Of a stretch of 64,000 bases of DNA, positions 1 to 64,000 are shown piece by piece. The position numbers were made by a program, and so were the translations under genes. The notes beneath the pieces are model-generated. The model made no database searches, was not told the DNA's origin, and saw only the letters and a program-made list of their open reading frames with translations. The stretch is from NCBI RefSeq assembly GCF_000333955.1, contig NZ_CAPS01000144.1:1-64000 (forward strand). The letters are read 5' to 3'. Source of the stretch: Rhodococcus sp. AW25M09. GTDB taxonomy: Bacteria > Actinomycetota > Actinomycetes > Mycobacteriales > Mycobacteriaceae. The first letter of the stretch is position 1. Each line of letters starts with the position of its first letter.

Positions 1-1
1 T

Positions 2-232
2 TCTCAGACCACGGCCGCTCTCGATGGCGATCCGAAGGGGTTACGCCAAACTCCAACTCATGAACAACGACGAGCCGCGTACATCATGCGATTCGAGCGA
101 AGGTGCGGCGACGACCGTCCCCACTTCGAGCAGTACCGCGAGTGGGTCGCGCAAATGCGTGATGCCGACGGAGATCACCTCGATCAGATCCTGGACGCCG
201 AATTTGACCTAGTCGGCGACGCTTCTGCTTAG
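2..232 (+). CDS. C-terminal end of an unidentified protein (partial)
   Basis: An open frame enters from the window edge and ends at TAG 230-232, giving about 76 residues. The last part reads YIMRFERRCGDDRPHFEQ and then an acidic, helical tail, with normal high-GC third positions. The frame has no start in the window, apart from an internal ATG at 86. I do not recognise the family. A gap of 20 bp separates it from the next gene on the same strand, so the two may be co-transcribed. Confidence 0.55.
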   Translation, partial: SQTTAALDGDPKGLRQTPTHEQRRAAYIMRFERRCGDDRPHFEQYREWVAQMRDADGDHLDQILDAEFDLVGDASA

Positions 233-252
233 TTCCCGATAGGGCGCATAAC

Positions 253-1095
253 GTGCGTTACGTGAATGATGCAATTTTCGACCATGCGATTCAGACGGAA
301 CTGACCCATGTGCAGAGCATCCACGACGCAGTGGAAGAGAAAGCTGGCCATCGGGCTGACGCACACAGCGACCTTGCCGCTGACGAAGCCCGATTTCCCG
401 AGATCTGGGCGACATCAGTTGCCCAGCGTGGTCTGGTCCATGCCTGCGAATGCATCGAGGCGGCGGGAGCCTTGATGCTCAACTGGAGCTGGTTCTACCC
501 ACAATTTGCACTTCTACGCGCCGCATACGAGTCGGCTGGTGCCACAGTCTGGCTTCTGAGCGCGGAAGACACTGATACACGACTCGCCAGGTTGATCTAC
601 CAACACCAAGAATCTTGGCGATATTCATCGAGGGCGTTCGACGGCACACCACTCGACGACAACGGTGAACATCAAGAACGACAGCAGTGGGTGAATGATG
701 TTGCCACCAGGCTGCAGATCGATCCGAGAAGGGGAAACCCCGGTGGATACGAAAAGCTGATCAAGGCAATTGACGACCTCCCTGGCCACCCAGAATCACT
801 CCTCACCGCCTGGCAACTCTGCTCCGGAGTCAGCCACGCCAAAACATGGGCGTTGAACACCGTAACCACCGAAGTAGAGAGCTCCACACTCTATGCACAT
901 GGAACCCTCAGTGGACGTGTCCCGAATTCGGACCTGTTTCTATCGACCCTTCGAATCGCCCGGCGCTCAGCGCAGTACGCCTGGGCCCTCTACCAAATCC
1001 GAACCACTACTCGACCACACACGCTCAGCTTGAAAACTGTTCAACGAGACAACGACAGCGGCGAAGAAGTGAGTCGACCAACCGCAGAAGGGTGA
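253..1095 (+). CDS. hypothetical protein, helical, about 280 aa
   Basis: This is a complete ORF starting at GTG 253, with an AGGG stretch about 8 bp upstream. The protein is soluble and largely helical. The central segment (LLRAAYESAGATVWLLS, about residues 84-100) resembles uncharacterised helical proteins found on actinobacterial mobile DNA, but I cannot name a domain with confidence. No signal peptide or membrane span is seen. The basic, polar C-terminus looks disordered. It follows the partial gene at 2-232 closely on the same strand. Confidence 0.6.
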   Translation: MRYVNDAIFDHAIQTELTHVQSIHDAVEEKAGHRADAHSDLAADEARFPEIWATSVAQRGLVHACECIEAAGALMLNWSWFYPQFALLRAAYESAGATVWLLSAEDTDTRLARLIYQHQESWRYSSRAFDGTPLDDNGEHQERQQWVNDVATRLQIDPRRGNPGGYEKLIKAIDDLPGHPESLLTAWQLCSGVSHAKTWALNTVTTEVESSTLYAHGTLSGRVPNSDLFLSTLRIARRSAQYAWALYQIRTTTRPHTLSLKTVQRDNDSGEEVSRPTAEG

Positions 1096-1350
1096 CGACC
1101 GCTACCGGTCCAGCTCTCGCAATTGCCCTGCTAAAGCGGCAGTAGATACGGCTTCCCTTCGCTGAGATGACCATGACTGAATACCCTGTTTGAAGGTAAC
1201 AAGCTCGGTTGGTCTCGGAGCTCTAGCTCAGGCAGCGCAGCAGCTCACCTCGGCGTCCGGGGTGCTCCGCGATGACCTGATCGCAACCATCTAACGCGGC
1301 CGTCCATCTACAGTACTGGCGTAGAACGTACTGTCTCACAGCATAATTGA
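1096..1350. other. intergenic region with a possible gene remnant
   Basis: This region lies between convergent genes. A short plus-strand frame ending at TAA 1292-1294 reads VGLGALAQAAQQLTSASGVL and a few more residues. It has coding-like composition but only about 36 codons and no ribosome binding site. It may be the tail of a lost gene. No other gene or clear terminator was seen. Confidence 0.25.
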
Positions 1351-3012
1351 TTAGTAGAAGCGCAATCCGGCGGTTGCGATCGTCTCGAACGCACCGTTCT
1401 CGTCAGGCTTCATTTCCTCCCCTGCGATGGTTCGCAGGGTCAACATCAGTGGCTGCAATTCACGTAGCATCGCGCGTGCTTCATTGACTGATGGTCGTTT
1501 ACCGATGGCAACCTCCAGGGACAACCTGTTGACCATTTGTGCATTCAGGTCACCGTTCCGCAGGACGGCCCAGGGCTTTGCATCCTCAACCTCCACATCG
1601 TTGAATCCCTCCTCGAGCTCCGTCCTCGCGCGAGCGGCTAGCACTGCGGCGGAGCCGACTACGAGAGTGTTCTTCGGTGCTTCCAAGTAGTACATCTGCG
1701 CAGCAGATAACAAGTGGTAAGGGTTGATTTCGTACAAGGGTTTCGACACCGAGTCCGAAACACCAGACGGGAGCGAACCTTGCTGCGCCTCTCTGACTTT
1801 GGCCAGGTCGTACAGAAAATCAGCTATAAGTAGCTGACCGACCACGCCGTATCCGCCGAGCAGGATGAGGTCCGGGAGGTGCACATCGTGGTCGAAGTCG
1901 ATGGCACCGCGCTGCCGATCGGCCAGAGCGAACATCGTGGCTAGGGCCCTTCCGGAAGTCTCTGCATTGGACTTCCGTTGCGCCACCAACGATTCTAAGA
2001 GAAGCTCCCTCAGCCGCCGGAACTCCGAACGGTCGTACTCGACGTGGGGATCTTGATCGTATGCGACCTGCACACCACACATTCTCGTCAGGAGCGGCAC
2101 GAGGACTCTGGGCGGGAGTGTGCCGCCATCGCGCGCGTATTGCTCCAACTCCAGGGCAAGCGTCACGATTGAATTTGCCTCTGCTGCGGCATCTTCGTTG
2201 ACCAAGGCACTCGCTCGAGCCCTGTGAAACTCGGCCACAGCGGCGTTGAGCGGCTGATTCAGTTTGATCTGGAATCGTCGCTCTTTTGCCTTGTTCGTCG
2301 CAACCGCCGTGAGGTTCCTCGTCACGGCCAGTTTCGCACGCAGTATCGCCACTTCATCGTGCAAATCATCTTCGACTGTACTGCAGGCGATTTGAGCTGC
2401 ACGTTGGGCAGCGGCCGCTGCGTTTCTCGCCAGCTGCCCACCGAGAGCATAGTGGCGTCCTTTATCGGCTTCGATGTGCTCCGTACCGGTTTCGGCGACC
2501 TCTTGCGCCTCACTGACGGCCGCGGCCGAAGGCGGCAGCATGAGCAGACTGTACGAGAGGTGACAGCACTGCGCCGCCAGCAGATGATGCTCGTCCGGAT
2601 GCGTGCGAACCGTCTCCGCGTACATCTGTCGCATGCGACCGACCGCGTCTTCGACACTCGACTCGCCGAGGGCTCGCAGAAGACGCAGCTGATCCTGGAC
2701 GAACTCGCGGTTGTCGTTGACGGTTTGCCGCTCGGTCTGCGCTCGTAGACGAGGAGAAACTTGGGCACCGACATCGTCTCGCTGCTTCACGAGAGCAGCT
2801 ACGACGTCGTTCACCGTCCGAAATTGGCGTGTCACCGTGTTCGGTGCGACCTGCGCCTCTTCCGCGAAAGCTTTCATGGTCATGGTCCCGAGGTCCACCC
2901 CGGAGCTCTCGAGACGCTCGGCCACGCTCAGGATTAGCTTCCTGCTGTTCTGCATACGTGTCTTCGCGGCCCGCTGTCGCGCTACATCCGCTTTGTTGCC
3001 ACCATCCGACAT
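1351..3012 (-). CDS. TetR-like HTH protein with a long C-terminal domain
   Basis: The protein has about 553 residues if it starts at the ATG at 3012, which follows GAGGCGG. An upstream in-frame start at 3087 is less likely. The N-terminal ~80 residues have the layout of a TetR-type helix-turn-helix: SRKLILSVAERLESSG, then MKAFAEEAQVAPNTVTRQF. The remaining ~470 residues are helical and unlike the usual ~120-residue TetR ligand domain, so this is an oversized member or a fusion. A palindrome at 3061-3078 lies immediately upstream, between this gene and the divergent secreted-protein gene, and is a plausible operator. Ligand and targets are unknown. Confidence 0.6.
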   Translation of the reverse strand: MSDGGNKADVARQRAAKTRMQNSRKLILSVAERLESSGVDLGTMTMKAFAEEAQVAPNTVTRQFRTVNDVVAALVKQRDDVGAQVSPRLRAQTERQTVNDNREFVQDQLRLLRALGESSVEDAVGRMRQMYAETVRTHPDEHHLLAAQCCHLSYSLLMLPPSAAAVSEAQEVAETGTEHIEADKGRHYALGGQLARNAAAAAQRAAQIACSTVEDDLHDEVAILRAKLAVTRNLTAVATNKAKERRFQIKLNQPLNAAVAEFHRARASALVNEDAAAEANSIVTLALELEQYARDGGTLPPRVLVPLLTRMCGVQVAYDQDPHVEYDRSEFRRLRELLLESLVAQRKSNAETSGRALATMFALADRQRGAIDFDHDVHLPDLILLGGYGVVGQLLIADFLYDLAKVREAQQGSLPSGVSDSVSKPLYEINPYHLLSAAQMYYLEAPKNTLVVGSAAVLAARARTELEEGFNDVEVEDAKPWAVLRNGDLNAQMVNRLSLEVAIGKRPSVNEARAMLRELQPLMLTLRTIAGEEMKPDENGAFETIATAGLRFY

Positions 3013-3060
3013 CGAACACCGCCTCTTCCCGTAACTGTGCGTCATCGAACTGTAACCGTT

Positions 3061-3078
3061 GACATCCACGTGGATATC
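3061..3078. promoter_or_regulatory. palindrome between divergent genes, candidate operator
   Basis: The sequence GACATCCACGTGGATATC contains the perfect 12-bp palindrome ATCCACGTGGAT. It sits 50 bp upstream of the TetR-like gene and about 110 bp upstream of the divergent gene at 3186. Position and symmetry suggest autoregulation by the neighbouring HTH protein. This is inferred. Confidence 0.45.
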
Positions 3079-3185
3079 GACAATCAATGTGTGTCGATTC
3101 TGCCGAGGCGTATGTACAGCACCGTCGATCCTGAGCTACGTTTCCGATGCAAGGTTCAAAACAGCCTTTCACCAGGAGGAACGCA

Positions 3186-3614
3186 ATGTCCATCGACATC
3201 CTGCCCGCGGACCGGATCACACCTTCCGAGAAACACGTCCCGAACCAAACTGATGCAGAACGGGCGGTTGCTGGAAAGCCCAATTTTCCGGCACGTCTGC
3301 GCCGACTGGCCGTGACCGCTGGCCTCACCCTGATGATCGTTGCGGCCATGGTGGGGCTCACCGCGCCGACCGCATCGGCGAAGAGCGGAGACTGGGGCCA
3401 TACTCCAGGCACAAGCCTCTACGGCTGTACGAACCCGTCGGTGTGCAGCCGCGGAGCTCAAGCAGTCGGTGCAGGGTGGATCCAGGTGTGGTGCTGGACG
3501 GATTCGTACTGGCAGAAATGGTTCAAGGTGAGGGCCTGGACCGGCCGGTCATGGAACGAAGGGTGGGTGCCCACGGTCCGAGTGGACATCCAGCCGCAGG
3601 TTCCGCGCTGCTAG
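3186..3614 (+). CDS. small secreted protein
   Basis: The protein has 142 residues. The ATG at 3186 follows a strong AGGAGG (3174-3180), which decides the start over an upstream in-frame ATG at 3147. A basic N-region of ~45 residues is followed by a hydrophobic segment (LAVTAGLTLMIVAAMVGL) and a TASA-like cleavage site, so export is expected. The mature part is about 75 residues, rich in Trp and Gly, with four Cys, and could form a small disulfide-bonded fold. No family is recognised. It is divergent from the TetR-like regulator and followed by a strong terminator. Confidence 0.65.
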   Translation: MSIDILPADRITPSEKHVPNQTDAERAVAGKPNFPARLRRLAVTAGLTLMIVAAMVGLTAPTASAKSGDWGHTPGTSLYGCTNPSVCSRGAQAVGAGWIQVWCWTDSYWQKWFKVRAWTGRSWNEGWVPTVRVDIQPQVPRC

Positions 3615-3649
3615 GCAAGAGCCAAGCGTATCGAGAGAGCACGTCGAGA

Positions 3650-3676
3650 GGGCCCCACCATCTGGTGGGGCCCTTT
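3650..3676 (+). terminator. rho-independent terminator
   Basis: An 11-bp perfect stem, GGGCCCCACCA / TGGTGGGGCCC, with a 2-base loop is followed by TTT. It lies 36 bp after the stop of the secreted-protein gene. The hairpin is symmetric, so it may also serve the convergent methyltransferase operon that ends at 3736. Confidence 0.8.
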
Positions 3677-3735
3677 CGCGCGTGTCAGCAGGCTGCGGTC
3701 AACTGCTCGAGGTGGATCGGGCACTTGGTGGCCGT

Positions 3736-5121
3736 TCAACTGAGCAAGCTCTGCACTCCGACTCCGACAAGGTCTCGGGAGGTTGGTGGGGTGACCGCAT
3801 TGCCGCACATCCGCACGTTGCGTTGCTTCGTTCCACCGCATAGCACGTAGGTCGACGCGAATCCCATTGCGCATTGGAGCTCCGGTACGTCGAGCATTCT
3901 GAAGCACAGGTCTTCGACAGCAAACGAACGCCGTGTGGTCTTCCGGTGGTGAGTGGCCGCGGGAACGACCAAGCCATGGTGGTTACCCGATGCCGTCACG
4001 GTGCAGAGAGCGTCGCTGACCGATCGCGCAGTCGAACCTCCACCTCGTAGCTCTGCGATGAACGGGGTGATCACCGCATGATGGCGGCCGCCCGCGGATA
4101 CGGTCGAGAGCGCCTCCGAGGTTCGATGATTCTTCGACTGGCCCCGCAGCACCGACACGAACGCCGGGGCCCGCCCCTCAGACGGCCGTGGGCTTGCCTG
4201 CCGATACTCGAACAGCGTGCCCGCGGATTCTCTCGCGTCCTCGGCATGCGGAGCTGCCCAGTACCGGTCGATGCCGGCCTGGATTCGTGCGATCGTTTTC
4301 GGCTTCAGTGGACGAGTGCGGTCCCCGATTCGCTGGCCGGTCTTGGTCCAGTCGATGATGGTCGAGGCGGGCAGCCAGTCGGGCTCGAGCACGGTATCGG
4401 CACACGCACGTGCGGGGCACCGGTAGGAGTACTGGCTGCGGTACTTGCCCACGGCCACCGCTGGGTTCTTCCAGGCTTGCAACGCACGCACGGGCCCGCA
4501 GCGAGAGCAGGTTGCCGGCGGACGGACCGCGGTCTCGAAGTCAGGTGCCCGGTTGCCGGCCTTCCAGAAGCACACGTAGACGCGATCGCGGGACTGCGGC
4601 GCTGGTGTCCCGAAAGTCCATGAGTGCATCGAATTCAGGCAAATGAGGCGATGTTCGTAACCGAGGGCGCGCATCGCCGCGATCCATGGCCTGTAGAGAG
4701 GCCATGAGTAGATCTCGACGACGTTCTCGACGAAGACCAATTCGTATCGGTGATACTCGGTGAACCGAACGACGTCCCACATCGTCGCCCTCGATCGCTC
4801 GGCGGCCTCGGACGGTAGGTCGTCGGACAGCAACGAGATCTGCGCGGCGAGGCGCTTGGCCCCGCGTGCATTGGAGTGCCAGGTGCATTCGGGGCTGAAC
4901 CATCCGATTGTCGTGCGAGGAAACAGCTTCGGAGTGATCTGAGAGAGGTCCGCGAGGATGTGCTCGGTGTGCTGGTGGTTGTATTGGTGCGTCTCGATTG
5001 CTTTGTCCCAGTGGTTCGATGCTGCCGATACTCTCACCCCGGGGATGGAGATCATGCCGGTCGTGGATCCGCCGGCACCGCAGAAGAAGTCCGATGCCGT
5101 GATGTCGAGCGATCCTTTCAT
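3736..5121 (-). CDS. C5-cytosine DNA methyltransferase, phage type
   Basis: The protein has 461 residues. The start is the ATG at 5121, which overlaps the upstream TGA (ATGA); an upstream ATG is less likely. Motif I is DFFCGAGGS (about residues 11-19, SAM binding) and a motif VI-like ENVVE is present. The motif IV position reads FSPECTWHS (about 75-83), so the presumed nucleophile Cys79 is preceded by Glu instead of the canonical Pro-Cys-Gln. I recall this SPECT-type loop from actinophage methylases. Central CxxC motifs (TCSRCG, then CPARAC) suggest a zinc-binding insertion. It is the last gene of the minus-strand array and sits directly after the DUF5131-type gene. No cognate nuclease is adjacent, so anti-restriction or orphan methylation is likely. 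Confidence 0.85.
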   Translation of the reverse strand: MKGSLDITASDFFCGAGGSTTGMISIPGVRVSAASNHWDKAIETHQYNHQHTEHILADLSQITPKLFPRTTIGWFSPECTWHSNARGAKRLAAQISLLSDDLPSEAAERSRATMWDVVRFTEYHRYELVFVENVVEIYSWPLYRPWIAAMRALGYEHRLICLNSMHSWTFGTPAPQSRDRVYVCFWKAGNRAPDFETAVRPPATCSRCGPVRALQAWKNPAVAVGKYRSQYSYRCPARACADTVLEPDWLPASTIIDWTKTGQRIGDRTRPLKPKTIARIQAGIDRYWAAPHAEDARESAGTLFEYRQASPRPSEGRAPAFVSVLRGQSKNHRTSEALSTVSAGGRHHAVITPFIAELRGGGSTARSVSDALCTVTASGNHHGLVVPAATHHRKTTRRSFAVEDLCFRMLDVPELQCAMGFASTYVLCGGTKQRNVRMCGNAVTPPTSRDLVGVGVQSLLS

Positions 5122-6074
5122 CGGCCGGCTCCGTCGGGCGTGCTGTCCCACACCCGTCGGTCGAGGATCCGGCCGGCGGCCTTACGGCCGACTCGTCGAA
5201 CTTCGGTGCCGTCGTCGAAGTGGTGGTAGTCGCGGAATCGGGCGATCACCTCCGCTGGTGCCCACTCGCCCCACTGCTTGAACAGGAAGGGCACATCGGC
5301 AGCGGTGCACTGGTCCCGGATATCTCGTACCCATCGCGGATGCATCGGCCGTGCCTCGCGGCCTGACTCACCGCCGACGATCACCCAGTCGAGCGCTGGT
5401 TCGAGCTCGCCGCCGCATTTCGAGTCTTCGACCGGACGAAGCCCGTCGCGAGTCAGCGCTCCTCCGATTCTGCTGGGTCGTAGGCGCGTGAAGTCGATCG
5501 GTCCGAGGAGCGGTTCGGCAGAGACGAACCGAAGAGCTGCAGGCGTGTCCAGCAGCGCCCATACTCGCAGGTCTGCAGTCTTCTGGTCTTCGGCCGAGAC
5601 GCCGATCCACAGGTTCGGCAGGGGCCAGCTCTGGTACCAGACATCGGCGGGGCGGAAGGCTGCGACGACACCTGCGATGGCGTCGTCGACGGCGCGGCGG
5701 AAGGCATCGGACTGGAGCAAAGACCGCATCCGAGCGGGTCTCTTGGTGAGCAACTGAAAGGTGTGCTGGCGGGCGAGCGCGATCACCGCGAACACCCTGG
5801 CGATGTAGTCGTCCGGGATTGCAGGGTGGAAGAGGTCGCTCATCGAATTCACGAAGATCCGGCGTGGTCGGCTCCATCGCAGCGGCTGGTCGAGCTTGCC
5901 GGGGCGCATCTCGACGTCGAATCCGTGCTCGAAGTAGTGCCCCGGTGTGCCGCGGAACCGCTCAGCGAGGGTTTGGGCGTAGCAGTGATCACATCCCGAC
6001 GAGACTGCGGTGCAGCCGGTGACCGGGTTCCAGGTTGCGTCGGTCCATTCGATGGCCGTGGCGTCGCCCATCAT
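5118..6074 (-). CDS. phage Gp37/Gp68-type protein (DUF5131 family)
   Basis: The protein has 318 residues. The N-terminus carries the family signature IEWTDATWNPVTGC followed by CX6CX2C (GCTAVSSGCDHCYA, about residues 20-33). IFVNSMSDLFH and FQLLTKRPARM follow, and WIGVSAEDQ and IVGGESG lie further on. These are the conserved blocks of the phage Gp37/Gp68 (DUF5131) proteins. The three cysteines resemble radical-SAM or metal-binding clusters, but the activity is not established as far as I know. The start overlaps the preceding small gene (ATGA at 6071-6074) and the stop overlaps the methyltransferase start, so the three are translationally coupled and probably act together on DNA or nucleotides. 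Confidence 0.8.
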   Translation of the reverse strand: MMGDATAIEWTDATWNPVTGCTAVSSGCDHCYAQTLAERFRGTPGHYFEHGFDVEMRPGKLDQPLRWSRPRRIFVNSMSDLFHPAIPDDYIARVFAVIALARQHTFQLLTKRPARMRSLLQSDAFRRAVDDAIAGVVAAFRPADVWYQSWPLPNLWIGVSAEDQKTADLRVWALLDTPAALRFVSAEPLLGPIDFTRLRPSRIGGALTRDGLRPVEDSKCGGELEPALDWVIVGGESGREARPMHPRWVRDIRDQCTAADVPFLFKQWGEWAPAEVIARFRDYHHFDDGTEVRRVGRKAAGRILDRRVWDSTPDGAGR

Positions 6075-6259
6075 CGCTCTTCCGGGTCGTGGAGGGCGTC
6101 GAGGAGCTGGAATCGTAGGTCGGCGTCTATCTCGAATGAGATACCCCTGCTGGGCAATTCGATCGTGTAGCTGTTTCGATCAGGTGTGGTCGTGATGATC
6201 CATGGGTTGGGGTGGAGCGGGGCAGCGTTTGTGTCGGTGGTGGGGTCGGTTTCGGTCAT
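6071..6259 (-). CDS. small conserved-looking protein, 62 aa
   Basis: The ATG at 6259 is preceded by GGAGG with 5-bp spacing, the best ribosome binding site in this region. The protein is acidic at its start and then reads WIITTTPDRNSYTIELPS and a DPEER tail. No known domain. Its TGA overlaps the ATG of the DUF5131 gene. It is probably a co-translated partner or regulator of that gene and the methyltransferase. Confidence 0.6.
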   Translation of the reverse strand: MTETDPTTDTNAAPLHPNPWIITTTPDRNSYTIELPSRGISFEIDADLRFQLLDALHDPEER

Positions 6260-6279
6260 GGCGTCCTCCGAACGTTGGG

Positions 6280-6999
6280 TCATCGGCTGCAGACGCTCGA
6301 CGCTGTTTGCGCATCGGCGCTGGTGATGTCGAGGTCGTATTTCGCGGCCACGGTGAGATACGAAGTGACGTAACGGCATTGGTAGGGCGTGTTGGGTGGC
6401 AGCCAGGTGTCGATTCCTTTGTCCGACTTCTGCTGATTCGTACGTCCGTCCACCGCGAGCAAGTTGACGTCCACGTCGTTGGCGAAGGCGGTTCGCTGGT
6501 CGATCGACCAGGCCCACGCCCCTGCGTTCCACGCCCTCGCCAACGGGTACACGTGATCGATCTGAATCTTCCCGAGGTCGTCGATCGTCGATCCTGTGTA
6601 GGGGTCGTGGAGTATCCCTGCTGCGACTTTGCAGTCGCGGGTTCCGGGCTTGAACCCGACGTCGATCAGTTGGGTTGCCAGGACGTCGTTTCGAGTGTCA
6701 CAGCCGTTGTGCGATCCAGGGGCGGAAGAGTCGTCGGTCCACGCCGGGCCGAACACGCACCCTGAGCCCTTCTTGCAGGATCGGTCGTATCCATCGACGT
6801 CTGGGAGCGAGTCCACCGTTTCGAGCTGAGCGAGGAGCTGCGCGATGGGTACAGGCGTGCTCGCCGCAGTTCTGTCAGCGGTCTGGACCACCGCTGGTCG
6901 TGAGAGCGGATCGGCGTGCGTTCCGAACGTGTAGGTCCCGACCGCGAGTAGGGCCATCACGATGGGCACCGCGATGCGGAGTCGTCTGCGCGCGCTCAT
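6280..6999 (-). CDS. secreted HNH-type nuclease (DUF1524-like)
   Basis: The protein has 239 residues. A basic N-terminus and hydrophobic segment (RIAVPIVMALLAVGTYTFG) form a signal peptide or anchor. The C-terminal half has the His-Asn nuclease signature IQIDHVYPLARAW, then FANDVDVNLLAVDGRTNQQK and a Cys pair, as in secreted actinobacterial HNH/DUF1524 proteins. The likely role is extracellular or envelope-associated nucleic-acid cleavage; on mobile DNA such nucleases may serve conjugation or competition (inference). The start overlaps the stop of the upstream small membrane protein gene (ATGA). Confidence 0.8.
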   Translation of the reverse strand: MSARRRLRIAVPIVMALLAVGTYTFGTHADPLSRPAVVQTADRTAASTPVPIAQLLAQLETVDSLPDVDGYDRSCKKGSGCVFGPAWTDDSSAPGSHNGCDTRNDVLATQLIDVGFKPGTRDCKVAAGILHDPYTGSTIDDLGKIQIDHVYPLARAWNAGAWAWSIDQRTAFANDVDVNLLAVDGRTNQQKSDKGIDTWLPPNTPYQCRYVTSYLTVAAKYDLDITSADAQTASSVCSR

Positions 7000-7316
7000 C
7001 GAACCGCCTCCGCCGGCAAGGCTGCGTGCCCGCAGCTTCCGCGCCGATTACCGTCCGAGTGATCTGGCCACCGATGCAGTAGTGCCAGGGTCAGCGCCGA
7101 GAAGGCAGCGAGCAACGTGCCGGCCAGGGAGACGACCAAGCTGACGGTGACCAGGTCCTTCACGATCGGCAGAGCCCCGTTGAAGATCGCGAGCATGCCG
7201 ACGACGTAGCCGACACACGCGAGCGCAACAGTGCGAGCCTCACGGCGGGCATCTTCGGCCGCGAGGTGGCGCTCTACGTCGTGGATGGCGCACTGTCGAC
7301 CAGATTGTGGGTCCAT
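6996..7316 (-). CDS. small membrane protein, two TM segments
   Basis: The protein has 106 residues from the ATG at 7316 (AAGGAC upstream). A longer frame exists, but the N-terminal extension looks non-coding. Two hydrophobic spans are seen, one at VALACVGYVVGMLAIFNGAL and one at VTVSLVVSLAGTLLAAFSAL, with a His/Asp-rich tail. It is coupled to the HNH nuclease gene by a 4-bp overlap. A role as membrane partner of that exported nuclease is a guess; no family is recognised. Confidence 0.6.
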   Translation of the reverse strand: MDPQSGRQCAIHDVERHLAAEDARREARTVALACVGYVVGMLAIFNGALPIVKDLVTVSLVVSLAGTLLAAFSALTLALLHRWPDHSDGNRRGSCGHAALPAEAVR

Positions 7317-7467
7317 CAGGGAGTCCTTTCGTAGTGGGCGCGGTGGCAAACGCAGTCCTGTACGGGGTAGATAGCGTGGCGGTGAGGTCTGTGACAGCTG
7401 GCCACTGAATCGCAACCCAGGAGAGTGCTCCTGTGGCCGCACCGTGCGGGCGATATGCGACCGGGTG

Positions 7468-8112
7468 TCACAAGCGTTGCGAGTTCGGGGCCGTCGGGTA
7501 CTGGTCTAGTGGCCGGTCGCCGGGATGGACCGGGCCGACGTTGCGACGCCACGGCCCGGTCAGGTAGTCGTAGTGCTCTTGCGTGAAATCGGAACCGATC
7601 AGATCTCGTGCGACCAAGCCTCGGCCGACATCGCGGGCAGCGACTCTGGCAGCCCCGCGGCCGAGGACGCCGAGCAGATTCATCGTCGCTGTGAGTTCGT
7701 GACGCCGATTGTCGCCGCAGGCCGCTGTGTGGGCAGCGTGCGTCGCCATCCGCCAGCGGGGTGCGCACCACCACGCGGCGCTGACCGTTTCCGGCGCCGT
7801 CTCCAGAAGATCGGACTCGACGTCGAGGGTGCGCGCCAACGCGAAGACCTGCCGCCATTGTGAGCCGAAGACCACCTCGAAGACGTGATCTGTCAATTCA
7901 TGGGCAGGAACTGTCGGCTGGAAGCGGTCGGTGGCGGTCGGGGTGGTAGCGAAATACGTCTCGGACAGACCGTGTTGCATCCGGCGATGGACTTCGCCGG
8001 CGATGGCCCGGTATGCCCTGCTGTTCGGGTTGCAGCCGGTACTGCCGGCAGGTTGTGCATGCGGTGAGAGGCGGACCGCCGGCGGCCGCGTTGTCGAGCT
8101 CGAAGATTTCAT
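7468..8112 (-). CDS. hypothetical protein
   Basis: The protein has 214 residues from the ATG at 8112, which has GGGAG 5 bp upstream; the longer reading from 8157 lacks support. It is soluble and mixed alpha/beta with a His- and Arg-rich central part (WCAPRWRMATHAAHTAACG). No signal peptide and no recognised domain. It belongs to the minus-strand array, but here small gaps rather than overlaps separate the neighbours. Confidence 0.55.
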   Translation of the reverse strand: MKSSSSTTRPPAVRLSPHAQPAGSTGCNPNSRAYRAIAGEVHRRMQHGLSETYFATTPTATDRFQPTVPAHELTDHVFEVVFGSQWRQVFALARTLDVESDLLETAPETVSAAWWCAPRWRMATHAAHTAACGDNRRHELTATMNLLGVLGRGAARVAARDVGRGLVARDLIGSDFTQEHYDYLTGPWRRNVGPVHPGDRPLDQYPTAPNSQRL

Positions 8113-8206
8113 GGGTACTCCCGTTTCTGTGGGACAGATGGTCGGTCTGTCGATCAATTTCTGACTGGTCTCTGTACCGCTATGCGACCAACAACGCGGC
8201 TCTATT

Positions 8207-8521
8207 TCACTCTGCTACTTCACTTTCCGATCTTTCAGTGCCGTCCAGCCAGTCACCGATCCTGCCGCGGACGGCGTCGCCACCAGGAGGATCGTCGTAG
8301 GCGTCTTCGAGCGCTCCCCGCGCCCCGGATGAGATGACCGCGAGATCGCAGTCACGTGTCTCGACCCAGTCGCCCCACGTCCACCCCCTTCCTGCGTCGA
8401 TATGAAATTGCGTCGCTGCTGCCGGAACACCGTCGACGAAGACTTGCGTGTGGGTAGGTCCGTCCGGATCGCGCACGACGATCACCTCGATCCGCGGTGC
8501 GGGGGCGAACTCTCTCGTCAC
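8207..8521 (-). CDS. hypothetical acidic protein, 104 aa
   Basis: It starts at a GTG whose last two bases form the TGA of the upstream membrane-protein gene (GTGA). The protein has a beta-strand-like first half (RIEVIVVRDPDGPTHTQVFV) and an acidic C-terminal half. No known motif. Tight coupling argues that it is a real gene working with its upstream neighbour. Confidence 0.6.
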   Translation of the reverse strand: MTREFAPAPRIEVIVVRDPDGPTHTQVFVDGVPAAATQFHIDAGRGWTWGDWVETRDCDLAVISSGARGALEDAYDDPPGGDAVRGRIGDWLDGTERSESEVAE

Positions 8522-8931
8522 GATGTCGCACCGGCCAGACGCTCCGGTCTGTCGAACTCCCCTGCCGCCCGACTGTTAGAGCTCACGATTCGGTGCCGGC
8601 GGGAAACATCCTCTCTCGCCGGCCGTGCCCTCTGAACGGGCTTGGCATCCATTGCGCCACTGCGCCGTCGAAGCAGCCACTCGATCCCAGTTGCTACAGC
8701 ACACGCCGAGCAAGAAGCGGCGAACACCATCGCTACACGGCGCGGATCTCCGTCGATGGCGGCATGGTCGGTCCGGCGTAGCAGTGCAGCCCAGGCCAAT
8801 CCGGCAAATGCAGCAAAAACCGCCAACACTCCCGCCGCACCACGCGTTACGGCCAGCGCGCAGTATCGCGGCGAACCCGAACTGCTCGCAGGTCCATGAT
8901 TCCTACCGTCGATCCGGACGAGGACTCTCAT
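8518..8931 (-). CDS. small membrane protein
   Basis: The protein has 137 residues with ATG at 8931; the longer frame to 9063 is not supported. Two hydrophobic spans (about residues 32-50 and 65-83, the first reading GVLAVFAAFAGLAWAALL) are followed by a long, very basic cytoplasmic tail. No family is recognised. It is the first gene after the hairpin at 9107-9133, so it may start a separate transcript. Confidence 0.5.
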   Translation of the reverse strand: MRVLVRIDGRNHGPASSSGSPRYCALAVTRGAAGVLAVFAAFAGLAWAALLRRTDHAAIDGDPRRVAMVFAASCSACAVATGIEWLLRRRSGAMDAKPVQRARPAREDVSRRHRIVSSNSRAAGEFDRPERLAGATS

Positions 8932-9106
8932 ATTCGACACACCTCTGCTCTTCTCGGAAGTCGGATGGTCAGTCCGCTCATCTGGTGAAAACGGCGACAA
9001 CAACGAAATGGTCGACGCCGCGGCTTTTGTGGAACCACCCACCAAGCCGATACGCCAGGACACTACCCACCGGACCCGGAGTTTGCTAGGGCTCAGCAGC
9101 GAAAAC

Positions 9107-9133
9107 GTCCCCGGCGCACCCAGTGCCGGGGAC
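9107..9133 (-). terminator. GC-rich hairpin, probable terminator
   Basis: The perfect 9-bp arms are GTCCCCGGC and GCCGGGGAC, with a 9-base loop. It lies after the 111-aa gene (stop at 9200) and before the next start at 8931. The same core recurs at 14747-14795. No T-run follows, which is common for high-GC actinobacterial terminators. Confidence 0.6.
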
Positions 9134-9199
9134 GGGCCTGGGGCGAGCAGCGACCCGGCGCAATCGAACGCCGTTCACTCCTCTCCCCCAGGGCGTCCC

Positions 9200-9535
9200 C
9201 TACTCGGTCCCGTACAGCTCGCAGCGGTAGTGGTCTTGACCGCGTTCGTCCACGGCGTCCCAGTCGACGCCGACGGCGTCGGCAAGGTGCCGCAGGTCGC
9301 TCAGGAAGTCTCCGAACACCGTTGTCAGTTCCTCGGTTTCGAGGCCGATCGGTCTGGCGTATGCGATCAGCCCTTCGGCAGCGTTGGCCGCTCGGACACC
9401 GTTGTCCCGGCTTTGGGTATCGAGGGTGTAGCCGATGCGCGGACGCTCGCGTCCCTCGACCGATGCGTGGAGTTCTTTCGGCGTCTCGATGCCAGGTAGT
9501 CGCTCGGCCCTGTACTCGATATTTGTGTCGGACAT
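9200..9535 (-). CDS. hypothetical acidic protein, 111 aa
   Basis: A complete ORF with AAAGG about 8 bp before the ATG. The protein is acidic and helical in its second half (LTTVFGDFLSDLRHLADAVG, DWDAVDERGQDHY). No recognised domain. It lies 28 bp after the helicase-like gene and before a hairpin, so it is likely the last gene of that transcript. Confidence 0.55.
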   Translation of the reverse strand: MSDTNIEYRAERLPGIETPKELHASVEGRERPRIGYTLDTQSRDNGVRAANAAEGLIAYARPIGLETEELTTVFGDFLSDLRHLADAVGVDWDAVDERGQDHYRCELYGTE

Positions 9536-9563
9536 GTTGTGTGCCTTTCTTTTTGGGGGATCG

Positions 9564-10859
9564 CTACACGATGGTCGTGCAGTGCAGGGCGGCCATCAGG
9601 CCGGTGTGGGTGGCGTGAGCCGGGGATGGTTCGGCGTGGTCGAGGACGTGGGCGGTGGCGTCATCGATGACCACGGTCATGTGGGCTCGGTGGCGGGTGA
9701 GCATCACGCACGCTCTGCCGGGGTCGAGATTGAACGGCTCGGCTGTCCGGTACCCGGCAAGTGGGTGCAACACGACAACGGCGGCGCGTTCGAGGCCTTG
9801 CAGAGAGTTTGCGGTGCCGACCAGTACGTCGGGGTGATCCGAGAGCAAGGCCCGGACAGCGGCAGCCTGCGTGACATGAGGGACGACGACAGCCAGGTCC
9901 GCCGCTGTCATGGCCCGCTGTCCGTCCGGTGTGGTCACATCGGCGTCCAGCAGTTCTCGCGTGCGCTGGGCGCACTGTGTGGCCAGGACTGGGTCGGTTG
10001 GGCCTCCGATGACCCGCACTGGCCGATGTGCGAGTTCGGGCAGGTCGGGGCCGCTGGACTCGGTCAGATGCTCCGGTGGGCGACGGGAAGTGAAAGGCAG
10101 GCCGGGGTAGAACAGCGGTTGAATGAGGGCCGTTGTCCTCGCGCCGAGACGCCAGGTGTGTTGCAGACGGACCACGCCGACCGAGTCGCCGTGAGCTGCT
10201 TGCAGAGCGAGGGGGGCAGGCAGGTTCGGTGCGGTCTCGCTGTCCGACCACCGCGATACGTCTCCGGTGACCACCGGATCGATCTGTCCGGGGTCTCCGA
10301 CGCAGACGACCTGTCGAGCCATCGCGCCGAGCGCCCCCAGATCGGCGTAGGTGCATTGCCATGCTTCGTCCACGATCAGCACATCGGCACCGATTCGGTC
10401 CGGGTCCGAGAAGAGCCACCGCGCCGTGGTACCGATGAGAATTGCGCCAGTGTCATTCGGCCACCGCGATTTTCGTCCTGTCACTACGGGAGTGTTTCCA
10501 CTGTCGGGGAGGGGTGCTTTCGCCTTCCAGATCAACGCTGCTCGATCTGTCAGCGCGCCGAGCCGACGTGCGATTTCCACGGCTTGTTCTCGGGTTTGCG
10601 CCGCGATACCCACCCGGAGGTCTGCGCGATGGGCCAAGGCGGCGGCGAGCAACGCGACCAGTCGAGTCTTTCCTGCGCCCGGTGGTGACGGGACGACGAC
10701 GGCGGGGTCTCCGGACCACACGGAGAACAGCACGCGTGCAGTGATCGGGTCGGCCATGATCTGCGATCCGGGCCATTGGGCGGGCGACGACGGTTCGGTT
10801 CCCCTGAAAGGTGTTGCGTCGGATTTCGGGGTGTCCGTTTGGGGTGCGACGAAACGCAT
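9564..10859 (-). CDS. superfamily 1-type DNA helicase / AAA ATPase
   Basis: The protein has 431 residues. Walker A is PSPPGAGKTRL (about residues 58-68), Walker B is VLIVDEAWQ, followed by a motif III-like GDPGQIDPV, then motif V-like TANSLQGLE and motif VI-like MLTRHR. That order matches the SF1B/UvrD-Dna2-like helicase core in a compact form without obvious accessory domains. It may be a DNA helicase or an ATPase driving the activity of neighbouring proteins. It lies in the array with the MoxR-VWA pair, which suggests a shared multi-ATPase machine on the plasmid (inference). Confidence 0.8.
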   Translation of the reverse strand: MRFVAPQTDTPKSDATPFRGTEPSSPAQWPGSQIMADPITARVLFSVWSGDPAVVVPSPPGAGKTRLVALLAAALAHRADLRVGIAAQTREQAVEIARRLGALTDRAALIWKAKAPLPDSGNTPVVTGRKSRWPNDTGAILIGTTARWLFSDPDRIGADVLIVDEAWQCTYADLGALGAMARQVVCVGDPGQIDPVVTGDVSRWSDSETAPNLPAPLALQAAHGDSVGVVRLQHTWRLGARTTALIQPLFYPGLPFTSRRPPEHLTESSGPDLPELAHRPVRVIGGPTDPVLATQCAQRTRELLDADVTTPDGQRAMTAADLAVVVPHVTQAAAVRALLSDHPDVLVGTANSLQGLERAAVVVLHPLAGYRTAEPFNLDPGRACVMLTRHRAHMTVVIDDATAHVLDHAEPSPAHATHTGLMAALHCTTIV

Positions 10860-10909
10860 TGTTGTGCCGTTCTTCTTCTAATGTGTTGTCAGTGAACATT
10901 TTTGATCCC

Positions 10910-12112
10910 CTAGTGATCACGGGCATCCTCTGCACCCGCTATCAGGACATCGAGCGGGACTTCGCGGCGCACGGCGCTCGGGGCTTGTCCGGTCGAAAGC
11001 CAGGAACGGCGAGCGCGGTACAGATTCCAGTACCTCGCCCGTCCTGCTCGCATCGTCGCCGGTGAAGGCGGTTGGGGCATCAGGGTCACCTGGTCTCCGT
11101 CGTTCGGTGCGTGCGCTCCGACCGAGCCGAGACCGAGCGTCAGTTTGCCGTTGACCACCTGTGCGGACGTGACGTCGGCAGAGAAGCGCTCGAAGGGTTG
11201 ATCGAGCGGTGATCCGACCCATCCCGTAACTGCCGAATCAACCCGCATCCTCGAGTCCAGCCGGTCGCAGGTCACCGACACCGACACGTTGCGGCGGCGT
11301 GAACCTGTCGGCGGTGCCGCCACCGATGCGATGCCCTGGGCCACGCGTCCTGTATGCAGCGCACGTACTCGCCACAATGGATCACTCAGCAACGCAGCGG
11401 CTTTGAGGTCGGCGGCATCGCATCGGGTCCGCAGTCCCATGGCTGCACTAGCCGAGTTGTCCGGCCGTGACCAGTCGTGGCCCGCAGTCGCAGCCGACAA
11501 TGTCCGATCCCAGGAGTATCGGTCATCGTCGTGTATCGAATCGAGAAGCGGCAACAGCGGTCCCGTTGCGATGCACGCTGCCCACTCATGCAGGCCTGCG
11601 ACACTCTCGTCGGTAATGCCGAGCCAGTACCGCCATGTTCGGGCCGCTCGCTCGGCGTCGGGCGCAGTGCCGAGGACCAGATGCGAGGACGACGCAGCAA
11701 CCAGATCGATCACCGCCGACGTTCCGGGATGGTCGGCTCGATCGGCCCACCATCCGATCATTGCGGCAGCCCCCGCTATGTCCGGATCAGGGTGGTGGGC
11801 GTGCGCACGCGCCAGGGCCAGCAGGCTCGGTATCGTCCCGGCGTCATCGGTGAGCAGCATGGCCGGTTCGGCCGTACCCATTGTGGTTGCGCCGTTGCGA
11901 GCGAGCAGGGCCAGAGCCTCGGTGTCGTGCGCGGATTCTTCGGTGCGTCCATCTCGTGCGACGGAGACGAGCGCAGTTGTTCCTCGTGTGGCCGCACGCA
12001 CGGCCACGGCGGTCGTGGACGGCTTGAAGGTGGCGTGGGCGAGCCGAGGGACCGGTTGCATCTTCTCGGCGGCGTAGAGGCGTTGCGCGAGGTCGAACCA
12101 CTCCACGCTCAT
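10910..12112 (-). CDS. hypothetical protein, about 400 aa
   Basis: The ORF begins at an ATG overlapping the stop of the preceding 62-aa gene (ATGA at 12109-12112). The protein is alanine-rich and helical with conserved-looking tryptophans (WYW-type patches such as TWRYWLGITDE and YSWDRTLSAA) and a C-terminal beta-rich part ending in a basic RARYWNLYRARRSW segment. No known domain. Genetic coupling to the VWA/MoxR pair suggests a substrate or structural partner of that pair. Confidence 0.6.
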   Translation of the reverse strand: MSVEWFDLAQRLYAAEKMQPVPRLAHATFKPSTTAVAVRAATRGTTALVSVARDGRTEESAHDTEALALLARNGATTMGTAEPAMLLTDDAGTIPSLLALARAHAHHPDPDIAGAAAMIGWWADRADHPGTSAVIDLVAASSSHLVLGTAPDAERAARTWRYWLGITDESVAGLHEWAACIATGPLLPLLDSIHDDDRYSWDRTLSAATAGHDWSRPDNSASAAMGLRTRCDAADLKAAALLSDPLWRVRALHTGRVAQGIASVAAPPTGSRRRNVSVSVTCDRLDSRMRVDSAVTGWVGSPLDQPFERFSADVTSAQVVNGKLTLGLGSVGAHAPNDGDQVTLMPQPPSPATMRAGRARYWNLYRARRSWLSTGQAPSAVRREVPLDVLIAGAEDARDH

Positions 12113-12297
12113 CGCGCGTCACCGTCGACGAGGATCGCGGCGTTGCTTGCGCAATTCCACCCTGCGCGCAACGCCGTTGTGGCTGCATCGGCCGCTGCGC
12201 TGGCGACGACAGCGCGGATATCGGCGGCTGCGATTCCAGTGCCGGTGAGCACCCTGTCTGCGTACTTGAGCAGTTCCCCGGGTCCGGTTTCGTTCAT
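12109..12297 (-). CDS. small protein between VWA gene and 400-aa gene
   Basis: The protein has 62 residues from the ATG at 12297, which overlaps the VWA gene stop; its own stop overlaps the next ATG. It is alanine-rich and helical (ADIRAVVASAAADAATTALR). It is clearly one of a chain of four coupled genes. No domain recognised. It could be a small subunit of the same complex. Confidence 0.6.
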   Translation of the reverse strand: MNETGPGELLKYADRVLTGTGIAAADIRAVVASAAADAATTALRAGWNCASNAAILVDGDAR

Positions 12298-13553
12298 CGC
12301 GTGGCCCCCGATCCGACTGGCACGTGCACCGTCGATGCCCATGCCGGTGTGCCGCCCCTGCCCTGGACGCCGCCGATGATTGCGCACACCAGGTGCGACC
12401 TCGTGGGCCGGTCGGGCCAGGGTGTATCGCCATCGGTCAGCACCACGACGACGTGGGGTGCAGGGCGCGCAGCGTTGGCGGCGGCGATTCCCACCCTCAT
12501 ATCGGTTCCGCCACCACCGACCAACGTCACATCAGCGACCGATCGTACGTGTTGTGCCGTAGTGGATTTGGCGTCACACGCCAGAATCCGAACCCGGTCG
12601 CGTGCGATGCCACCAGCTTTGAGAACTCCCGCCACTTCGCCCATCGCGGCATCGAGGTCCGCGCTCGTCATCGACCCGGACGTGTCGATGACGAGCGAGA
12701 CCGTGATCGACGGCCCACGCATAGCCGGGGCGACGATTCCGGGAATGCGACGGCGGGAGGGACGGGAGTAAGAATAGTTCGTCCTACCCGCCTGCTCTGC
12801 CAACGCACGCCGAATTACGGCCCGTAGCAGCCGATCCCACGCTACCGTGGGCGGGGCGAGAACGTCAGCTGCCCACCGGACCAGTCCCGCCGGGGCACTA
12901 CCCCTACCGGTACCAGATGCTTCGCGAACTGCCTGCGCGACGGATCGGCGCACCAGGTCCGCTTCCGCATTGTCCAGCCCCTCCGTGATCACTTCTCCCG
13001 AGCCGATGAGTTCGCCGGGGACCGCAGGGCACCCCGATCCTGATCCGCATCCCGGATCGCCCTCAGCGCCAGCGAGTTCGGTGACAGTCTGATGCGCAAG
13101 CGGGTCACGCAGGTAGTCGTAGTACTGCTCGGCTGTGTCTCCGGAAAGGCAGCCGAATGATTGAGGGGTGATCACCCCTTCGGGCAGGCCGACTCCCGCA
13201 GCCAACAGGTCGTCGTTGATTTCGGCGTCGGCCGCGAAGTTCCACACCAGGTGATCGATGGGCTTCGCCAGAGCGGCGGCGCGGTCGGCGTGTGCCCGTA
13301 ACAGATGCCCGACCTCGTGCAGCAGCACTGCACCGACCATCGGCACCGGCCACGCGCAAGGCCCGACCAACAGATCCGGGTCCAGGTACAGCCGCCACCG
13401 GGCGTCGACCGCGAACGTACCCAGGCTCGGTGCCGCCACGGGTTGCGCTGCGAACAGAGCGCGCATGAAGTACGGCATGTGTTCGGCCGACACCAGCCGC
13501 GCGAGTCGGAACGCTCGCATTTCAGCCGGTTCGAGCTCGCGCACGCCGCTCAT
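12294..13553 (-). CDS. metallopeptidase-like / VWA domain protein (MoxR partner)
   Basis: The protein has 419 residues, starting at the ATG at 13553, which overlaps the MoxR gene stop. The N-terminal half carries an HExxH motif, VLLHEVGHLLRAHADR (about residues 76-91), as in the DUF2201-type putative metallopeptidase domain. The C-terminal ~150 residues form a VWA domain with the MIDAS motif DTSGSMTS and later VLTDGDTPW. MoxR ATPases are known to pair with such VWA proteins as metal- and ATP-dependent chaperone-like systems. It is coupled to its neighbours on both sides. The intact HExxH suggests proteolysis is possible. Confidence 0.85.
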   Translation of the reverse strand: MSGVRELEPAEMRAFRLARLVSAEHMPYFMRALFAAQPVAAPSLGTFAVDARWRLYLDPDLLVGPCAWPVPMVGAVLLHEVGHLLRAHADRAAALAKPIDHLVWNFAADAEINDDLLAAGVGLPEGVITPQSFGCLSGDTAEQYYDYLRDPLAHQTVTELAGAEGDPGCGSGSGCPAVPGELIGSGEVITEGLDNAEADLVRRSVAQAVREASGTGRGSAPAGLVRWAADVLAPPTVAWDRLLRAVIRRALAEQAGRTNYSYSRPSRRRIPGIVAPAMRGPSITVSLVIDTSGSMTSADLDAAMGEVAGVLKAGGIARDRVRILACDAKSTTAQHVRSVADVTLVGGGGTDMRVGIAAANAARPAPHVVVVLTDGDTPWPDRPTRSHLVCAIIGGVQGRGGTPAWASTVHVPVGSGATR

Positions 13554-14650
13554 GCAGCTGCCTCGACCAAGCCCGCTGCCACCAGCATCGGCGCAAATCG
13601 GCGCGCGCTGGCCGGAACGGAGGCCTTCGCGGGTCGCGCTTTCGCCAGAGTTCGTGCCGCAGCCCCGGCTACGTCGGGCGCTCCTGCCTCGGCGGCGGCG
13701 ATCAGCGGACCCCACGCGTTGCGCCACGCTTCGACGGTGCCGCGCGAGGCCGCCCACGCCGTCACGCCGGACAGCACTGCCCACACCAGATCAGGGCGCG
13801 AGCGCCAGTCGAACGCTGTCTCGGGGTTTTCGATCACGGCTACGGGGTCAGGGAGGTCGGCATTGCGACGCCATTCGAGGAACTCGACACCGGTGCCGTC
13901 TCCGATCAGACCGAACACCACCGCGTTGGTCGCGGCATTGTCGTCGTCACGAAGATGCGGCAACACCTTCGCGAGCATCGACCAGGTGCGCCGAGACGGC
14001 CATGCTCCCCCTGTCTGCACTCCGACCTTCGGGAACGCATCGAGCGCCTCGGGTGCACGCTGGATGTACCCGATGATGGAACTGCGCACCAACGCCTCTC
14101 GCTGCTCGTCGGTGGTCACCGCACGCGACGAGGCGGTGCTTGCCCATCCTGTCGCCATGCCGTCGAGCCATTCATCGACAGACGGCGTGAACTCGATGTG
14201 GCAGAAGCGGTTTGCCAAGGGGGCCTCCAACTCGTACCCCCCTGCCGCGCAATCGGGCGGATTCGCGCCCGCGATGACCCGCGTTCCTTTCGGTAATTGC
14301 AGATCACCCACCTTCAAATCCAGTGCGACTGCCAGCATTGCCGCCTGAACGGCCGGTGGGCTCGTGGTCAGTTCGTCCAGAAAGAGGTAGCCCCCACCCT
14401 CGGCATGTAGTCGTCGCGCCCAATCCGGGGCCTCCAACCTCACACCGCTCTCACGGACAACCGGCAATCCTGCGAAGTCGGCAGGCTCCCGCAAGGACCC
14501 CAAGACTGTTTCGCACAACACCCCTTCGGATGCAGCAAGTGCTCGAACCAGGCTCGATTTGCCCATACCTGGACCTGAGATCAGCAAGGACGGGACACCC
14601 GCCCTTCCGCACGCGTCCACAACAGTTACCGCAGTCGCCAAATCCGGCAT
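13550..14650 (-). CDS. MoxR-type AAA+ ATPase
   Basis: The protein has 366 residues from the ATG at 14650, which follows AGGAG with 7-bp spacing. It has Walker A GPGMGKSS (about 26-33), Walker B YLFLDELTT, and sensor-like RVIAGANPPD with an arginine-containing LANRFCHIEF. These are the hallmarks of the MoxR/RavA-like AAA+ group. The role would be ATP-driven remodelling of protein targets together with the VWA/HExxH protein encoded next to it. It is the first gene of the long minus-strand array, with the hairpin 14747-14795 just upstream. Substrate is unknown. Confidence 0.85.
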   Translation of the reverse strand: MPDLATAVTVVDACGRAGVPSLLISGPGMGKSSLVRALAASEGVLCETVLGSLREPADFAGLPVVRESGVRLEAPDWARRLHAEGGGYLFLDELTTSPPAVQAAMLAVALDLKVGDLQLPKGTRVIAGANPPDCAAGGYELEAPLANRFCHIEFTPSVDEWLDGMATGWASTASSRAVTTDEQREALVRSSIIGYIQRAPEALDAFPKVGVQTGGAWPSRRTWSMLAKVLPHLRDDDNAATNAVVFGLIGDGTGVEFLEWRRNADLPDPVAVIENPETAFDWRSRPDLVWAVLSGVTAWAASRGTVEAWRNAWGPLIAAAEAGAPDVAGAAARTLAKARPAKASVPASARRFAPMLVAAGLVEAAA

Positions 14651-14746
14651 TGAAAAGCTCCTCGAAAGATGGGCAAGATGGTCAGTCTCACCAACAACAG
14701 AACGCCTCAATCATACCGCGTACAAGCGCATTTCACCCGCCGTAGC

Positions 14747-14795
14747 GCCTTCCGATGGTCCCCGGCGCACTCGGTGCCGGGGACCATCGGAAGGC
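14747..14795. repeat. long perfect inverted repeat (20-bp arms)
   Basis: The arms GCCTTCCGATGGTCCCCGGC and its exact complement are separated by 9 bases. It is located between the divergent MoxR operon start (14650) and the whiB gene (14906). The inner part matches the hairpin at 9107-9133. It could be a terminator for transcripts entering from either side, a mobile hairpin element, or a protein-binding site. The sequence alone does not decide. Confidence 0.65.
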
Positions 14796-14905
14796 GGGGC
14801 TCAATGCGCACCGTCCGAAACGTGCGCTGCGTGAAGTGTCCGGGTCCCTCGATATCGTCGAACCCACTCGAAAGACCGGGTCGTCCGAAAGAAAGGATCC
14901 AACAC

Positions 14906-15316
14906 GTGGACTCACTCGATACAGCCATCGCTGCGCCATCGACCGTGACGGACGAAGTTCCGTCATGGCACTCGGACGCGTTGTGCGCACAAACCGACCC
15001 CGAGGAGTTCTTCCCGCCCCCGGGTGGAGCAACCAGCAGAGCAAAGCGGGTCTGCGCAGAATGCCCCGTCAGAGCTGCTTGCCTCGACCATGCACTGACA
15101 TACAATGAACAACAAGGCATTTGGGGCGGAAAGACACCACGAGAGCGCCAAGAGCTGCAGCTCACCACAGCCGCAGAGCGCGGGCCTACCAGGCAGCAAC
15201 AACAGGCGCTCACGATAGCTACGCTCTCGGCCCAGAACGTCCCAGCCGAGGCCATTGCAAACCAGCTCGGACTCACCACCCGTCAGGTGTACCGAATACG
15301 CTCCCGCACAGCGTGA
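14906..15316 (+). CDS. WhiB-family Fe-S transcription factor
   Basis: The protein has 136 residues from the GTG at 14906 (AAGGA 8 bp upstream); the longer ATG-initiated frames are poorly supported. Four cysteines at about 27, 50, 53 and 59 (CX22CX2CX5C) match the [4Fe-4S] ligand pattern, followed by the family turn GIWGG and a basic stretch. The C-terminus adds an extra helix-turn-helix-like segment (AIANQLGLTTRQVYRIRSR), beyond the usual WhiB core. It probably regulates by binding the sigma factor and sensing redox state. It is divergent from the MoxR array and convergent with the csf operon, so either could be a target. Confidence 0.9.
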   Translation: MDSLDTAIAAPSTVTDEVPSWHSDALCAQTDPEEFFPPPGGATSRAKRVCAECPVRAACLDHALTYNEQQGIWGGKTPRERQELQLTTAAERGPTRQQQQALTIATLSAQNVPAEAIANQLGLTTRQVYRIRSRTA

Positions 15317-15499
15317 GCCAATGCGCGTGTTACCGGTCAGACCTGACTGGCGGTGCCGACGCGTCTGCAGCTCACCAGAACTCTCTGTCGTCGACCATCC
15401 ACAGCACGTCAGGGCGTGGAGTGGTATTCCTCCAACGCTTCCAAGCAGAGGGCTTGCTGGCACCGGTCATGCTGGCGATATCGGTAGTCGTGGCACCCT

Positions 15500-15712
15500 T
15501 TACGGCTGCCTCGAGGGGGGGGCAGCCTCAGACACATGGGCTTTAGAAAACATCTCGAGCAACGAGGCCACACGTAGTTCGGAAAGCGCAGTCTCGCGGG
15601 CACGAGCAGCAGGATCGTCACTGTCGTTCGCGATCACCAGGCCGTATCTCCGACAGATGTCTTCGAGCTGTTCGCGGAGTTCGATTGTTTCCCGAGGAGT
15701 GAGTCGGCGCAT
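15500..15712 (-). CDS. small protein downstream of csf3 (70 aa)
   Basis: The ORF reads MRRLTPRETIELREQLEDIC and continues with an acidic helix. A helical, charged protein, with an ATG 5 bp after the stop of the previous small gene. It is the last minus-strand gene after the csf cluster and may be co-transcribed with it. Not recognised as a Cas protein. Confidence 0.45.
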   Translation of the reverse strand: MRRLTPRETIELREQLEDICRRYGLVIANDSDDPAARARETALSELRVASLLEMFSKAHVSEAAPPSRQP

Positions 15713-15716
15713 GCGG

Positions 15717-15887
15717 TCACCCGTGGTTGATCGTTGAAGCGTCTCGACTTGCGTCGCTCCGCGTTGAAGGCTTCTCGTCGCGGGAGACGTCTTCGCCGGC
15801 GAGAAGGTCGGCCAGGACGACCGCGCGTGCCGCATGGGCCAAGATTTCGGCAGGTAGCGGTGGACCATCGAGGGTTCGGATTCGCAT
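15717..15887 (-). CDS. small protein directly after csf3 (about 56 aa)
   Basis: The likely start is the ATG at 15887 (a GTG at 15935 gives 72 aa). The sequence MRIRTLDGPPLPAEILAHAA leads into an alanine-rich helix and a polar tail. It begins 69 bp after the csf3 stop on the same strand. No domain recognised. It may be an accessory to the csf operon or an unrelated plasmid gene. Confidence 0.4.
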   Translation of the reverse strand: MRIRTLDGPPLPAEILAHAARAVVLADLLAGEDVSRDEKPSTRSDASRDASTINHG

Positions 15888-15955
15888 GGTTGTCAGTATG
15901 GCGGCCGGTACCGACAAGTTGCTGTCCCGCAACACTTCCGGGGCTAGCTAATGGG

Positions 15956-16675
15956 TCAGTGGGGCGTCCATGGCATGCATACCTCGCGCATTCTCGATCG
16001 GTGCATATGCGGTGGCCGTATCGCGCCTCGGCCCACACCGCCTGTTTCAACTGTTGGCCTGCCCTGCAGGCAGATGCGTGGGCTCAGGCGACCGAGGTGG
16101 CCGTTGGGATGGAGATGGCCGGCCGACCAGGCATCGATGTCGACGGGCTGCACTTCCCATCTGAGCACGTGCCCCTCGCCCTGGCTGCGCTTCTTCCCGA
16201 TCGCATCGATCGAGGCCAGCGTTGTGCTCACTCGGTCGATGTCGCCGACACCTCTCCAGAGCACAGTCCGCGTGGAGGTCAGCAGGAGCGGCATTTGGCG
16301 CGCGCGATACCGGCCCTGTCGGTCGGAGATGACCGACGGTCGGTACCTCGCGAGTTGCTCGAGCGCACGGTGGTCGGGACGGCCGCTCCAGTGATGAATC
16401 TCCGGGGCGTCGGTCCCGTCCTCGGGATAGGCACATGTCGCGTACCAATGCCAGTCGTCACCTCCCGCCAGAGTGCATCGAGCGAGTGGTAGATCCAGAT
16501 CGGCCGGGACCTCGTCTGGGCCCGCTGCTTCGAGGTAGTTTCCGCGATCGCGCGCCGCGGCTTTCTCGTCTTCCCACATCTCAGATGCGAGCAGTCCATC
16601 GAGGCTGGTCGCCCACGGGGCTGCATGCGCAAGTCCAGTCGCCAGGTGTGCTCTCACCTCGAACGGTGTCATCAC
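15956..16675 (-). CDS. csf3: Csf3, Cas5-like subunit of type IV-B CRISPR-Cas
   Basis: The protein has 239 residues. Identification rests mainly on position: it is the fourth gene of a csf1-cas11-csf2-csf3 operon, the standard type IV order, and its length fits a Cas5-like RAMP. It starts MMTPFEVRAHLATGLAH, which would be the first RAMP strand. A Ser/Arg-rich middle (RQGRYRARQMPLLLTSTRTV) and a VLRWEVQPVDIDAW segment could form the ferredoxin-like fold. Type IV Csf3 proteins are expected to cap the 5' side of the guide RNA and have little sequence conservation. The ATG overlaps the csf2 stop (ATGATG at 16670-16675). The polar C-terminal 50 residues look disordered. Confidence 0.75.
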   Translation of the reverse strand: MMTPFEVRAHLATGLAHAAPWATSLDGLLASEMWEDEKAAARDRGNYLEAAGPDEVPADLDLPLARCTLAGGDDWHWYATCAYPEDGTDAPEIHHWSGRPDHRALEQLARYRPSVISDRQGRYRARQMPLLLTSTRTVLWRGVGDIDRVSTTLASIDAIGKKRSQGEGHVLRWEVQPVDIDAWSAGHLHPNGHLGRLSPRICLQGRPTVETGGVGRGAIRPPHMHRSRMREVCMPWTPH

Positions 16676-17532
16676 GTCAGCGCCTCCATTACTGCTAGCG
16701 CCTCGTCCCGGTGCTCACGAAGGTGGGCACGCCAGTCGAGCTCGTTCGGCTCGTCGCCGGCGAGGAGGGTCCGCTTGAATCTAGTGCGAACCAGGCCGTG
16801 CCCGATCGCTGTACGCCCGCCGATGGTTCCGGATTCTACGAAGGCGTCAACGACGTCGGCGAAGAACGCCGCGTCCAGATCGGTCGCGCGATCGAGACGC
16901 AGGAAGGACTCGAATCGTGTACCAGCAGGCAGTGTTTCGATCTCGTATCGCATCAAGGAACTGCCCTCGACCGAGGCTTCGTCGGTTCGGGCGACTGTGG
17001 GAAAGTCATGATCGGTGGAATCGTCGAACCGGCTGTACCGTTCGAGAGCCATCGTGTCGAATTGGCTCAGGACAGCACGGTCTGGTGCGGGCCGGGTCAT
17101 GAGGTGGTCGGTTTCGAGGACGTGTGGGATGACTTTCCCCACGCGGAGACAGCCGTCGATCATCCGCCCGCCACCGCTGCCTCCGAACACGCTGATCTGG
17201 GGGTTCAATGCCCGAAGCCGATGGAGCCGTTCGCCGGACAGTGGCTCTCCGGTGACCTTGGTCAGGCTGCCCCCGTTCCGGAGTGTGTGTGCCGCGGACA
17301 AGCTGAGAAGCCCTTCGTATGCCAGGGCGTCCCGCAACAACTCCTCACCGATTCGGCGGAGCGCGCCTCGGAAGGAGTTGCCCGACACTATCGGCACCAA
17401 GGCCGCGGACCCGTTGGGCTGCAGTATCTTTTCGCGACGGAACAAGGTGGTTGTGGTAGCGCTGTGTTCACCGCGGTGCGAGATCGCCGAGACCGCTGTG
17501 ATGTCGAGCTGCCAGCGCAGGGTTGAGGTCAC
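16672..17532 (-). CDS. csf2: Csf2, Cas7-like backbone subunit of type IV-B CRISPR-Cas
   Basis: The protein has 286 residues. RAMP/Cas7 hallmarks are present: an N-terminal strand LRWQLDITAVSAISH, then IVSGNSFRGALRRIGEEL (about residues 48-65, the Cas7-like core helix after a Gly turn) and a C-terminal glycine-rich loop, GTIGGRTAIGHGLV (about 234-247). These match Csf2 and Csm3/Cmr4-like proteins. In type IV complexes Csf2 polymerises along the RNA. Its ATG overlaps the cas11 stop and its stop overlaps csf3. It is the most confidently recognised member of the locus. Confidence 0.85.
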   Translation of the reverse strand: MTSTLRWQLDITAVSAISHRGEHSATTTTLFRREKILQPNGSAALVPIVSGNSFRGALRRIGEELLRDALAYEGLLSLSAAHTLRNGGSLTKVTGEPLSGERLHRLRALNPQISVFGGSGGGRMIDGCLRVGKVIPHVLETDHLMTRPAPDRAVLSQFDTMALERYSRFDDSTDHDFPTVARTDEASVEGSSLMRYEIETLPAGTRFESFLRLDRATDLDAAFFADVVDAFVESGTIGGRTAIGHGLVRTRFKRTLLAGDEPNELDWRAHLREHRDEALAVMEALT

Positions 17533-17978
17533 TTCTGCCTCCTGGGCGATGTCGCAGCCTTCGTGGTGGACCGGAGCGCTTGAACAGCCTCTGCCACGAT
17601 TCGCGTTCGGAGAACGAGAGCAGTGGTGTTTTCCCGCAACAAGGTCAGAACCGGGATCGAGTCCTCGCGCAAGAGGACCGATAGTTCGAGGCGCTGTTCC
17701 TTCGTCGACGGCGCTGACTCGAGATCAGTCGCCACGGTGCTCCACCAACGATCGAGGTCGGCTCCACCGGTGTAGGTCGCGACCCGAACTCGGTCTGGCA
17801 GATGATGGTCCCAGTACAACTCCCTTCGGCGGCCCACCCACCCGGTATCCCAGTTGATCCCGTAGTGCAGGAGCAGCAACAGTCGTTCAGCTGTGGCCGC
17901 AGCGCCTGTGACCGGCGGCAGAAAGTTCGCTGCGTTCAACCAGGTTTGGGTCGGCGTCGCAGCTCGGGTAGGCGTCAT
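17529..17978 (-). CDS. cas11: Cas11-like small subunit of type IV-B CRISPR-Cas
   Basis: The protein has 149 residues, starting at the ATG at 17978, which overlaps the csf1 stop. It is alpha-helical throughout (AAATAERLLLLLHYGINWDTG and later repeated helices), as expected of a Cas11 small subunit; such proteins have little sequence identity. The position between csf1 and csf2 is that seen in type IV-B loci of actinobacterial plasmids, where a Cas11-like helical protein joins the Csf2 filament. The basic C-terminus (STTKAATSPRRQK) may touch RNA. Confidence 0.7.
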   Translation of the reverse strand: MTPTRAATPTQTWLNAANFLPPVTGAAATAERLLLLLHYGINWDTGWVGRRRELYWDHHLPDRVRVATYTGGADLDRWWSTVATDLESAPSTKEQRLELSVLLREDSIPVLTLLRENTTALVLRTRIVAEAVQALRSTTKAATSPRRQK

Positions 17979-18664
17979 GCCGCCCCCCTTTTGGACGTTG
18001 AGGCCGTCGCCGCGAGGTCGAGATACACAGTCCGCTCCCGCCAGGGGCCAAGGCGGTCCCAATCCGCGAATACCGACGACCACGCACGATGCGGAATGGC
18101 CTTCAAGGTGCCGAATGCTGGCGCTGCGCGCGCAAGAGCTGTCACGGAAAACCCGCGCCGTCGCAATCGGACGACTGCACTCAAGCGTTCCGCGTCGTAC
18201 TCGGTCCACGGAAGCGCAACGTCATCGACTGCTACGCGGCCCCACAGAGCATGAGGGAGAACATGCTTACGCCCGGGACGTAACGGGACCACGACGGCAG
18301 AAGTTGAAGAGATTGCCGTTCCGAGAACGCTACGCAAGCGGGTCTTGGACAATTTGGTCGCGCACGGAGGGTCACTGGTGACCAGCATGAGATCCGAGCG
18401 AAGTGCCGTGGTCGAGTACACCCAGACGCAGACGCGGCACATCGTGGGAGCTGCGACATCCACCCACCCGTCGAACCCTGTGAACGTTCTCGACACAGTC
18501 TCACGCACTCGCCGGCCGGCACCTTCTGTCGCGCGCCCGCACCTCGCGCACGCGGTGTCACCCGGAACCCCGGCCGACACCCACGAAACCGGGGATCCTG
18601 TTGCGGCGACGTAGGCAGTCGTCACAACATCGAGTAACGCACTGCCCCTTGATAGTTCGACCAT
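17975..18664 (-). CDS. csf1: Csf1, zinc-finger large-subunit-like protein of type IV-B CRISPR-Cas
   Basis: The protein has 229 residues. Two CxxC pairs, CARC (residues 39-42) and CRVC (76-79), separated by 33 residues, form the zinc finger that defines the small Cas8-like Csf1. A basic, beta-rich C-terminal domain follows (VVPLRPGRKHVLPHALWG, then RRRGFSVTALARAAP). It is the first gene of the csf operon. A GATATAGT box lies about 10 bp before the ATG and could be a -10 element with a very short leader. There is no Csf4/DinG helicase in the window, which places the locus in subtype IV-B rather than IV-A. Confidence 0.8.
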   Translation of the reverse strand: MVELSRGSALLDVVTTAYVAATGSPVSWVSAGVPGDTACARCGRATEGAGRRVRETVSRTFTGFDGWVDVAAPTMCRVCVWVYSTTALRSDLMLVTSDPPCATKLSKTRLRSVLGTAISSTSAVVVPLRPGRKHVLPHALWGRVAVDDVALPWTEYDAERLSAVVRLRRRGFSVTALARAAPAFGTLKAIPHRAWSSVFADWDRLGPWRERTVYLDLAATASTSKRGAA

Positions 18665-18728
18665 CTCTGCACTATATCGGTGCCCCCGGACACTACGGAC
18701 AGGCCAACTTTCGCCGACATGGTCCGAC

Positions 18729-20348
18729 TCACCAAGGAGTCGGACCGGATGTTGGCGCGTGCCGGCCGACGTTGGGAGGAAAGTCGTCGGCCAGCAAAGC
18801 GGCTAGCTCCACGAACGCGCGTTGCGCAGGCTTGCCCAGCAACTCGAGATCGATTGTGTCCCCTTCGGCGAGGTGGTCGTCGTACGGAACTACCTGCACG
18901 GCACGAGTCCGCTCGGCGAAGTACGACTCGAGCTGCTCGATATCCAGGGCCGTCGAGCCCTTCCGCGATTCGTTGATGACCACGACGGTGCGTTTGACCA
19001 GGTCATCGAAACCGTGTCGCGAGAGCCATTCGAGGGTCGCCCCCGCGCTGCGTGCCCCATCCTTGGCAGCGGACGAGACCAGGACCAACGCGTCGGCTTC
19101 TTTGAGTACTCCCGCCATCGCCGAGTTCATCAGACCAGTGCCGCAATCGGTCAAGATGATGTTGTAGAACGATTCGAGGATGCGCAGTGCGGCGATGTAG
19201 TCGCGCTCGTTGAATGCTTCCGACACAGACGGATCACGTTCGCTTGCAAGCACTTCGAGCCTGCTTCGCGCCTGCGAGGTGTAGATTCGCACATCCGAGT
19301 AGCTGTGTACTGCTTTGTCTGCCAGTAGATCTCGAACTGTGCGGTCGCTGTCTCGGTGAATACGGTAGGCAAGAGTTCCGAAATCCGGATTGGCGTCGTA
19401 GGCAATGACGCGGTCACCACGCAGTGCGGCAAAGGTCGATCCGAGACCTGTTGTCGTCGTGGTCTTGCCGACCCCACCCTTCATCGACAGGACTGCGATC
19501 TTGTAGTTCCCTCGGACCGGTTGACGCACTCGCCGAGTGAGTTGTTCGTACTCGAGTTCGGCGGGCGACTGACCGGGATTAGCGGTGCCGAACGAGAGTC
19601 GGTAGAGCCATCGTCGCCAGCCCTTGCTCGGCGGCAATTGGGCACGTCGGATCAGTTCGATCTCATCGATCGACCGTGGCGACGCAGCAGGGGCAGCTGT
19701 CGGCACGGTCGCACGCTCCGGCGCTACGAATTGAACAGGCTGCGAGGTGAAGGGGCGACGAACTGTCACTGCCTGAGAGTCGGGGACGGCACTCTGCTCC
19801 GGGCGAGCCACCGGTGCTGAACTGCTGTTCGACTCGTCACCGAGCCACTCCTTGGCGGACTGCGCGGATCCACTCTGCGCTCGGCGTGCCGGCTCAGACG
19901 ATGCCCGGTCCGGTATGGGCGGGTGATCATCGTCGGCTCGTGGCGGCCACGGGATCCTCGCGGACCGGAGAGCATCTGTGTCTGCCTGCCTCTGGGTCGA
20001 GGTGTTGGGCACGTCGTTTAGCCGGTCATTCGGTGCGAGTTCTGATGCGACATCAGGTGCGTTTTTTGATGGGTTTTTGGACGCACTTTCTTGCACCCCT
20101 TCATCCGCGTTGTCGGATGCGATTCGAGGTGCGTCGATTGGCACGAACTCACTGGCTGGGGGGAGTTCCCGGTCTGCCGACTGCCCGCCAGAGCGGTGGA
20201 CGGGGGCTTGATCCTGCCCAGTGGGGCGATCTCCTGACTGCACTTCCGGGCCAGAGGCGACCGGCTCCTCGGTCGATTTGTGCGCCGCCGACGGATCGAC
20301 TACCCACCGGGGCAGCGCGCTGCCTGTATCGGACTCTGCGGGACTCAT
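18729..20348 (-). CDS. ParA/MinD-like ATPase with long disordered N-terminus
   Basis: The protein has about 539 residues from the ATG at 20348 (AAGAGG upstream; ATG 20375 is the alternative). The first ~270 residues are Pro/Ser/Ala/Asp-rich and probably unstructured. The C-terminal ~250 residues form a deviant-Walker ATPase, with SMKGGVGKTTTTTGLG, YDANPDFGTLAYRI (signature Asp) and DCGTGLMNSAM. This is close to MinD/ParA proteins linked to actinobacterial secretion or partition. It lies 64 bp upstream of csf1 on the same strand and divergent from the cysH-like gene. No ParB or centromere repeats were seen, so classical plasmid partition is not shown. Confidence 0.8.
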   Translation of the reverse strand: MSPAESDTGSALPRWVVDPSAAHKSTEEPVASGPEVQSGDRPTGQDQAPVHRSGGQSADRELPPASEFVPIDAPRIASDNADEGVQESASKNPSKNAPDVASELAPNDRLNDVPNTSTQRQADTDALRSARIPWPPRADDDHPPIPDRASSEPARRAQSGSAQSAKEWLGDESNSSSAPVARPEQSAVPDSQAVTVRRPFTSQPVQFVAPERATVPTAAPAASPRSIDEIELIRRAQLPPSKGWRRWLYRLSFGTANPGQSPAELEYEQLTRRVRQPVRGNYKIAVLSMKGGVGKTTTTTGLGSTFAALRGDRVIAYDANPDFGTLAYRIHRDSDRTVRDLLADKAVHSYSDVRIYTSQARSRLEVLASERDPSVSEAFNERDYIAALRILESFYNIILTDCGTGLMNSAMAGVLKEADALVLVSSAAKDGARSAGATLEWLSRHGFDDLVKRTVVVINESRKGSTALDIEQLESYFAERTRAVQVVPYDDHLAEGDTIDLELLGKPAQRAFVELAALLADDFPPNVGRHAPTSGPTPW

Positions 20349-20375
20349 CGGTCGCCACCTCTTCCTCTTACTCAT

Positions 20376-20536
20376 TCAACGGACGATATCCGGGCGAACA
20401 TAACACCGACACCGGACACCTCGAACACCCCAAAAAACTGCACCGGAGGCGACCGCATTGAAGCGGGCGTTCACCCGTTTTGTGCCGAAGCGGCTGAGTA
20501 GTCGAGGTTGAAACTGTCCATGTTCCGACTATCGTT
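20376..20536. promoter_or_regulatory. divergent promoter region between ParA-like and CysH-like genes
   Basis: This 161-bp region lies between the divergent gene starts. No canonical operator is obvious. The GTG of the cysH-like gene has no good Shine-Dalgarno sequence, so a leaderless or short-leader transcript is possible. The region would be expected to hold promoters for both directions. Confidence 0.35.
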
Positions 20537-21403
20537 GTGGCGGTGCGCAGCAACGATTTCGACGGTCTCGATCTCACTCACTTACGGTCCCTTCGATCCC
20601 CGCGGCATAACATTTCGGCGATCATCGACCGTGTCGGAGAACACCTCGATAAATTCGACGGCTATGTCGCATTCAGTGGCGGAAAGGACTCGGTGGTTGC
20701 TGTTGATCTGGCCCGCCAGGCCGATCCAGATGTCCCGGTGGCATTTTTCGATTCCGGCCTCGAATATCCCGAGACCTACGCCTACGTCGAGCAGATTGCG
20801 ACGAAGCTGGGACTGGACTTGCATATCATTCGCGCTGAACCATCACTGCTGACGGTAATGGCCCGGACCGGGGAATGGGACCATCGCGGCATCCCATCGG
20901 CTCACGTGCCCGTACAAGGGTTCGAGACCTTGATCGCGCAGCCGGCCCGAACAGCACATGCCACGTTCGGCGACGGAGAAGTCTGGGGTGTGCGGGCAGA
21001 TGAATCCAGGAAAGGGACCGGCAGGTGGTCGATGTACTACTCGGCTCTCGCACGTGAGATCCGCGAACGCTGCCAGGGCACGAGCTGCTGCAGCAGCAGA
21101 GCCGAGCAGCGTCTACACCACGGGGGAACGATTCGACGCGCCGATGGAACCGTGGCGTACGGGCCAGTGTGGGATTGGTCGGCGGCTGATGTTCTCGCGT
21201 ATTCGCACCGGCACCAGCTGCCGACCAACCCTGTCTACGCCAAGCTGGCCGCCTTGGGCGCACCTGCAGCGAACCTACGCGTGTCGCACATTCTCGACGG
21301 GAATTTCCTCGAATCGGGCAAGATCACTCGCCTCCGTCGCGGTTGGCCAAGCTTGTTCGAGGAGATCGCCGCAGCGCTCCCTCGAATACGCGAATTCGTG
21401 TAG
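20537..21403 (+). CDS. CysH-like PP-loop protein associated with type IV-B CRISPR
   Basis: The protein has 288 residues. The PP-loop SGGKDS is at residues 47-52, followed by FFDSGLEYPETY and IPSAHVPVQGFE, as in adenylyl-sulfate reductase-like proteins. It has only three cysteines (C179, C184, C185), so it lacks both the paired CC...CxxC iron-sulfur ligands and the C-terminal catalytic ECG(I/L)H of assimilatory CysH. Type IV-B loci are known to travel with such a cysH-like gene of unknown role. GTG start at 20537. It is divergent from the ParA-like gene and followed by a strong terminator. Confidence 0.85.
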   Translation: MAVRSNDFDGLDLTHLRSLRSPRHNISAIIDRVGEHLDKFDGYVAFSGGKDSVVAVDLARQADPDVPVAFFDSGLEYPETYAYVEQIATKLGLDLHIIRAEPSLLTVMARTGEWDHRGIPSAHVPVQGFETLIAQPARTAHATFGDGEVWGVRADESRKGTGRWSMYYSALAREIRERCQGTSCCSSRAEQRLHHGGTIRRADGTVAYGPVWDWSAADVLAYSHRHQLPTNPVYAKLAALGAPAANLRVSHILDGNFLESGKITRLRRGWPSLFEEIAAALPRIREFV

Positions 21404-21459
21404 ATCGCCATATCGACTGTGCGCGTGTAGTATTGCCGACACTGAGATTGCACAGGGTG

Positions 21460-21499
21460 AGTCGGAGGCACACCACACGGTGGCCTCCGACTATTTTTT
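21460..21499. terminator. rho-independent terminator after the cysH-like gene
   Basis: A 10-bp perfect stem, AGTCGGAGGC / GCCTCCGACT, is followed by A and TTTTTT. The loop contains a further CAC.../GTG pairing. It separates the convergent cysH-like gene and the gene ending at 21544. Confidence 0.85.
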
Positions 21500-21543
21500 G
21501 CGTCGAGCCAGAGCCAGGAGATCTCACATCGGCCGATCGGCGG

Positions 21544-22314
21544 TCAGATCACTCTCACCTGCGTCGGGTCACGTTTGTCGGAGAGGTGCCAGAAGAACTG
21601 CGTCCGCAGTTCACGCCACCTCGTGATGATCTCATCCAACCGCTCCTGCGACTGTGGGTGCGCTAGCTCAGCTGTGGCCTCGCTCAGCCACGGTACGAAG
21701 TGCCGCTCCGCCTCGCGTCCTCGCGCCGAGCTCGACATAAAACCCTCGAGGCCCGCGCCCGCCAGATCTGCTCGAAGCAGTCGCACCAACTGGCGCTGAG
21801 TGATCGTCCTCGGCTCATCGGACAGCGACGGGCTCTGCTCGGCGGCCTTCCTCCGATGCTTCAGCTCGTACTCGCACCGATGAGAGGCTGCATCGATCAC
21901 CGCAAGAGCTGTATCGGTGTCGATACCATCGGGCAAACGTGCAATGACCTGTGCTACTTGCGCTTCGATGGGTGCCCAACCTTGATGATCACTCGACCGA
22001 TACCACCAGGTCATTACTGCCGCGTGATCCCATGCCGCCACCATTCTGCGCTCGAGCTTCGGCAACGCACCGACTGCATTGCCGATCGCAGACAGCTGAT
22101 CGCGGCAACGCGCCCGCGCTGCGTCCGCGAGTAACCGGTCATCGTCGCTGTCGGTGATCTCAGCGATACGCACCAATTCCTGCTGCTGAGCCAGCGCAAC
22201 TCGCGCCTGCGTCACCAACGCCGCGGTCTCGGTTCGCGCTGATTGCAGCGCGAACCGTGTTGACCGACGACGGGAAGGAGACCAGGGCACCCGAAGATTC
22301 ATCACGCTGTCCAT
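21544..22314 (-). CDS. hypothetical helical protein, about 256 aa
   Basis: Complete ORF, with alternative starts within the first six codons. The protein is long and helical with Arg/Gln/Ala-rich segments (LVTQARVALAQQQELVRIAE) and several Trp. No membrane span and no recognised domain. It is convergent with the cysH-like gene, and its start lies 43 bp from the left end of the IS5 element. It may be a plasmid core gene of unknown function. Confidence 0.55.
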   Translation of the reverse strand: MDSVMNLRVPWSPSRRRSTRFALQSARTETAALVTQARVALAQQQELVRIAEITDSDDDRLLADAARARCRDQLSAIGNAVGALPKLERRMVAAWDHAAVMTWWYRSSDHQGWAPIEAQVAQVIARLPDGIDTDTALAVIDAASHRCEYELKHRRKAAEQSPSLSDEPRTITQRQLVRLLRADLAGAGLEGFMSSSARGREAERHFVPWLSEATAELAHPQSQERLDEIITRWRELRTQFFWHLSDKRDPTQVRVI

Positions 22315-22357
22315 GATGCCAAAACCCTCGACTCAATTGCACGAGCTACATCGGCAC

Positions 22358-23312
22358 TAGGGCGTGTCTCCTAGATGTGAGTGTGGTTGTGCTCGAGAAT
22401 GTTTCTCGTGTCGAGATTGCAGATGTTCACCGATGAGCAGTGGGGCCTGATCGAACCGTTGTTGCCCTCGTCCGATGGTCTTCGAGGTCGGGCGTTCCGG
22501 AACAATCGGCTGGTGGTCGAGGGGATTGCTTACCGATATCGGGCGGGGGTGGCATGGCGTGATCTGCCCGCAGACTTCGGTCCGTGGCAGACGGTGTGGA
22601 AACGACACCGCCGCTATGCCGGTGACGGAACGTGGGATCGAGTGCTCGCGGCGTTGTTGAGCGCCGCCGATGCCCGCGGCGGGGTGGATGGGCAGGTGTC
22701 GGTGGATTCGACAATCAACCGAGCACATCAGCACGGCACGAATCTCGCTCGTTCCACAGGGGGATCTGTCGAATTACATGAATCTGCTTGCCGAGCCCGA
22801 TGATCACGGTATCGGTCGCTCTCGTGGTGGGTTGAGCACGAAGATTCATCACCTCACCGATGGGAACGGTCTGCCGTTGGTCGTTCTCATCGGTGCCGGG
22901 CAGGCGGGTGACAGTCCGATGTTTCCGATCTTGCTCTCGCACTTGCGGATCGAGCGGGCGGGGTCGGTACCGGCGCGTACTCGCCCGGATGCGGTGCTCG
23001 GTGACAAGGCGTATTCCTCGCGTGCAATCCGAGCGTTGCTGCGGTCGCGGCGGATCGAGGCAGTGATCTCCGAACCTCGCGATCAGCAGGGCCATCGGCG
23101 TAATCGGGGCAGCGGTGGTGGTCGGCCTCCGAAGTTCGATGCGCAGAAATACAAAGGCCGCAATGTAGTCGAGCGTTCCTTCAATGCCGTCAAACAGTGG
23201 CGGGGGCTTGCCACCCGGTACGACAAATTGGCGCTGACGTACCGGGCGGGCGCGCTCCTACATGCGATTTTCCTGTGGTCGCGCCACATCACCCTTTAGG
23301 AGACACGCCCTA
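22358..23312 (+). mobile_element. IS5-family insertion sequence
   Basis: Perfect 15-bp terminal inverted repeats AGGGCGTGTCTCCTA (22359-22373) and its complement (23297-23311) bound a single transposase region. TA flanks both GGGCGT ends and could be the target duplication. The transposase is in two overlapping frames. The size (~0.95 kb) and organisation fit the IS427 subgroup, in which frameshifted transposases are common. Confidence 0.85.
22399..23299 (+). CDS. IS5-family DDE transposase in two frames
   Basis: The first frame encodes FTDEQWGLIEPLLPSSDG and VWKRHRRYAGDGTWDRVL, then VDSTINRAHQHG with the first catalytic Asp, and stops at 22803. The next frame, open from before 22670, continues DDHGIGRSRGGLSTKIH, VLGDKAYSSRAIR with the second Asp, and NVVERSFNAVKQWRGLATRYDK with the catalytic Glu and Arg/Lys. 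Each motif is intact, and the switch from frame 1 to frame 2 happens around 22740-22803. This is either a programmed frameshift or an inactivating mutation. The upstream GTG at 22381 is a possible earlier start. Confidence 0.8.
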
Positions 23313-23835
23313 GGCCACAAAGTGCGGTTCCCCTTGGTCAGAGCACGAAACGAAGTACGCGGACGTCGTGGTCCGGAAACCCGAAGCCCCCGCCGTCAGC
23401 CGGGGGGTCGTACGCCCCAGGCCGATCGCACCAGAGCCGGAATCATCGGCTAGGTTGCGCCGCGTCGGCGGGACACCACTGGCGATCTAGCCGAAGAAAC
23501 CCTTTGCCGTTTCCGATCGGTATCTGGAAGCTCAGACAGCAAATCCACTGTCCGCGTGCTGTTTTCGCCCACGCATGAAGAAGACCGGGCGATTTTACGT
23601 CCATCGAGAGGCCTTCGGACCTCTCGCCTGTCCGTCACTGTTGCTGGAGCGTGACCGTTCAGGATGAAGTCGTCGTCCAACCGACCGATCTCCGATCGAG
23701 CGCACGACGGGCAATCGAAATGGTCCTGAGCTTGACCTACGGGGACCGCACCTACCTCCAAACCGAGTACTCATCCTGGCCGTTGCCGCGGAGGCGTGGG
23801 GATGTCGGGTTCGGTGCTGTTGATCCGCCGAAACT
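23313..23835. other. gene-poor region after IS5
   Basis: No confident gene. A plus-strand frame just right of the IS (TKCGSPWSEHETKYADVVVR, ending in TAG 23487-23489) has coding-like composition and may be the tail of a gene. The second half holds repeat copy A (23626-23679). Confidence 0.3.
23626..23679. repeat. dispersed repeat, copy A
   Basis: About 54 bp, nearly identical to copy B at 46377-46431 and partly matched by copy C at 34501-34545. The shared core includes CCGTCACTGTTGCTGGAGCG (20 of 20 bases in A and B). It is preceded by a hairpin, GAGAGGCCTTCGGACCTCTC, at 23607-23626. It is probably the end of an insertion sequence or a small non-autonomous element. Confidence 0.6.
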
Positions 23836-24930
23836 ATGCTCGCCGTCATGTCGTACGACAGCTTAAGGGCGAGGATCGAAAGAGTTGCTGAGATTGCAAC
23901 CAACCTGACCAATGATCCGAATGCTCCGAAGTATCACCACGTGGTCCCTCAGTCCTACATCAGACGTTGGACCCCCGGCGGAAAAGGCGCGGTACGGTCC
24001 GTTCGGATCGACGATGGTCGCGGGAAGCTCGTGGGGCCCAGGAAGGTTGGCGGGGTAGAGCAATTCTATCGACTCGAAGCCGACGACATCGACCAGACCT
24101 CGACACCCCCGCTGGTCGTCGAGGTCCTACTGGAGGTGTTCGACAAGCTCGCCAAGGTTCGGATCGACGAACTCCTCGCAGCCGAGCCTGGACCTGTCAC
24201 CGACGTCGAGATGAAGCGCGATCTTGCGATGGTGGTTGCCGCGCAGATGAGCCGTGGCCAATCGTTTCGCCAGGAACAGCTCGATCTCCTCGAGTATGCA
24301 TCCCGGCAGGATCCGATCGAACACTCGAAGGTCGCAGCTCGTATATGGCTCTTGTCGACCGGCCAAAGCTTGGATGACGAGACGATTGAGGTTGCCGCAG
24401 CACAGATGCGCGAGAAGGACCGCCGATCGTTGATCAGCCAAGACCACAAGCCTCAGGCAATCCAGCTGATGATGCAAAATTTTACGAAGCTGATCGTTCC
24501 CTTGATCACGCGGAATTGGGCCGTCTACTGCACTCAAACGCCTCTGTTGACCAGTGACGACCCGGTCGTTGTTATCGGAGGTCCGTCCACTGATCGCCGT
24601 GTGAAGCCCGGTAACGCCAGTGCGGCCGTGTGGATCTACCCCATCGACCGTCATCGGCTTCTCGCGTTCTTTCGCCCGGGCATCTCGCCGCAGCTCCCCT
24701 TCGTTCTCGACGCGGTCGAGACCTACGAGATCAATCAGGAGATCGTCGCTGCCGCCTACGAAAAGATCTTCGAGCATCCCGACGACGACATCGCGAGCAC
24801 CATCACAGTGCCTCCGTGGCCGGTCGTTCCCCGCGCCGAGACAGTGGTCGAGCTGTCACGTCGTCCGACCCGGTGGTTCGAGAGCGCGGAGCTGCCGGCT
24901 GCACCGGTGTCCCGTTGGTATCAACGCTGA
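23836..24930 (+). CDS. DUF4238 family protein
   Basis: The protein has 364 residues (an alternative ATG lies at 23848). Near the N-terminus it carries the DUF4238 hallmark YHHVVPQSYIRRWT (about residues 33-46). PLLTSDDPVVVIGG follows in the middle, with WIYPIDRHRLLAFF after it. These proteins are soluble, about 300-400 aa, and frequent in genomic islands; function is unknown, with a nuclease-like or defence role sometimes suggested. It stands alone between an IS5 element and gene debris, so it may have come in as cargo. Confidence 0.8.
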   Translation: MLAVMSYDSLRARIERVAEIATNLTNDPNAPKYHHVVPQSYIRRWTPGGKGAVRSVRIDDGRGKLVGPRKVGGVEQFYRLEADDIDQTSTPPLVVEVLLEVFDKLAKVRIDELLAAEPGPVTDVEMKRDLAMVVAAQMSRGQSFRQEQLDLLEYASRQDPIEHSKVAARIWLLSTGQSLDDETIEVAAAQMREKDRRSLISQDHKPQAIQLMMQNFTKLIVPLITRNWAVYCTQTPLLTSDDPVVVIGGPSTDRRVKPGNASAAVWIYPIDRHRLLAFFRPGISPQLPFVLDAVETYEINQEIVAAAYEKIFEHPDDDIASTITVPPWPVVPRAETVVELSRRPTRWFESAELPAAPVSRWYQR

Positions 24931-25006
24931 TTCAATGACCCCTGCCGCGGTAGACAACGTGCATCCGTATCACTTGGGGACGTGTCGTTAATCCATTTCA
25001 AAACGG

Positions 25007-25249
25007 TCAATTGGGTTGTTGGTCTGCAGGTGTCGTGCTGGCGTTGTAGAAAGCCCGCGCGGTGTCGATTGCGGCACGGGCGGGTCCGGTGGTGTGGGCG
25101 ATATTGAGCGGCGGCGTCCACTGCGCGATGACAGTGGCTTCGACCGCGTCCGGTGATGAGTGTTGGCACCAGCTCAGTTGTAAGTGTGTGTGCATCCATT
25201 CGGTCAGGTGAATCTCATCGGGGCTGGCTTTGCCGTGCGCCCGCTAGCC
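25007..25249 (-). pseudogene. C-terminal remnant of a GIY-YIG-like protein
   Basis: The frame reads AHGKASPDEIHLTEWMHTHL, then a segment ending TPPLNIAHTTGPARAAIDTA, and stops at 25007. The pattern (LTEWM.HHL, PPLN, then a short helix) is the end of GIY-YIG domain proteins. An in-frame TAG (25242-25244) lies just upstream and the N-terminal catalytic GIY...YIG part is absent. It was probably truncated by the rearrangements around the IS21 element. Confidence 0.5.
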
Positions 25250-25390
25250 GCCGCCGTCGGAGATGCGTCCGATGGCTTCGCCGGTTTCGTCCGACACCGC
25301 TTGTCGGTGAGTTCTGACACCACTCGGGCCGGATCCACGCCGGGGATGTAGGTCTGCGTCGACACCACTGCTCGGGCGTACGACCTCCGG
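25250..25390 (-). other. degenerate coding remnant
   Basis: Two minus-strand frames share one apparent protein: VVSTQTYIPGVDPARVVSEL in one, and QAVSDETGEAIGRISDGGG then TAG in the other. A frameshift of an older gene would explain this. No function can be assigned. Confidence 0.3.
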
Positions 25391-26170
25391 TCAGCTCGTC
25401 TGCTTCTTGGTGGCCTGGGCCAGACGATAAGAGTCGGTGCCGGTCTCCAGGATGGTGCCACCGAAGGTAAGCCGGTCGACGATGGCCGCGCACAACCGGG
25501 GGTCGGTGAATGTCTTGGTCCAGCCGCCGAAGGACTCGTTGGACGCGATCGCGACCGAGGCCTTCTCCTCACGCTCGGTGAGGACCTGGAAGAGGAGTTC
25601 CGCACCGCGGCGGTCGAGCTGCATGTAGCCGAGCTCGTCGATGCACAGCAGGTCGACTCGGCCGTAACGGGCGATGGTCTTGGCGAGGGTCATCTGGTCG
25701 GCTGCTTCGACGAGCTCGTTGGCGAGCTGGGTCGCCAGGGTGTATTTGACGCGGTAGCCGGCCATGGCGGCCTCGGTGCCAAGGGCGATCAGCAGGTGCG
25801 ACTTCCCGGTGCCGGAGTCCCCGATCAGACACAGCGGCTGGCCCTTGTGGACCCATTCGCCCTTGGCAAGGGTGTGCACCACGGCGGGGTCGATGTTCGG
25901 GTTGGCGTCGAAGTCGAATGCCGGCAGGGACTTCTCCCGTGGGAACTTGGCCGCCCTGATCCGCCGCTCGGACCGGCGGCGGGCGCGGTCGTCGCACTCG
26001 GCGAGGAGCAATTCGGCGAGGAACCCGCGGTAGGACATCTGCTCACGCCCGGCCCGGTCGGCGTACTCGGTGAAGGAGCCGCGGATGGTGGGCATCCTCA
26101 GCATCCGGCAGGCCTGGTCGATCGCGGCGTCAGCGGCTTCCTCGGTCATTCCACGGCGCTTGGTGGTCAC
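25391..26170 (-). CDS. istB: IstB-like ATP-binding protein of IS21
   Basis: The protein has 259 residues. Walker A is GDSGTGKSHLLIALG (about 115-129) and Walker B LLCIDELGYMQLDRRGAEL. The C-terminal block VDRLTFGGTILETGTDSYRL is typical of IstB. It acts as an AAA+ helper that loads and stimulates the IstA transposase at target DNA. Its ATG overlaps the istA stop (ATGA). Confidence 0.95.
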   Translation of the reverse strand: MTTKRRGMTEEAADAAIDQACRMLRMPTIRGSFTEYADRAGREQMSYRGFLAELLLAECDDRARRRSERRIRAAKFPREKSLPAFDFDANPNIDPAVVHTLAKGEWVHKGQPLCLIGDSGTGKSHLLIALGTEAAMAGYRVKYTLATQLANELVEAADQMTLAKTIARYGRVDLLCIDELGYMQLDRRGAELLFQVLTEREEKASVAIASNESFGGWTKTFTDPRLCAAIVDRLTFGGTILETGTDSYRLAQATKKQTS

Positions 26171-27834
26171 GGTGCAGCTCCTTCGTTCGGGTTCTCGCGA
26201 CGGTTGGGCAGCAGCTGGTCGTACTTGTCCACGCTCGGCAGTGGGCGAGTGTCGGCTGGGAGGTGTGCGCGCAGCCGGCGCTCGGTCAGCGATCGCACGG
26301 CAGGGGCCTCGCCTTCGCCGTACGCCTCTGAGCCGACATGGGCGGTTGGGTGGTCCAGGGCCGCGTCATCTGCCGTGTCCTCGTGCTTGCGTGCCTCCAA
26401 CGCGACCGCGTCCGCGGTCAGCGCACCGGCACGTAGCGCGGTTGCGAGCCCGGCGACGACCTGCTCGTGGGGAAGGTGGCGATGCAGCATCAGCACCTCG
26501 ATCAGGGCCCGGGTGCCATCGGCGTCCCCGTGGGCCTTGCATGCCGCTGCCCACCAGGCGTCGTGCACCTGGGTGAACCGTCCCGATGCCCGTGCCTGCT
26601 CCAACGCTGTTGCTCCGGGGAGCGCGCCGGGTTTGCGGAGGAGGACCTCGAGGTAGTGGTCCAGGTCGACCCGAGTCGCGCCCTTGGTCATCAGTCGCTC
26701 GTGGCGGGCGATCTCGGCCTTGCCGTCGTAGATGATCAGGTCGCTGGCATTGAGAAGCACCCGGGCTTGGCGGCCGACCAGACGCGCGGGGACGGAATAC
26801 TTGTTCATCCTGACCGTGACCTGGGCGTACCGATCCACGCGCGGGGTAAACCACCGGCCGGTCTCGAACACCTCGACAGGTAGTGGCGCGAGCAGTGGCT
26901 GCTCGGTGACGAAGTGCTCCCCGACCGTGCGGGCCCGGGACCCGATCCGACGAGTCTCGTCTGCCAGGTCCCACTCGTCGACCAAGCTGTTGAGCTCGGA
27001 GAGGGAGTCGACCTCGGGGATGGGGACGAGGTGGTTGCGGCGGAACCAACCGATCTGGCCCTCGACGCCGCCCTTCTCGTGGGCCCCCTGGATGCCGGGT
27101 TGGCAGTAGAACGCCTCGATGCCGTAGTGCGATCGGAACGCCGTCCAGCGGTCGGCCTCGACCCGCTGACGGCTGAACCCAATCACGCTCGCGACCGCGG
27201 CCTTGAGGTTGTCGTAACGGATCTTCCCGACCGGCACCCCGCCGAGGACGCGGAAGGCGTGGGCGTGGCCTTCGAAGAAGGCTTCCTGTCCCGCAGAGGC
27301 ACTGATGCGGTGCACGGCCTTGCCGGAGTAGGAGAGTCGGAGGCTGAACAGCGCGCAAGTGACAAGCTCGCCCCGCAGCTGGATGGCCACATCACCGAAG
27401 TCGACCTCTGCCTCCCTGCCCGGGAGATGTTCTTGTGGGATGAACGTGGCTGCGGGCTCTCGACCGGCCTCGATCCGGATCTCCCGGCGTCGGGTCGCGA
27501 CGTAGTCCCGCACCATCCCGTATGAGACCTCGTGGGCGTCGTGCTCGTCCAGAAGCCGATCGAAGATTCGCTTGGCGGTGTGACGCTGCTTGCGCGGAGC
27601 ATCCAGATCGTCTCGCAGCCAGGAATCGATCACCCCGCGGTGTGGATCGATCCTCGATCCACGCTTCGGCTGTGGCTTGCGTGGCTCCGGCCACGCCGAG
27701 GCCTGCGCGGCAGCCACTGTCCGGTACCCCACGCCGTGCTTGCGCTGCAGGGCGCGGTTGGACATCCCGGCGCGGACATCGCGCCGGATTGCGGAGTACA
27801 GGTCGACCCTGGACCTACCCGCCGGCACGGACAC
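26167..27834 (-). CDS. istA: IstA-like transposase of IS21
   Basis: The protein has 555 residues. An N-terminal HTH (MSNRALQRKHGVGYRTVAAA) is followed by an RNase H-like core with the first Asp in EAEVDFGDVAIQL, the second near GKIRYDNLKAAV, and Glu in HEKGGVEGQIGWF. The C-terminal beta-barrel (YSVPARLVGRQARVLL) follows. All catalytic residues are present, so this copy may be active. It lies directly behind the TetR gene of the drr-like cassette. Confidence 0.95.
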   Translation of the reverse strand: MSVPAGRSRVDLYSAIRRDVRAGMSNRALQRKHGVGYRTVAAAQASAWPEPRKPQPKRGSRIDPHRGVIDSWLRDDLDAPRKQRHTAKRIFDRLLDEHDAHEVSYGMVRDYVATRRREIRIEAGREPAATFIPQEHLPGREAEVDFGDVAIQLRGELVTCALFSLRLSYSGKAVHRISASAGQEAFFEGHAHAFRVLGGVPVGKIRYDNLKAAVASVIGFSRQRVEADRWTAFRSHYGIEAFYCQPGIQGAHEKGGVEGQIGWFRRNHLVPIPEVDSLSELNSLVDEWDLADETRRIGSRARTVGEHFVTEQPLLAPLPVEVFETGRWFTPRVDRYAQVTVRMNKYSVPARLVGRQARVLLNASDLIIYDGKAEIARHERLMTKGATRVDLDHYLEVLLRKPGALPGATALEQARASGRFTQVHDAWWAAACKAHGDADGTRALIEVLMLHRHLPHEQVVAGLATALRAGALTADAVALEARKHEDTADDAALDHPTAHVGSEAYGEGEAPAVRSLTERRLRAHLPADTRPLPSVDKYDQLLPNRRENPNEGAAP

Positions 27835-27858
27835 GCCCGTCTTGGGTCGGGCCGGAGG

Positions 27859-28629
27859 TCATCGGCCATTGCCGGAGGTTGGTGTGCCGAGGCATTTTGC
27901 GATGCCGTCGAGAATCAGGCCGACACCACGCCGGTAGGCACCTTCGGGGTCGTTGGCTTTGCCGGTCTGTTCTCCGAGGGTGCGGGAGACGCGCGAGGCG
28001 GTCGGGAACCGGGTCTGGTCGCCGATCGCGTTGGTCAGGGCCGGTTCGATGTTCGACCACCAGTCGGTGTCGTGGTCTTCGCCCGGCAGCCTGGAGTCTT
28101 GGGCGGCGCGTGTGGCGCGGGCGGTTCCCTGCACCAACGAGAGCAGGGCGGTGAGGGTGTGCTCCATCTCGATGTCGGTGAGCCCGATTCCGTCCAGGGC
28201 GCGCAACTCGGTCTCGTACTTCGTTGAGGCCCCTGGTCCCGGGACTGGGCGTCCGGTAGCGAGGTCGGTGATCCAGGGATGGGCTTGGCAACTCGCCCAG
28301 TTCGCTTCGGCGAGCGCGGTGACGCGTTCCCGCCAGTCCGCGCCCTCGGGGATCGTGACGGCCTCGTAGGTCACGCCGGCGACTTGATCGAGCATGAGCT
28401 CGACGAGTTCGGCACGGCCACCGATGTGTGGATACAGCGCCATCGCGGTGACCCCTGCCTCCTCGGCCAGTCGCCGGATTGTCACGGCGTCCAGGCCTTC
28501 TCTGTCGGCGAGGTCGACTGCCAGTGTGGTGACGCTTTGGGTGCTGATCCCGCTGCGTGGGCTCACCGGCGAGTCACGCCAGAGCAGTCCGATCAGCTTG
28601 AACTCGTCCACGCCTGTGCGCTTGGCCAT
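27859..28629 (-). CDS. TetR/AcrR regulator of the drr-like cassette
   Basis: The protein has 256 residues, with a strong GAGGAGG before the ATG at 28629. The N-terminal HTH is LDAVTIRRLAEEAGVTAMAL, followed by YPHIGGRAELVELM. The C-terminal region (GVGLILDGIAKCLG at the end) is of the TetR_C class seen in TetA-type drug regulators. It is divergent from the ABC transporter genes. The 25-bp inverted repeat at 28647-28671 between them is the probable operator, so a drug-like inducer would release transcription of both sides. Confidence 0.9.
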   Translation of the reverse strand: MAKRTGVDEFKLIGLLWRDSPVSPRSGISTQSVTTLAVDLADREGLDAVTIRRLAEEAGVTAMALYPHIGGRAELVELMLDQVAGVTYEAVTIPEGADWRERVTALAEANWASCQAHPWITDLATGRPVPGPGASTKYETELRALDGIGLTDIEMEHTLTALLSLVQGTARATRAAQDSRLPGEDHDTDWWSNIEPALTNAIGDQTRFPTASRVSRTLGEQTGKANDPEGAYRRGVGLILDGIAKCLGTPTSGNGR

Positions 28630-28646
28630 CTCTGTCCTCCTCGAAC

Positions 28647-28671
28647 TCTACGTTGTATACTACACCGTAGA
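28647..28671. promoter_or_regulatory. operator candidate, inverted repeat
   Basis: Imperfect palindrome TCTACGTTGTA-TAC-TACACCGTAGA; each half is TCTACGnTGTA. It lies between the TetR start (28629) and the DrrA-like start (28691). Symmetry, size and position fit a TetR-family operator, overlapping the promoters. Confidence 0.7.
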
Positions 28672-28690
28672 ACGCGACGAGAGGAGCAGC

Positions 28691-29473
28691 ATGGATGTCG
28701 AGATGAGCCCACCTGGCTCGATCCGGGTCGAGGCGGTGCGCAAGACCTTCCCGAAGCGGGACAAACCCGCGTTGACCCGGGTCGATCTGCGCGTCGACTC
28801 CGGCCGGGTGTGCGCACTGCTGGGAGCCAACGGTGCTGGCAAAACGACCCTGGTGCGGATTCTGACGACGCTGACGGGAAAGGACTCCGGCACTGTGAGC
28901 GTCAATGGCTGGGACGTGGACCGCGATCCTGCACGGGTACGGGCATCGATCGGCGTCGTGGGGCAGTATGCCGCCCTCGACGAGGTGCTCTCAGCCAGGG
29001 AAAACCTGGAACTGTTTGCCCGGCTGATCGGGCTCTCACGTACCGCGGCCCGGTCGCGGGCAGCCACGCTCCTGGAGCAGGCGGGCCTGAGCGAGCACGG
29101 CGGGCAGAAGGTATCCGGGTTCTCCGGTGGCATGCGACGTCGCCTGGACCTCGTGACCTCGATGATCACCCGTCCCGCCGTGCTCCTCATCGATGAGCCG
29201 ACTACGGGCCTCGATCCGATCGCCCGTCGCACGATCTGGAACACGGTGCGCTCGTTGGTGGACGAGGGTACTACCGTCCTGTTGACCACGCAGTACCTGG
29301 AGGAGGCCGACGAATTGGCCGATGACGTCGTGATCCTGCGCGAGGGTTCCGTGGTCGCCACCGGCACCCCATCGGACTTAAAGGCGCTCGTGGGAGAGCC
29401 GCGGATGGAACTGCGCGACCCCTCCCTCGAAGACGTCTACCTGCATCTGCATCAAGGGGGCGACGCAGCATGA
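28691..29473 (+). CDS. DrrA-like ABC transporter ATPase
   Basis: The protein has 260 residues from the ATG at 28691, with GAGGAG 5 bp upstream; the much longer upstream-extended frame runs through the operator and is not real. Walker A is GANGAGKTTLVRIL and the signature region is SGFSGGMRRRLDL; Walker B VLLIDEPTTGLDP and the H-loop-equivalent LLTTQYLEEAD follow. This Gln-Tyr variant and the C-terminal PSLEDVYLHL are typical of the DrrA daunorubicin/doxorubicin exporter subfamily. It forms the export pump with the next gene, overlapping it by 4 bp. Confidence 0.9.
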   Translation: MDVEMSPPGSIRVEAVRKTFPKRDKPALTRVDLRVDSGRVCALLGANGAGKTTLVRILTTLTGKDSGTVSVNGWDVDRDPARVRASIGVVGQYAALDEVLSARENLELFARLIGLSRTAARSRAATLLEQAGLSEHGGQKVSGFSGGMRRRLDLVTSMITRPAVLLIDEPTTGLDPIARRTIWNTVRSLVDEGTTVLLTTQYLEEADELADDVVILREGSVVATGTPSDLKALVGEPRMELRDPSLEDVYLHLHQGGDAA

Positions 29474-30282
29474 GCGCCACGACGATCGAGCACCACGGTC
29501 CGGCCACGGGCAGCATTCTGCGCGAGGCCGTTATCCTGACCGGCCGCGCGATGCGGCACTGGCGGGCGCGGCCGGTCACGTTCAGCATCCAACTGCTGTT
29601 CCCCGTCTTGGTCATGCTGCTCATGGGCGGCCTGCTCGGCGGGGCGATCGCCGGCACCACAGGCGACTACATCGTCTTCGTCGTGCCGGGCATTCTCGCC
29701 TTCACCGTGCTATCGGGAATCGAGACGACGATCACCGCTGTCACCGGAGACGCCGCCAAGACCGTCACCGACCGGTTTCGCACCCTGCCCATCTCCCGCG
29801 GTTCGGTGCTGCTGGGACGGGTCTTCGCTGACATGCTCACTGCCGCCGTGGAACTCGCGGTCGTCACCGCCGCAGGACTGCTGCTCGGCTGGCGTCCCGA
29901 AGGGGGCGTCGCCGATGTTGTGCTCGCCTACGTCCTGCTGCTGTGGCTGAGGTTCGGACTGCTGTGGGTCGGCGTCTGGATCGGGTTGAAGGCCGGCACG
30001 CCAGAGGCGGCCACGACCGCCCAGCTTGCGATCTGGCCGGTGGCGTTCCTCTCGACTGTGTTCGTCGATCCGCGCACGATGCCGGCCTGGCTCGGAGTCG
30101 TCGCCGAATGGAACCCCCTGTCGGCGACCGCATCCGCGGCGCGTGAACTGTTCTCGGGCACCGACCTCACCGGGGTTACCTTCGTCGCCGACCACTCCGT
30201 GCTCTTCGCCATCGGCTGGCCGCTCGCGCTGACCGCGGCGTTCATCCCCCTCGCCATTCGTGCCTACCGGAGACTGTCATGA
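29470..30282 (+). CDS. DrrB-like ABC-2 permease
   Basis: The protein has 270 residues with six hydrophobic spans, beginning ITTG-like at about residues 38-60 (FSIQLLFPVLVMLLMGGLLG). The ABC-2 signature region IETTITAVTGDAAKTVTDRF and FRTLPISRGSVLLGR are conserved in DrrB proteins. It is the membrane half of the drug exporter. The start overlaps the ATPase gene and the stop overlaps the UvrA-like gene (ATGA), so the three are one operon. Confidence 0.9.
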   Translation: MSATTIEHHGPATGSILREAVILTGRAMRHWRARPVTFSIQLLFPVLVMLLMGGLLGGAIAGTTGDYIVFVVPGILAFTVLSGIETTITAVTGDAAKTVTDRFRTLPISRGSVLLGRVFADMLTAAVELAVVTAAGLLLGWRPEGGVADVVLAYVLLLWLRFGLLWVGVWIGLKAGTPEAATTAQLAIWPVAFLSTVFVDPRTMPAWLGVVAEWNPLSATASAARELFSGTDLTGVTFVADHSVLFAIGWPLALTAAFIPLAIRAYRRLS

Positions 30283-32549
30283 CGACCACGACCCACGACG
30301 TGATCCGCGTACGCGGAGCCCGTCAGAACTCACTCCAAGACATCGACGTCGACGTCCCCAAGCATCAGCTCGTGGTCGTCACCGGCGTATCCGGATCAGG
30401 CAAGTCCTCGCTGGTGTTCGACACGATCGCGGCCGAATCAGCGCGCCAGCTCAACGAGACATTCTCGGCTTTCGCCCAAGGCAGGCTCCCCAGCTACGCC
30501 CACCCCGACGTCGACCTGCTGGAGAACCTCTCGGCCGTTATTGTGGTGGATCAGCAGCGCCTCTCCGGCGGACCTCGCTCCACGGTCGGGACCATCAGCG
30601 ACATCGGCGCACGTCTACGGCTGCTGTTCTCCCGCATCGGTGAGCCGGCCGCCGGCTATTCCAACGCCTACAGCTTCAACGACCCCGCCGGCATGTGCCC
30701 GAACTGTCAGGGGCTCGGCGTCGCGGCCTCGGTCGTGGAATCCGAACTCGTCGACGACGACCGCTCCCTCAACGAGGGCGCGATTACTTTCCCCAAGTTC
30801 AACCCGGGCACCTGGCTGTGGAAGGCCTACGCCAAGTCCGGGTTCTTCGACCCCGACTTGGCGATCCGCGACTACACCCCCGAACAACGCGAGCTGCTCC
30901 TGAACGCACCCGCCGCCAAGCACACCCCGCCCGCCGGGATGGATGCGGTCGGCACCGCCTACGAAGGCCTCGTCACCCGGTTCAACCGGATCTACCTCCA
31001 GCGCGAACCCGACTCGTTCAAAGGCAAGCAGCGAGAGGCCTTCGAGCGGATCGTGTCGCGTGGCCCCTGCCCCGAATGCCACGGCTCCCGACTCGCCGCG
31101 CCTGCCCGCGCCAGCCTGATCGACGGCAAGTCGATCGCCGACCTCAACGCTATGCAGATCAGTGACCTCGCCGAGCGCGTCGCCAAGATTGACGGTATCG
31201 GCGTGGCACCGCTCGTCGCGAACCTCTCCGTCCACCTGAAACGGATGATTACCCTCGGGCTCGGCTACCTCAGCCTCGACCGGGCCACGTCCACCCTCTC
31301 GGGAGGTGAGGCCCAACGGATCAAGATGGTCCGCCATCTCGGCAGCGCCCTGGCCGACATGCTCTACGTGTTCGACGAACCCACCGTGGGCCTGCACCCC
31401 CGCGACGTCGCCACCCTCGGACAGATGCTCGAGGCTCTGCGTGACCGCGGCAATACCGTGCTCGTGGTCGAACACGATCCGGACATCATGTCAATCGCCG
31501 ATCACATCATCGACCTCGGCCCCGGAGCCGGAACCTCCGGCGGCCAGATCGTCTACCAAGGCGACTACGACGGCCTCACCCAGGCCGACACCCCTACCGG
31601 GCACGGACTCCGCGAGCACCGGCGCGCGACCCGGACGCGGCGTGAACCCGACGGCTGGATCAGCATCGACGATGCCACCACCAACAACCTCCAGGACGTC
31701 TCCACCCGCGTCCCGCGCGGCGTGATGACAGCCGTGACCGGAGTCGCCGGATCGGGCAAGTCCAGCCTGATTCTCGGCAACCTCCCCGCCGTCGAACCCG
31801 ACGCGATCGTCATCGACCAACGCCCCATCCGTGGATCGCGTCGCTCCAATCCGGCCACCTTCACCGGCCTGCTCAACCTGATCCGTGATGTGTTTGCCAA
31901 GACCACCGGAGCACCTGTCGGGCTGTTCACCCCCAACTCCACCGGAGGATGCCCGGCCTGTGAGGGCAACGGCATCATCTACACCGACCTCGCCTTCATG
32001 GAAGGCGTGATCACCCGATGCGAAGTTTGCGAAGGACGACGGTTCACCCCCGAGGCCCAAGAGCATCAGGTCGATGGCAAGAGCATCGCCGACGTGTTCG
32101 AGATGAGCGTTACCGACGCACTCGGCTACTTCACCCAGCCCGCGATCGGGCGCATCCTGTCCCGGCTTCATGACGTCGGGCTCGACTACCTCACCCTCGG
32201 ACAGACCCTCACCAGCCTCTCCGGCGGCGAACGTCAGCGACTCAAACTCGCTACCGAACTCGGAACCTCGGGCCGCACGATCATCCTGGACGAGCCGACC
32301 ACAGGACTGCACATCGCCGATATCTCTCGGCTCCTCGGGCTGCTTGACCGGCTCATCGACGCCGGATCGACGCTCATCGTGATTGAGCACAACCTCGACA
32401 TCATCGCCGCCGCCGACTGGATCATCGACATCGGCCCCGAAGCCGGACACGAGGGCGGACAAGTCGTCTTCGAGGGCACACCAGACCAGATGATCACGGA
32501 CGGCGGGACCTACACGGCCGAACACCTACGAGCTCGCGCGAAAAACTGA
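30279..32549 (+). CDS. UvrA-like drug-resistance protein (DrrC type)
   Basis: The protein has 756 residues, shorter than UvrA (~940). There are two ABC modules: Walker A TGVSGSGKSSLVFD with signature STLSGGEAQRIKM, and TGVAGSGKSSLILG with signature TSLSGGERQRLKL. Zinc-finger CxxC pairs (MCPNCQG, PCPECHG, GCPACEG, RCEVCEG) are present. The combination with DrrA and DrrB matches the daunorubicin resistance set, in which the UvrA-like DrrC is thought to clear intercalated drug from DNA. Last gene of the operon; the downstream DNA is IS debris. Confidence 0.9.
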   Translation: MTTTTHDVIRVRGARQNSLQDIDVDVPKHQLVVVTGVSGSGKSSLVFDTIAAESARQLNETFSAFAQGRLPSYAHPDVDLLENLSAVIVVDQQRLSGGPRSTVGTISDIGARLRLLFSRIGEPAAGYSNAYSFNDPAGMCPNCQGLGVAASVVESELVDDDRSLNEGAITFPKFNPGTWLWKAYAKSGFFDPDLAIRDYTPEQRELLLNAPAAKHTPPAGMDAVGTAYEGLVTRFNRIYLQREPDSFKGKQREAFERIVSRGPCPECHGSRLAAPARASLIDGKSIADLNAMQISDLAERVAKIDGIGVAPLVANLSVHLKRMITLGLGYLSLDRATSTLSGGEAQRIKMVRHLGSALADMLYVFDEPTVGLHPRDVATLGQMLEALRDRGNTVLVVEHDPDIMSIADHIIDLGPGAGTSGGQIVYQGDYDGLTQADTPTGHGLREHRRATRTRREPDGWISIDDATTNNLQDVSTRVPRGVMTAVTGVAGSGKSSLILGNLPAVEPDAIVIDQRPIRGSRRSNPATFTGLLNLIRDVFAKTTGAPVGLFTPNSTGGCPACEGNGIIYTDLAFMEGVITRCEVCEGRRFTPEAQEHQVDGKSIADVFEMSVTDALGYFTQPAIGRILSRLHDVGLDYLTLGQTLTSLSGGERQRLKLATELGTSGRTIILDEPTTGLHIADISRLLGLLDRLIDAGSTLIVIEHNLDIIAAADWIIDIGPEAGHEGGQVVFEGTPDQMITDGGTYTAEHLRARAKN

Positions 32550-32746
32550 CACGGTAAGGCCAGCCGCACTGCCTGGCTCCGGCCTGTCCTCACCACCGAT
32601 TCACCGACGTCCAAGACAGACGATCTGGAGCCGGTCCACAGCTCGAGATCAAGCGGTGTCAACTCTGGCCGACACCCTCCCAAGCCATAGCCGGGTGGTG
32701 CTGGCTCTGGGCGACAAGCGGTGTCGGATGAGACCCCCGTAGCCAG
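32550..32746. other. boundary region between drug cassette and IS remnant
   Basis: No gene. The sequence follows the DrrC-like stop and runs into the truncated 3' part of an IS481-type transposase. No clear terminator was seen. Confidence 0.4.
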
Positions 32747-33290
32747 TCCGACTTTCTTCACGTCCAGGTGCACCATGTACCCGGGATGCTTCGCGGTGAT
32801 CGTCTGGATTTCCCGGTTCGTCTCCGTCTCACCGTTCGGGTCGATGAATCGGCGGCGGTTCAGGCCGAGCTGGGCCAGGTGCCGGGTGATTGTGCGCCGA
32901 CTGACCGCAACACCGTCTGCATGCAGTTCGAGGGCGATGAGGGACGCCGACCACTTATGCCCGCGCCGTAGCCTCCTCGATCCGAGCTACTGTCTCGCCA
33001 GCTGTCGCTCTCGGCTGCTGGGCTGACGCAGACGAGCGGACAAGCAGGCCGAGCTCGCCGAACTGACGGTACCGGTTCACCCACTTCGATGCAGTTGCGC
33101 GGGAGATGCCCATCTCTGCCACGGCGTGTGCGATTTGGTGGGTACGGCAGCGTTCAATCAGTCGATTGCGGCCTTCGGGAGCGAGCGGCGCATTCTTGTG
33201 GCTGCGCCTGCGTGGTTTGTCGCCGATCGACGAACTTGGGCTCGAAGTCATGCTCTGCGGCCCAGCGCTAGGACGTGACAATCCCGTCAT
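32747..33290 (-). pseudogene. IS481-family transposase, truncated and frameshifted
   Basis: The first frame (to 32955) reads HKNAPLAPEGRNRLIERCRT and the HTH MGISRATASKWVNRYRQFGE. The rest continues in another frame as HKWSASLIALELHADGVAVS, then LGLNRRRFIDPNGET and HPGYMVHLDVKKVG, after which homology stops near 32747. The catalytic core is missing, so the element is dead. It marks the downstream border of the drug-resistance cassette. Confidence 0.85.
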
Positions 33291-33302
33291 GGATCGATAC
33301 GC

Positions 33303-33710
33303 CTAGAACAGTCCCAGCACCAGCGTGATCGCCAGGAACAGTGCCAGCTGATAGCCGGTGTTGATGGTCGTCAGCTTCAGTGGCTTCTGCTCGAACGAGT
33401 TGTGCTGAAGAAGGGTCGATGCGGACAGTGTCAGCCAGGCGACGACCCCAACCACCACGGCCATCCACACGGAGTCGTTACCGGTCGCAGCCGATGTGAG
33501 CCCGACGGCGAACGCGAGACCGACCGTGGTCGCGGCGTTAGACACTGCGAGCAGGATCAGGTTCCGCGTTCGGACAGGTTTGTTCTTCTCCGGCGTGATG
33601 CCTGTGAGCCCCTCCCAGGCGTCCGCGATGGCACCCTTTAAGTACCAGGCCATCGCGACAACCATCCCCGCGACGAACGCGAGGAGCACACCAATCCAGC
33701 TGATCTCCAT
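33303..33710 (-). CDS. DUF1761 membrane protein
   Basis: The protein has 135 residues from the ATG at 33710, with GGGGAGG 7 bp upstream. It has four hydrophobic segments, starting ISWIGVLLAFVAGMVVAMAW and ending YQLALFLAITLVLGLF, plus the HNSFEQKPLKLTTINTGYQL block conserved in DUF1761. It is a small integral membrane protein of unknown function. It is divergent from the HxlR regulator, with a perfect palindrome in the shared control region, so it is likely that regulator's target. Confidence 0.8.
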   Translation of the reverse strand: MEISWIGVLLAFVAGMVVAMAWYLKGAIADAWEGLTGITPEKNKPVRTRNLILLAVSNAATTVGLAFAVGLTSAATGNDSVWMAVVVGVVAWLTLSASTLLQHNSFEQKPLKLTTINTGYQLALFLAITLVLGLF

Positions 33711-33767
33711 GCCTGTACCTCCCCGATGGCCAGGGCACGGCCAGCCCCTAGCGACGATGATGTTCAC

Positions 33768-33780
33768 TTGATATAATCAA
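33768..33780. promoter_or_regulatory. palindrome, HxlR operator candidate
   Basis: TTGAT-ATA-ATCAA is a perfect 5-bp inverted repeat, AT-rich in a GC-rich background, ending 3 bp before the HxlR ATG and 58 bp from the DUF1761 gene start. It could also overlap a -10 box. Confidence 0.5.
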
Positions 33781-33782
33781 TC

Positions 33783-34457
33783 ATGGTTGAAAATGTCAAT
33801 CGGGCGTCACGTCGATCTTACGGCCAGTTCTGCGGGCTGGCACGCGCGCTCGACATCGTCGGAGACCGTTGGAACCTCCTGATCGTGCGCGAGCTGCTGC
33901 CAGGCCCCCTGCGATACAGCGACTTGAAAGCCTCCCTGCCGGGCGTGGCGAGCAACCTCCTGGCCGAACGGCTGCGGACGATGGAGGAGACCGGCGTCGT
34001 GGAGCGAGCACTGGGAGACGCAGGCGTCCTCTATGGACTGACGCGATGGGGCGCGGAGCTCAAGGAGCCGATGGAGGCTCTGGGGCGGTGGGGCGTCCCT
34101 CTGCTAGCTACCGGGCGGGGCGATGACGAGTTCCGGCCACGATGGCTGACTCTTGCCCTGCCTGCCATCCTCAATGGGAGAACGGCAGCACCGCCTGTAG
34201 AGGTTGGCTTCGAGGTGGAGGGCCTGCTCATCGTTCTCCGTATCGACGAGGATGGAACGAGCGCGCGCATCGGTGACGACCATCGACCGGAGACCGTTCT
34301 GGCGGCCGAGGCCGATACCGTCGTCGGCCTCGTCGCCGGTACCCTCACCGTCGACCAAGCGCTCGATGCAGGTGAACTCCGCGGAGACACCGGCACCCTT
34401 CGGCGAGCGTTCGTAGGCGACGCCGCCTCCAAGGCCCTGGATCCGAAGGGTCCGTAG
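33783..34457 (+). CDS. HxlR-family transcriptional regulator
   Basis: The protein has 224 residues. The winged-helix HxlR domain spans about residues 12-105: CGLARALDIVGDRWNLLIVR, GPLRYSDLKASLPGVASNLL and ERLRTMEETGVVER. The C-terminal ~100 residues form a second domain resembling the sterol-carrier/SCP2-like fold found in some HxlR proteins, a possible ligand pocket. It is divergent from DUF1761, with a palindrome in between. Together they look like a small inducible module. Confidence 0.85.
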   Translation: MVENVNRASRRSYGQFCGLARALDIVGDRWNLLIVRELLPGPLRYSDLKASLPGVASNLLAERLRTMEETGVVERALGDAGVLYGLTRWGAELKEPMEALGRWGVPLLATGRGDDEFRPRWLTLALPAILNGRTAAPPVEVGFEVEGLLIVLRIDEDGTSARIGDDHRPETVLAAEADTVVGLVAGTLTVDQALDAGELRGDTGTLRRAFVGDAASKALDPKGP

Positions 34458-34738
34458 TCGGAGCGACGCCGTCAATACCGTCATGGCCAGCAACAGCTAG
34501 AGACCTTCGGATCCCACCTGCCCGTCACTGTGGCTGGAGAGTGACTGCATCCCCAGTGAATGTGGTGGCGGTGTGGTTGCTGCATATGGCGGCGATGATG
34601 TGTCGGTGCGCAGCCCTGCGCCCCGGCGCTCAGACTAAAGATGTGCTCAGCATGCTCTTCGCCCCAATTGCCAGTGTTCGTAGCGCGTTGTTCGGACTCA
34701 GACCTAATTCGGCCAGCGAGTACTACCGCGGTCGATGG
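34458..34738. repeat. gene-free segment with dispersed repeat copy C
   Basis: Positions 34501-34545 match copies A and B (core CCGTCACTGTGGCTGGAG). No convincing gene lies in the remaining ~190 bp; a plus-strand 67-codon frame there has weak support. It is probably an IS scar. Confidence 0.45.
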
Positions 34739-35286
34739 CTATAACCGTCCTTGCCCAACGTCATCGTTGGTGAGTGCGGTCATGTGTTCCGTCGGTCGCG
34801 CCGGGGCCGAAGCGCGGACCGTAGTGTCCTGATTTTCGACGGCCGTAGCCACACCGTCGAGCGCGGTACGGATGAGTTCACCGTAGGAATCGTCAGGTAG
34901 AGCCGATAGGCGTTCGCGGGCTGCGGTGAGGTGTTCACGGGCGGTGTCGAACGAGCCGAGGCGACGATAGTTGTCGGCGAGGTTGAGATGGAGTGAGGGA
35001 TAGAAGCCCTCGATGTGCAGGTTGGTGTGATGTTGTTGGACGCGTTGTTCGCTGACGGCGTCGGCGGCGTCGAGTGCGCGCACGTCCCACGCGAGGGCTT
35101 GTGCAGGATCGGTATGGAGATCGGCCATGTAGTGCGCAAGAGTGCAGCGGTGGAACGGATCTCCGCTGACTCCGATGAGCTTCCACAGGTCTTGGAGTTG
35201 GGTGCGTGCTGTGTCTGCGTTTCCGCTGCGTCCGTCGGTGACGGCCTGAGCAATGAGGTCCATCGTCGGGTCCGTGTTTGCGTCTG

Positions 35287-35290
<4 letters not shown>
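34739..35290 (-). CDS. TPR-like helical protein
   Basis: The protein has 183 residues, with GGAG before the ATG, which overlaps the stop of the clamp-fusion gene (ATGA). It has paired helices with TPR-like spacing (CTLAHYMADLHTDPAQALAW, then LHLNLADNYRRLGSFDTARE). A protein-interaction role is likely. It is the last gene of a three-gene minus-strand operon with the VirD4/clamp fusion and a 220-aa protein. Confidence 0.65.
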
Positions 35291-37118
<1,828 letters not shown>

Positions 37119-37125
<7 letters not shown>

Positions 37126-37781
37126 GCGTCCACACCAGCCCCGGTGGCAGCGTCGACGCCGCGGTCGATCTCGATGACGTTCGCGACTCGGTCGGTGATG
37201 TCGACGACCGACTCCGACGGGCGGTTCTGGCGTGGTGTCTCGAGCATCAGATCGGCCAGACGGATCGGTTCGACGTCCGCAGCGGTGGAGGACACATCGA
37301 GGGTGCGTTCGGCTATGTCGTCGAAGTCGAGGCCATCGAGCTCGGCGGGCAACTCAAGGACGTCCAGCGACAGACCCGGGCGCAGTACCGCGTCATCGAT
37401 GCCGTTGTCGATCAACCGTTCCCGCCATGCATCCTCGTGCACAGCCGTGCGGTCGAACGTGGCGTTCGCCCACTCCTGCTGCACCGGGTCGGTGAAGGTC
37501 TGCGCTGCGATCAGCTCGTGTGCGACACCGGTCGCGGCGAGAAATGCCGCAGCCCGCGCCAGCGAGAGGTCGGAATCGATCAGACCGAATGCGCGACTGT
37601 CACTGCGCGGCTCGTAGGAGTGCGAGCGTGCGCGAATTTCTTCGCGCCGGGTGTGCGCCCGGTCGGGCAGACTGCGGCGGCGTGCGGCAGCCAGCGCAGC
37701 GCGGCGACCGCGTTCATAGGCGGCTGCAGCGATCTGTGAACGACGCTGCAGCTCGGCCGTCGAGACAGAGCGAGTTGTCAT
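37119..37781 (-). CDS. hypothetical protein upstream of the VirD4/clamp fusion
   Basis: The protein has 220 residues; its stop overlaps the next start by 7 bp. It has an Arg/Ala-rich helical N-terminus (ELQRRSQIAAAAYERGRRAA), then an acidic C-terminal half with several DVLELPAEL-type segments. No domain recognised. Coupling suggests a conjugation-associated role. Confidence 0.55.
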
Positions 37782-38134
37782 CGACGTTCACCACCGTCGA
37801 TGGTGAACGAGATGTGGTCAGTGCTGGGGGAGAGCGAGTGAGGAATCGACATGGAGGGCCTTCACTGGGAGCGTCGGCCAGCCCACAACGACTATGCACG
37901 CACACGAAAAGCGGTGTGGTGAAGCGCTGTTGCTGGATGGACGCTCGACCGTGACCCTCATCGACGGTCGAACCTGAACAAGCATAACTCATCGCCGGAT
38001 GCTCTCGCATCCTCTCGGCCAGACGCTTAGTCACGTCCTGTGATCACCCCGTGTACCCGCTCAACCTGGGTCTCTGCAGCGAAAAGGCATCGAAGTCGTG
38101 CGTGACTCGGCGACGGACCGGCAGCATGACAGTT
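37782..38134. other. intergenic region, no gene seen
   Basis: 353 bp between divergent genes. Frames on both strands are short and have poor composition. It should contain the promoters of the 220-aa gene and of the gene at 38135. I see no obvious oriT-like or iteron structure. Confidence 0.4.
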
Positions 38135-38686
38135 ATGGGTGATGTCATCGAGTTCGTCCCGCGGTTCTTTCTCACCGATCGGCAGCGGAGGCTGATGCGG
38201 ATTCACGCGGGGGTATGCGCCGACGGCGCGTACGACGACATCGAAGAACGCGGAGACGATCCTGTCGACCCGACCGACTGGTGGGATCTGTTCGACCGAC
38301 TGCCGGAGTGCACCTACAACGAATCAACCCTGTGGCGACGCCAGATGGCCCGATCGTTCGACGACCTGGCCGAAGACCTCGACGCCGGCCGCCTTCCCCG
38401 TCCCCGCACGATGGCCGAGCAACTGGCGCTCATGATCGTTATCTTGCAGGCCTCGGCCGCTCTGTCCGACGCCGAATACGGCGAAGACGTCGCCGCCCTC
38501 GACGCTCATCCTCACGACGGCGACTGGGATGCCGTCTCGGACGGCCTGATGGACGATCGTGACGCCGAAGCGTTCTATCACCCCGCCACTGCCGTGCAGT
38601 GGCTACAGATTTTCCCTTGCGATACGTGGTTCGCACCCCGCCTTGGCGAACAACCCCGCGATTCTCGCCGGGGGTTCAGGCGATGA
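38135..38686 (+). CDS. hypothetical acidic protein, 183 aa
   Basis: The likely start is the ATG at 38135 (MGDVIEFVPRFFLTDRQRRL); the longer frame from 38051 is less coding-like. The protein is acidic, with Trp and Asp clusters (DWWDLFDRLPECTYNESTLW) and a central hydrophobic helix (MAEQLALMIVILQASAALSD). It is not recognised. It stands alone, convergent with the restriction-modification gene. Confidence 0.55.
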   Translation: MGDVIEFVPRFFLTDRQRRLMRIHAGVCADGAYDDIEERGDDPVDPTDWWDLFDRLPECTYNESTLWRRQMARSFDDLAEDLDAGRLPRPRTMAEQLALMIVILQASAALSDAEYGEDVAALDAHPHDGDWDAVSDGLMDDRDAEAFYHPATAVQWLQIFPCDTWFAPRLGEQPRDSRRGFRR

Positions 38687-38730
38687 GTTCCCACGAGCGG
38701 CTCGTAGCACGGTCGTTGGTCCTCGCGGAC

Positions 38731-41700
38731 TTACGACTCATCGAGTAGACCACCACGAGCAGCCTTGCGGGGCTGGCGATCCTTGTCTCCTGTTTGCGCA
38801 GGCCATCGCACCCCCATCGTTGCCAACTCGTCGGCCGTAAGTACCTCGCCGTCGAGAATGTCCTCGAGCAGAGACTGCTGGGCCGGTTCGAGGTCGATCA
38901 GTTGTGTCAAGACACTCAATAGGTCGGAGAACTCGATCGACCATTCGGCGGGCCACGTTGTGACATTGACGCTATCGAGGGGCGATCTTCTTTTTCCCTT
39001 GGGCCTTGCGAGCCGGTAACCGGTCCACGAATCGATGATGTTCGCGCCGCCGACGGTGTAGTCGCGGACCTCCTGGGTCACTCCAGTCCATCGGCCTTCG
39101 CCTAGTCGTAGGATTTCTGACTCGGGGTCGTAATCAACGGACGACGGCATCGAGTTGCCGACAGATGTCGCGTAGACCGGGTGTGCGGCTCCTGGCTGGA
39201 CTCCCTCCTGAACCGAGATCTTTCCTGAGGGGTGTTCGCCCTGATCCCCGTACGTGTGAAGCCAGACGATGTGCCTTCCGAGTTGAACGGCTCGGGTCCA
39301 TAGTTCTGGGTTCGTTGTAATGGGGACTCGCACGCCCGGGGTCTTGAGATCGGCGGAAAAACGCTCGACGAACCCGGGGTGCGAGCAGACTGCAGCGAGG
39401 TAGTACACAACATCGGCGGGGGCGACGCCCAGATCGAATTGGGCTCGCAATGCCTCGACCAAACCTGCGGCCAGGTTAGGCGTTCCGTCAGGATGCAGCA
39501 TAGGAAGCGCCCGGCCTCCACCACTGCCGCGGAAATGGTGGACGTCAGGAATGAGCGACGTGAAAACAAGCCCTGGCCCTGACTTCGGAAACTCTGAATG
39601 GAGCTCGATCGTAAAAACCTGGCCCGGTATGCGTGCGTGCCATAAGTCCGGTGAGGGCTGAATGATCAGCCGTTTATCCGCGATCAGCCATTGTCGATCG
39701 AAGGACCGATAGCCGACACGCACGATTTTGGGGTCCGTGATGATGACTGTGGAGTTGAAAGGTGTCAGGGTGTCGGTCTCGACATCGTCACCGAACAGTG
39801 GTGTTTTCGTTTTGGTCAGTGACGCGTCGCGGCCCTCGCCGAATTTGGTCGACTTCACGGACGGATCGGATTCGTTGACTAGATCTCGAAGGCGTTCTTC
39901 AAGAATGTCTTTACTGGGTCCGTACACCCAGCCCCGTCCTGCGAGGACGCCGTTGGCCCGCCATGGCATCAGATCATCGACAGCAGGGTATTGGTCCCAG
40001 GTGTCGGAGCCTGCCGGGACGAACGAGTCGGTCCAGCCAGTGCGAGCTTGTTGCCAACCCGGATCGGAAAGCTGGAGGTGCGCGAGGCGCTCGAACTTTT
40101 CGCCTCGAGTTCCGTTGACGTCGATGTATCGGATATCAGCGGGTACGTCTGCGTCGGTGTCCGGGCGACGCAGGAACATCGCAATGGCCACAGGGGTTTC
40201 GATGTTGAACACGGCGTTCTTACTCGGGGGCTGCTTGCCCTCCGGCGTGACGTTGATGATCCACCCATGTGAACAAGTCGACCGCAAGTACTGTCGCATT
40301 CCGCGAAACCCAGGACCTGAAAGGTACCCGGTAGCAGTGATGAAGCAGACTACGCCGCTGCCGCCGTCGCGAACATCAGGATGATTCGTCGATTCGAAGA
40401 CCTTCCATGTGGCCCATCGCCAGAAGTAGGCATAGAGGTTGCTCAGGTGCCGCTCGTGCCGCCCGTTTCCCTCCAGTTTGAACGCATTCAGCGGGGGCAG
40501 GTTCGTCGCTGGATCGCTGCCGGCCTCGATCCATCCGCCCATGCCGCCGGCATGGTCTTTGTAGGGCGGATTGCCGATGCAGACCTGGATATTGCGCTCG
40601 CGTTTGACTGCGTTCGCTTGCTGTCGTTGCTTGGCAATCAGCTGGAGTGTGTAAGAAAGTTGCGTCTTGCTCGCACTGTAGGGGTCTTCGAGGGTGTCAG
40701 CGACGTAGAGATTCAGTCCCGAGGCAGGCATCTGCGCCCCTGAATCGCGCAGCGCGGCGGACACTCGCAACTCGGCAACGGAAAACGGCCCGGACTGCAG
40801 TTCGATTCCGTACAAGCGTGCAACGGTGCTGGCAACCGCTTCCGGCGCAGCCCCCGGGCCGTACTGCTGGGCAGCAGCGGCACCGACGTGCCTGAGCACA
40901 GACAGTGGATATGTTCCTGTACCCATCGCGGGGTCGATGATGCTGACGTGGGGATTGCGCAACCCCTCGGGCTTACCGAGGTGACTTTTCAGAGCGTCGT
41001 CTGTGAGTCGGACCATCGCATCCACCACTTCGACCGGGGTGTAATACGAACCGGATTTTTTGCGCTTCTCGGGGTCGTACGTTCCGAGAAAGTGCTCGTA
41101 GAGGTGTAGATAGACGTCGTCGCCGCCAGCAGCGATCGCGGGCCACCGTGCGGCGGAGAGAGTCCGCGCAATTATTTCGATGGCGGTCCATGTGGGGGTC
41201 TTGGTGACGTGGGCGGTCAACAGGTCCAAAGCCTTACCCATCAGGCTGTAGTTGCCTTCGAGCTTGCGGGCGACATCGTGCAACGTTCCAGCACTGATGT
41301 CGATCCCGTCACTGACAGCGAGCACCAGAGCGAAGACCACCGTCTGTGAGAAGCCGTCTGCGAACTCCTCGTCTCGGGAGTGCGGGAACAACAGTGTGCG
41401 CCAGTCTCGAGCGATGCCGAGGAACGGTTGTAGGTCAGGATCTGCGCCAGCTTTGATTGCACGTCGCTCTGCCTTGAGGGCCAACCGAACTTCCTCGCGA
41501 AGCATCCGAGCCAGCGGTGCCAATGTGTCGACCAGTTTAGAGACCGATGAGATCGGGGCAGGCTCCCACCGCAAGAAGCCGTTGAGCAGCATCTCCATGC
41601 GACTCGGCGCTGTGAGCTTGCCTCGTGTTCGCGTCAGACTGGGTGTGTGAAGGCTGACCGGCTCGTCCACCAGTTCGCCGTATCGCCACAGACGCCACTC

Positions 41701-42045
41701 CACGCCGTTGGTGTGAAGTAGGTTGGGAAGTTCTTTCAGGCGCTGCCACTGCCGGTAGTTGTGGGTCGTCTTTCCGTAACTCTCTGGGTCGAGACTTACC
41801 CCTGGCGCTTTGAGCTCGATGTGCCCCACCAAGACGTCGTTGACACGAACACCGAAATCGGGGCGAACCGATCCGTCCTGCTCTCGAACCTCATCGTGCG
41901 CAACGGTTTTCATGCCAGATTCGGCTCCCAGGTCTTCGATCAACCTGGCGACAGGGCCGGAAAGCAGCGCTTCACGCTCTCCCGGCCCGTCGAGCTTGTC
42001 TTTGGCAGTGGTGCCGAACTGGGCGATAAGGTCCGCAAACGTCAT
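38731..42045 (-). CDS. single-chain restriction-modification enzyme (type ISP/IIG-like)
   Basis: The protein has 1104 residues from the ATG at 42045 (GGAGG 7 bp upstream). The N-terminal nuclease motif is RPDFGV...GHIELKAPG (D63, E77, K79), a PD-(D/E)xK pattern. The N6-adenine methyltransferase motif I is DPAMGTGTY (371-379) and motif IV NPPY (492-495). The C-terminal ~500 residues, with TSLIPDVHHFRG and ALPMLHPDGTPN, resemble the specificity domain of LlaBIII-type (ISP) enzymes. The helicase domain of LlaBIII is absent, so this is closer to a type IIG/IIL enzyme acting without a partner. All catalytic residues look intact. It is divergent from an abortive-infection-like gene. Confidence 0.85.
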   Translation of the reverse strand: MTFADLIAQFGTTAKDKLDGPGEREALLSGPVARLIEDLGAESGMKTVAHDEVREQDGSVRPDFGVRVNDVLVGHIELKAPGVSLDPESYGKTTHNYRQWQRLKELPNLLHTNGVEWRLWRYGELVDEPVSLHTPSLTRTRGKLTAPSRMEMLLNGFLRWEPAPISSVSKLVDTLAPLARMLREEVRLALKAERRAIKAGADPDLQPFLGIARDWRTLLFPHSRDEEFADGFSQTVVFALVLAVSDGIDISAGTLHDVARKLEGNYSLMGKALDLLTAHVTKTPTWTAIEIIARTLSAARWPAIAAGGDDVYLHLYEHFLGTYDPEKRKKSGSYYTPVEVVDAMVRLTDDALKSHLGKPEGLRNPHVSIIDPAMGTGTYPLSVLRHVGAAAAQQYGPGAAPEAVASTVARLYGIELQSGPFSVAELRVSAALRDSGAQMPASGLNLYVADTLEDPYSASKTQLSYTLQLIAKQRQQANAVKRERNIQVCIGNPPYKDHAGGMGGWIEAGSDPATNLPPLNAFKLEGNGRHERHLSNLYAYFWRWATWKVFESTNHPDVRDGGSGVVCFITATGYLSGPGFRGMRQYLRSTCSHGWIINVTPEGKQPPSKNAVFNIETPVAIAMFLRRPDTDADVPADIRYIDVNGTRGEKFERLAHLQLSDPGWQQARTGWTDSFVPAGSDTWDQYPAVDDLMPWRANGVLAGRGWVYGPSKDILEERLRDLVNESDPSVKSTKFGEGRDASLTKTKTPLFGDDVETDTLTPFNSTVIITDPKIVRVGYRSFDRQWLIADKRLIIQPSPDLWHARIPGQVFTIELHSEFPKSGPGLVFTSLIPDVHHFRGSGGGRALPMLHPDGTPNLAAGLVEALRAQFDLGVAPADVVYYLAAVCSHPGFVERFSADLKTPGVRVPITTNPELWTRAVQLGRHIVWLHTYGDQGEHPSGKISVQEGVQPGAAHPVYATSVGNSMPSSVDYDPESEILRLGEGRWTGVTQEVRDYTVGGANIIDSWTGYRLARPKGKRRSPLDSVNVTTWPAEWSIEFSDLLSVLTQLIDLEPAQQSLLEDILDGEVLTADELATMGVRWPAQTGDKDRQPRKAARGGLLDES

Positions 42046-42183
42046 CTGACTACCTCCATTTGTTGGCAAACCGTAACCGTTGAACGCGCGGGCCCGGCGT
42101 CCGGGAGGCATGATCGGCTGGGCCGAGAAGCCACCTTTGTACCAAGCCGCAGGCCTGCACACGACCTAAGCGAAACTTGTCCG
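42046..42183. promoter_or_regulatory. divergent control region of the defence pair
   Basis: 138 bp separate the start codons of the R-M gene and the abortive-infection-like gene. No clear C-protein box was found. A short AACCGTAACCGTT direct repeat (42068-42080) is AT-richer than its surroundings. Confidence 0.35.
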
Positions 42184-43119
42184 ATGAACCCCGCGGACCC
42201 TGCGCGCCGACCCCACACGGCTCGCGAGATCACAGACATCACTCGCCAGGCAGTGATAGACACACTGACACTCGATCGCGACTATTTCTGGGTAGGCAAA
42301 CTCGACGAAGTCACTTTCCTGAGCGCCCTATACGACCTGCACGACCTTCCCAGCACCGACCGTCGGTACACGGACGCCGCCGGCGACATACACCAGCACT
42401 GCATCAACAACACTGACTGGGGAGAGGGCTGGGTCTTCGGGGACACCAGGTTCAGCATCCGCACCGGTCCAGATGATGCTTTCCTTCGGTTTCTCACCCG
42501 CACCGTGCACCCTCTCGTACGAGACCCCGATATCGCAGAATCCATGGTCATTCGCCTCAACGAACTGCTCGCCCCCGACAACTACGAGCTGGTCGCAGAC
42601 GGAACCATCAGTGGGCGAACACTTTACAACTGGCGACGAATCAGTAGCTTCCATGGCGACCGCCCCGCCGGCCTGGTCCTCGACCGAGCAACACTCGACG
42701 ACCGTACAACTCTCGATCGACATCTGAGACGTATCGAAGCAAGCATCGCAACGGATCCCGAAGCTGCAATCGGCGCGTGCAAAGAGCTGATCGAGTCTGT
42801 GTTCATCCAAATCCTCGATGACCTTGGAGGGACCTACAAGCGCAGCGACGACCTCCCAACCCTCTACAAAGCGACCAGCAAAGCGTTGGACATCGCCGGC
42901 AAATCAGTCGAAGGTGACGCCGCCGCGAGCTCGGCCGTCAACGGGCTCTTACGAGGACTCGCCAGCTCGGTACAAAGCCTCGGCGAGCTGCGGAACAAAA
43001 TCGGAACCGGTCACGGCCGAGGATCTCCGAGCACCGCCGATCGACGACACGCCCGGCTCGCCCTGAACTCAGCTGTGGCCATCAGCGAATTCCTGTTCGA
43101 TGTATGGGACACACGGTAG
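42184..43119 (+). CDS. abortive-infection-like protein with Abi C-terminal domain
   Basis: The protein has 311 residues from the ATG at 42184. The C-terminal ~130 residues show the Abi_C pattern: AIGACKELIESVFIQILDDL, LRGLASSVQSLGELRNKIGT then GHGRG, and a final helix SAVAISEFLFDVWD. The N-terminal part has TARE and TRQAV helices and a YDLHDL region; I compare it to AbiJ-type N-domains with less certainty. Such proteins act in phage defence by killing or arresting the infected cell. It is divergent from the R-M enzyme, a typical defence-island arrangement. Confidence 0.75.
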   Translation: MNPADPARRPHTAREITDITRQAVIDTLTLDRDYFWVGKLDEVTFLSALYDLHDLPSTDRRYTDAAGDIHQHCINNTDWGEGWVFGDTRFSIRTGPDDAFLRFLTRTVHPLVRDPDIAESMVIRLNELLAPDNYELVADGTISGRTLYNWRRISSFHGDRPAGLVLDRATLDDRTTLDRHLRRIEASIATDPEAAIGACKELIESVFIQILDDLGGTYKRSDDLPTLYKATSKALDIAGKSVEGDAAASSAVNGLLRGLASSVQSLGELRNKIGTGHGRGSPSTADRRHARLALNSAVAISEFLFDVWDTR

Positions 43120-43361
43120 ATCGAAACGCGCTACTCGAATCGGCCTACGACGACATCCGAGGAGCGTGGCGACGTCCGGTCGATCCGGACCCGTGGTGGT
43201 ATCCGTTCGCGATCCCCGTCGGGGATTCCGGCGATGAGGCGGCGAAGCGCTTCTCCGTCGGTCGGTCCGTCGCCACGAGTGTCAGGTGCGGACTGTTCGT
43301 CAGTGCCCGGCTCTACAGTGGCGAGTGTGAGCGACAACGAGTCCGCGGCCACGGTGCCTGA
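43104..43361 (+). CDS. small hypothetical protein overlapping abi end
   Basis: The protein has 85 residues from the ATG at 43104, overlapping the abi stop by 16 bp. It has Trp and Pro clusters (WRRPVDPDPWWYPFAIPVGD). Composition is coding-like. A competing frame on the minus strand (43131-43400) makes the call uncertain. Confidence 0.45.
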   Translation: MGHTVDRNALLESAYDDIRGAWRRPVDPDPWWYPFAIPVGDSGDEAAKRFSVGRSVATSVRCGLFVSARLYSGECERQRVRGHGA

Positions 43362-43689
43362 GCGTGTGCTCGATGAGTGTGCGCACGTGTTGATCGACAA
43401 GATCGATCAACTACTCGATCGGGTGACCGACCGCGCTGTGGCAGCACCGACGCCGGGGTCGGCGGCGTGGGAGTTGGAGTGGAGCATCCGAGACACTCCG
43501 ATCGGACGTACGCGCGTGGCCGAACGCTCCCGTGTGCGAGAGGAATTGGCGCGCCGCGCACTTGCCGGCCTCAGCATCGCCGAAGGTTCCACACTGGCGG
43601 TGCCGGCTCGGCACGCTCCCCCGGTCCGGCCCCGCCGGACGAAGCCCGGACGTGTCCACGTCGACGAGGCACAGCTGACATTCTTCTGA
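43327..43689 (+). CDS. hypothetical protein, about 120 aa
   Basis: It starts at GTG 43327 or GTG 43354, overlapping the previous gene. A helical N-terminal half (VLDECAHVLIDKIDQLLDRV) is followed by an Arg-rich central region and a basic Pro-rich tail ending RVHVDEAQLTFF. No domain recognised. The likely RNA- or protein-binding tail is inferred from charge only. Confidence 0.5.
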   Translation: MSDNESAATVPERVLDECAHVLIDKIDQLLDRVTDRAVAAPTPGSAAWELEWSIRDTPIGRTRVAERSRVREELARRALAGLSIAEGSTLAVPARHAPPVRPRRTKPGRVHVDEAQLTFF

Positions 43690-43759
43690 ACCCGCCGCTC
43701 GAACTCGTTTCCCGATGGGTGCAGGCGTACGGCCCCGGCTGCTGTCCTGCGGCACCCGT

Positions 43760-46147
43760 TTACCGACGCACGGTGCGTTTCTTGGTGCCTGCGGTGGATT
43801 TGCGGTCCTCGAATTTCAGTTTGAATCCAAATGTCTTGCTGCCCTGAAAGGTGCTCGCGGCCAGTGCGCCTCGGGCCCGGTAGGTTTTACCTGTCTTGCT
43901 CGTGGCGTCGAATTCGATGGTCTCCCCGGCCAGCAGCGCTGCGACTTCCTGCTCGGTAAAGTCCTTGCCGGGCCAGTGGTCGTTGGCACCCCATCCGCGG
44001 CCTTTGAACGTGACCTGTTTGCCTTTCCACACTCCGCTGACCAGATCGGTCCGAGGTGCACGCTCCTCGAACTGCGGGTTGAAGCTCACGTGTGGGTACT
44101 GCTTGCCGTCCTTGTCCCTCACTCCTGGTTCGAGTTTTCCCGTGCAGGTGAACGTCTTTCCCGACTTCGCGCTCGTCGCGACGATCTCGATGACCCGGCC
44201 GGCGAGCAGTGCCGCTACTTCGGTGTCGGTGAACCGGTGGCCGCCGAAGACCCGCTTCGCACGGGTCACGACCGTGCCTGCGTGAGTGAAATGCAGCTCC
44301 GGTGGCAGCTCGATCATCTCGACCGTTTCTCGGGTCACCCCGGCCTTGCCCATCCGTGCGGTGAGCTCGCCGGACAACGTCCTCGCATTCGCCGTCATCG
44401 TCGCGAGGTCGCGGCGCACCAGATCCGCCACGAGGGACAGATAGTCGGCTGCCTCGCCGGTTCCGGCCTCGATCTGCGCCATCTGCTCGAAGACCTGCTC
44501 GGTGATCGTCAGATCCCCGATGTGCGTGCCCGGCAGGATCCGATGGTTGAGTTCACCGATCGCGCTGAGGGTGATCTTGCCGCGCTTCTCGACCATCAGG
44601 GCCTTGCCGGCCGAGTTGTTCGTGACCTCGGCATAGGTGCTCGTCCGGGTCGCACCTGTACCTACGCTCCGCTTCTCGAGCTGTTTCATCAGCCATCCCA
44701 TCGTCGGATGCGGCGGCCGCGGCGGGAAGCCTTCGTGGACGAAGGGGTCCGCGACGCTGCCGAGCGCGGTGACTCCTTCCGGCTGGTCGCCGGTCTGCTG
44801 GTCCTCCTCGTCGACGACGAACACACCTTTCCATCCGAGTACTGCGGGCACATTCAGCGTGCCGACGAAACTCGGGTATTTCTCGACGTGCCCGCGGTGC
44901 TGGTCGTACTCGTAATCGGGGGCGAGCATCGTCAGGTAGTTCTTGGCGAGGAGCTCGTAGATCTCTTTGCCCAGCTCGCCGTAGGCCTTCTCCACTGCCG
45001 CGAGGCTCGGCGGCACGTTGGGCCCTGGACGGTTGGCACCGTGCGCGCCACCGGCCTTGATATGGCTCGTACGTGGGCCGCGATGGCTCAGCGCCGCCGG
45101 ATCCACGCCCACCACACCGGCGATCGCGTCGACCGATGGAAGCAGCTCGTTGAACTGCTCGATCGAGATGAACTTGTCCTCGGTGCGCGGGTAGGACACC
45201 ACCTGCGCCTCGTACATCTTCTGATAGGTGTCGAGAACGTTCTTGGCTCCGAAGCCCTTCTTCGCGAGCAGAGACGACAGTCCGGCCAGGTCCATCAGTC
45301 TCGGCGGTCCCGTTTTCTTGCGTGTGGTCCCGTCGTGGGCGACCGGTGACGACTGCAGGCCGCCGGGAACATCGTTCTCGTTCTCGAATTGATCGACCTC
45401 GGGGTCGGTGTACGTCACGCCGTTCTCGTCCCTAAACCGGTTCTCGTAGAACGCCTTCTTGACGTATCCGTGGTGCGCGTCGAGCCCGTCACCGACGATC
45501 ACGACCATCGCGGACTTGAGCCGCCCGTTACGCAGTACCGTGCTCGCCCCGGTCGTCTTGGTCGCAACTCTGGTGAACTGCATCGAGAGCATGTCCCACT
45601 TCGACCGGAAGTCGGCCTTGCGGTAGTCGCCCTCGGCAGCGATCGCCGTGACCGACCGACGGGCTGTGAATGCCTTACGCAGTGATGCCGGTGTCTCGTC
45701 CAGGAACTCCATGCGTTCGAGCTTCTTGTTCTCGAGGCCCAGGTACTCCACGATCTCCCAGCCCAGCAGTGAGCCTTCACCGGTCGGATCGAGATCGGCT
45801 GCATTGCAGATGCTCTCGCAGCCCGAGAGGGTCGTCTTCAGTTCGTGGAGCAGGCTTTTGGCGTCCGGATCGATGACCAGCTTGCCGCCGGACACCCGGC
45901 GTCGGATTTCTCGCTCCCAGCGGAAGTCGTCGGCGTTCCACGGGAGATGTTCGAGCTCCCAGCTCTTGTACTTGTCGGTGAGAGGCGCGGGCACCATGGC
46001 GGAAGGGTCTTTCAATTCCAGCAGGTGGCCGCGAGCGTGGACGATGACGTACTCCGTGCCTGCGAACGTGCCACTCATTCCGCCCAAAGCGGTCGCGAAG
46101 TTACGTGCTGCGGAGGGCTTTTCGGTGAGGATTCCGACTTTTCCCAT
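43760..46147 (-). CDS. topB: type IA DNA topoisomerase (topoisomerase III-like)
   Basis: The protein has 795 residues. The TOPRIM domain starts ILTEKPSAARNFATALGG and contains NAADLDPTGEGSLL, where the usual DxDREGE is DLDPTGE: the acidic triad is kept but the Arg-Glu pair is replaced. The catalytic tyrosine lies in VVSYPRTEDKFIS. HGANRPGPNVPP aligns with the conserved HxAI/HGAN region. The C-terminus has two related ~70-aa repeats (TDTEVAALLAGRVIEI and TEQEVAALLAGETIEF). It is plasmid-borne and likely serves replication, conjugation or decatenation. Confidence 0.9.
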   Translation of the reverse strand: MGKVGILTEKPSAARNFATALGGMSGTFAGTEYVIVHARGHLLELKDPSAMVPAPLTDKYKSWELEHLPWNADDFRWEREIRRRVSGGKLVIDPDAKSLLHELKTTLSGCESICNAADLDPTGEGSLLGWEIVEYLGLENKKLERMEFLDETPASLRKAFTARRSVTAIAAEGDYRKADFRSKWDMLSMQFTRVATKTTGASTVLRNGRLKSAMVVIVGDGLDAHHGYVKKAFYENRFRDENGVTYTDPEVDQFENENDVPGGLQSSPVAHDGTTRKKTGPPRLMDLAGLSSLLAKKGFGAKNVLDTYQKMYEAQVVSYPRTEDKFISIEQFNELLPSVDAIAGVVGVDPAALSHRGPRTSHIKAGGAHGANRPGPNVPPSLAAVEKAYGELGKEIYELLAKNYLTMLAPDYEYDQHRGHVEKYPSFVGTLNVPAVLGWKGVFVVDEEDQQTGDQPEGVTALGSVADPFVHEGFPPRPPHPTMGWLMKQLEKRSVGTGATRTSTYAEVTNNSAGKALMVEKRGKITLSAIGELNHRILPGTHIGDLTITEQVFEQMAQIEAGTGEAADYLSLVADLVRRDLATMTANARTLSGELTARMGKAGVTRETVEMIELPPELHFTHAGTVVTRAKRVFGGHRFTDTEVAALLAGRVIEIVATSAKSGKTFTCTGKLEPGVRDKDGKQYPHVSFNPQFEERAPRTDLVSGVWKGKQVTFKGRGWGANDHWPGKDFTEQEVAALLAGETIEFDATSKTGKTYRARGALAASTFQGSKTFGFKLKFEDRKSTAGTKKRTVRR

Positions 46148-46215
46148 GACAATAGATCCTTCTCTGCGGTTCGTGCGGCGTGTGGACAGCGAGGGTGTTG
46201 CCGGTGGCCAGTCGG
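46148..46215. other. short spacer
   Basis: 68 bp between the topoisomerase start and the gene remnant. It should contain the topoisomerase ribosome binding site (AGAAGGATC, 46150-46158 region). Nothing else seen. Confidence 0.4.
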
Positions 46216-46361
46216 CTAGAGACCTGCGCTGATGAGGCGATAGTTCGCGACTTTCCAGCCGTCGTCGGTGCGTTCGAGGTCGACGGCTCCGGTGTAGCCG
46301 GTGAACGGGGTGATCTCACCGCTGCGGTGTTGGACGACGCGGTCGATGACGACAGCCACGG
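46216..46361 (-). pseudogene. C-terminal remnant of a VirB8/SnoaL-like fold protein
   Basis: The minus frame reads ATVAVVIDRVVQHRSGEITP, then TDDGWKVANYRLISAGL and stop. The WKV...NYRL...AGL ending is typical of conjugation-associated lipoproteins and Mce-associated NTF2-like proteins. The 5' part is gone: repeat copy B begins where homology ends. It was probably the gene in front of the topoisomerase before an insertion/deletion event. Confidence 0.55.
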
Positions 46362-46376
46362 TGGCCTACTTCGCTG

Positions 46377-46431
46377 GCCTGTCCGTCACTGTTGCTGGAG
46401 CGTGTCCGTTCTGGAATGAAATCGTCGTCCA
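46377..46431. repeat. dispersed repeat, copy B
   Basis: 55 bp, nearly identical to copy A (23626-23679), with shared GCCTGTCCGTCACTGTTGCT and CGTCGTCCA ends. It sits exactly at the breakpoint of the remnant at 46216-46361 and 7 bp from the dnaE stop. Probably an IS end left after a deletion. Confidence 0.6.
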
Positions 46432-46437
46432 GGGGAT

Positions 46438-49400
46438 CTACGCATTCGCTGCGCTGGGCGGGGAGGTTGTCAGGCAATTGGCTCCGAACAGGGCCTTGAG
46501 ATCGCCGTACAGGGCTGGTGTCTTGTGTACTCGAAACTTCGGATCGGTTGCCCACCGTGTCGTCGTCGTGCCGGTCAGGGCGATGTGAACGTCGGTGTTC
46601 CCGGGATGGCGTTGCAGAGTTTCACGAAGGGCTTCGATGTTCGGTCGTGTACAGGAGTGCACCGCGAGGGTGAGGGTCATTGGGGAAAGAGATGGGTCGG
46701 CATTCCCCAGCTCAGGCACGGAGATGTCGACTGCAACGACTGACGTTCTACCTTCGCGAATACTGACGTTTGCGGTAACAAGTAAGACTGAATCCTCAGT
46801 GAGCGCATGTTGGGAGCCGGCGTAGGTCGTCGAGAACACCAGTATCTCGGTGGCAGCGTCGAGATCAGCGATCTCGACGATGGCCCACGACTCACCTTTC
46901 TTGTTCACGCGACGGTCGACAGCGGCGACGATGCCACCAATCTTGATCTTCTGGCCGTGACGAACCTTTCCGGCATGCACAGCCGCGATGGAGGTGTCCG
47001 TCATCGATCTGAGCGAAGTGGCGATGCCGTCGAGCGGGTGGCCGGACACATACAGTCCCAACATCTCTCGTTCGAGTGCGAGCTTGTGCTTGGTGTCCCA
47101 CTCCTCGTCCGGCACTCGGACGTTGAACACTGCGGAGATGGACTCGTCGGCGTCCTCACCGCCGAACAGATCGAATTGACCGATCGCCTCGGCCTTCTTG
47201 GTGCCCATCACCGCGTCGATTGCGTCGGCGTGAATGAGCATCAGGCCCTTGCGTGGATGGTCGAGTGAGTCGAACGCGCCGGCCTTGATGAGGGATTCGG
47301 TGACTTTCTTACTGCAGGCAGTGGCGTCGATCTTGCCGAGGTAGTCCGAGAAGTCGGCGTACTTGCTCGTCTGCTCGCGTGCCCTGATGATCGACGCCAC
47401 CACGTTGGTTCCTACGTTGCGGACCGCACCGAGGCCGAAACGGATGTCTTTGCCCACCGAGGCGAAGTCGACGCGAGAGGCGTTGACGTCGGGAGGCAGC
47501 ACGACGATGCCTCTGGTGCGGCAGTCCGCTAGGTAGATAGCGATTTTATCCTTGTCATCGCCGACCGAGGTGAGTAGGCCCGCCATGTACTCGGCTGGGT
47601 AGTTGGCTTTGAGGTAGGCGGTCCAGTACATGACCAGGCTGTATCCGGCGGCATGCGATTTGTTGTAGGCGTATCCTGCGAACGGCAGAACGGCCTCCCA
47701 CAGTGCGGTGACAGCATCGTCGCTGTATCCGTTGCTGCGCATGCCGTTTCGGAAGTTCTCGAACTCGGCGGCGAGAACTTCGGGCTTTTTCTTACCCATC
47801 GCTCGCCGGAGAAGGTCGGCCTGCCCGAGCGTGTAGCCGGCCACCTTCTGCGCGAGCTGCATGATCTGCTCCTGATAGACGATCAGGGCATATGTCTCTC
47901 CCAATATTTCGCGGAGTGGTTCCTCGAGTTCCCGATGGATCGGGGTTACTGCCTCGCGGCCGTTCTTGCGGTCCGCGTACGCCCAGTGCGCTCCGACCCC
48001 CATCGGACCTGGTCGATACAGTGCGTTCGATGCGATGAGGTCGTTGAACTCGGTCGGTGCCATGCGAAGTAGAAGCTCTCGCATACCAGCCGAATCCATC
48101 TGGAAGACACCGAGGTTGTCTCCTCTGGCGAGCATCTCGTAGGTGGCCGCGTCGTCCAGTGCAAGGGTGTCGAGGTCGAGGTCGATTCCGCGGTTGGCCT
48201 TGATGTTGTCGATCGCGTCACCGATGACGGTGAGGTTGCGCAGACCGAGGAAGTCCATCTTGAGCAGGCCGATGGCCTCGCACGACGGGTAATCCCAGCC
48301 GGTGATGATCGCGCCGTCCTGCGCGCGCTTCCACACCGGAATGGCGTCGGTGAGCGGCTCCGAGGACATGATCACCGCGCACGCGTGCACGCCCGCGTTA
48401 CGGATCAGGCCTTCGAGGCCCTTGGCCGTCTTGTAGATCGTCGCGACGTCGGGGTTCGAGTCGATCAGCGCGCGAACCTCGACGGCCTCCTTGTAGCGCT
48501 CGTGCGACGGATCGGTGATGCCCGCAACCGAAATGTCCTTGGCCATGATGGGCGGCGGCAACGCCTTGGTGATCTGATCGGCGATCCCGAAACCGGGCTG
48601 CCCGAACTGCACGCGCGCAGAGTCCTTGATGGCCGCCTTGGTCTTGATGGTGCCGAACGTGATCACCTGAGCAACGCGATCGCTGCCCCACTTCTCGGTG
48701 GCGTAACGCACCATCTCACCGCGGCGACGATCGTCGAAGTCGATATCGATATCGGGCATCGACACACGCTCGGGGTTGAGGAATCGCTCGAACAACAGCC
48801 CGTGTGGCAACGGATCGATGTTGGTAATACCCATGGAGTAGGCCACCAACGATCCGGCCGCGGAACCACGGCCCGGCCCGACCCGGATACCGACGGAACG
48901 GGCGTAGTTGATGAGGTCACCGACGACGAGGAAGTACGCCGGGAACCCCATTTCCAGGATGACGCTGATCTCGTACTTGGCGCGGTCGCGGTACTCCTGC
49001 GGCACACCGCTGGGGAAACGCCATTCGAGGCCTCTGTCGACCTCTTTCGTCAGCCAGCTGCCTTGGGTATCGCCCTCGGGAACCGGGAAGATCGGCATCC
49101 GGTCGCGGGGTGCCCACACCTCGTCGTACGGCTGGACTCGCTCGGCGATGAGCAGCGTGCTGTCGCAGGCACCGGGCACCTGGTCATCCCACAGTGCACG
49201 CATCTCGGCGGCCGACTTGAGGTAGTAACCGTCGCCGTCGAACTTGAAGCGAGTGGGGTCACTCAGAGTCTTACCGGTCTGAATGCACAGCAGCGCCTCG
49301 TGATTCTCGGCAGCATCCTTGGTGACGTAGTGGCAGTCGTTGGTAGCGAGCGGCGGGATGGAGAGCTTCTTACCGATATCGAGCAGACCCTCGCGGACAC

Positions 49401-50001
49401 GCCGCTCGATGGACAAGCCGTGATCCATCAGTTCCAGGAAGAAGTTGTCCGGTCCCCAGATCTCCTGCCACTTGGCAGCAGCTTCGAGCGCCTCACGCTC
49501 CTGACCGAGCCGAAGACGCGTCTGCACCTCCCCCGACGGGCATCCAGTGGTGGCGATGATGCCCTCCGCGTGCGAGGCGATGATCTCCTCGTCCATGCGC
49601 GCCCATTTGCCGAGCTGGCCTTCGATCGACGCGAGCGAGGACAACTTGAACAGGTTCCGCACGCCGGTGGCGTTCTCCGCCACCATCGTCATGTGCGTGT
49701 ACGCACCACTACCGGAGACGTCGTCGGACTTCTGGCTCCGCTCACCCCACAGCACGCGCTTCTTGTTGAACCGCGATTCCGGGGCGATGTAGGCCTCGAT
49801 ACCGATGATCGGCTTGATACCGGCCTTCTTGGCCTCGTTGTAGAACTCGCTGGCCCCGTACATGTTGCCGTGGTCGGTCATGCCGACCGCCGTCATCTCC
49901 AACCGCGCCGCCTCGGCGAACATGGCCCCGATCTTGGCGGCACCGTCGAGCATCGAATACTCGGTGTGGTTGTGCAAATGCACGAACGACGTTCGACTCA
50001 T
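46438..50001 (-). CDS. dnaE: DNA polymerase III alpha subunit (DnaE), plasmid copy
   Basis: The protein has 1187 residues from the ATG at 50001 (a GTG at 50007 is an alternative). The PHP domain is [14 protein letters not shown]. The polymerase core is [20 protein letters not shown] and [17 protein letters not shown], with the catalytic Asp residues and the third near [10 protein letters not shown]. The finger region [19 protein letters not shown], HhH and OB-fold domains follow. Length equals chromosomal DnaE1 rather than DnaE2, and the PHP residues suggest proofreading could be retained. The extreme C-terminus is slightly unusual ([10 protein letters not shown]), next to repeat copy B. Confidence 0.95.
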
Positions 50002-50086
50002 GGTCACCCCGATCAGCTAAGAACGCCTACTGGTTGTCGGGATCACCTCGTCCCCAGTAGCCATATGAGCAGCTAGAGTCACAATG

Positions 50087-50117
50087 AGTCGAACAATCGA
50101 CACGCGTAGTCGAACAA
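50087..50117. promoter_or_regulatory. direct repeats upstream of the lysR gene
   Basis: AGTCGAACAA occurs at 50087-50096 and at 50108-50117, 21 bp apart, i.e. two helical turns. The region lies between the divergent dnaE and LysR genes. A dimeric or tetrameric regulator could bind here, perhaps the LysR protein itself. Confidence 0.5.
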
Positions 50118-50135
50118 CTGTTAGATGTAGAGCAG

Positions 50136-51095
50136 GTGGCGAAGTTGGATCTGGATCTGTCCGCGCTACGCGCGGTGGTCGCTATTGCCGATGAGGGTCA
50201 GTTCAGTCTGGCTGCGTCTGTGTTGGGTGTAAGTCAGCAGGCGGTGTCCAAGCGAATCGCCAAGCTCGAGGGCCAACTCGGCACTCGTTTGCTCGAGCGG
50301 CAGACCGGCAACGTCGCGCTGACCGTTCACGGTGCTCGCTTTCTGCCGCACGCGCGCACAGTCCTTACATCGGCCGACACTGCAATCGCAGCGGTGCGAG
50401 AACTGCAGGTACTCCGTGTCGCGGTGCATGGTGCCCAGATCGTCGACGGAAACCTGATGAGGTTCTACTTGGAGAGGCACCCGGACGCCCAGATCGAGCT
50501 CATCATGATGGGACCGTCGAAGACATCGCGAGACGCGGTGGTCGCCGGCCGAGTGGATGTTGCATTCGCCCGCCATAACTGGAGTGCTCATCGTTTGCCG
50601 ACCTATGTCAATGCTGCGCCGGCCTACCTCGACGCTCTGCATCTGTTGGTCGGTAGCGGCCATCCGCTCGCGCAACGCGACCACATCGAGTTCGACGACC
50701 TCGCCGACCTCACCGCATGGGTGCCCGGAGCCGGATTCGACTCCGAAGTAGGCGACTTCTACCGCCAGCTGAGCGCCAGTTGCGGCGTCACAATCAACTC
50801 CGAGCGGCACCCCGGCGGAATAGGTTTCACCAACATCCTCGACCGCATCGCGGACTCCCAGTCGTTAGTCACTTTCGGCGGCGAAGGAACCACAACGCCG
50901 TGGCATCCCAATATTCGTCGTGTACCCATAGTGAACCCCACGCCCGCCTACCCCATGGCACTGCTGTGGCGAGAGACAGCAAGCTCCCATCCTGCGCTCA
51001 ACTCGTTGATCGACTTCGTCGCCGGCAGCTACCGCAGCAACGAAACCAGCTCTGTATGGCTACCAGAACCAGATCGCGCATTGTTCCGAAAATGA
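50136..51095 (+). CDS. LysR-family transcriptional regulator
   Basis: The protein has 319 residues from a GTG. The N-terminal winged HTH is LRAVVAIADEGQFSLAASVL, then GVSQQAVSKRIAKLEGQLGT and LLERQTGNVALT. The C-terminal periplasmic-binding-like effector domain follows. Function and effector are unknown. It is divergent from dnaE, with a direct repeat in the shared region, so autoregulation or control of dnaE is possible. Confidence 0.9.
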   Translation: MAKLDLDLSALRAVVAIADEGQFSLAASVLGVSQQAVSKRIAKLEGQLGTRLLERQTGNVALTVHGARFLPHARTVLTSADTAIAAVRELQVLRVAVHGAQIVDGNLMRFYLERHPDAQIELIMMGPSKTSRDAVVAGRVDVAFARHNWSAHRLPTYVNAAPAYLDALHLLVGSGHPLAQRDHIEFDDLADLTAWVPGAGFDSEVGDFYRQLSASCGVTINSERHPGGIGFTNILDRIADSQSLVTFGGEGTTTPWHPNIRRVPIVNPTPAYPMALLWRETASSHPALNSLIDFVAGSYRSNETSSVWLPEPDRALFRK

Positions 51096-51376
51096 CCGCC
51101 GCACCACGCAGGTGCGCACTCCACTCAAAAGGGATCGCCGACAGCCGTTGCTGTACAACGCTTTCTGAGATGAACAAGCCTTTCCGCAAGGGCCACGCCC
51201 GCAACCCGGAATCAGTCAAAATCGATTGCAACAACAACAGTTCACCGGCTAGAGACCCTCAGAGCGGACCTTGAGCGGCGTCCCGTCACGGAATGAGCCG
51301 CCTCCCGACGAGCCTGCCACAGTGAGCGCCACGTTTTGTGCACGGATGGACAGATGTCCACGTACTGTTGCCCACC
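51096..51376. other. intergenic region before the recombinase operon
   Basis: 281 bp with no convincing gene; it may contain the left end of the Tn554-like element and the operon promoter. I did not find a clear inverted repeat or attachment core by eye. Confidence 0.3.
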
Positions 51377-52861
51377 ATGCCGAGACCTGGTTGGCGTGTT
51401 TGTATCACTCCACACGAGTTGGTGCCGCGGCCAGCGGTGCCGGACACAAATTTGGAGTGGCCTGGGTTCGCGCGGCCAGAGTTGGTGGCCGGCACGCCGT
51501 TCCTCATTGACCCATCATTTGAGTATGACATCGAGTTGAATGCCTTCTTCAGATCAGTCGATATGCAGGCGAAGGCGCGCCACACCCAGGTGGGCTACGC
51601 CCGCGATCTAGCCGCGTTTTTGAACTTCGTTGCTGTCTCACGAGACAGAGCTCGTTGGTGCGACGTCAACGAGGCTGACCATCTGGCGTACTGGCGCTGG
51701 CGCAGGATCGACTCTCAAGGGCCGCACATACAAGGTGCGACATGGGACCGAGAGGTTGCCGCAGTCGACAAGTTCTATCGATGGCAGGTCCGCGCGGGCC
51801 ATATATTGAACAACCCTGTGCCGCAGAGAGTTCGACGACCAATGCCGTTCGGCGCGGGCCTCGTCCGTCATGACTCTTCGACCACAACACCGGCAACCTA
51901 CTCGCACGATGCCGCGACGGATCGTATCGAGTGGCTCCCACCCCAGTCCTACCGTTTATGGCGCGATGTCGGGATTCGCGGATATCGCGCCGACGGTGTC
52001 CACGACACCGGGTTTCGCGGTCGCTGGGCGGCGCGCAATGCATCATTCTGCGACTTGATGGTGCGCACCGGCATGCGGTTGTCCGAGCAAGCGGCGCTGA
52101 CGGTATTCGATGTGCCAACAGCTCGCGGTCTCGGGGGCTATCAACGTTTTTGGCTGCCGACGGCCATCGCCAAAGGTCGTTCGGCCCGCCGAGTCTACGT
52201 TCCTGAATCCGTGATCGCCGACCTGATCGGGTACGCGACACTCGATCGCGCGGAGGTCATCGCCCGCGCACGCGCCTGCGGACGGTACGAACAGGTTCGC
52301 CGCCCGCTCGTGATCCCTGATCCGCATTCGCCGGTCGTCGTACAGACTCGGTCCGGTCTGCGATCGACCGTGAAAGTTTCCAACCTCGATGCCGACGAAC
52401 GACGCCGCTTGCTCATCGACGGGCCCGATGGCTTGACGCCGGCCGCGTTCTGGCTGTCGGAGTTCGGCACCCCCATCGCGGTCTCGACCTGGAAAGACAT
52501 GTTCGCAGTCGCCAACACACGGTGTCGTCGAGCAGGAGTTCCTCTGACTGCACATGCTCACCTCCTGCGGCACACGTTCGCGGTGGTGACTCTGGAACAG
52601 CTACAGCGCGGACATATCAGCGCGATGACCGAAATGACTGCCGAACAGCGAGGGCAATGGACACAGATCTTCGGTGACCCTCTGGACTGGGTGCGACGTC
52701 GCCTCGGACACCGCTCCGTGGTGACAACACAGATCTACTTACACGCGCTGTCGGAATTGGAAATGGAAACGCGAATGATGTTGGTGCCCAACACATGGGA
52801 AGATCCCCGCGACACTCCACTCGACGTCTTCGACGTCGCCACTGAGAACAAAACACAGTGA
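51377..52861 (+). CDS. tyrosine recombinase A of a Tn554-like operon
   Basis: The protein has 494 residues from the ATG at 51377 (an earlier in-frame ATG at 51338 is less likely). The SAM-like N-domain is KARHTQVGYARDLAAFLNFV. The catalytic domain has TGMRLSEQAALTV (Arg I), AHLLRHTFAVVTLEQ (HxxR), RRRLGHRSVVTTQIY (His/Trp and the Tyr nucleophile). All pentad residues are present. Its stop overlaps the next GTG (GTGA). It is the first of four coupled genes. Confidence 0.9.
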   Translation: MPRPGWRVCITPHELVPRPAVPDTNLEWPGFARPELVAGTPFLIDPSFEYDIELNAFFRSVDMQAKARHTQVGYARDLAAFLNFVAVSRDRARWCDVNEADHLAYWRWRRIDSQGPHIQGATWDREVAAVDKFYRWQVRAGHILNNPVPQRVRRPMPFGAGLVRHDSSTTTPATYSHDAATDRIEWLPPQSYRLWRDVGIRGYRADGVHDTGFRGRWAARNASFCDLMVRTGMRLSEQAALTVFDVPTARGLGGYQRFWLPTAIAKGRSARRVYVPESVIADLIGYATLDRAEVIARARACGRYEQVRRPLVIPDPHSPVVVQTRSGLRSTVKVSNLDADERRRLLIDGPDGLTPAAFWLSEFGTPIAVSTWKDMFAVANTRCRRAGVPLTAHAHLLRHTFAVVTLEQLQRGHISAMTEMTAEQRGQWTQIFGDPLDWVRRRLGHRSVVTTQIYLHALSELEMETRMMLVPNTWEDPRDTPLDVFDVATENKTQ

Positions 52862-54678
52862 ACGGTCGCGGCAGTACCGGCACCGGGCGCCGCGCGATGC
52901 TCCCATCTGGCCCGTACACACCGACCGAAGGCGAACACGCCATCGCCTCCGGCCTCACGGTCCGATTCGATGGTGAAGACGGCCGGACTCTGCTGGTGGA
53001 CGTCGCGAAGATGGCGCTGCCCGGTTGGCACACGGCAGTTGCAGAGGCTCTGGCCCTTGCCCTCGGGGCGACGGGACGCAGCAGGACGCTCAGCTCAGCG
53101 AAGGGACTGGTTACGAGGGTGCGATCCATGCTGCGATCCCTCTCGGAACTGCCGGATCCACCGACCGGACCACCGTTGCTGGAGACCGCCCACCTCCAAT
53201 CTGTCTACAACCAGCGCAGAATCACGCAGAAGGACGTCTACGCCTGGCGAGGCATCGCACTTTTCGGACAGTTCCTGACGTTGCCACCGCTGGTCGATAC
53301 GGTGAATTCATCAGTGATCGACTACACCTGCCGCCAAATCGGGCAGACCCGGATTGGCCAACCTGGCTACTCGGACGGAGAGTTCGATCGTATTCTCTCA
53401 GCCGCTCGGTCAGACATCACCGCATTGCGCGATCGAATTCGACTCTCGGAAGCTGCAATAGGACAAACGGGTGAACAGGAAGGCTTGGAGGGCGACAAAG
53501 AGCTCGTCGCGATTGCGGAATCAGGAGTCGTACCCCCGAGCCGGAGCTTCAGCGCGCACGTCGTCAGACTGGAGCTTGCGAGCCGGCTCTATATGACGAT
53601 CCGGGACCTCGCGCCAATGCTCGTGTTGATGGTGGCGCTGACCGGCCGCAATATCGAAACCATCAAAGAGCTCCCCTGGGAACACCGAATCCTGGAGACA
53701 CGCGCCGTCGAAGTTCGTGTCATCAAACGCCGCCGCGGCAATCACCGATGGTTCGAGACCGCGACGTGGGAGATCGGGCCACCGGGTCGCGAACTGCACT
53801 ATCCCGGCGGTCTTTACCTACTGCTACACGAACTGACCACTCGCAGCAGGAACACTTCTGGCAGCGCATCCGTTTGGTCGATCTGGCGTAGCGGCCACAA
53901 CACCGGCCTTCGCGGTATCGAAGAACATTTCGACCCATTCGCTCGCGAACTGACCGCGACAGCAATCAACCTTGCCGGATGGCGCACCCGGCATTGCCTC
54001 CACGCTGACGTCGTCGACGGAACGCCCCCGGCTCCGCTTGCGGTCACCGGCAACCGGATCAAGACCACGGCAGACGTGCGCCGTACCAAACAGATCGGCG
54101 GTCACCTCCCGTCCGCTGCCCGGAGCAACACCATCCCGGTTCTGTTCCGGAACTATCTACGCGGAGACCCGACAACACAGGAATGGGCACACACCGTTGT
54201 TGCGGCTGCCGTCAGCGACGCCGAATCGAGCGCTCTGGCAGCACACAGACGGGCGCTGCACGTTGCAGGAGGCACACTGAACGTGCAGCCGGAACGCTCC
54301 GCCACCAATCCTCACGGGGATACCCCGCCGACGCACACAGACGCAGCCGATACCGCCTGGTCAGCGTGCCGGGATCACGACCACCATCCCGCCACCGGGA
54401 GAAGCTGTCGCGCATCGTTTCTCGACTGCTTTCACTGCGGAAACTGCGTGATCACGCCTGATCACCTTCCTGGACTGCTCGGATTGCTCGATGCGCTGGC
54501 GGCCCGCCGCGATCAGCTGTCGGAGGCCGATTGGTGGGTCCGATACGGACCGACGTGGGCGGCCATCCGCCATGACGTTCTCTCGAAGTTCAATCGGTCC
54601 GAGATCCTGGCGGCAACGGAGATCAAACCCACCGATGCACTTCTCGATCTCGTCGAATCACCATGGGAGCAAACATGA
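52858..54678 (+). CDS. recombinase-like protein, middle gene of the operon
   Basis: The protein has 606 residues, GTG start overlapping the previous stop. A diverged catalytic core is seen: VALTGRNIETIKELPWE (Arg I), then GWRTRHCLH, and NTIPVLFRNYLRGD where a nucleophile Tyr could sit. The C-terminal CRASFLDCFHCGNCVITPDH is the Cys motif common to integrase-associated proteins of these operons. It is probably a catalytically weakened tyrosine recombinase acting with its two neighbours. Confidence 0.75.
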   Translation: MNGRGSTGTGRRAMLPSGPYTPTEGEHAIASGLTVRFDGEDGRTLLVDVAKMALPGWHTAVAEALALALGATGRSRTLSSAKGLVTRVRSMLRSLSELPDPPTGPPLLETAHLQSVYNQRRITQKDVYAWRGIALFGQFLTLPPLVDTVNSSVIDYTCRQIGQTRIGQPGYSDGEFDRILSAARSDITALRDRIRLSEAAIGQTGEQEGLEGDKELVAIAESGVVPPSRSFSAHVVRLELASRLYMTIRDLAPMLVLMVALTGRNIETIKELPWEHRILETRAVEVRVIKRRRGNHRWFETATWEIGPPGRELHYPGGLYLLLHELTTRSRNTSGSASVWSIWRSGHNTGLRGIEEHFDPFARELTATAINLAGWRTRHCLHADVVDGTPPAPLAVTGNRIKTTADVRRTKQIGGHLPSAARSNTIPVLFRNYLRGDPTTQEWAHTVVAAAVSDAESSALAAHRRALHVAGGTLNVQPERSATNPHGDTPPTHTDAADTAWSACRDHDHHPATGRSCRASFLDCFHCGNCVITPDHLPGLLGLLDALAARRDQLSEADWWVRYGPTWAAIRHDVLSKFNRSEILAATEIKPTDALLDLVESPWEQT

Positions 54679-56705
54679 CCAACGCCCACCCTCAACCGTC
54701 GACGTCGCACCCGTTCGACGAACGATGCGTACTGAACGGGCGGCCGGTGCGCCCGGAGACAGAACTCAGCCGAGCTTCCCGATTCGTAGAGGACGTCTGG
54801 GATCTCAGTCCAGCTTTCTTTCAGCAACATCATGTTGCTCTGATCCTCGACTTCACATCCGTGCCGTCTGTCTATCGCACCGTGGCCAAAGAACTTTTCA
54901 TCGGGCTGCTGGGCGGGCCTGCACCCGCCAGAGGACGCGGCTTACCGAAGGTAGCGACGATTGCCTCGATGTTGCCCACGCTCCGCCACTTCTTCTCCTG
55001 GCTCGCTTCGCGACCCAACCTGCGCCAGCCGCTGCTATCGGAGTTGCAACCTTCCGATTTGATTGCGTACCAACTGCATTTGCTCGCGACGCAACCCACT
55101 CTCACGGTTCGTGATCGCTATCGCAGTTCGGTTCGGTCGCTCTATCGCTACCGCGGACTCATGGTTACCGATCAGCTGACTTTCGACCCGTACCACATCG
55201 ATGGTTGGAGCGAGTCCGGCGACAGGAGCGGGCCAGACAACGCGACCGCCAGAATTCCGGAGGCGGTGCTCGGACCCCTACTCACCTGGAGTCTGCGGTT
55301 CGTCGATGAGTTTGCATCGGACATTCTCGCGGCAGACCGCGAGTGGCGACGAGTTCGATTGCAAGAAGGGGTAGTTCCGCCCGAGGCAAGGCGTTGGGTA
55401 GAGAAGGATCTGGTCCATCTGTTAGCTGAATACCGTGACGCAGAACGCCCACTACCGGGACACAACGGCCAACCGAGCTTTCGCCACCTGTCCCGCCTGC
55501 TTGGATGCGATCGCTCGACCTTGCGGACTTACCATGACCTCATCGAGGACACAGCTCGACTGGTCGGGGTCGACAACGATGTCTCGTGTGACGTGGTGAT
55601 CAACGGACGGATCAACGGGTCCCCCTGGATTGACCGCATCCTGTTCAATCGGCGTGATCGGCAGGCCGGGATCTTGCACCTGCTGTCGGCGCTGAGCGCA
55701 GCCTGCTACGTGATCATCGCGTTCCTGTCCGGCATGCGTGACAGCGAGATCAAGCATCTGCAGCGGGGCTGCATCAGCGTCAAACGTGACCCTCACGGCA
55801 GGCCCTACCGGTGGATGATCACCAGCCTGGCGTTCAAAGGTGAACGCGACCCCACCGGAGTGCAAGCGACCTGGGTTGTCGGCGCTCCGGCCGCCCGCGC
55901 CGTGGCGGTCCTCGAACTCCTCCAACCCCGTAACGAAACCCGGCTGTTCGCACCCTCAACTCATGGCACCGCTGTGCGGATCGGCAAAACCGCCGCCCAC
56001 GTCAATTTGACCAAGACCACGAACGACCACATCAACAATCTGGTGTCCTGGATCGATGGCTATTGTCGCGCACATGATCTCGCAGAGGACATTCCGGCTG
56101 TGAATGCCCAAACGTGGCGGCTGACAACCCGCCAGTTCAGACGAACACTCGCCTGGTTCATCGCACGCCAACCCGGCGGATCCATTGCCGGGGCAATTCA
56201 ATATCGCCACCAAGCTGTCCAGATGTTCGAGGGCTACGCCGGCACATCGGATAGCGGTTTCCGCGCCGAAGTCGAGTCAGAGGAGGCCCTTGCCCGAGGG
56301 GAGGGTCTGATGGCAATGATCGATGCCCACGAACACACCGATCTCGTTGGACCCGCCGCCGACGAAGCCCGCCGACGTCTGAGCGAGCTCGAGTCGAATA
56401 TCCGATACCAAGGACAGGTCGTCACCGACCGGCGTCGGCACGACCGCTTAATACGCCGATTCGACCCAGCAATCTATCCAGGCCGATACGCCACCTGCGT
56501 CTACGATCCGGACAAGGCACTGTGCACACGCGCACAAAACCTTTCGGGCCAGAACGCGCCGACGCTCGGTGGTTGTCGACCTCTCGAATGCCGCAACGTC
56601 GCGCTCACCTCAGGCAACCTCGACGAGTTGCGTTCGGAGAGCTTGATGGCGCTCATCGAAAATGCTCAACTTCGCTCAGCGAAAGTGCTCACCCGGTAGC
56701 GGTGA

Positions 56706-57560
56706 TCACTGTAGCGGTTGACGGGTCCCGGTGACGGCTTTGCGGAGCTTCTCCGATCGTGCGTTGTGATCGCGGAGCCGGTAGGAATCACCGGACATAT
56801 CGAGGACTACCGATCGATGCAGGAGACGGTCGAGCATGGCTGCTGCGACGGTGTCGTCACCGAGAACCGTTCCCCACGATCCGACACCACGATTGCTGGT
56901 GATCACGATCGATGTCTTCATATACCGTTGCGAGACAACCTGAAACAACGCCGAAGCCGCCTCTCCCGGCAACGGAAGATACCCGAGTTCGTCGATCACC
57001 AACAGTGTCGGCCCGGCGTAGAACCGCATCGTCGTCGCCCATCTGCCTTCGATCGCAGCCCGGTGACATCGAGCGGCGAGATCGGCGGCGGTGGTGAAAT
57101 ACGTCCGATACCCGGCATGCGCAGCAGCCCGCGCCAACCCGACCGACAGATGCGTCTTCCCGACCCCCGGCGGGCCGATGAGCAGCACATTGGTAGCGGT
57201 CTCCAAATATCTGCAGGTCGCGAGCTCGTCGATCAGCTTCTTGTCGACCCCGGCGGCGTTGTCGAAATCGAAGTCCTCGAGCGATGCCGGGGTCGGCAGG
57301 CACGCGAACCGCAACCTGCCTGCCAACCGCCGCGCTTCGGTGGCAGCAACCTCGATCGAGAGCAACCGCTCCAGCGCCGCCGTCATCGACAGCTCCTCCG
57401 CCGCGGCCTGGTCGAGGACCGCCGGCAGTGCTTCGGCGGCGTCGGCGAGTTTGAGGACCCCGAGATGGCCACGCAAACGTTGGTAAAGGCTCGCTGCTTC
57501 CGCGGTGTTCGGTGCGGGAAGTCGATCGGCAGCGGCACCTCCTTTCGGTGTTTCACTCAT
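56706..57560 (-). CDS. istB: IstB-like ATPase of IS21 copy 2
   Basis: The protein has 284 residues. Walker A IGPPGVGKTHLSVGLA, Walker B LLVIDELGYLPLPGEAASAL and MLDRLLHRSVVLDMSGDSYR identify an IstB-type AAA+ protein. The N-terminal helical region is longer than in copy 1, and the sequence is only distantly similar to copies 1 and 3. It helps the transposase select and join target DNA. Coupled by ATGA to istA. Confidence 0.95.
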   Translation of the reverse strand: MSETPKGGAAADRLPAPNTAEAASLYQRLRGHLGVLKLADAAEALPAVLDQAAAEELSMTAALERLLSIEVAATEARRLAGRLRFACLPTPASLEDFDFDNAAGVDKKLIDELATCRYLETATNVLLIGPPGVGKTHLSVGLARAAAHAGYRTYFTTAADLAARCHRAAIEGRWATTMRFYAGPTLLVIDELGYLPLPGEAASALFQVVSQRYMKTSIVITSNRGVGSWGTVLGDDTVAAAMLDRLLHRSVVLDMSGDSYRLRDHNARSEKLRKAVTGTRQPLQ

Positions 57561-58930
57561 GCGAGAGTGTTCCTTCCCCGTGCAGCCCGCTCGTAGGCCG
57601 AGAGGTCGATGACATCCGATGATGCTGCCGCGGAATCGGTTTCAGCTGCTCCTGTCGAGTAGTTCGTACTATGGAAACTGCTGCCACGCAATACTTCTGC
57701 CGCCCTGAGCGCATCAGGCCCGGGTGGTATCCGTTCTTTGCGGCGGTGCGGTTTGCCGGTGTTCGCGGTCGCCATCGCGGCCCGTTCGAGTGCGACGACA
57801 TGACCGCTGTCGCGGACGATCATGCCGAGACCGTCGGCGGCGACCGCATGCCTGGCGACAGTGATGCCGGAGGCGGTGACGATGTCGAGATGACTACCGC
57901 CGACGGGGCGGGTGACGGTGACCTGCGCGGACGCCAACTCCGGCGGGACGGAGTACTGGTTGCCGCGGTAGGACACCAACGCTTGCCGCGACGCCGTCCG
58001 ACTGTCGCCGAGAATCACCGGATACGCCGTCGCCGGCGGTTCCTGCAGGGGTTCGGCCGCTGCGAGGTCGGCGACAGTGCTGGTTCCGTCCGGGGTGTGG
58101 CGGGTGCGACTGTCGGAGATGGCGGCACAGAAGTTGTCGAGATGCGCTTGGGCCTGCTCGACGCTCATGTCCGGTAACGACCGCCACCAGCGTTGTGCTG
58201 CAGTGTGATTCGCTTTCTCGACGACACCTTTGCGGTTCCCTCTCCGCGGTGGGCAGATCGCGACCGAGACCCCGTAGTACTTCGCGACGCCGGCGAAGCT
58301 GGCGGTCACCGCACCGGACTCGGGGTGGCAGACAGTGGCCATCCGGTCGAAACGCCAGACTCGGGTGGTGCCGCCGAGAGCGCGGACAACGCGGTCGAGA
58401 TTGTCGACCAGATGTGGTTGATCCATCGACGGGGTCAGTACCGCCCGCCATTTCCCCGAGTGTGCGAGGGAGCCGACCCACAGGTGTGCTGTTCTGCCCC
58501 AACCCCATTCAGTCGGCGGGTTCGGTAGATCGACGTAGTCCCATTGGGTTTCTTCGCCCGGTGGGTGGTCGATGATGGCGTTGGCTCGGTCGGTTGCGGT
58601 CCTGCAGGCCAGGCAGATCGGGCGTAGTTTCTGCTGCCGGATCTTGCGGGTCATCGTCGGATAGGACAGTGCGAAGCCCAGGGCCAACAGTTCGTCGAAC
58701 AGGGCGACCGCCCACAGGTGCGGGTCCTCGGTGAATCGGTAGCGGATGTAGTCGATGAAGTCCTCGAACGGGTCCGTCGTGGACTTTCGTCGCACACCTG
58801 GGGTGGTGGTTCCGTTGATGTAGTTGCGGACGGTGCGGCGGTTGCGGCCGGTATGGCGGGCGATGTCCGAGATCGACATGCCTCGTTTGTGCAGTGCGGA
58901 TATCTCCATGTCCTCTTCCCATGTAAGCAT
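57557..58930 (-). CDS. istA: IstA-like transposase of IS21 copy 2
   Basis: The protein has 457 residues. HTH ISALHKRGMSISDIARHTGR with RRTVRNYI, then the DDE residues Asp in QWDYVDLPNP, Asp in VWRFDRMATV and Glu in NRKGVVEKANH. The C-terminal domain carries NQYSVPPELASAQV. Catalytic residues are intact; the clean target duplication shows a recent insertion. Confidence 0.95.
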   Translation of the reverse strand: MLTWEEDMEISALHKRGMSISDIARHTGRNRRTVRNYINGTTTPGVRRKSTTDPFEDFIDYIRYRFTEDPHLWAVALFDELLALGFALSYPTMTRKIRQQKLRPICLACRTATDRANAIIDHPPGEETQWDYVDLPNPPTEWGWGRTAHLWVGSLAHSGKWRAVLTPSMDQPHLVDNLDRVVRALGGTTRVWRFDRMATVCHPESGAVTASFAGVAKYYGVSVAICPPRRGNRKGVVEKANHTAAQRWWRSLPDMSVEQAQAHLDNFCAAISDSRTRHTPDGTSTVADLAAAEPLQEPPATAYPVILGDSRTASRQALVSYRGNQYSVPPELASAQVTVTRPVGGSHLDIVTASGITVARHAVAADGLGMIVRDSGHVVALERAAMATANTGKPHRRKERIPPGPDALRAAEVLRGSSFHSTNYSTGAAETDSAAASSDVIDLSAYERAARGRNTLA

Positions 58931-59193
58931 GAGATCGCGGGTCTCCTTCGGGGCGCTGGTGTGTGGTCAGAGACCATCAGCATCGGAGGAGGCCCGCCCT
59001 CATTGGCGGAGCCACACGGGTGAGCACTTTCAGAGATCAGATCTGGGCACTTTCACTGAGCGCCGTCAAGCTCCGATATCGAGCGCGAGCTCGAACGAAC
59101 ACCGTCGCTGCCTCCGTTGCTGCAGCATCGACTACGGCAACGGAGTGAGCAGATAAATCAGTTCGTCGACCGACACGATCCGAACTCAATCCG

Positions 59194-59628
59194 ATGAGTA
59201 AACGCATCGACCTCCCGAGCGAGCAGGACGTCCGTCGAGTGATGACAGAGCACATCGAAGACGCAGCATCGGCCGGCGGCCGCGCCACTGTCATCGGCCT
59301 TGCCCGTCGACTGGGTCTGTCCAACGCAACCTTCTGGCGGCACTACCCCGCTATCGCTGCCGAACTCAGAGCCGCTTCCGTCGCAGCTCCCGTCGCCACA
59401 CGGCATGACGACCGGACCGAACTCCTTGCCTCCAACAAACGCGTGCAACGAGACAACGCGGCGCTGACTCAAGACCTCACCCTCGCACTGGCCGTCATCC
59501 AGCGGCTAACACTCGACAACCACGCCCTACGGAAAGAACTGGAAACAACGTCAGGGGTGACCTCCCTGCAGTCACGCTCGAGCTCCGCGGACGCTGTCGT
59601 GGGCGCGTGTGGCCGGCAGGACCGCTAA
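59194..59628 (+). CDS. TnpC-like coiled-coil accessory protein
   Basis: The protein has 144 residues, ATG overlapping the stop of the restored recombinase B frame. An HTH-like segment (ATVIGLARRLGLSNATFWRH) is followed by a heptad-rich coiled coil (LLASNKRVQRDNAALTQDLT, then LDNHALRKELE). Size, position after a TnpB-like recombinase and coiled coil match TnpC of Tn554-type operons. It probably directs or stabilises the recombinase complex. Confidence 0.7.
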   Translation: MSKRIDLPSEQDVRRVMTEHIEDAASAGGRATVIGLARRLGLSNATFWRHYPAIAAELRAASVAAPVATRHDDRTELLASNKRVQRDNAALTQDLTLALAVIQRLTLDNHALRKELETTSGVTSLQSRSSSADAVVGACGRQDR

Positions 59629-59743
59629 GCCTCGATCCACCGATAAAGCTGCAAGATACTGGGCGTCGGGGAGGAAGTATCCTCCGACCAGAATTAATTC
59701 GAGTTCTCACACAGCGAATCAGACCAGACCACTCCGAGTATGT

Positions 59744-60097
59744 TCACCGCTGTCCTTTTTGAGATGACTCGTTCAGCTTTTGACGTCGGATGGCAGATAC
59801 ACCAACGACAATGCTTGCGATCCCAGCCGCGAGGACAAGCGTTGACAGCGGATCAAATTCATTAGTCTCCACACGCGTGTCAAAATCCTGTGCAGCGCAA
59901 CGCACGACGACTAGCGGTAGGAGGGGACGACTGGACTCGACGTCGACAGCCCCCGGATAAGCATTCTCGCAAATTTCTGAGGCCGAGCGACCGAGCCCAA
60001 TCTGGCTGGTCGCCCCAAATGCAACACCAACGAGCAAGACGCCGATTAGAACCAGCAGGACAGCTGGCCGTAGCCACCGAGAACCTGTATTGCTCAT
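59744..60097 (-). CDS. small membrane protein
   Basis: The protein has 117 residues. One TM span near the N-terminus (AVLLVLIGVLLVGVAFGATS), an exported loop with two Cys (ASEICENAYPG, VVVRCAAQDF), and a second span near the C-terminus (LSTLVLAAGIASIVVGVSAI). The topology would place the Cys loop outside. It is divergent from the protease gene. No family recognised. Confidence 0.65.
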   Translation of the reverse strand: MSNTGSRWLRPAVLLVLIGVLLVGVAFGATSQIGLGRSASEICENAYPGAVDVESSRPLLPLVVVRCAAQDFDTRVETNEFDPLSTLVLAAGIASIVVGVSAIRRQKLNESSQKGQR

Positions 60098-60242
60098 GCG
60101 TTCGAAGTCTAGCCGCCGTCGAGTTGGCGGCGGTCACGGTGACCGAATTGTGACCAAACTCGTGTTCGCGTGTCTCTCCAACGGTGGGCAAACTGACCGT
60201 ACTGTTCGGTTCGTCCTTGATGCCCTTCACTGTGGGAGCTCC

Positions 60243-61460
60243 ATGAAACCGAGCAGGCTACCTCTCAAGTCGCATATTGGCGATCCAAGCCCATTGATCA
60301 ATGTCCGCTTCAGGCAGCATCGGACGCGAAATCAAATTGTCGCTCGAAGAATGTCACTTATCGGTGCGTTAATTACATCCCTTGCATTGCTAGTTTCTAC
60401 ACCTGGCGTTGCGAACGCCGATCAATTTCGCAACAACCAGTGGGTATTCGGCTCCATCGAACGCGAATTTATCGATTTCCTTTCCGGTGCTAACCAATAC
60501 GGCCAAGGCGGCACCTCGAGTATCGGAGAACCCACCAGTGGCGAGCTTTACGCAGGAAACAGCAACGAGGGGCGGTAGCAGGAATTCGGGTTTACTAATC
60601 GCATTTACTGGTCGCCGAATGTCGACCCAAACAAAGGTCGTCAAATCGGCGGCTTGATCATGAACAAGTGGCTTAATTTGCCATCGCGTCAGTACAGAAC
60701 GTATGTCAACGGCCCGTATCAGTACGAGAAGCGAAGCGACGAACGTGGACGACTCGGGTACCCGGTCACACGTGAGAGCCCTGCTTCTGGCGGGCGGTAC
60801 AACAACTTCCAGGGCGGCGCGATTACATACAAGTTCGGAGCCACATCTGCCTATGCCACCTGGGGTAACATTCGCGATCAGTGGGCTGCGCAGAACTACG
60901 AGCTTGGACCCTTGGGCTTCCCGAGCAGTGATGAGTACCTGTGTCAAGATGGAACAACGTCCAATGATGGTTACGAGTCATATGGCGCTTCCGGACAGAA
61001 CTTCCAGAACGGCCAGTATCTGACGTCAGGACGCAGGCCGCCGACATTGGGCTACAGCTCAGTCCTCTTCTCCAAACTCACCTATCAGTCATCTTCCCAA
61101 TACACGACCGCAATTTCGCAGGCATCCACTGCTTGGAATGCACTTGGGAGCGTCCAGGTTACCCCCTATGACCCTGTGAACCCGACGCTCACTAATGTGG
61201 AAATTTCCGACGCCAACCGTCCGGACGTCACATGGGCCGGGCTATACAGCAACACCGACTTTGGGGTGGACACTATTCAAATGAATACAGCGAAGCTCGG
61301 TAACGCCAGTAATCAACGGAACGTTATGACACACGAGATGGGTCATGCGCTCGGTTTGGCGCATAACTGCAAAAGTCAGCTGATGGATCCGATTTCAAAC
61401 TCATCGGTTTTTGCGCCGCAGTTCATGGATCAAGCCGCCTACCGTCAACTCTGGGGATGA
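60243..61460 (+). pseudogene. secreted LGFP-repeat metalloprotease interrupted by an amber codon
   Basis: The start is the ATG at 60243 with GGGAG 5 bp upstream. A signal peptide follows (SLIGALITSLALLVSTPGVA, cleavage near ANA-DQ). The frame stops at TAG 60576-60578 and then continues in the same frame: QEFGFTNRIYWSPNVDPNKG. LGFP-type repeats follow (RLGYPVTRES and PLGFPSSDEY), expected to bind cell-wall arabinogalactan. The C-terminal catalytic domain has HEMGHALGLAHN, the metzincin/matrixin HExxHxxGxxH zinc site. Only one base (CAG to TAG) would explain the stop. Without readthrough the product is a ~111-aa secreted fragment. Confidence 0.85.
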
Positions 61461-61461
61461 C

Positions 61462-62118
61462 ATGATGAAGGTCAGAAGTTTAGGATCAAAGTACGGCACG
61501 GTGGGCGTTGCGAGCTTATTCGCCTGCATTGTATTAGTTGGCTGCAGCACTTCGGCAGGCACGCAACCTGGAGATGCTGGCACGACTGCCAGCGTGACTA
61601 CGCGCACACAAGCAGTGGAAATGGACTCGGCTTTCGATGTGACAGACCCTCAGCAGCTTGCCGGTTGGGCCGACGCGGTCTTCGTCGGAACAGTGATTGA
61701 GCAAGTCGGTACGAAGGCAGTTGGGCCGTTTCCCGAGACGCAGTTTTCTGTTGAGGTGCTTCAGACCCTAAAGGGTGACGTCGCGGGCCAAATACTCGTC
61801 AATCAGCAAGGCGGGTATGGCACCGACGGTACGTTGTACTTACTGGACGATGACCCACTGATCGAGCCGGGAGCAACATACCTTATGTCGGCTGGCTTCT
61901 TGCCGTCCGAAAACTGGTACACGGTCGCTCCACGCGCGGGCAAAGTGACGTTGTCAGCAGAGGAAGTTGCTGCCGTCAGCGATGGAACTGCGCGGCGATC
62001 AACCGATGAGCCAGCGCCGGTCGCAACAATGCGAGATGCCATCGACAACGAGATTCCGTTCGATCCGAACCGCGAATCGGAGCCCGTCAGCTCCGAACCG
62101 CCAGTGCCACCAAGGTAG
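61462..62118 (+). CDS. lipoprotein
   Basis: The protein has 218 residues; the ATG at 61462 is 1 bp after the protease stop, so the two are coupled. Signal peptide with lipobox LVGC (SLFACIVLVGCSTSAG). The mature part has beta-rich DAVFVGTVIEQVGTKAVG and SVEVLQTLKGDVAGQILVNQ segments, similar to lipoproteins with immunoglobulin-like folds; exact family is not recognised. A disordered Pro/Glu tail follows. It may be a partner or immunity-type companion of the protease (inference). Confidence 0.75.
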   Translation: MMKVRSLGSKYGTVGVASLFACIVLVGCSTSAGTQPGDAGTTASVTTRTQAVEMDSAFDVTDPQQLAGWADAVFVGTVIEQVGTKAVGPFPETQFSVEVLQTLKGDVAGQILVNQQGGYGTDGTLYLLDDDPLIEPGATYLMSAGFLPSENWYTVAPRAGKVTLSAEEVAAVSDGTARRSTDEPAPVATMRDAIDNEIPFDPNRESEPVSSEPPVPPR

Positions 62119-62166
62119 GTGTGTGACTTCAGTCGACTGGACCGGAAGCTGATCTTCACGTCCCAC

Positions 62167-62213
62167 CAGTGCAGTTCGGGGGTGTATGACTTATTCCCGA
62201 ACTGCACTGACGT
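62167..62213 (+). terminator. rho-independent terminator
   Basis: A 14-bp perfect stem CAGTGCAGTTCGGG / CCCGAACTGCACTG with a 15-base loop, followed by ACGTTTT. It lies 48 bp after the lipoprotein stop. Confidence 0.8.
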
Positions 62214-62381
62214 TTTAGCCTGTCTTGGCTGTCGACGGGCCAAATCCTCATCCGCGGTGGCTCCGCTACAGCGGCAGCTCATGGTCCGAGCGTGATTCGG
62301 GCAGGTGTCGAACCCTCGTTGGTGATGGCCCGAAACAGCGGGATACTAATCGGATGCACAGTGGTCAGAGGCAAACCCCGT
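62214..62381. other. intergenic, no gene seen
   Basis: Between the lipoprotein terminator and the end of the small minus-strand genes. Nothing recognisable on either strand. Confidence 0.4.
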
Positions 62382-62480
62382 CTACAACACGTTGACCAAC
62401 ACCCTCTGAGGCGGATCGACGATGCGGCGCGTGGGGGGATCGAAGGTCACAGGCCAGTTCTCGTACAGATCACCGTTCAT
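62382..62480 (-). CDS. very small coupled ORF (32 aa)
   Basis: MNGDLYENWPVTFDPPTRRI with a short tail, ATG overlapping the TGA of the next upstream gene (ATGA at 62477-62480). The overlap is the main evidence that it is real. Function unknown. Confidence 0.45.
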   Translation of the reverse strand: MNGDLYENWPVTFDPPTRRIVDPPQRVLVNVL

Positions 62481-62704
62481 TGCGCGACCGCCAATCGGTG
62501 CGGCCGGTGGACGGGAGTTGCGTCGGTACTCGCGGGGGCCCAATGCACGCCGTGCTCGCCGAACGTGGGTGCAGTGAGGGTGTAACGGCCTGTGCGCTGG
62601 GTGATTCCACGTCCGTGGACGGCGGTCTCGATGGTGATCGAGCGGATACGGCCCCTCCCCTGCTCGATGCCGCCGTAGCCGACGGGCCGAGACGAAATCC
62701 TCAC
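62477..62704 (-). CDS. small coupled ORF (about 75 aa)
   Basis: It starts at GTG 62704, which overlaps the stop of the gene fragment before it (GTGA), and ends in the ATGA overlap with the 32-aa ORF. It is Arg/Thr-rich and reads like beta strands (RIRSITIETAVHGRGITQRT, GRYTLTAPTFGEHGVHWA). No domain recognised. Confidence 0.5.
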   Translation of the reverse strand: MRISSRPVGYGGIEQGRGRIRSITIETAVHGRGITQRTGRYTLTAPTFGEHGVHWAPASTDATPVHRPHRLAVAQ

Positions 62705-62820
62705 GTCCAGACCAGGCATTCGACCGTCCGTGATCGCGAGTACTCCTGCGTGCTCCGTTTGTCGCTTGCCAGGGTGATGGGACCACCTGATTGCCAGAGG
62801 GTAGGGACCACCGTGGCGCG
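62701..62820 (-). pseudogene. 3' fragment of a gene cut by IS21 copy 3
   Basis: The frame VVPTLWQSGGPITLASDKRS and then TQEYSRSRTVECLVWT stops at TGA 62701-62703, overlapping the next GTG. It opens directly from the istB end of the IS21 element, so its start was removed by insertion or lies in the IS. Confidence 0.4.
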
Positions 62821-63624
62821 TTATTGAGGATGCTCGTTGTCGTTGGTGGCGTCAACTGTTCCGGGTCGGGTGCGTTGGCGGTAGGACGGTCCTTCGATGA
62901 CGAGGGTGTGTGCTGTGGAGGTCAGTCGGTCGATGGCGGATTGAGCGAGGAGGGTGTCGGCGGTCATGGTCAGCCACTCCGCCGGCTCCCGGTTGGAGGT
63001 GACGATCGTGGTTTTCTTGCGGTGGCGTTCGACGATGAGTTCGTAGAAGTCGCTGGTTTCGGTCGCGTCGAGTGGTCGCAGCGCGAAGTCATCGATGATG
63101 AGGACTTCGATGGCAGTCAGCCGTCGGATTTCGGCGTCGACGGTGTTGTCGAGTCGGGCCGCTCGGAGGCGGGTGAACAGTTTGTCCGATCGCGCGAACA
63201 GGACACTGTGGCGGCGGCGGATTGCCATGTGCCCCAATGCTGTTGCCAGATGCGTCTTCCCGACTCCGACGGGGCCGAGGATGATCGCGGACTGGTGAGC
63301 GTCGAGGAAGCGTAGTGAGGTCAGATCCCCGAGTAGGGTGCGGTCGTAACGGAGATCGTCGTGGGTGTTCCATGCGTCGAAGACCATCGCCGGGTCCAGT
63401 CCTGCTTTCGTCGATCGCAATGTCGCAGAGCGGGAGTCGCGTCGGTTGACTTCGTCGGCGAGGAGCACTTCGAGGAACCCGATGTGACTGAGTTTGTGTT
63501 GCCGAGCCAGAGCTGCTCGTTCAGGCAGTGTGTCGGCGAGCGCGCCGAGTTTGAGGGCTTTGAGCAGTCGGACGAGGTCGGTGCCGACCGGTTCGGTGGT
63601 GGCTGGGGTGCGAGTGGTGGTCAT
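62821..63624 (-). CDS. istB: IstB-like ATPase of IS21 copy 3
   Basis: The protein has 267 residues. Walker A LGPVGVGKTHLATALGHMA and Walker B VLIIDDFALRPLDATETSDF with the terminal block TVVTSNREPAEWL-like (TTIVTSNREPAEWL) and AHTLVIEGPSYRQR. Only distantly related to copies 1 and 2, so it is a different IS21 subgroup. The ATG overlaps the upstream transposase stop. Confidence 0.9.
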   Translation of the reverse strand: MTTTRTPATTEPVGTDLVRLLKALKLGALADTLPERAALARQHKLSHIGFLEVLLADEVNRRDSRSATLRSTKAGLDPAMVFDAWNTHDDLRYDRTLLGDLTSLRFLDAHQSAIILGPVGVGKTHLATALGHMAIRRRHSVLFARSDKLFTRLRAARLDNTVDAEIRRLTAIEVLIIDDFALRPLDATETSDFYELIVERHRKKTTIVTSNREPAEWLTMTADTLLAQSAIDRLTSTAHTLVIEGPSYRQRTRPGTVDATNDNEHPQ

Positions 63625-64000
63625 GAGGGTCCTTCCGTGGATGTGGGGCCGGCGTCTACGACGGTCAGTGATGGTGTTGTGGTGGAACGGAATTCGGATG
63701 GGTCTCGTGAGAAGCGTGTCGATGCCTGCCCGACCGCTGCCGGTAAGGACGGTGCTGTCTTTTCGGTGGCCCGCTCCAACATGGAGGCGATCTTGGTGAC
63801 CGAGACGACGTCGAGGTCGAGCGACAGTGAGCAGGCTTGTTCGACCCGGTCGGCTCCGTAACGTCTCACCAACCCTTGAAGGCGGTAGACGCTACGAATC
63901 CGCGTCCAGGGCAGTGGGTCGTCGAGGATTCGTTCGGCGTAGATCCCGATGTTGCGGCCATGGCCGTTGCAAGTTCTGATCAGTGAGGTGACATCCCGTA
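63621..64000 (-). CDS. istA: IstA-like transposase C-terminus (partial at window edge)
   Basis: Open from the edge of the window: DVTSLIRTCNGHGRNIGIYA, RILDDPLPWTRIRSVYRLQG and the 83-aa tail from MVRRYGADRVEQ. These are C-terminal segments of the IS21 transposase. The catalytic domain lies beyond the window. The stop overlaps istB by 4 bp. Confidence 0.75.
   Translation of the reverse strand, partial: RDVTSLIRTCNGHGRNIGIYAERILDDPLPWTRIRSVYRLQGLVRRYGADRVEQACSLSLDLDVVSVTKIASMLERATEKTAPSLPAAVGQASTRFSRDPSEFRSTTTPSLTVVDAGPTSTEGPS

Follow-up and report, generated by a model that had tools for sequence, protein, structure and literature searches.

A type IV-B CRISPR-Cas operon of Rhodococcus and a predicted small-RNA gene linked to type IV-B plasmids

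The window analysed here, a stretch of 64,000 nucleotides from Rhodococcus sp. AW25M09 (contig NZ_CAPS01000144.1), carries at 15956-18664 an operon which by its sequence is a type IV-B CRISPR-Cas locus, csf1-cas11-csf2-csf3, a known kind of system (Table 1). What is new is a small-RNA element lying just outside this interval, which was not part of the original prediction. The list of open reading frames contains the four minus-strand genes exactly where they had been placed, and their announced overlaps are seen directly in the bases as 4-bp stop/start junctions at 17975-17978, 17529-17532 and 16672-16675. Given the overlap with csf1, cas11 starts at the ATG at 17978.

Table 1. Genes and predicted elements of the type IV-B region in the window
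Feature	Position	Strand	Description and supporting matches
csf3	15956..16675	-	Cas5-like; PADLOC typeIV_Cas5 1.9e-96
csf2	16672..17532	-	Cas7 backbone; Pfam RAMPs 1.7e-7; PADLOC typeIV_Cas7 3.6e-114; 7JHY Csf2 7.9e-65
cas11	17529..17978	-	small subunit; PADLOC typeIV_Cas11 2.8e-60; 7JHY Cas11 5.8e-34
csf1	17975..18664	-	large-subunit/Cas8-like, two CxxC pairs; PADLOC typeIV_Cas8 3.4e-72
ParA/MinD-like ATPase	18729..20375	-	between csf1 and cysH; Pfam CbiA 1.1e-13
cysH-like PP-loop ATPase (CasCysH)	20537..21403	+	Pfam PAPS_reduct 1.2e-18
-10-like box of small RNA	21428..21433	+	TAGTAT; TANNNT at fixed distance across copies
predicted small-RNA gene, 59 nt	21441..21499	+	conserved 5' segment, hairpin, T-run; fold z -5.3; covariation; IV-B plasmid linkage

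The predicted zinc-finger character of Csf1 is visible in its two CxxC pairs, Cys39, 42, 76 and 79; among 37 aligned sequences Cys76 and Cys79 are invariant and Cys39 and Cys42 at least 90% conserved. The two best structural matches of its AF2 model (pLDDT 88.9), 7xg1_A (E 6.4e-4) and 8rc3_G (E 9.3e-3), belong to type IV-A effector complexes, not to an unrelated zinc-finger family; we take both chains to be Csf1. Csf2 contains the two expected motifs, GNSFRGALRR and GTIGGRTAIGHG, and its Pfam RAMPs match lies above the cut-off; it also weakly matches Csf2 of the IV-A structure 8RC3 (2.8e-4). For Csf3 the proposed RAMP identity stands in part: the Pfam scan gave no family, RAMP or other, whereas the PADLOC type IV Cas5 match is strong, and TIGR03116 is matched at 1.7e-8, below the cut-off of that model. 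With NCBIfam models, both Csf2 (49.4 for a cut-off of 130) and Csf3 (34.4 for 140) score below the cut-off.

The type IV-B assignment was borne out gene by gene, with a IV-B-type Csf2, Csf1, Cas11 and Csf3 in one operon and the cysH-like ancillary gene, as well as by a comparison of 41 loci sharing this gene set. The system resembles that of Mycobacterium sp. JS623 (7JHY), described in PMC7937560 as csf1, cas11, csf2 and csf3 on a megaplasmid without an array; Csf2 and Cas11 are sequence homologues of those in the window, although the csf sequences here are divergent. For the window's system we describe in addition a linked small-RNA gene and a gene c1.

Type IV-A, as presented in PMC8175902, has an array, Cas6/Csf5 and DinG, none of which was found here within the scans made. 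As PDB names the IV-B Cas11 'Csf4', the 'no Csf4' of the original prediction must mean no DinG; no DinG family turned up among the 28 window proteins scanned with Pfam. An exact-repeat scan of the window and 107 loci (1.12 Mb, including the contig's other 61 kb) detected no CRISPR array; it recovers a synthetic control array, while degenerate or two-repeat arrays would escape it. The models of cas1 and cas6e, the only ones run genome-wide, had no match in the genome of origin, in agreement with the claimed lack of an integration module.

These data bear on the idea that the complex is loaded with crRNAs taken from the host's other CRISPR systems, which we consider hardly credible. In JS623 one megaplasmid does carry both IV-B and a type I-E system (PMC7937560), but, besides the result for the genome of origin, 20 of the 22 csf2 carriers among 401 related genomes lack a match to cas1 and 20 lack one to cas6e. 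IV-B carriers show no enrichment of cas1 (2/22 against 70/379 other genomes, p 0.39), and I-E crRNA was not enriched in the published complex, as reported in PMC7937560. Three partial or weak csf2 matches (G147, G203, G315) are excluded from these counts.

Locus gene content was taken from profile searches, an earlier gene caller having chosen antisense frames. By this means cysH was found in 39 of 41 IV-B loci, both absences being contig ends. The modelled CysH has the PP-loop ATPase fold of CysH/PAPS reductases, TtuA and TilS and shares their SGGKDS loop, which is invariant in 87 aligned homologues except for one Gly, itself at least 90% conserved. Unlike these enzymes, it keeps no cysteine column across IV-B loci (at most 19/39), and a cysteine-based role was rejected. 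The ParA-like protein was similarly rejected as a core component: present in 9 of 41 IV-B loci only, it is a neighbour in this sub-lineage only. A plasmid location is supported by the alignment of 68% of positions 1-25000, at 91.6%, to an R. fascians D188 plasmid record; the source contig measures 124,866 bp.

The small-RNA element begins 37 nt past the cysH stop. Of 29 distinct copies, 27 have a TANNNT that starts 11-13 nt before the first base of the RNA (distances of 11-16 nt were tested), a motif placed likewise in 18 of 1217 background windows (1.5%). In the stem, three of ten pairs changed on both sides and 96.2% of cells are paired, compared with 33-56% when the alignment is slid. In three compared loci the element is 82-88% conserved, with csf genes that are about 64% identical. 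An own promoter, a conserved structure and a terminator are thus present as sequence features, and we consider 21441-21499 a predicted small-RNA gene. No repeat-spacer origin is apparent, the 5' segment being single-copy in its genome and the exact-repeat scan having found no repeats on the contig; Rfam had no match anywhere in the window. The position behind cysH and the final T-run would also suit a mere cysH transcription terminator. We judge this very unlikely, since conservation extends to the 19 nt before the stem, the -10-like box keeps a fixed distance and, on other plasmids, the element lies kilobases from cysH.

The RNA is present in 16 of 22 csf2 carriers and in 3 of 379 other genomes (Fisher 4e-21), or in 17 of 22 when another form of it, form III in G290, is counted; in the genus itself the figures are 7/8 and 0/29. 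Six RNA matches below 31 bits or partial (G119, G058, G347, G173, G303, G040) were excluded, by a line chosen after inspection of the list; the one in G119 resembles by eye a terminator behind a tRNA. Among 72,556 plasmid records, 46 of the 49 bearing the RNA belong to 64 listed IV-B records, the tally resting on the best 60 of 71 csf2 records and the best 60 of 65 cas11 records; weak matches outside Actinomycetota (two Paraburkholderia, one Haematobacter) are not among the 49. The RNA is common to IV-B plasmids of Rhodococcus and Mycobacterium, as judged from these sequences, and probably also present in two Micrococcales plasmids. A search of IMG/VR with one exact pattern of the RNA gave no match.

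Three forms of the RNA can be distinguished, and the form largely tracks the Csf2 clade. In R. jostii RHA1, the two IV-B plasmids, pRHL2 and pRHL3, carry different forms (I and II), again matching Csf2 divergence. In form III the -10 box is found in all seven copies (six computed, one by eye), 5 of 21 stem pairs changed on both sides and 92.8% of cells are paired, against 40-59% when slid.

We propose that the four Csf subunits form a complex for which the predicted 59-nt RNA supplies the RNA on which it is likely built, a reading to which we give somewhat less than an even chance. The RNA of the type IV-B complex would then come from a dedicated small-RNA gene, and type IV-B would need no array because this gene provides it. 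Its 5' end would be set by transcription from the -10 box and its 3' end by the hairpin and T-run; with both ends so fixed, Cas6 and an array would be unnecessary. By analogy with the handle role of their relatives, Csf3 and Csf1 may recognize the conserved 5' end, while Csf2 and Cas11 would coat the RNA. Like a crRNA, this RNA is short, linked to a Class 1 effector and provided with a 3' hairpin and a conserved 5' end; unlike a crRNA, it is a single gene free of repeats and spacers, with ends presumably set by promoter and terminator. According to Zhou et al. 2021 (PMC7937560), Csf-bound RNA measures about 55-60 nt and the RNA recognized by Csf3 is called unknown.

Several observations count against this proposal. 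The RNA came to light in a comparison of IV-B loci, and the sequences behind model R1, or copies of them, are present in at least 10 of the 16 genomes with both RNA and csf2; the unbiased part of the association is the rarity of the RNA outside carriers. Plasmid co-inheritance could yield part of it. The RNA also occurs in three plasmid records (CP092102, CP003957, CP080955) and two genomes (G083, G225) for which no IV-B operon is listed; Csf1 found no match in CP092102. Possibly CP003957 and CP080955 are IV-B records outside the matches listed. No RNA was recognized in four csf2 carriers belonging to a single genus, presumably Gordonia, nor in Gordonia and Frondihabitans plasmid loci. Model R2, run on the Gordonia loci, gave no convincing candidate, and one promoter-hairpin candidate from a loose scan of Frondihabitans was left uncounted. 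Within a record the RNA may sit kilobases from csf, about 64 kb from csf2 in pRHL3. The main stem leaves only some 19-20 nt outside it, which is little for a Csf2 filament of six subunits. Form III shows no clear T-run, and its covariation measured by further pair types is not above shuffles (180/500). Finally, the RNA on which the complex assembled in E. coli was mixed (PMC7937560).

The last observation, RNA heterogeneous in sequence and uniform in length, would suit the hypothesis discussed in PMC8175902 that the Csf complex is a non-specific sponge coating any small RNA and blunting host RNA-guided defences. We find it improbable: the published construct, as described in PMC7937560, combined IV-B Cas proteins with a type I-E Cas6 and array, and a sponge leaves unexplained both why a linked RNA should covary and possess a -10 box of its own and why cysH and c1 are retained.

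Gene c1 raises a stronger objection. It occurs in 20 of 22 csf2 carriers and in 18 of 19 RNA-bearing genomes, a link to the RNA about as tight as that of csf2. In Rhodococcus the convergent c1 is often the nearest gene, within 6 kb of 26 of 31 copies, a count which uses a gene caller of the kind that chose antisense frames. In two mycobacterial plasmids, of M. intracellulare chimaera and Ca. M. methanotrophicum, csf1 flanks the RNA on one side, and on the other the RNA is directly upstream of a c1-sized gene, which is followed by a small gene and cysH; this arrangement suits our proposal as well. Together with the copies on records lacking listed csf genes, these facts would fit a plasmid regulatory RNA, controlling copy number, conjugation or c1/cysH, co-inherited with IV-B and not bound by Csf proteins. 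We regard this main alternative as a serious possibility, though we lean against it. Three observations speak against it, none of them decisively. In the sub-lineage of the window the RNA stays just past cysH while c1 is found at a distance of 12 to 72 kb or on a different contig. Of three copies in genomes without a Csf1 match, two (G225 and G058) have lost the -10 box and that of G083 has not. Lastly, the RNA form largely corresponds to the Csf2 clade.

If Csf proteins do bind the RNA, the ribonucleoprotein might benefit the plasmid by acting on a fixed nucleic-acid partner, together with the CysH-like protein, whose fold is that of ATP pyrophosphatases, and perhaps with the c1 product. Type IV-B would then be guided, without any array, by a single hard-wired RNA, loaded by Csf3/Csf1 through its conserved 5' end and working with CysH and c1 against one fixed target, a scheme we hold to be rather doubtful. 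The 21-nt 5' segment has no second or complementary site with up to three mismatches in its own genome. Since a 31-nt query gave E of at least 3 for the best 25 of 164 phage matches and of at least 2 for plasmid records outside Rhodococcus, we claim no target.

Which RNA type IV-B complexes carry is treated as an open question in PMC7937560 and PMC8175902; the small-RNA gene, if our proposal is true, would answer where they get it. The predicted IV-B-linked RNA offers a sequence that can be probed, deleted and co-expressed, and with c1 as a further candidate protein makes IV-B function testable in laboratory strains. For c1, no Pfam or PHROG family was found at E 0.05, and a PDB profile search gave non-significant matches only, among them 1ojq (E 0.72), a C3-type ADP-ribosyltransferase. 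PADLOC returned a single match, to IetS (E 0.0017), in one of nine c1 members.

The csf operon in the window is a type IV-B operon, of a kind already known and ordinary for that kind. The original prediction had read four overlapping minus-strand genes here, encoding Csf1, Cas11, Csf2 and Csf3, beside a cysH-like gene; the four ORFs do overlap by 4 bp at every junction, profile and solved-structure matches agree with the identities proposed, and the cysH neighbour is present. Csf2 and Csf3 score below the cut-offs of the NCBIfam models, as expected if these models describe type IV-A. Of the structures matching the predicted Csf1 (pLDDT 88.9), the two best are chains from effector complexes of type IV-A (7xg1_A, E 6.4e-4; 8rc3_G, E 9.3e-3), which we take to be Csf1, the search output giving no chain names. 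The contig measures 124,866 bp, and 68% of window positions 1-25000 aligns at 91.6% identity to one plasmid from R. fascians D188. Stretches from Rhodococcus sp. KRD162 (L001) and genome G030 (L100) match the window at 100% and 99.98% identity, a sequence likeness that suggests recent plasmid transfer or close kinship.

Features of the window and, in the last row, of the same contig beyond it
Feature	Position	Strand	Remark
DUF5131 protein	5118-6074		
MoxR-like AAA ATPase, VWA/DUF2201 metallopeptidase-like, 400-aa protein without assigned role, AAA_30 helicase-like genes	9564-14710		
csf1, cas11, csf2, csf3	within 15956-18664	minus	four ORFs; profiles and solved structures
ParA-like gene			between csf operon and cysH
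cysH	20537-21403		
Small RNA (predicted)	21441-21499	plus	59 nt
Type ISP-like restriction-modification protein	38731-42162		
Topoisomerase	43760-46147		
DNA polymerase III alpha-like protein	46438-50007		
c1	C23:82930-83787		L078, outside the window

Past cysH, the non-coding positions 21440-21505 share 82-88% identity with three other loci (L007, L008, L010), the csf genes of these loci being at ~64%. The small RNA predicted there opens at its 5′ end with a conserved ACTG; ~19 nt precede the main stem, and the 14-pair hairpin is followed by a T-run. Its 59 nt fold at -28.6 kcal/mol (z -5.3). In an alignment of 21 copies, pairing holds in 96.2% of stem cells and both partners vary in 3 of the 10 pairs; sliding the partner strand lowers pairing to 33-56%. 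A TANNNT box starts 11-13 nt ahead of the first RNA base in 27 of 29 distinct copies versus 18 of 1217 background windows, a count partly non-independent since this -10 box was spotted on the first 14 copies. The later-found form III carries it in 7/7 copies (six computed, one by eye). At L101:6996-7058, a second, weaker match (30.2 bits) lies 3.3 kb from the first.

The RNA co-occurs with csf2. Counting full-length matches of at least 31 bits to R1, a sequence model of the RNA, and as csf2 carriers the genomes whose best piece reaches at least 100 bits, we found it in 19 of 401 genomes of the family, namely 16 of 22 carriers versus 3 of 379 others; one of these three, G289, holds a Csf1 fragment. 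Another carrier, G290, has form III, bringing the total to 17/22. In the window's genus, the proportions are 7 of 8 carriers versus 0 of 29 non-carriers. The RNA was discovered in IV-B loci, and of the 16 genomes with both, at least 10 (G000, G003, G004, G021, G022, G217, G248, G255, G284, G299) contain a sequence used for R1 or a copy of one, so that the number of carriers with the RNA is in part built in. Its rarity outside csf2 carriers is free of this bias. R1 found no copy in the carriers G297, G367, G375 and G399, of one genus taken as Gordonia, and the RNA was recognised in neither Gordonia nor Frondihabitans loci; G017 (690 contigs), another carrier without R1 match, lacks a cysH match too.

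Among 72,556 plasmid records searched by blastn, some form of the RNA occurs in 49 at the limits used, and 46 of these are among the 64 listed IV-B records; in 15 listed IV-B records these searches gave no copy. One of the three exceptions, CP092102, has the RNA and no Csf1 match, and CP092100, a plasmid of the same strain, has csf2. For copies in genomes without Csf1 match, the -10 box is lost in G225 and G058 (150 of ~180 Csf1 candidates scored) and kept in G083. Two loci look like decaying IV-B loci: L147 (G248:C3:420001-440000) keeps cysH and the RNA with csf2 only as a relic, and L149 has csf1, cysH and the RNA without csf2.

Three forms of the RNA, labelled by eye and in some cases located on a different contig from csf or tens of kb from it, go with different ranges of Csf2 identity to the window protein: 54.6-100% for form I (ACTGAGATTGCAC...; 16 loci), 44.1-53.6% for form II (ACTGCGGATGCAC... 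and its close variants; 10 loci) and 44.1-45.9% for form III (ACGAAACGCACA...; 4 loci, and a further locus with a similar RNA at 40.8%), the form II locus L096 (44.1%) overlapping the form III range. Six loci have no form and two are unassignable. Form II-like RNAs also occur in two Micrococcales loci, L014 (28.4 bits with R1) and L013 (22.8 bits with R2, another model). In R. jostii RHA1, two plasmids that each have a csf2 differ in their RNA, pRHL2 having form I and pRHL3 form II; an extra form II copy on pRHL2 adjoins a cysH that has a csf2 relic only. Form III, as predicted by RNAalifold minus one small helix, consists of two hairpins in which 92.8% of cells are paired and both partners vary in 5 of 21 pairs, further pair types not exceeding shuffles; having no clear T-run, its 3′ end is less certain.

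We propose this small RNA as the one that the IV-B complex carries natively; at ~57-70 nt in forms I and II, its ends would be set by promoter and terminator. Such a dedicated RNA would account for the lack of both array and Cas6; most IV-B loci are presented without arrays in PMC12669027. The genes, the features of the RNA gene and the co-occurrence are seen in the sequences; we infer transcription, binding, target and the action of CysH and c1. In Zhou et al. (PMC7937560), IV-B Cas proteins co-expressed with Cas6 and an array of type I-E bound RNAs of ~55-60 nt and mixed sequence, clear Csf1 or Csf3 density was lacking and the RNA that Csf3 would recognise is given as not known. The agreement in length is only suggestive, since protein can also set filament length. 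Alternatively, the complex could take crRNAs from host CRISPR systems. This is not general, since cas1 and cas6e are rarely found with csf2: cas1 occurs in 72 and csf2 in 22 of 401 genomes, both in 2 (Fisher p 0.39), and cas6e matches in 2 of 22 csf2 genomes, one a short piece. The window's own genome matches neither model.

A plasmid regulatory RNA simply co-inherited with IV-B is the main rival and only somewhat less likely than the native-RNA reading. Co-occurrence of the RNA with csf2 on plasmids is confounded by shared descent, and its linkage with c1, a further gene co-occurring with csf2, is about as strong. Proteins like c1 (~295 aa) occur in all but two of the 22 csf2 carriers and also in G083, G241 (a fragment) and G289, making 23 of the 401 genomes. 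Nine loci (L015, L016, L095, L097-L099, L102-L104) have c1 directly beside cysH and co-directional with it; its product has no Pfam family, and a likeness to an ADP-ribosyltransferase is weak and non-significant (E 0.72). Plasmids of M. intracellulare chimaera and Ca. M. methanotrophicum carry csf1, cas11 and csf2 in one direction and, in the other, the RNA, a c1-sized gene (by size alone), a small gene and cysH; a cluster of four type IV-like genes is mentioned for mycobacterial plasmids in PMC10333696. Among the entries listed in searches of open-licence literature, none dealt in its title or the opening of its abstract with a IV-B small RNA or c1; as far as the search reached, both are undescribed, their novelty in print not being certain. 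The small RNA and c1 make a standing question on type IV-B testable.

The predicted structure of CysH (pLDDT 91.4) matches PAPS reductases, TtuA and TilS. Its SGGKDS loop hardly varies in 87 homologues, among the matches listed (120 of 526) and taken without selection for csf linkage, and no cysteine is conserved across 39 IV-B CysH loci; both agree with the ATP alpha-hydrolase chemistry suggested in PMC8175902. Across 41 IV-B loci, not all independent since some are mutual copies, csf1 is present in 39, cas11 in 40, csf2 in 41, csf3 in 40 and cysH in 39. Genes missing in L001, L006 and L099 fall at contig ends, and L096, without csf3, appears broken. Gene order differs: cysH is mostly divergent and upstream of csf1, is downstream and co-directional in L013, L014, L016, L097-L099 and L105, and csf3 or csf1 is set apart by at least 1 kb in several loci (e.g. 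L012, L082, L094, L106, L107). The cysH gene remains inside the compared stretch, and G261:C6 carries two complete loci (L086, L087) ~12 kb apart with one cysH each. In L107 an annotated HEPN-domain protein gene (7053-8327) sits between csf1 and cas11. Several Rhodococcus plasmids have the genes of window 9564-14710, among them the MoxR-like ATPase, conserved close to their csf operon.
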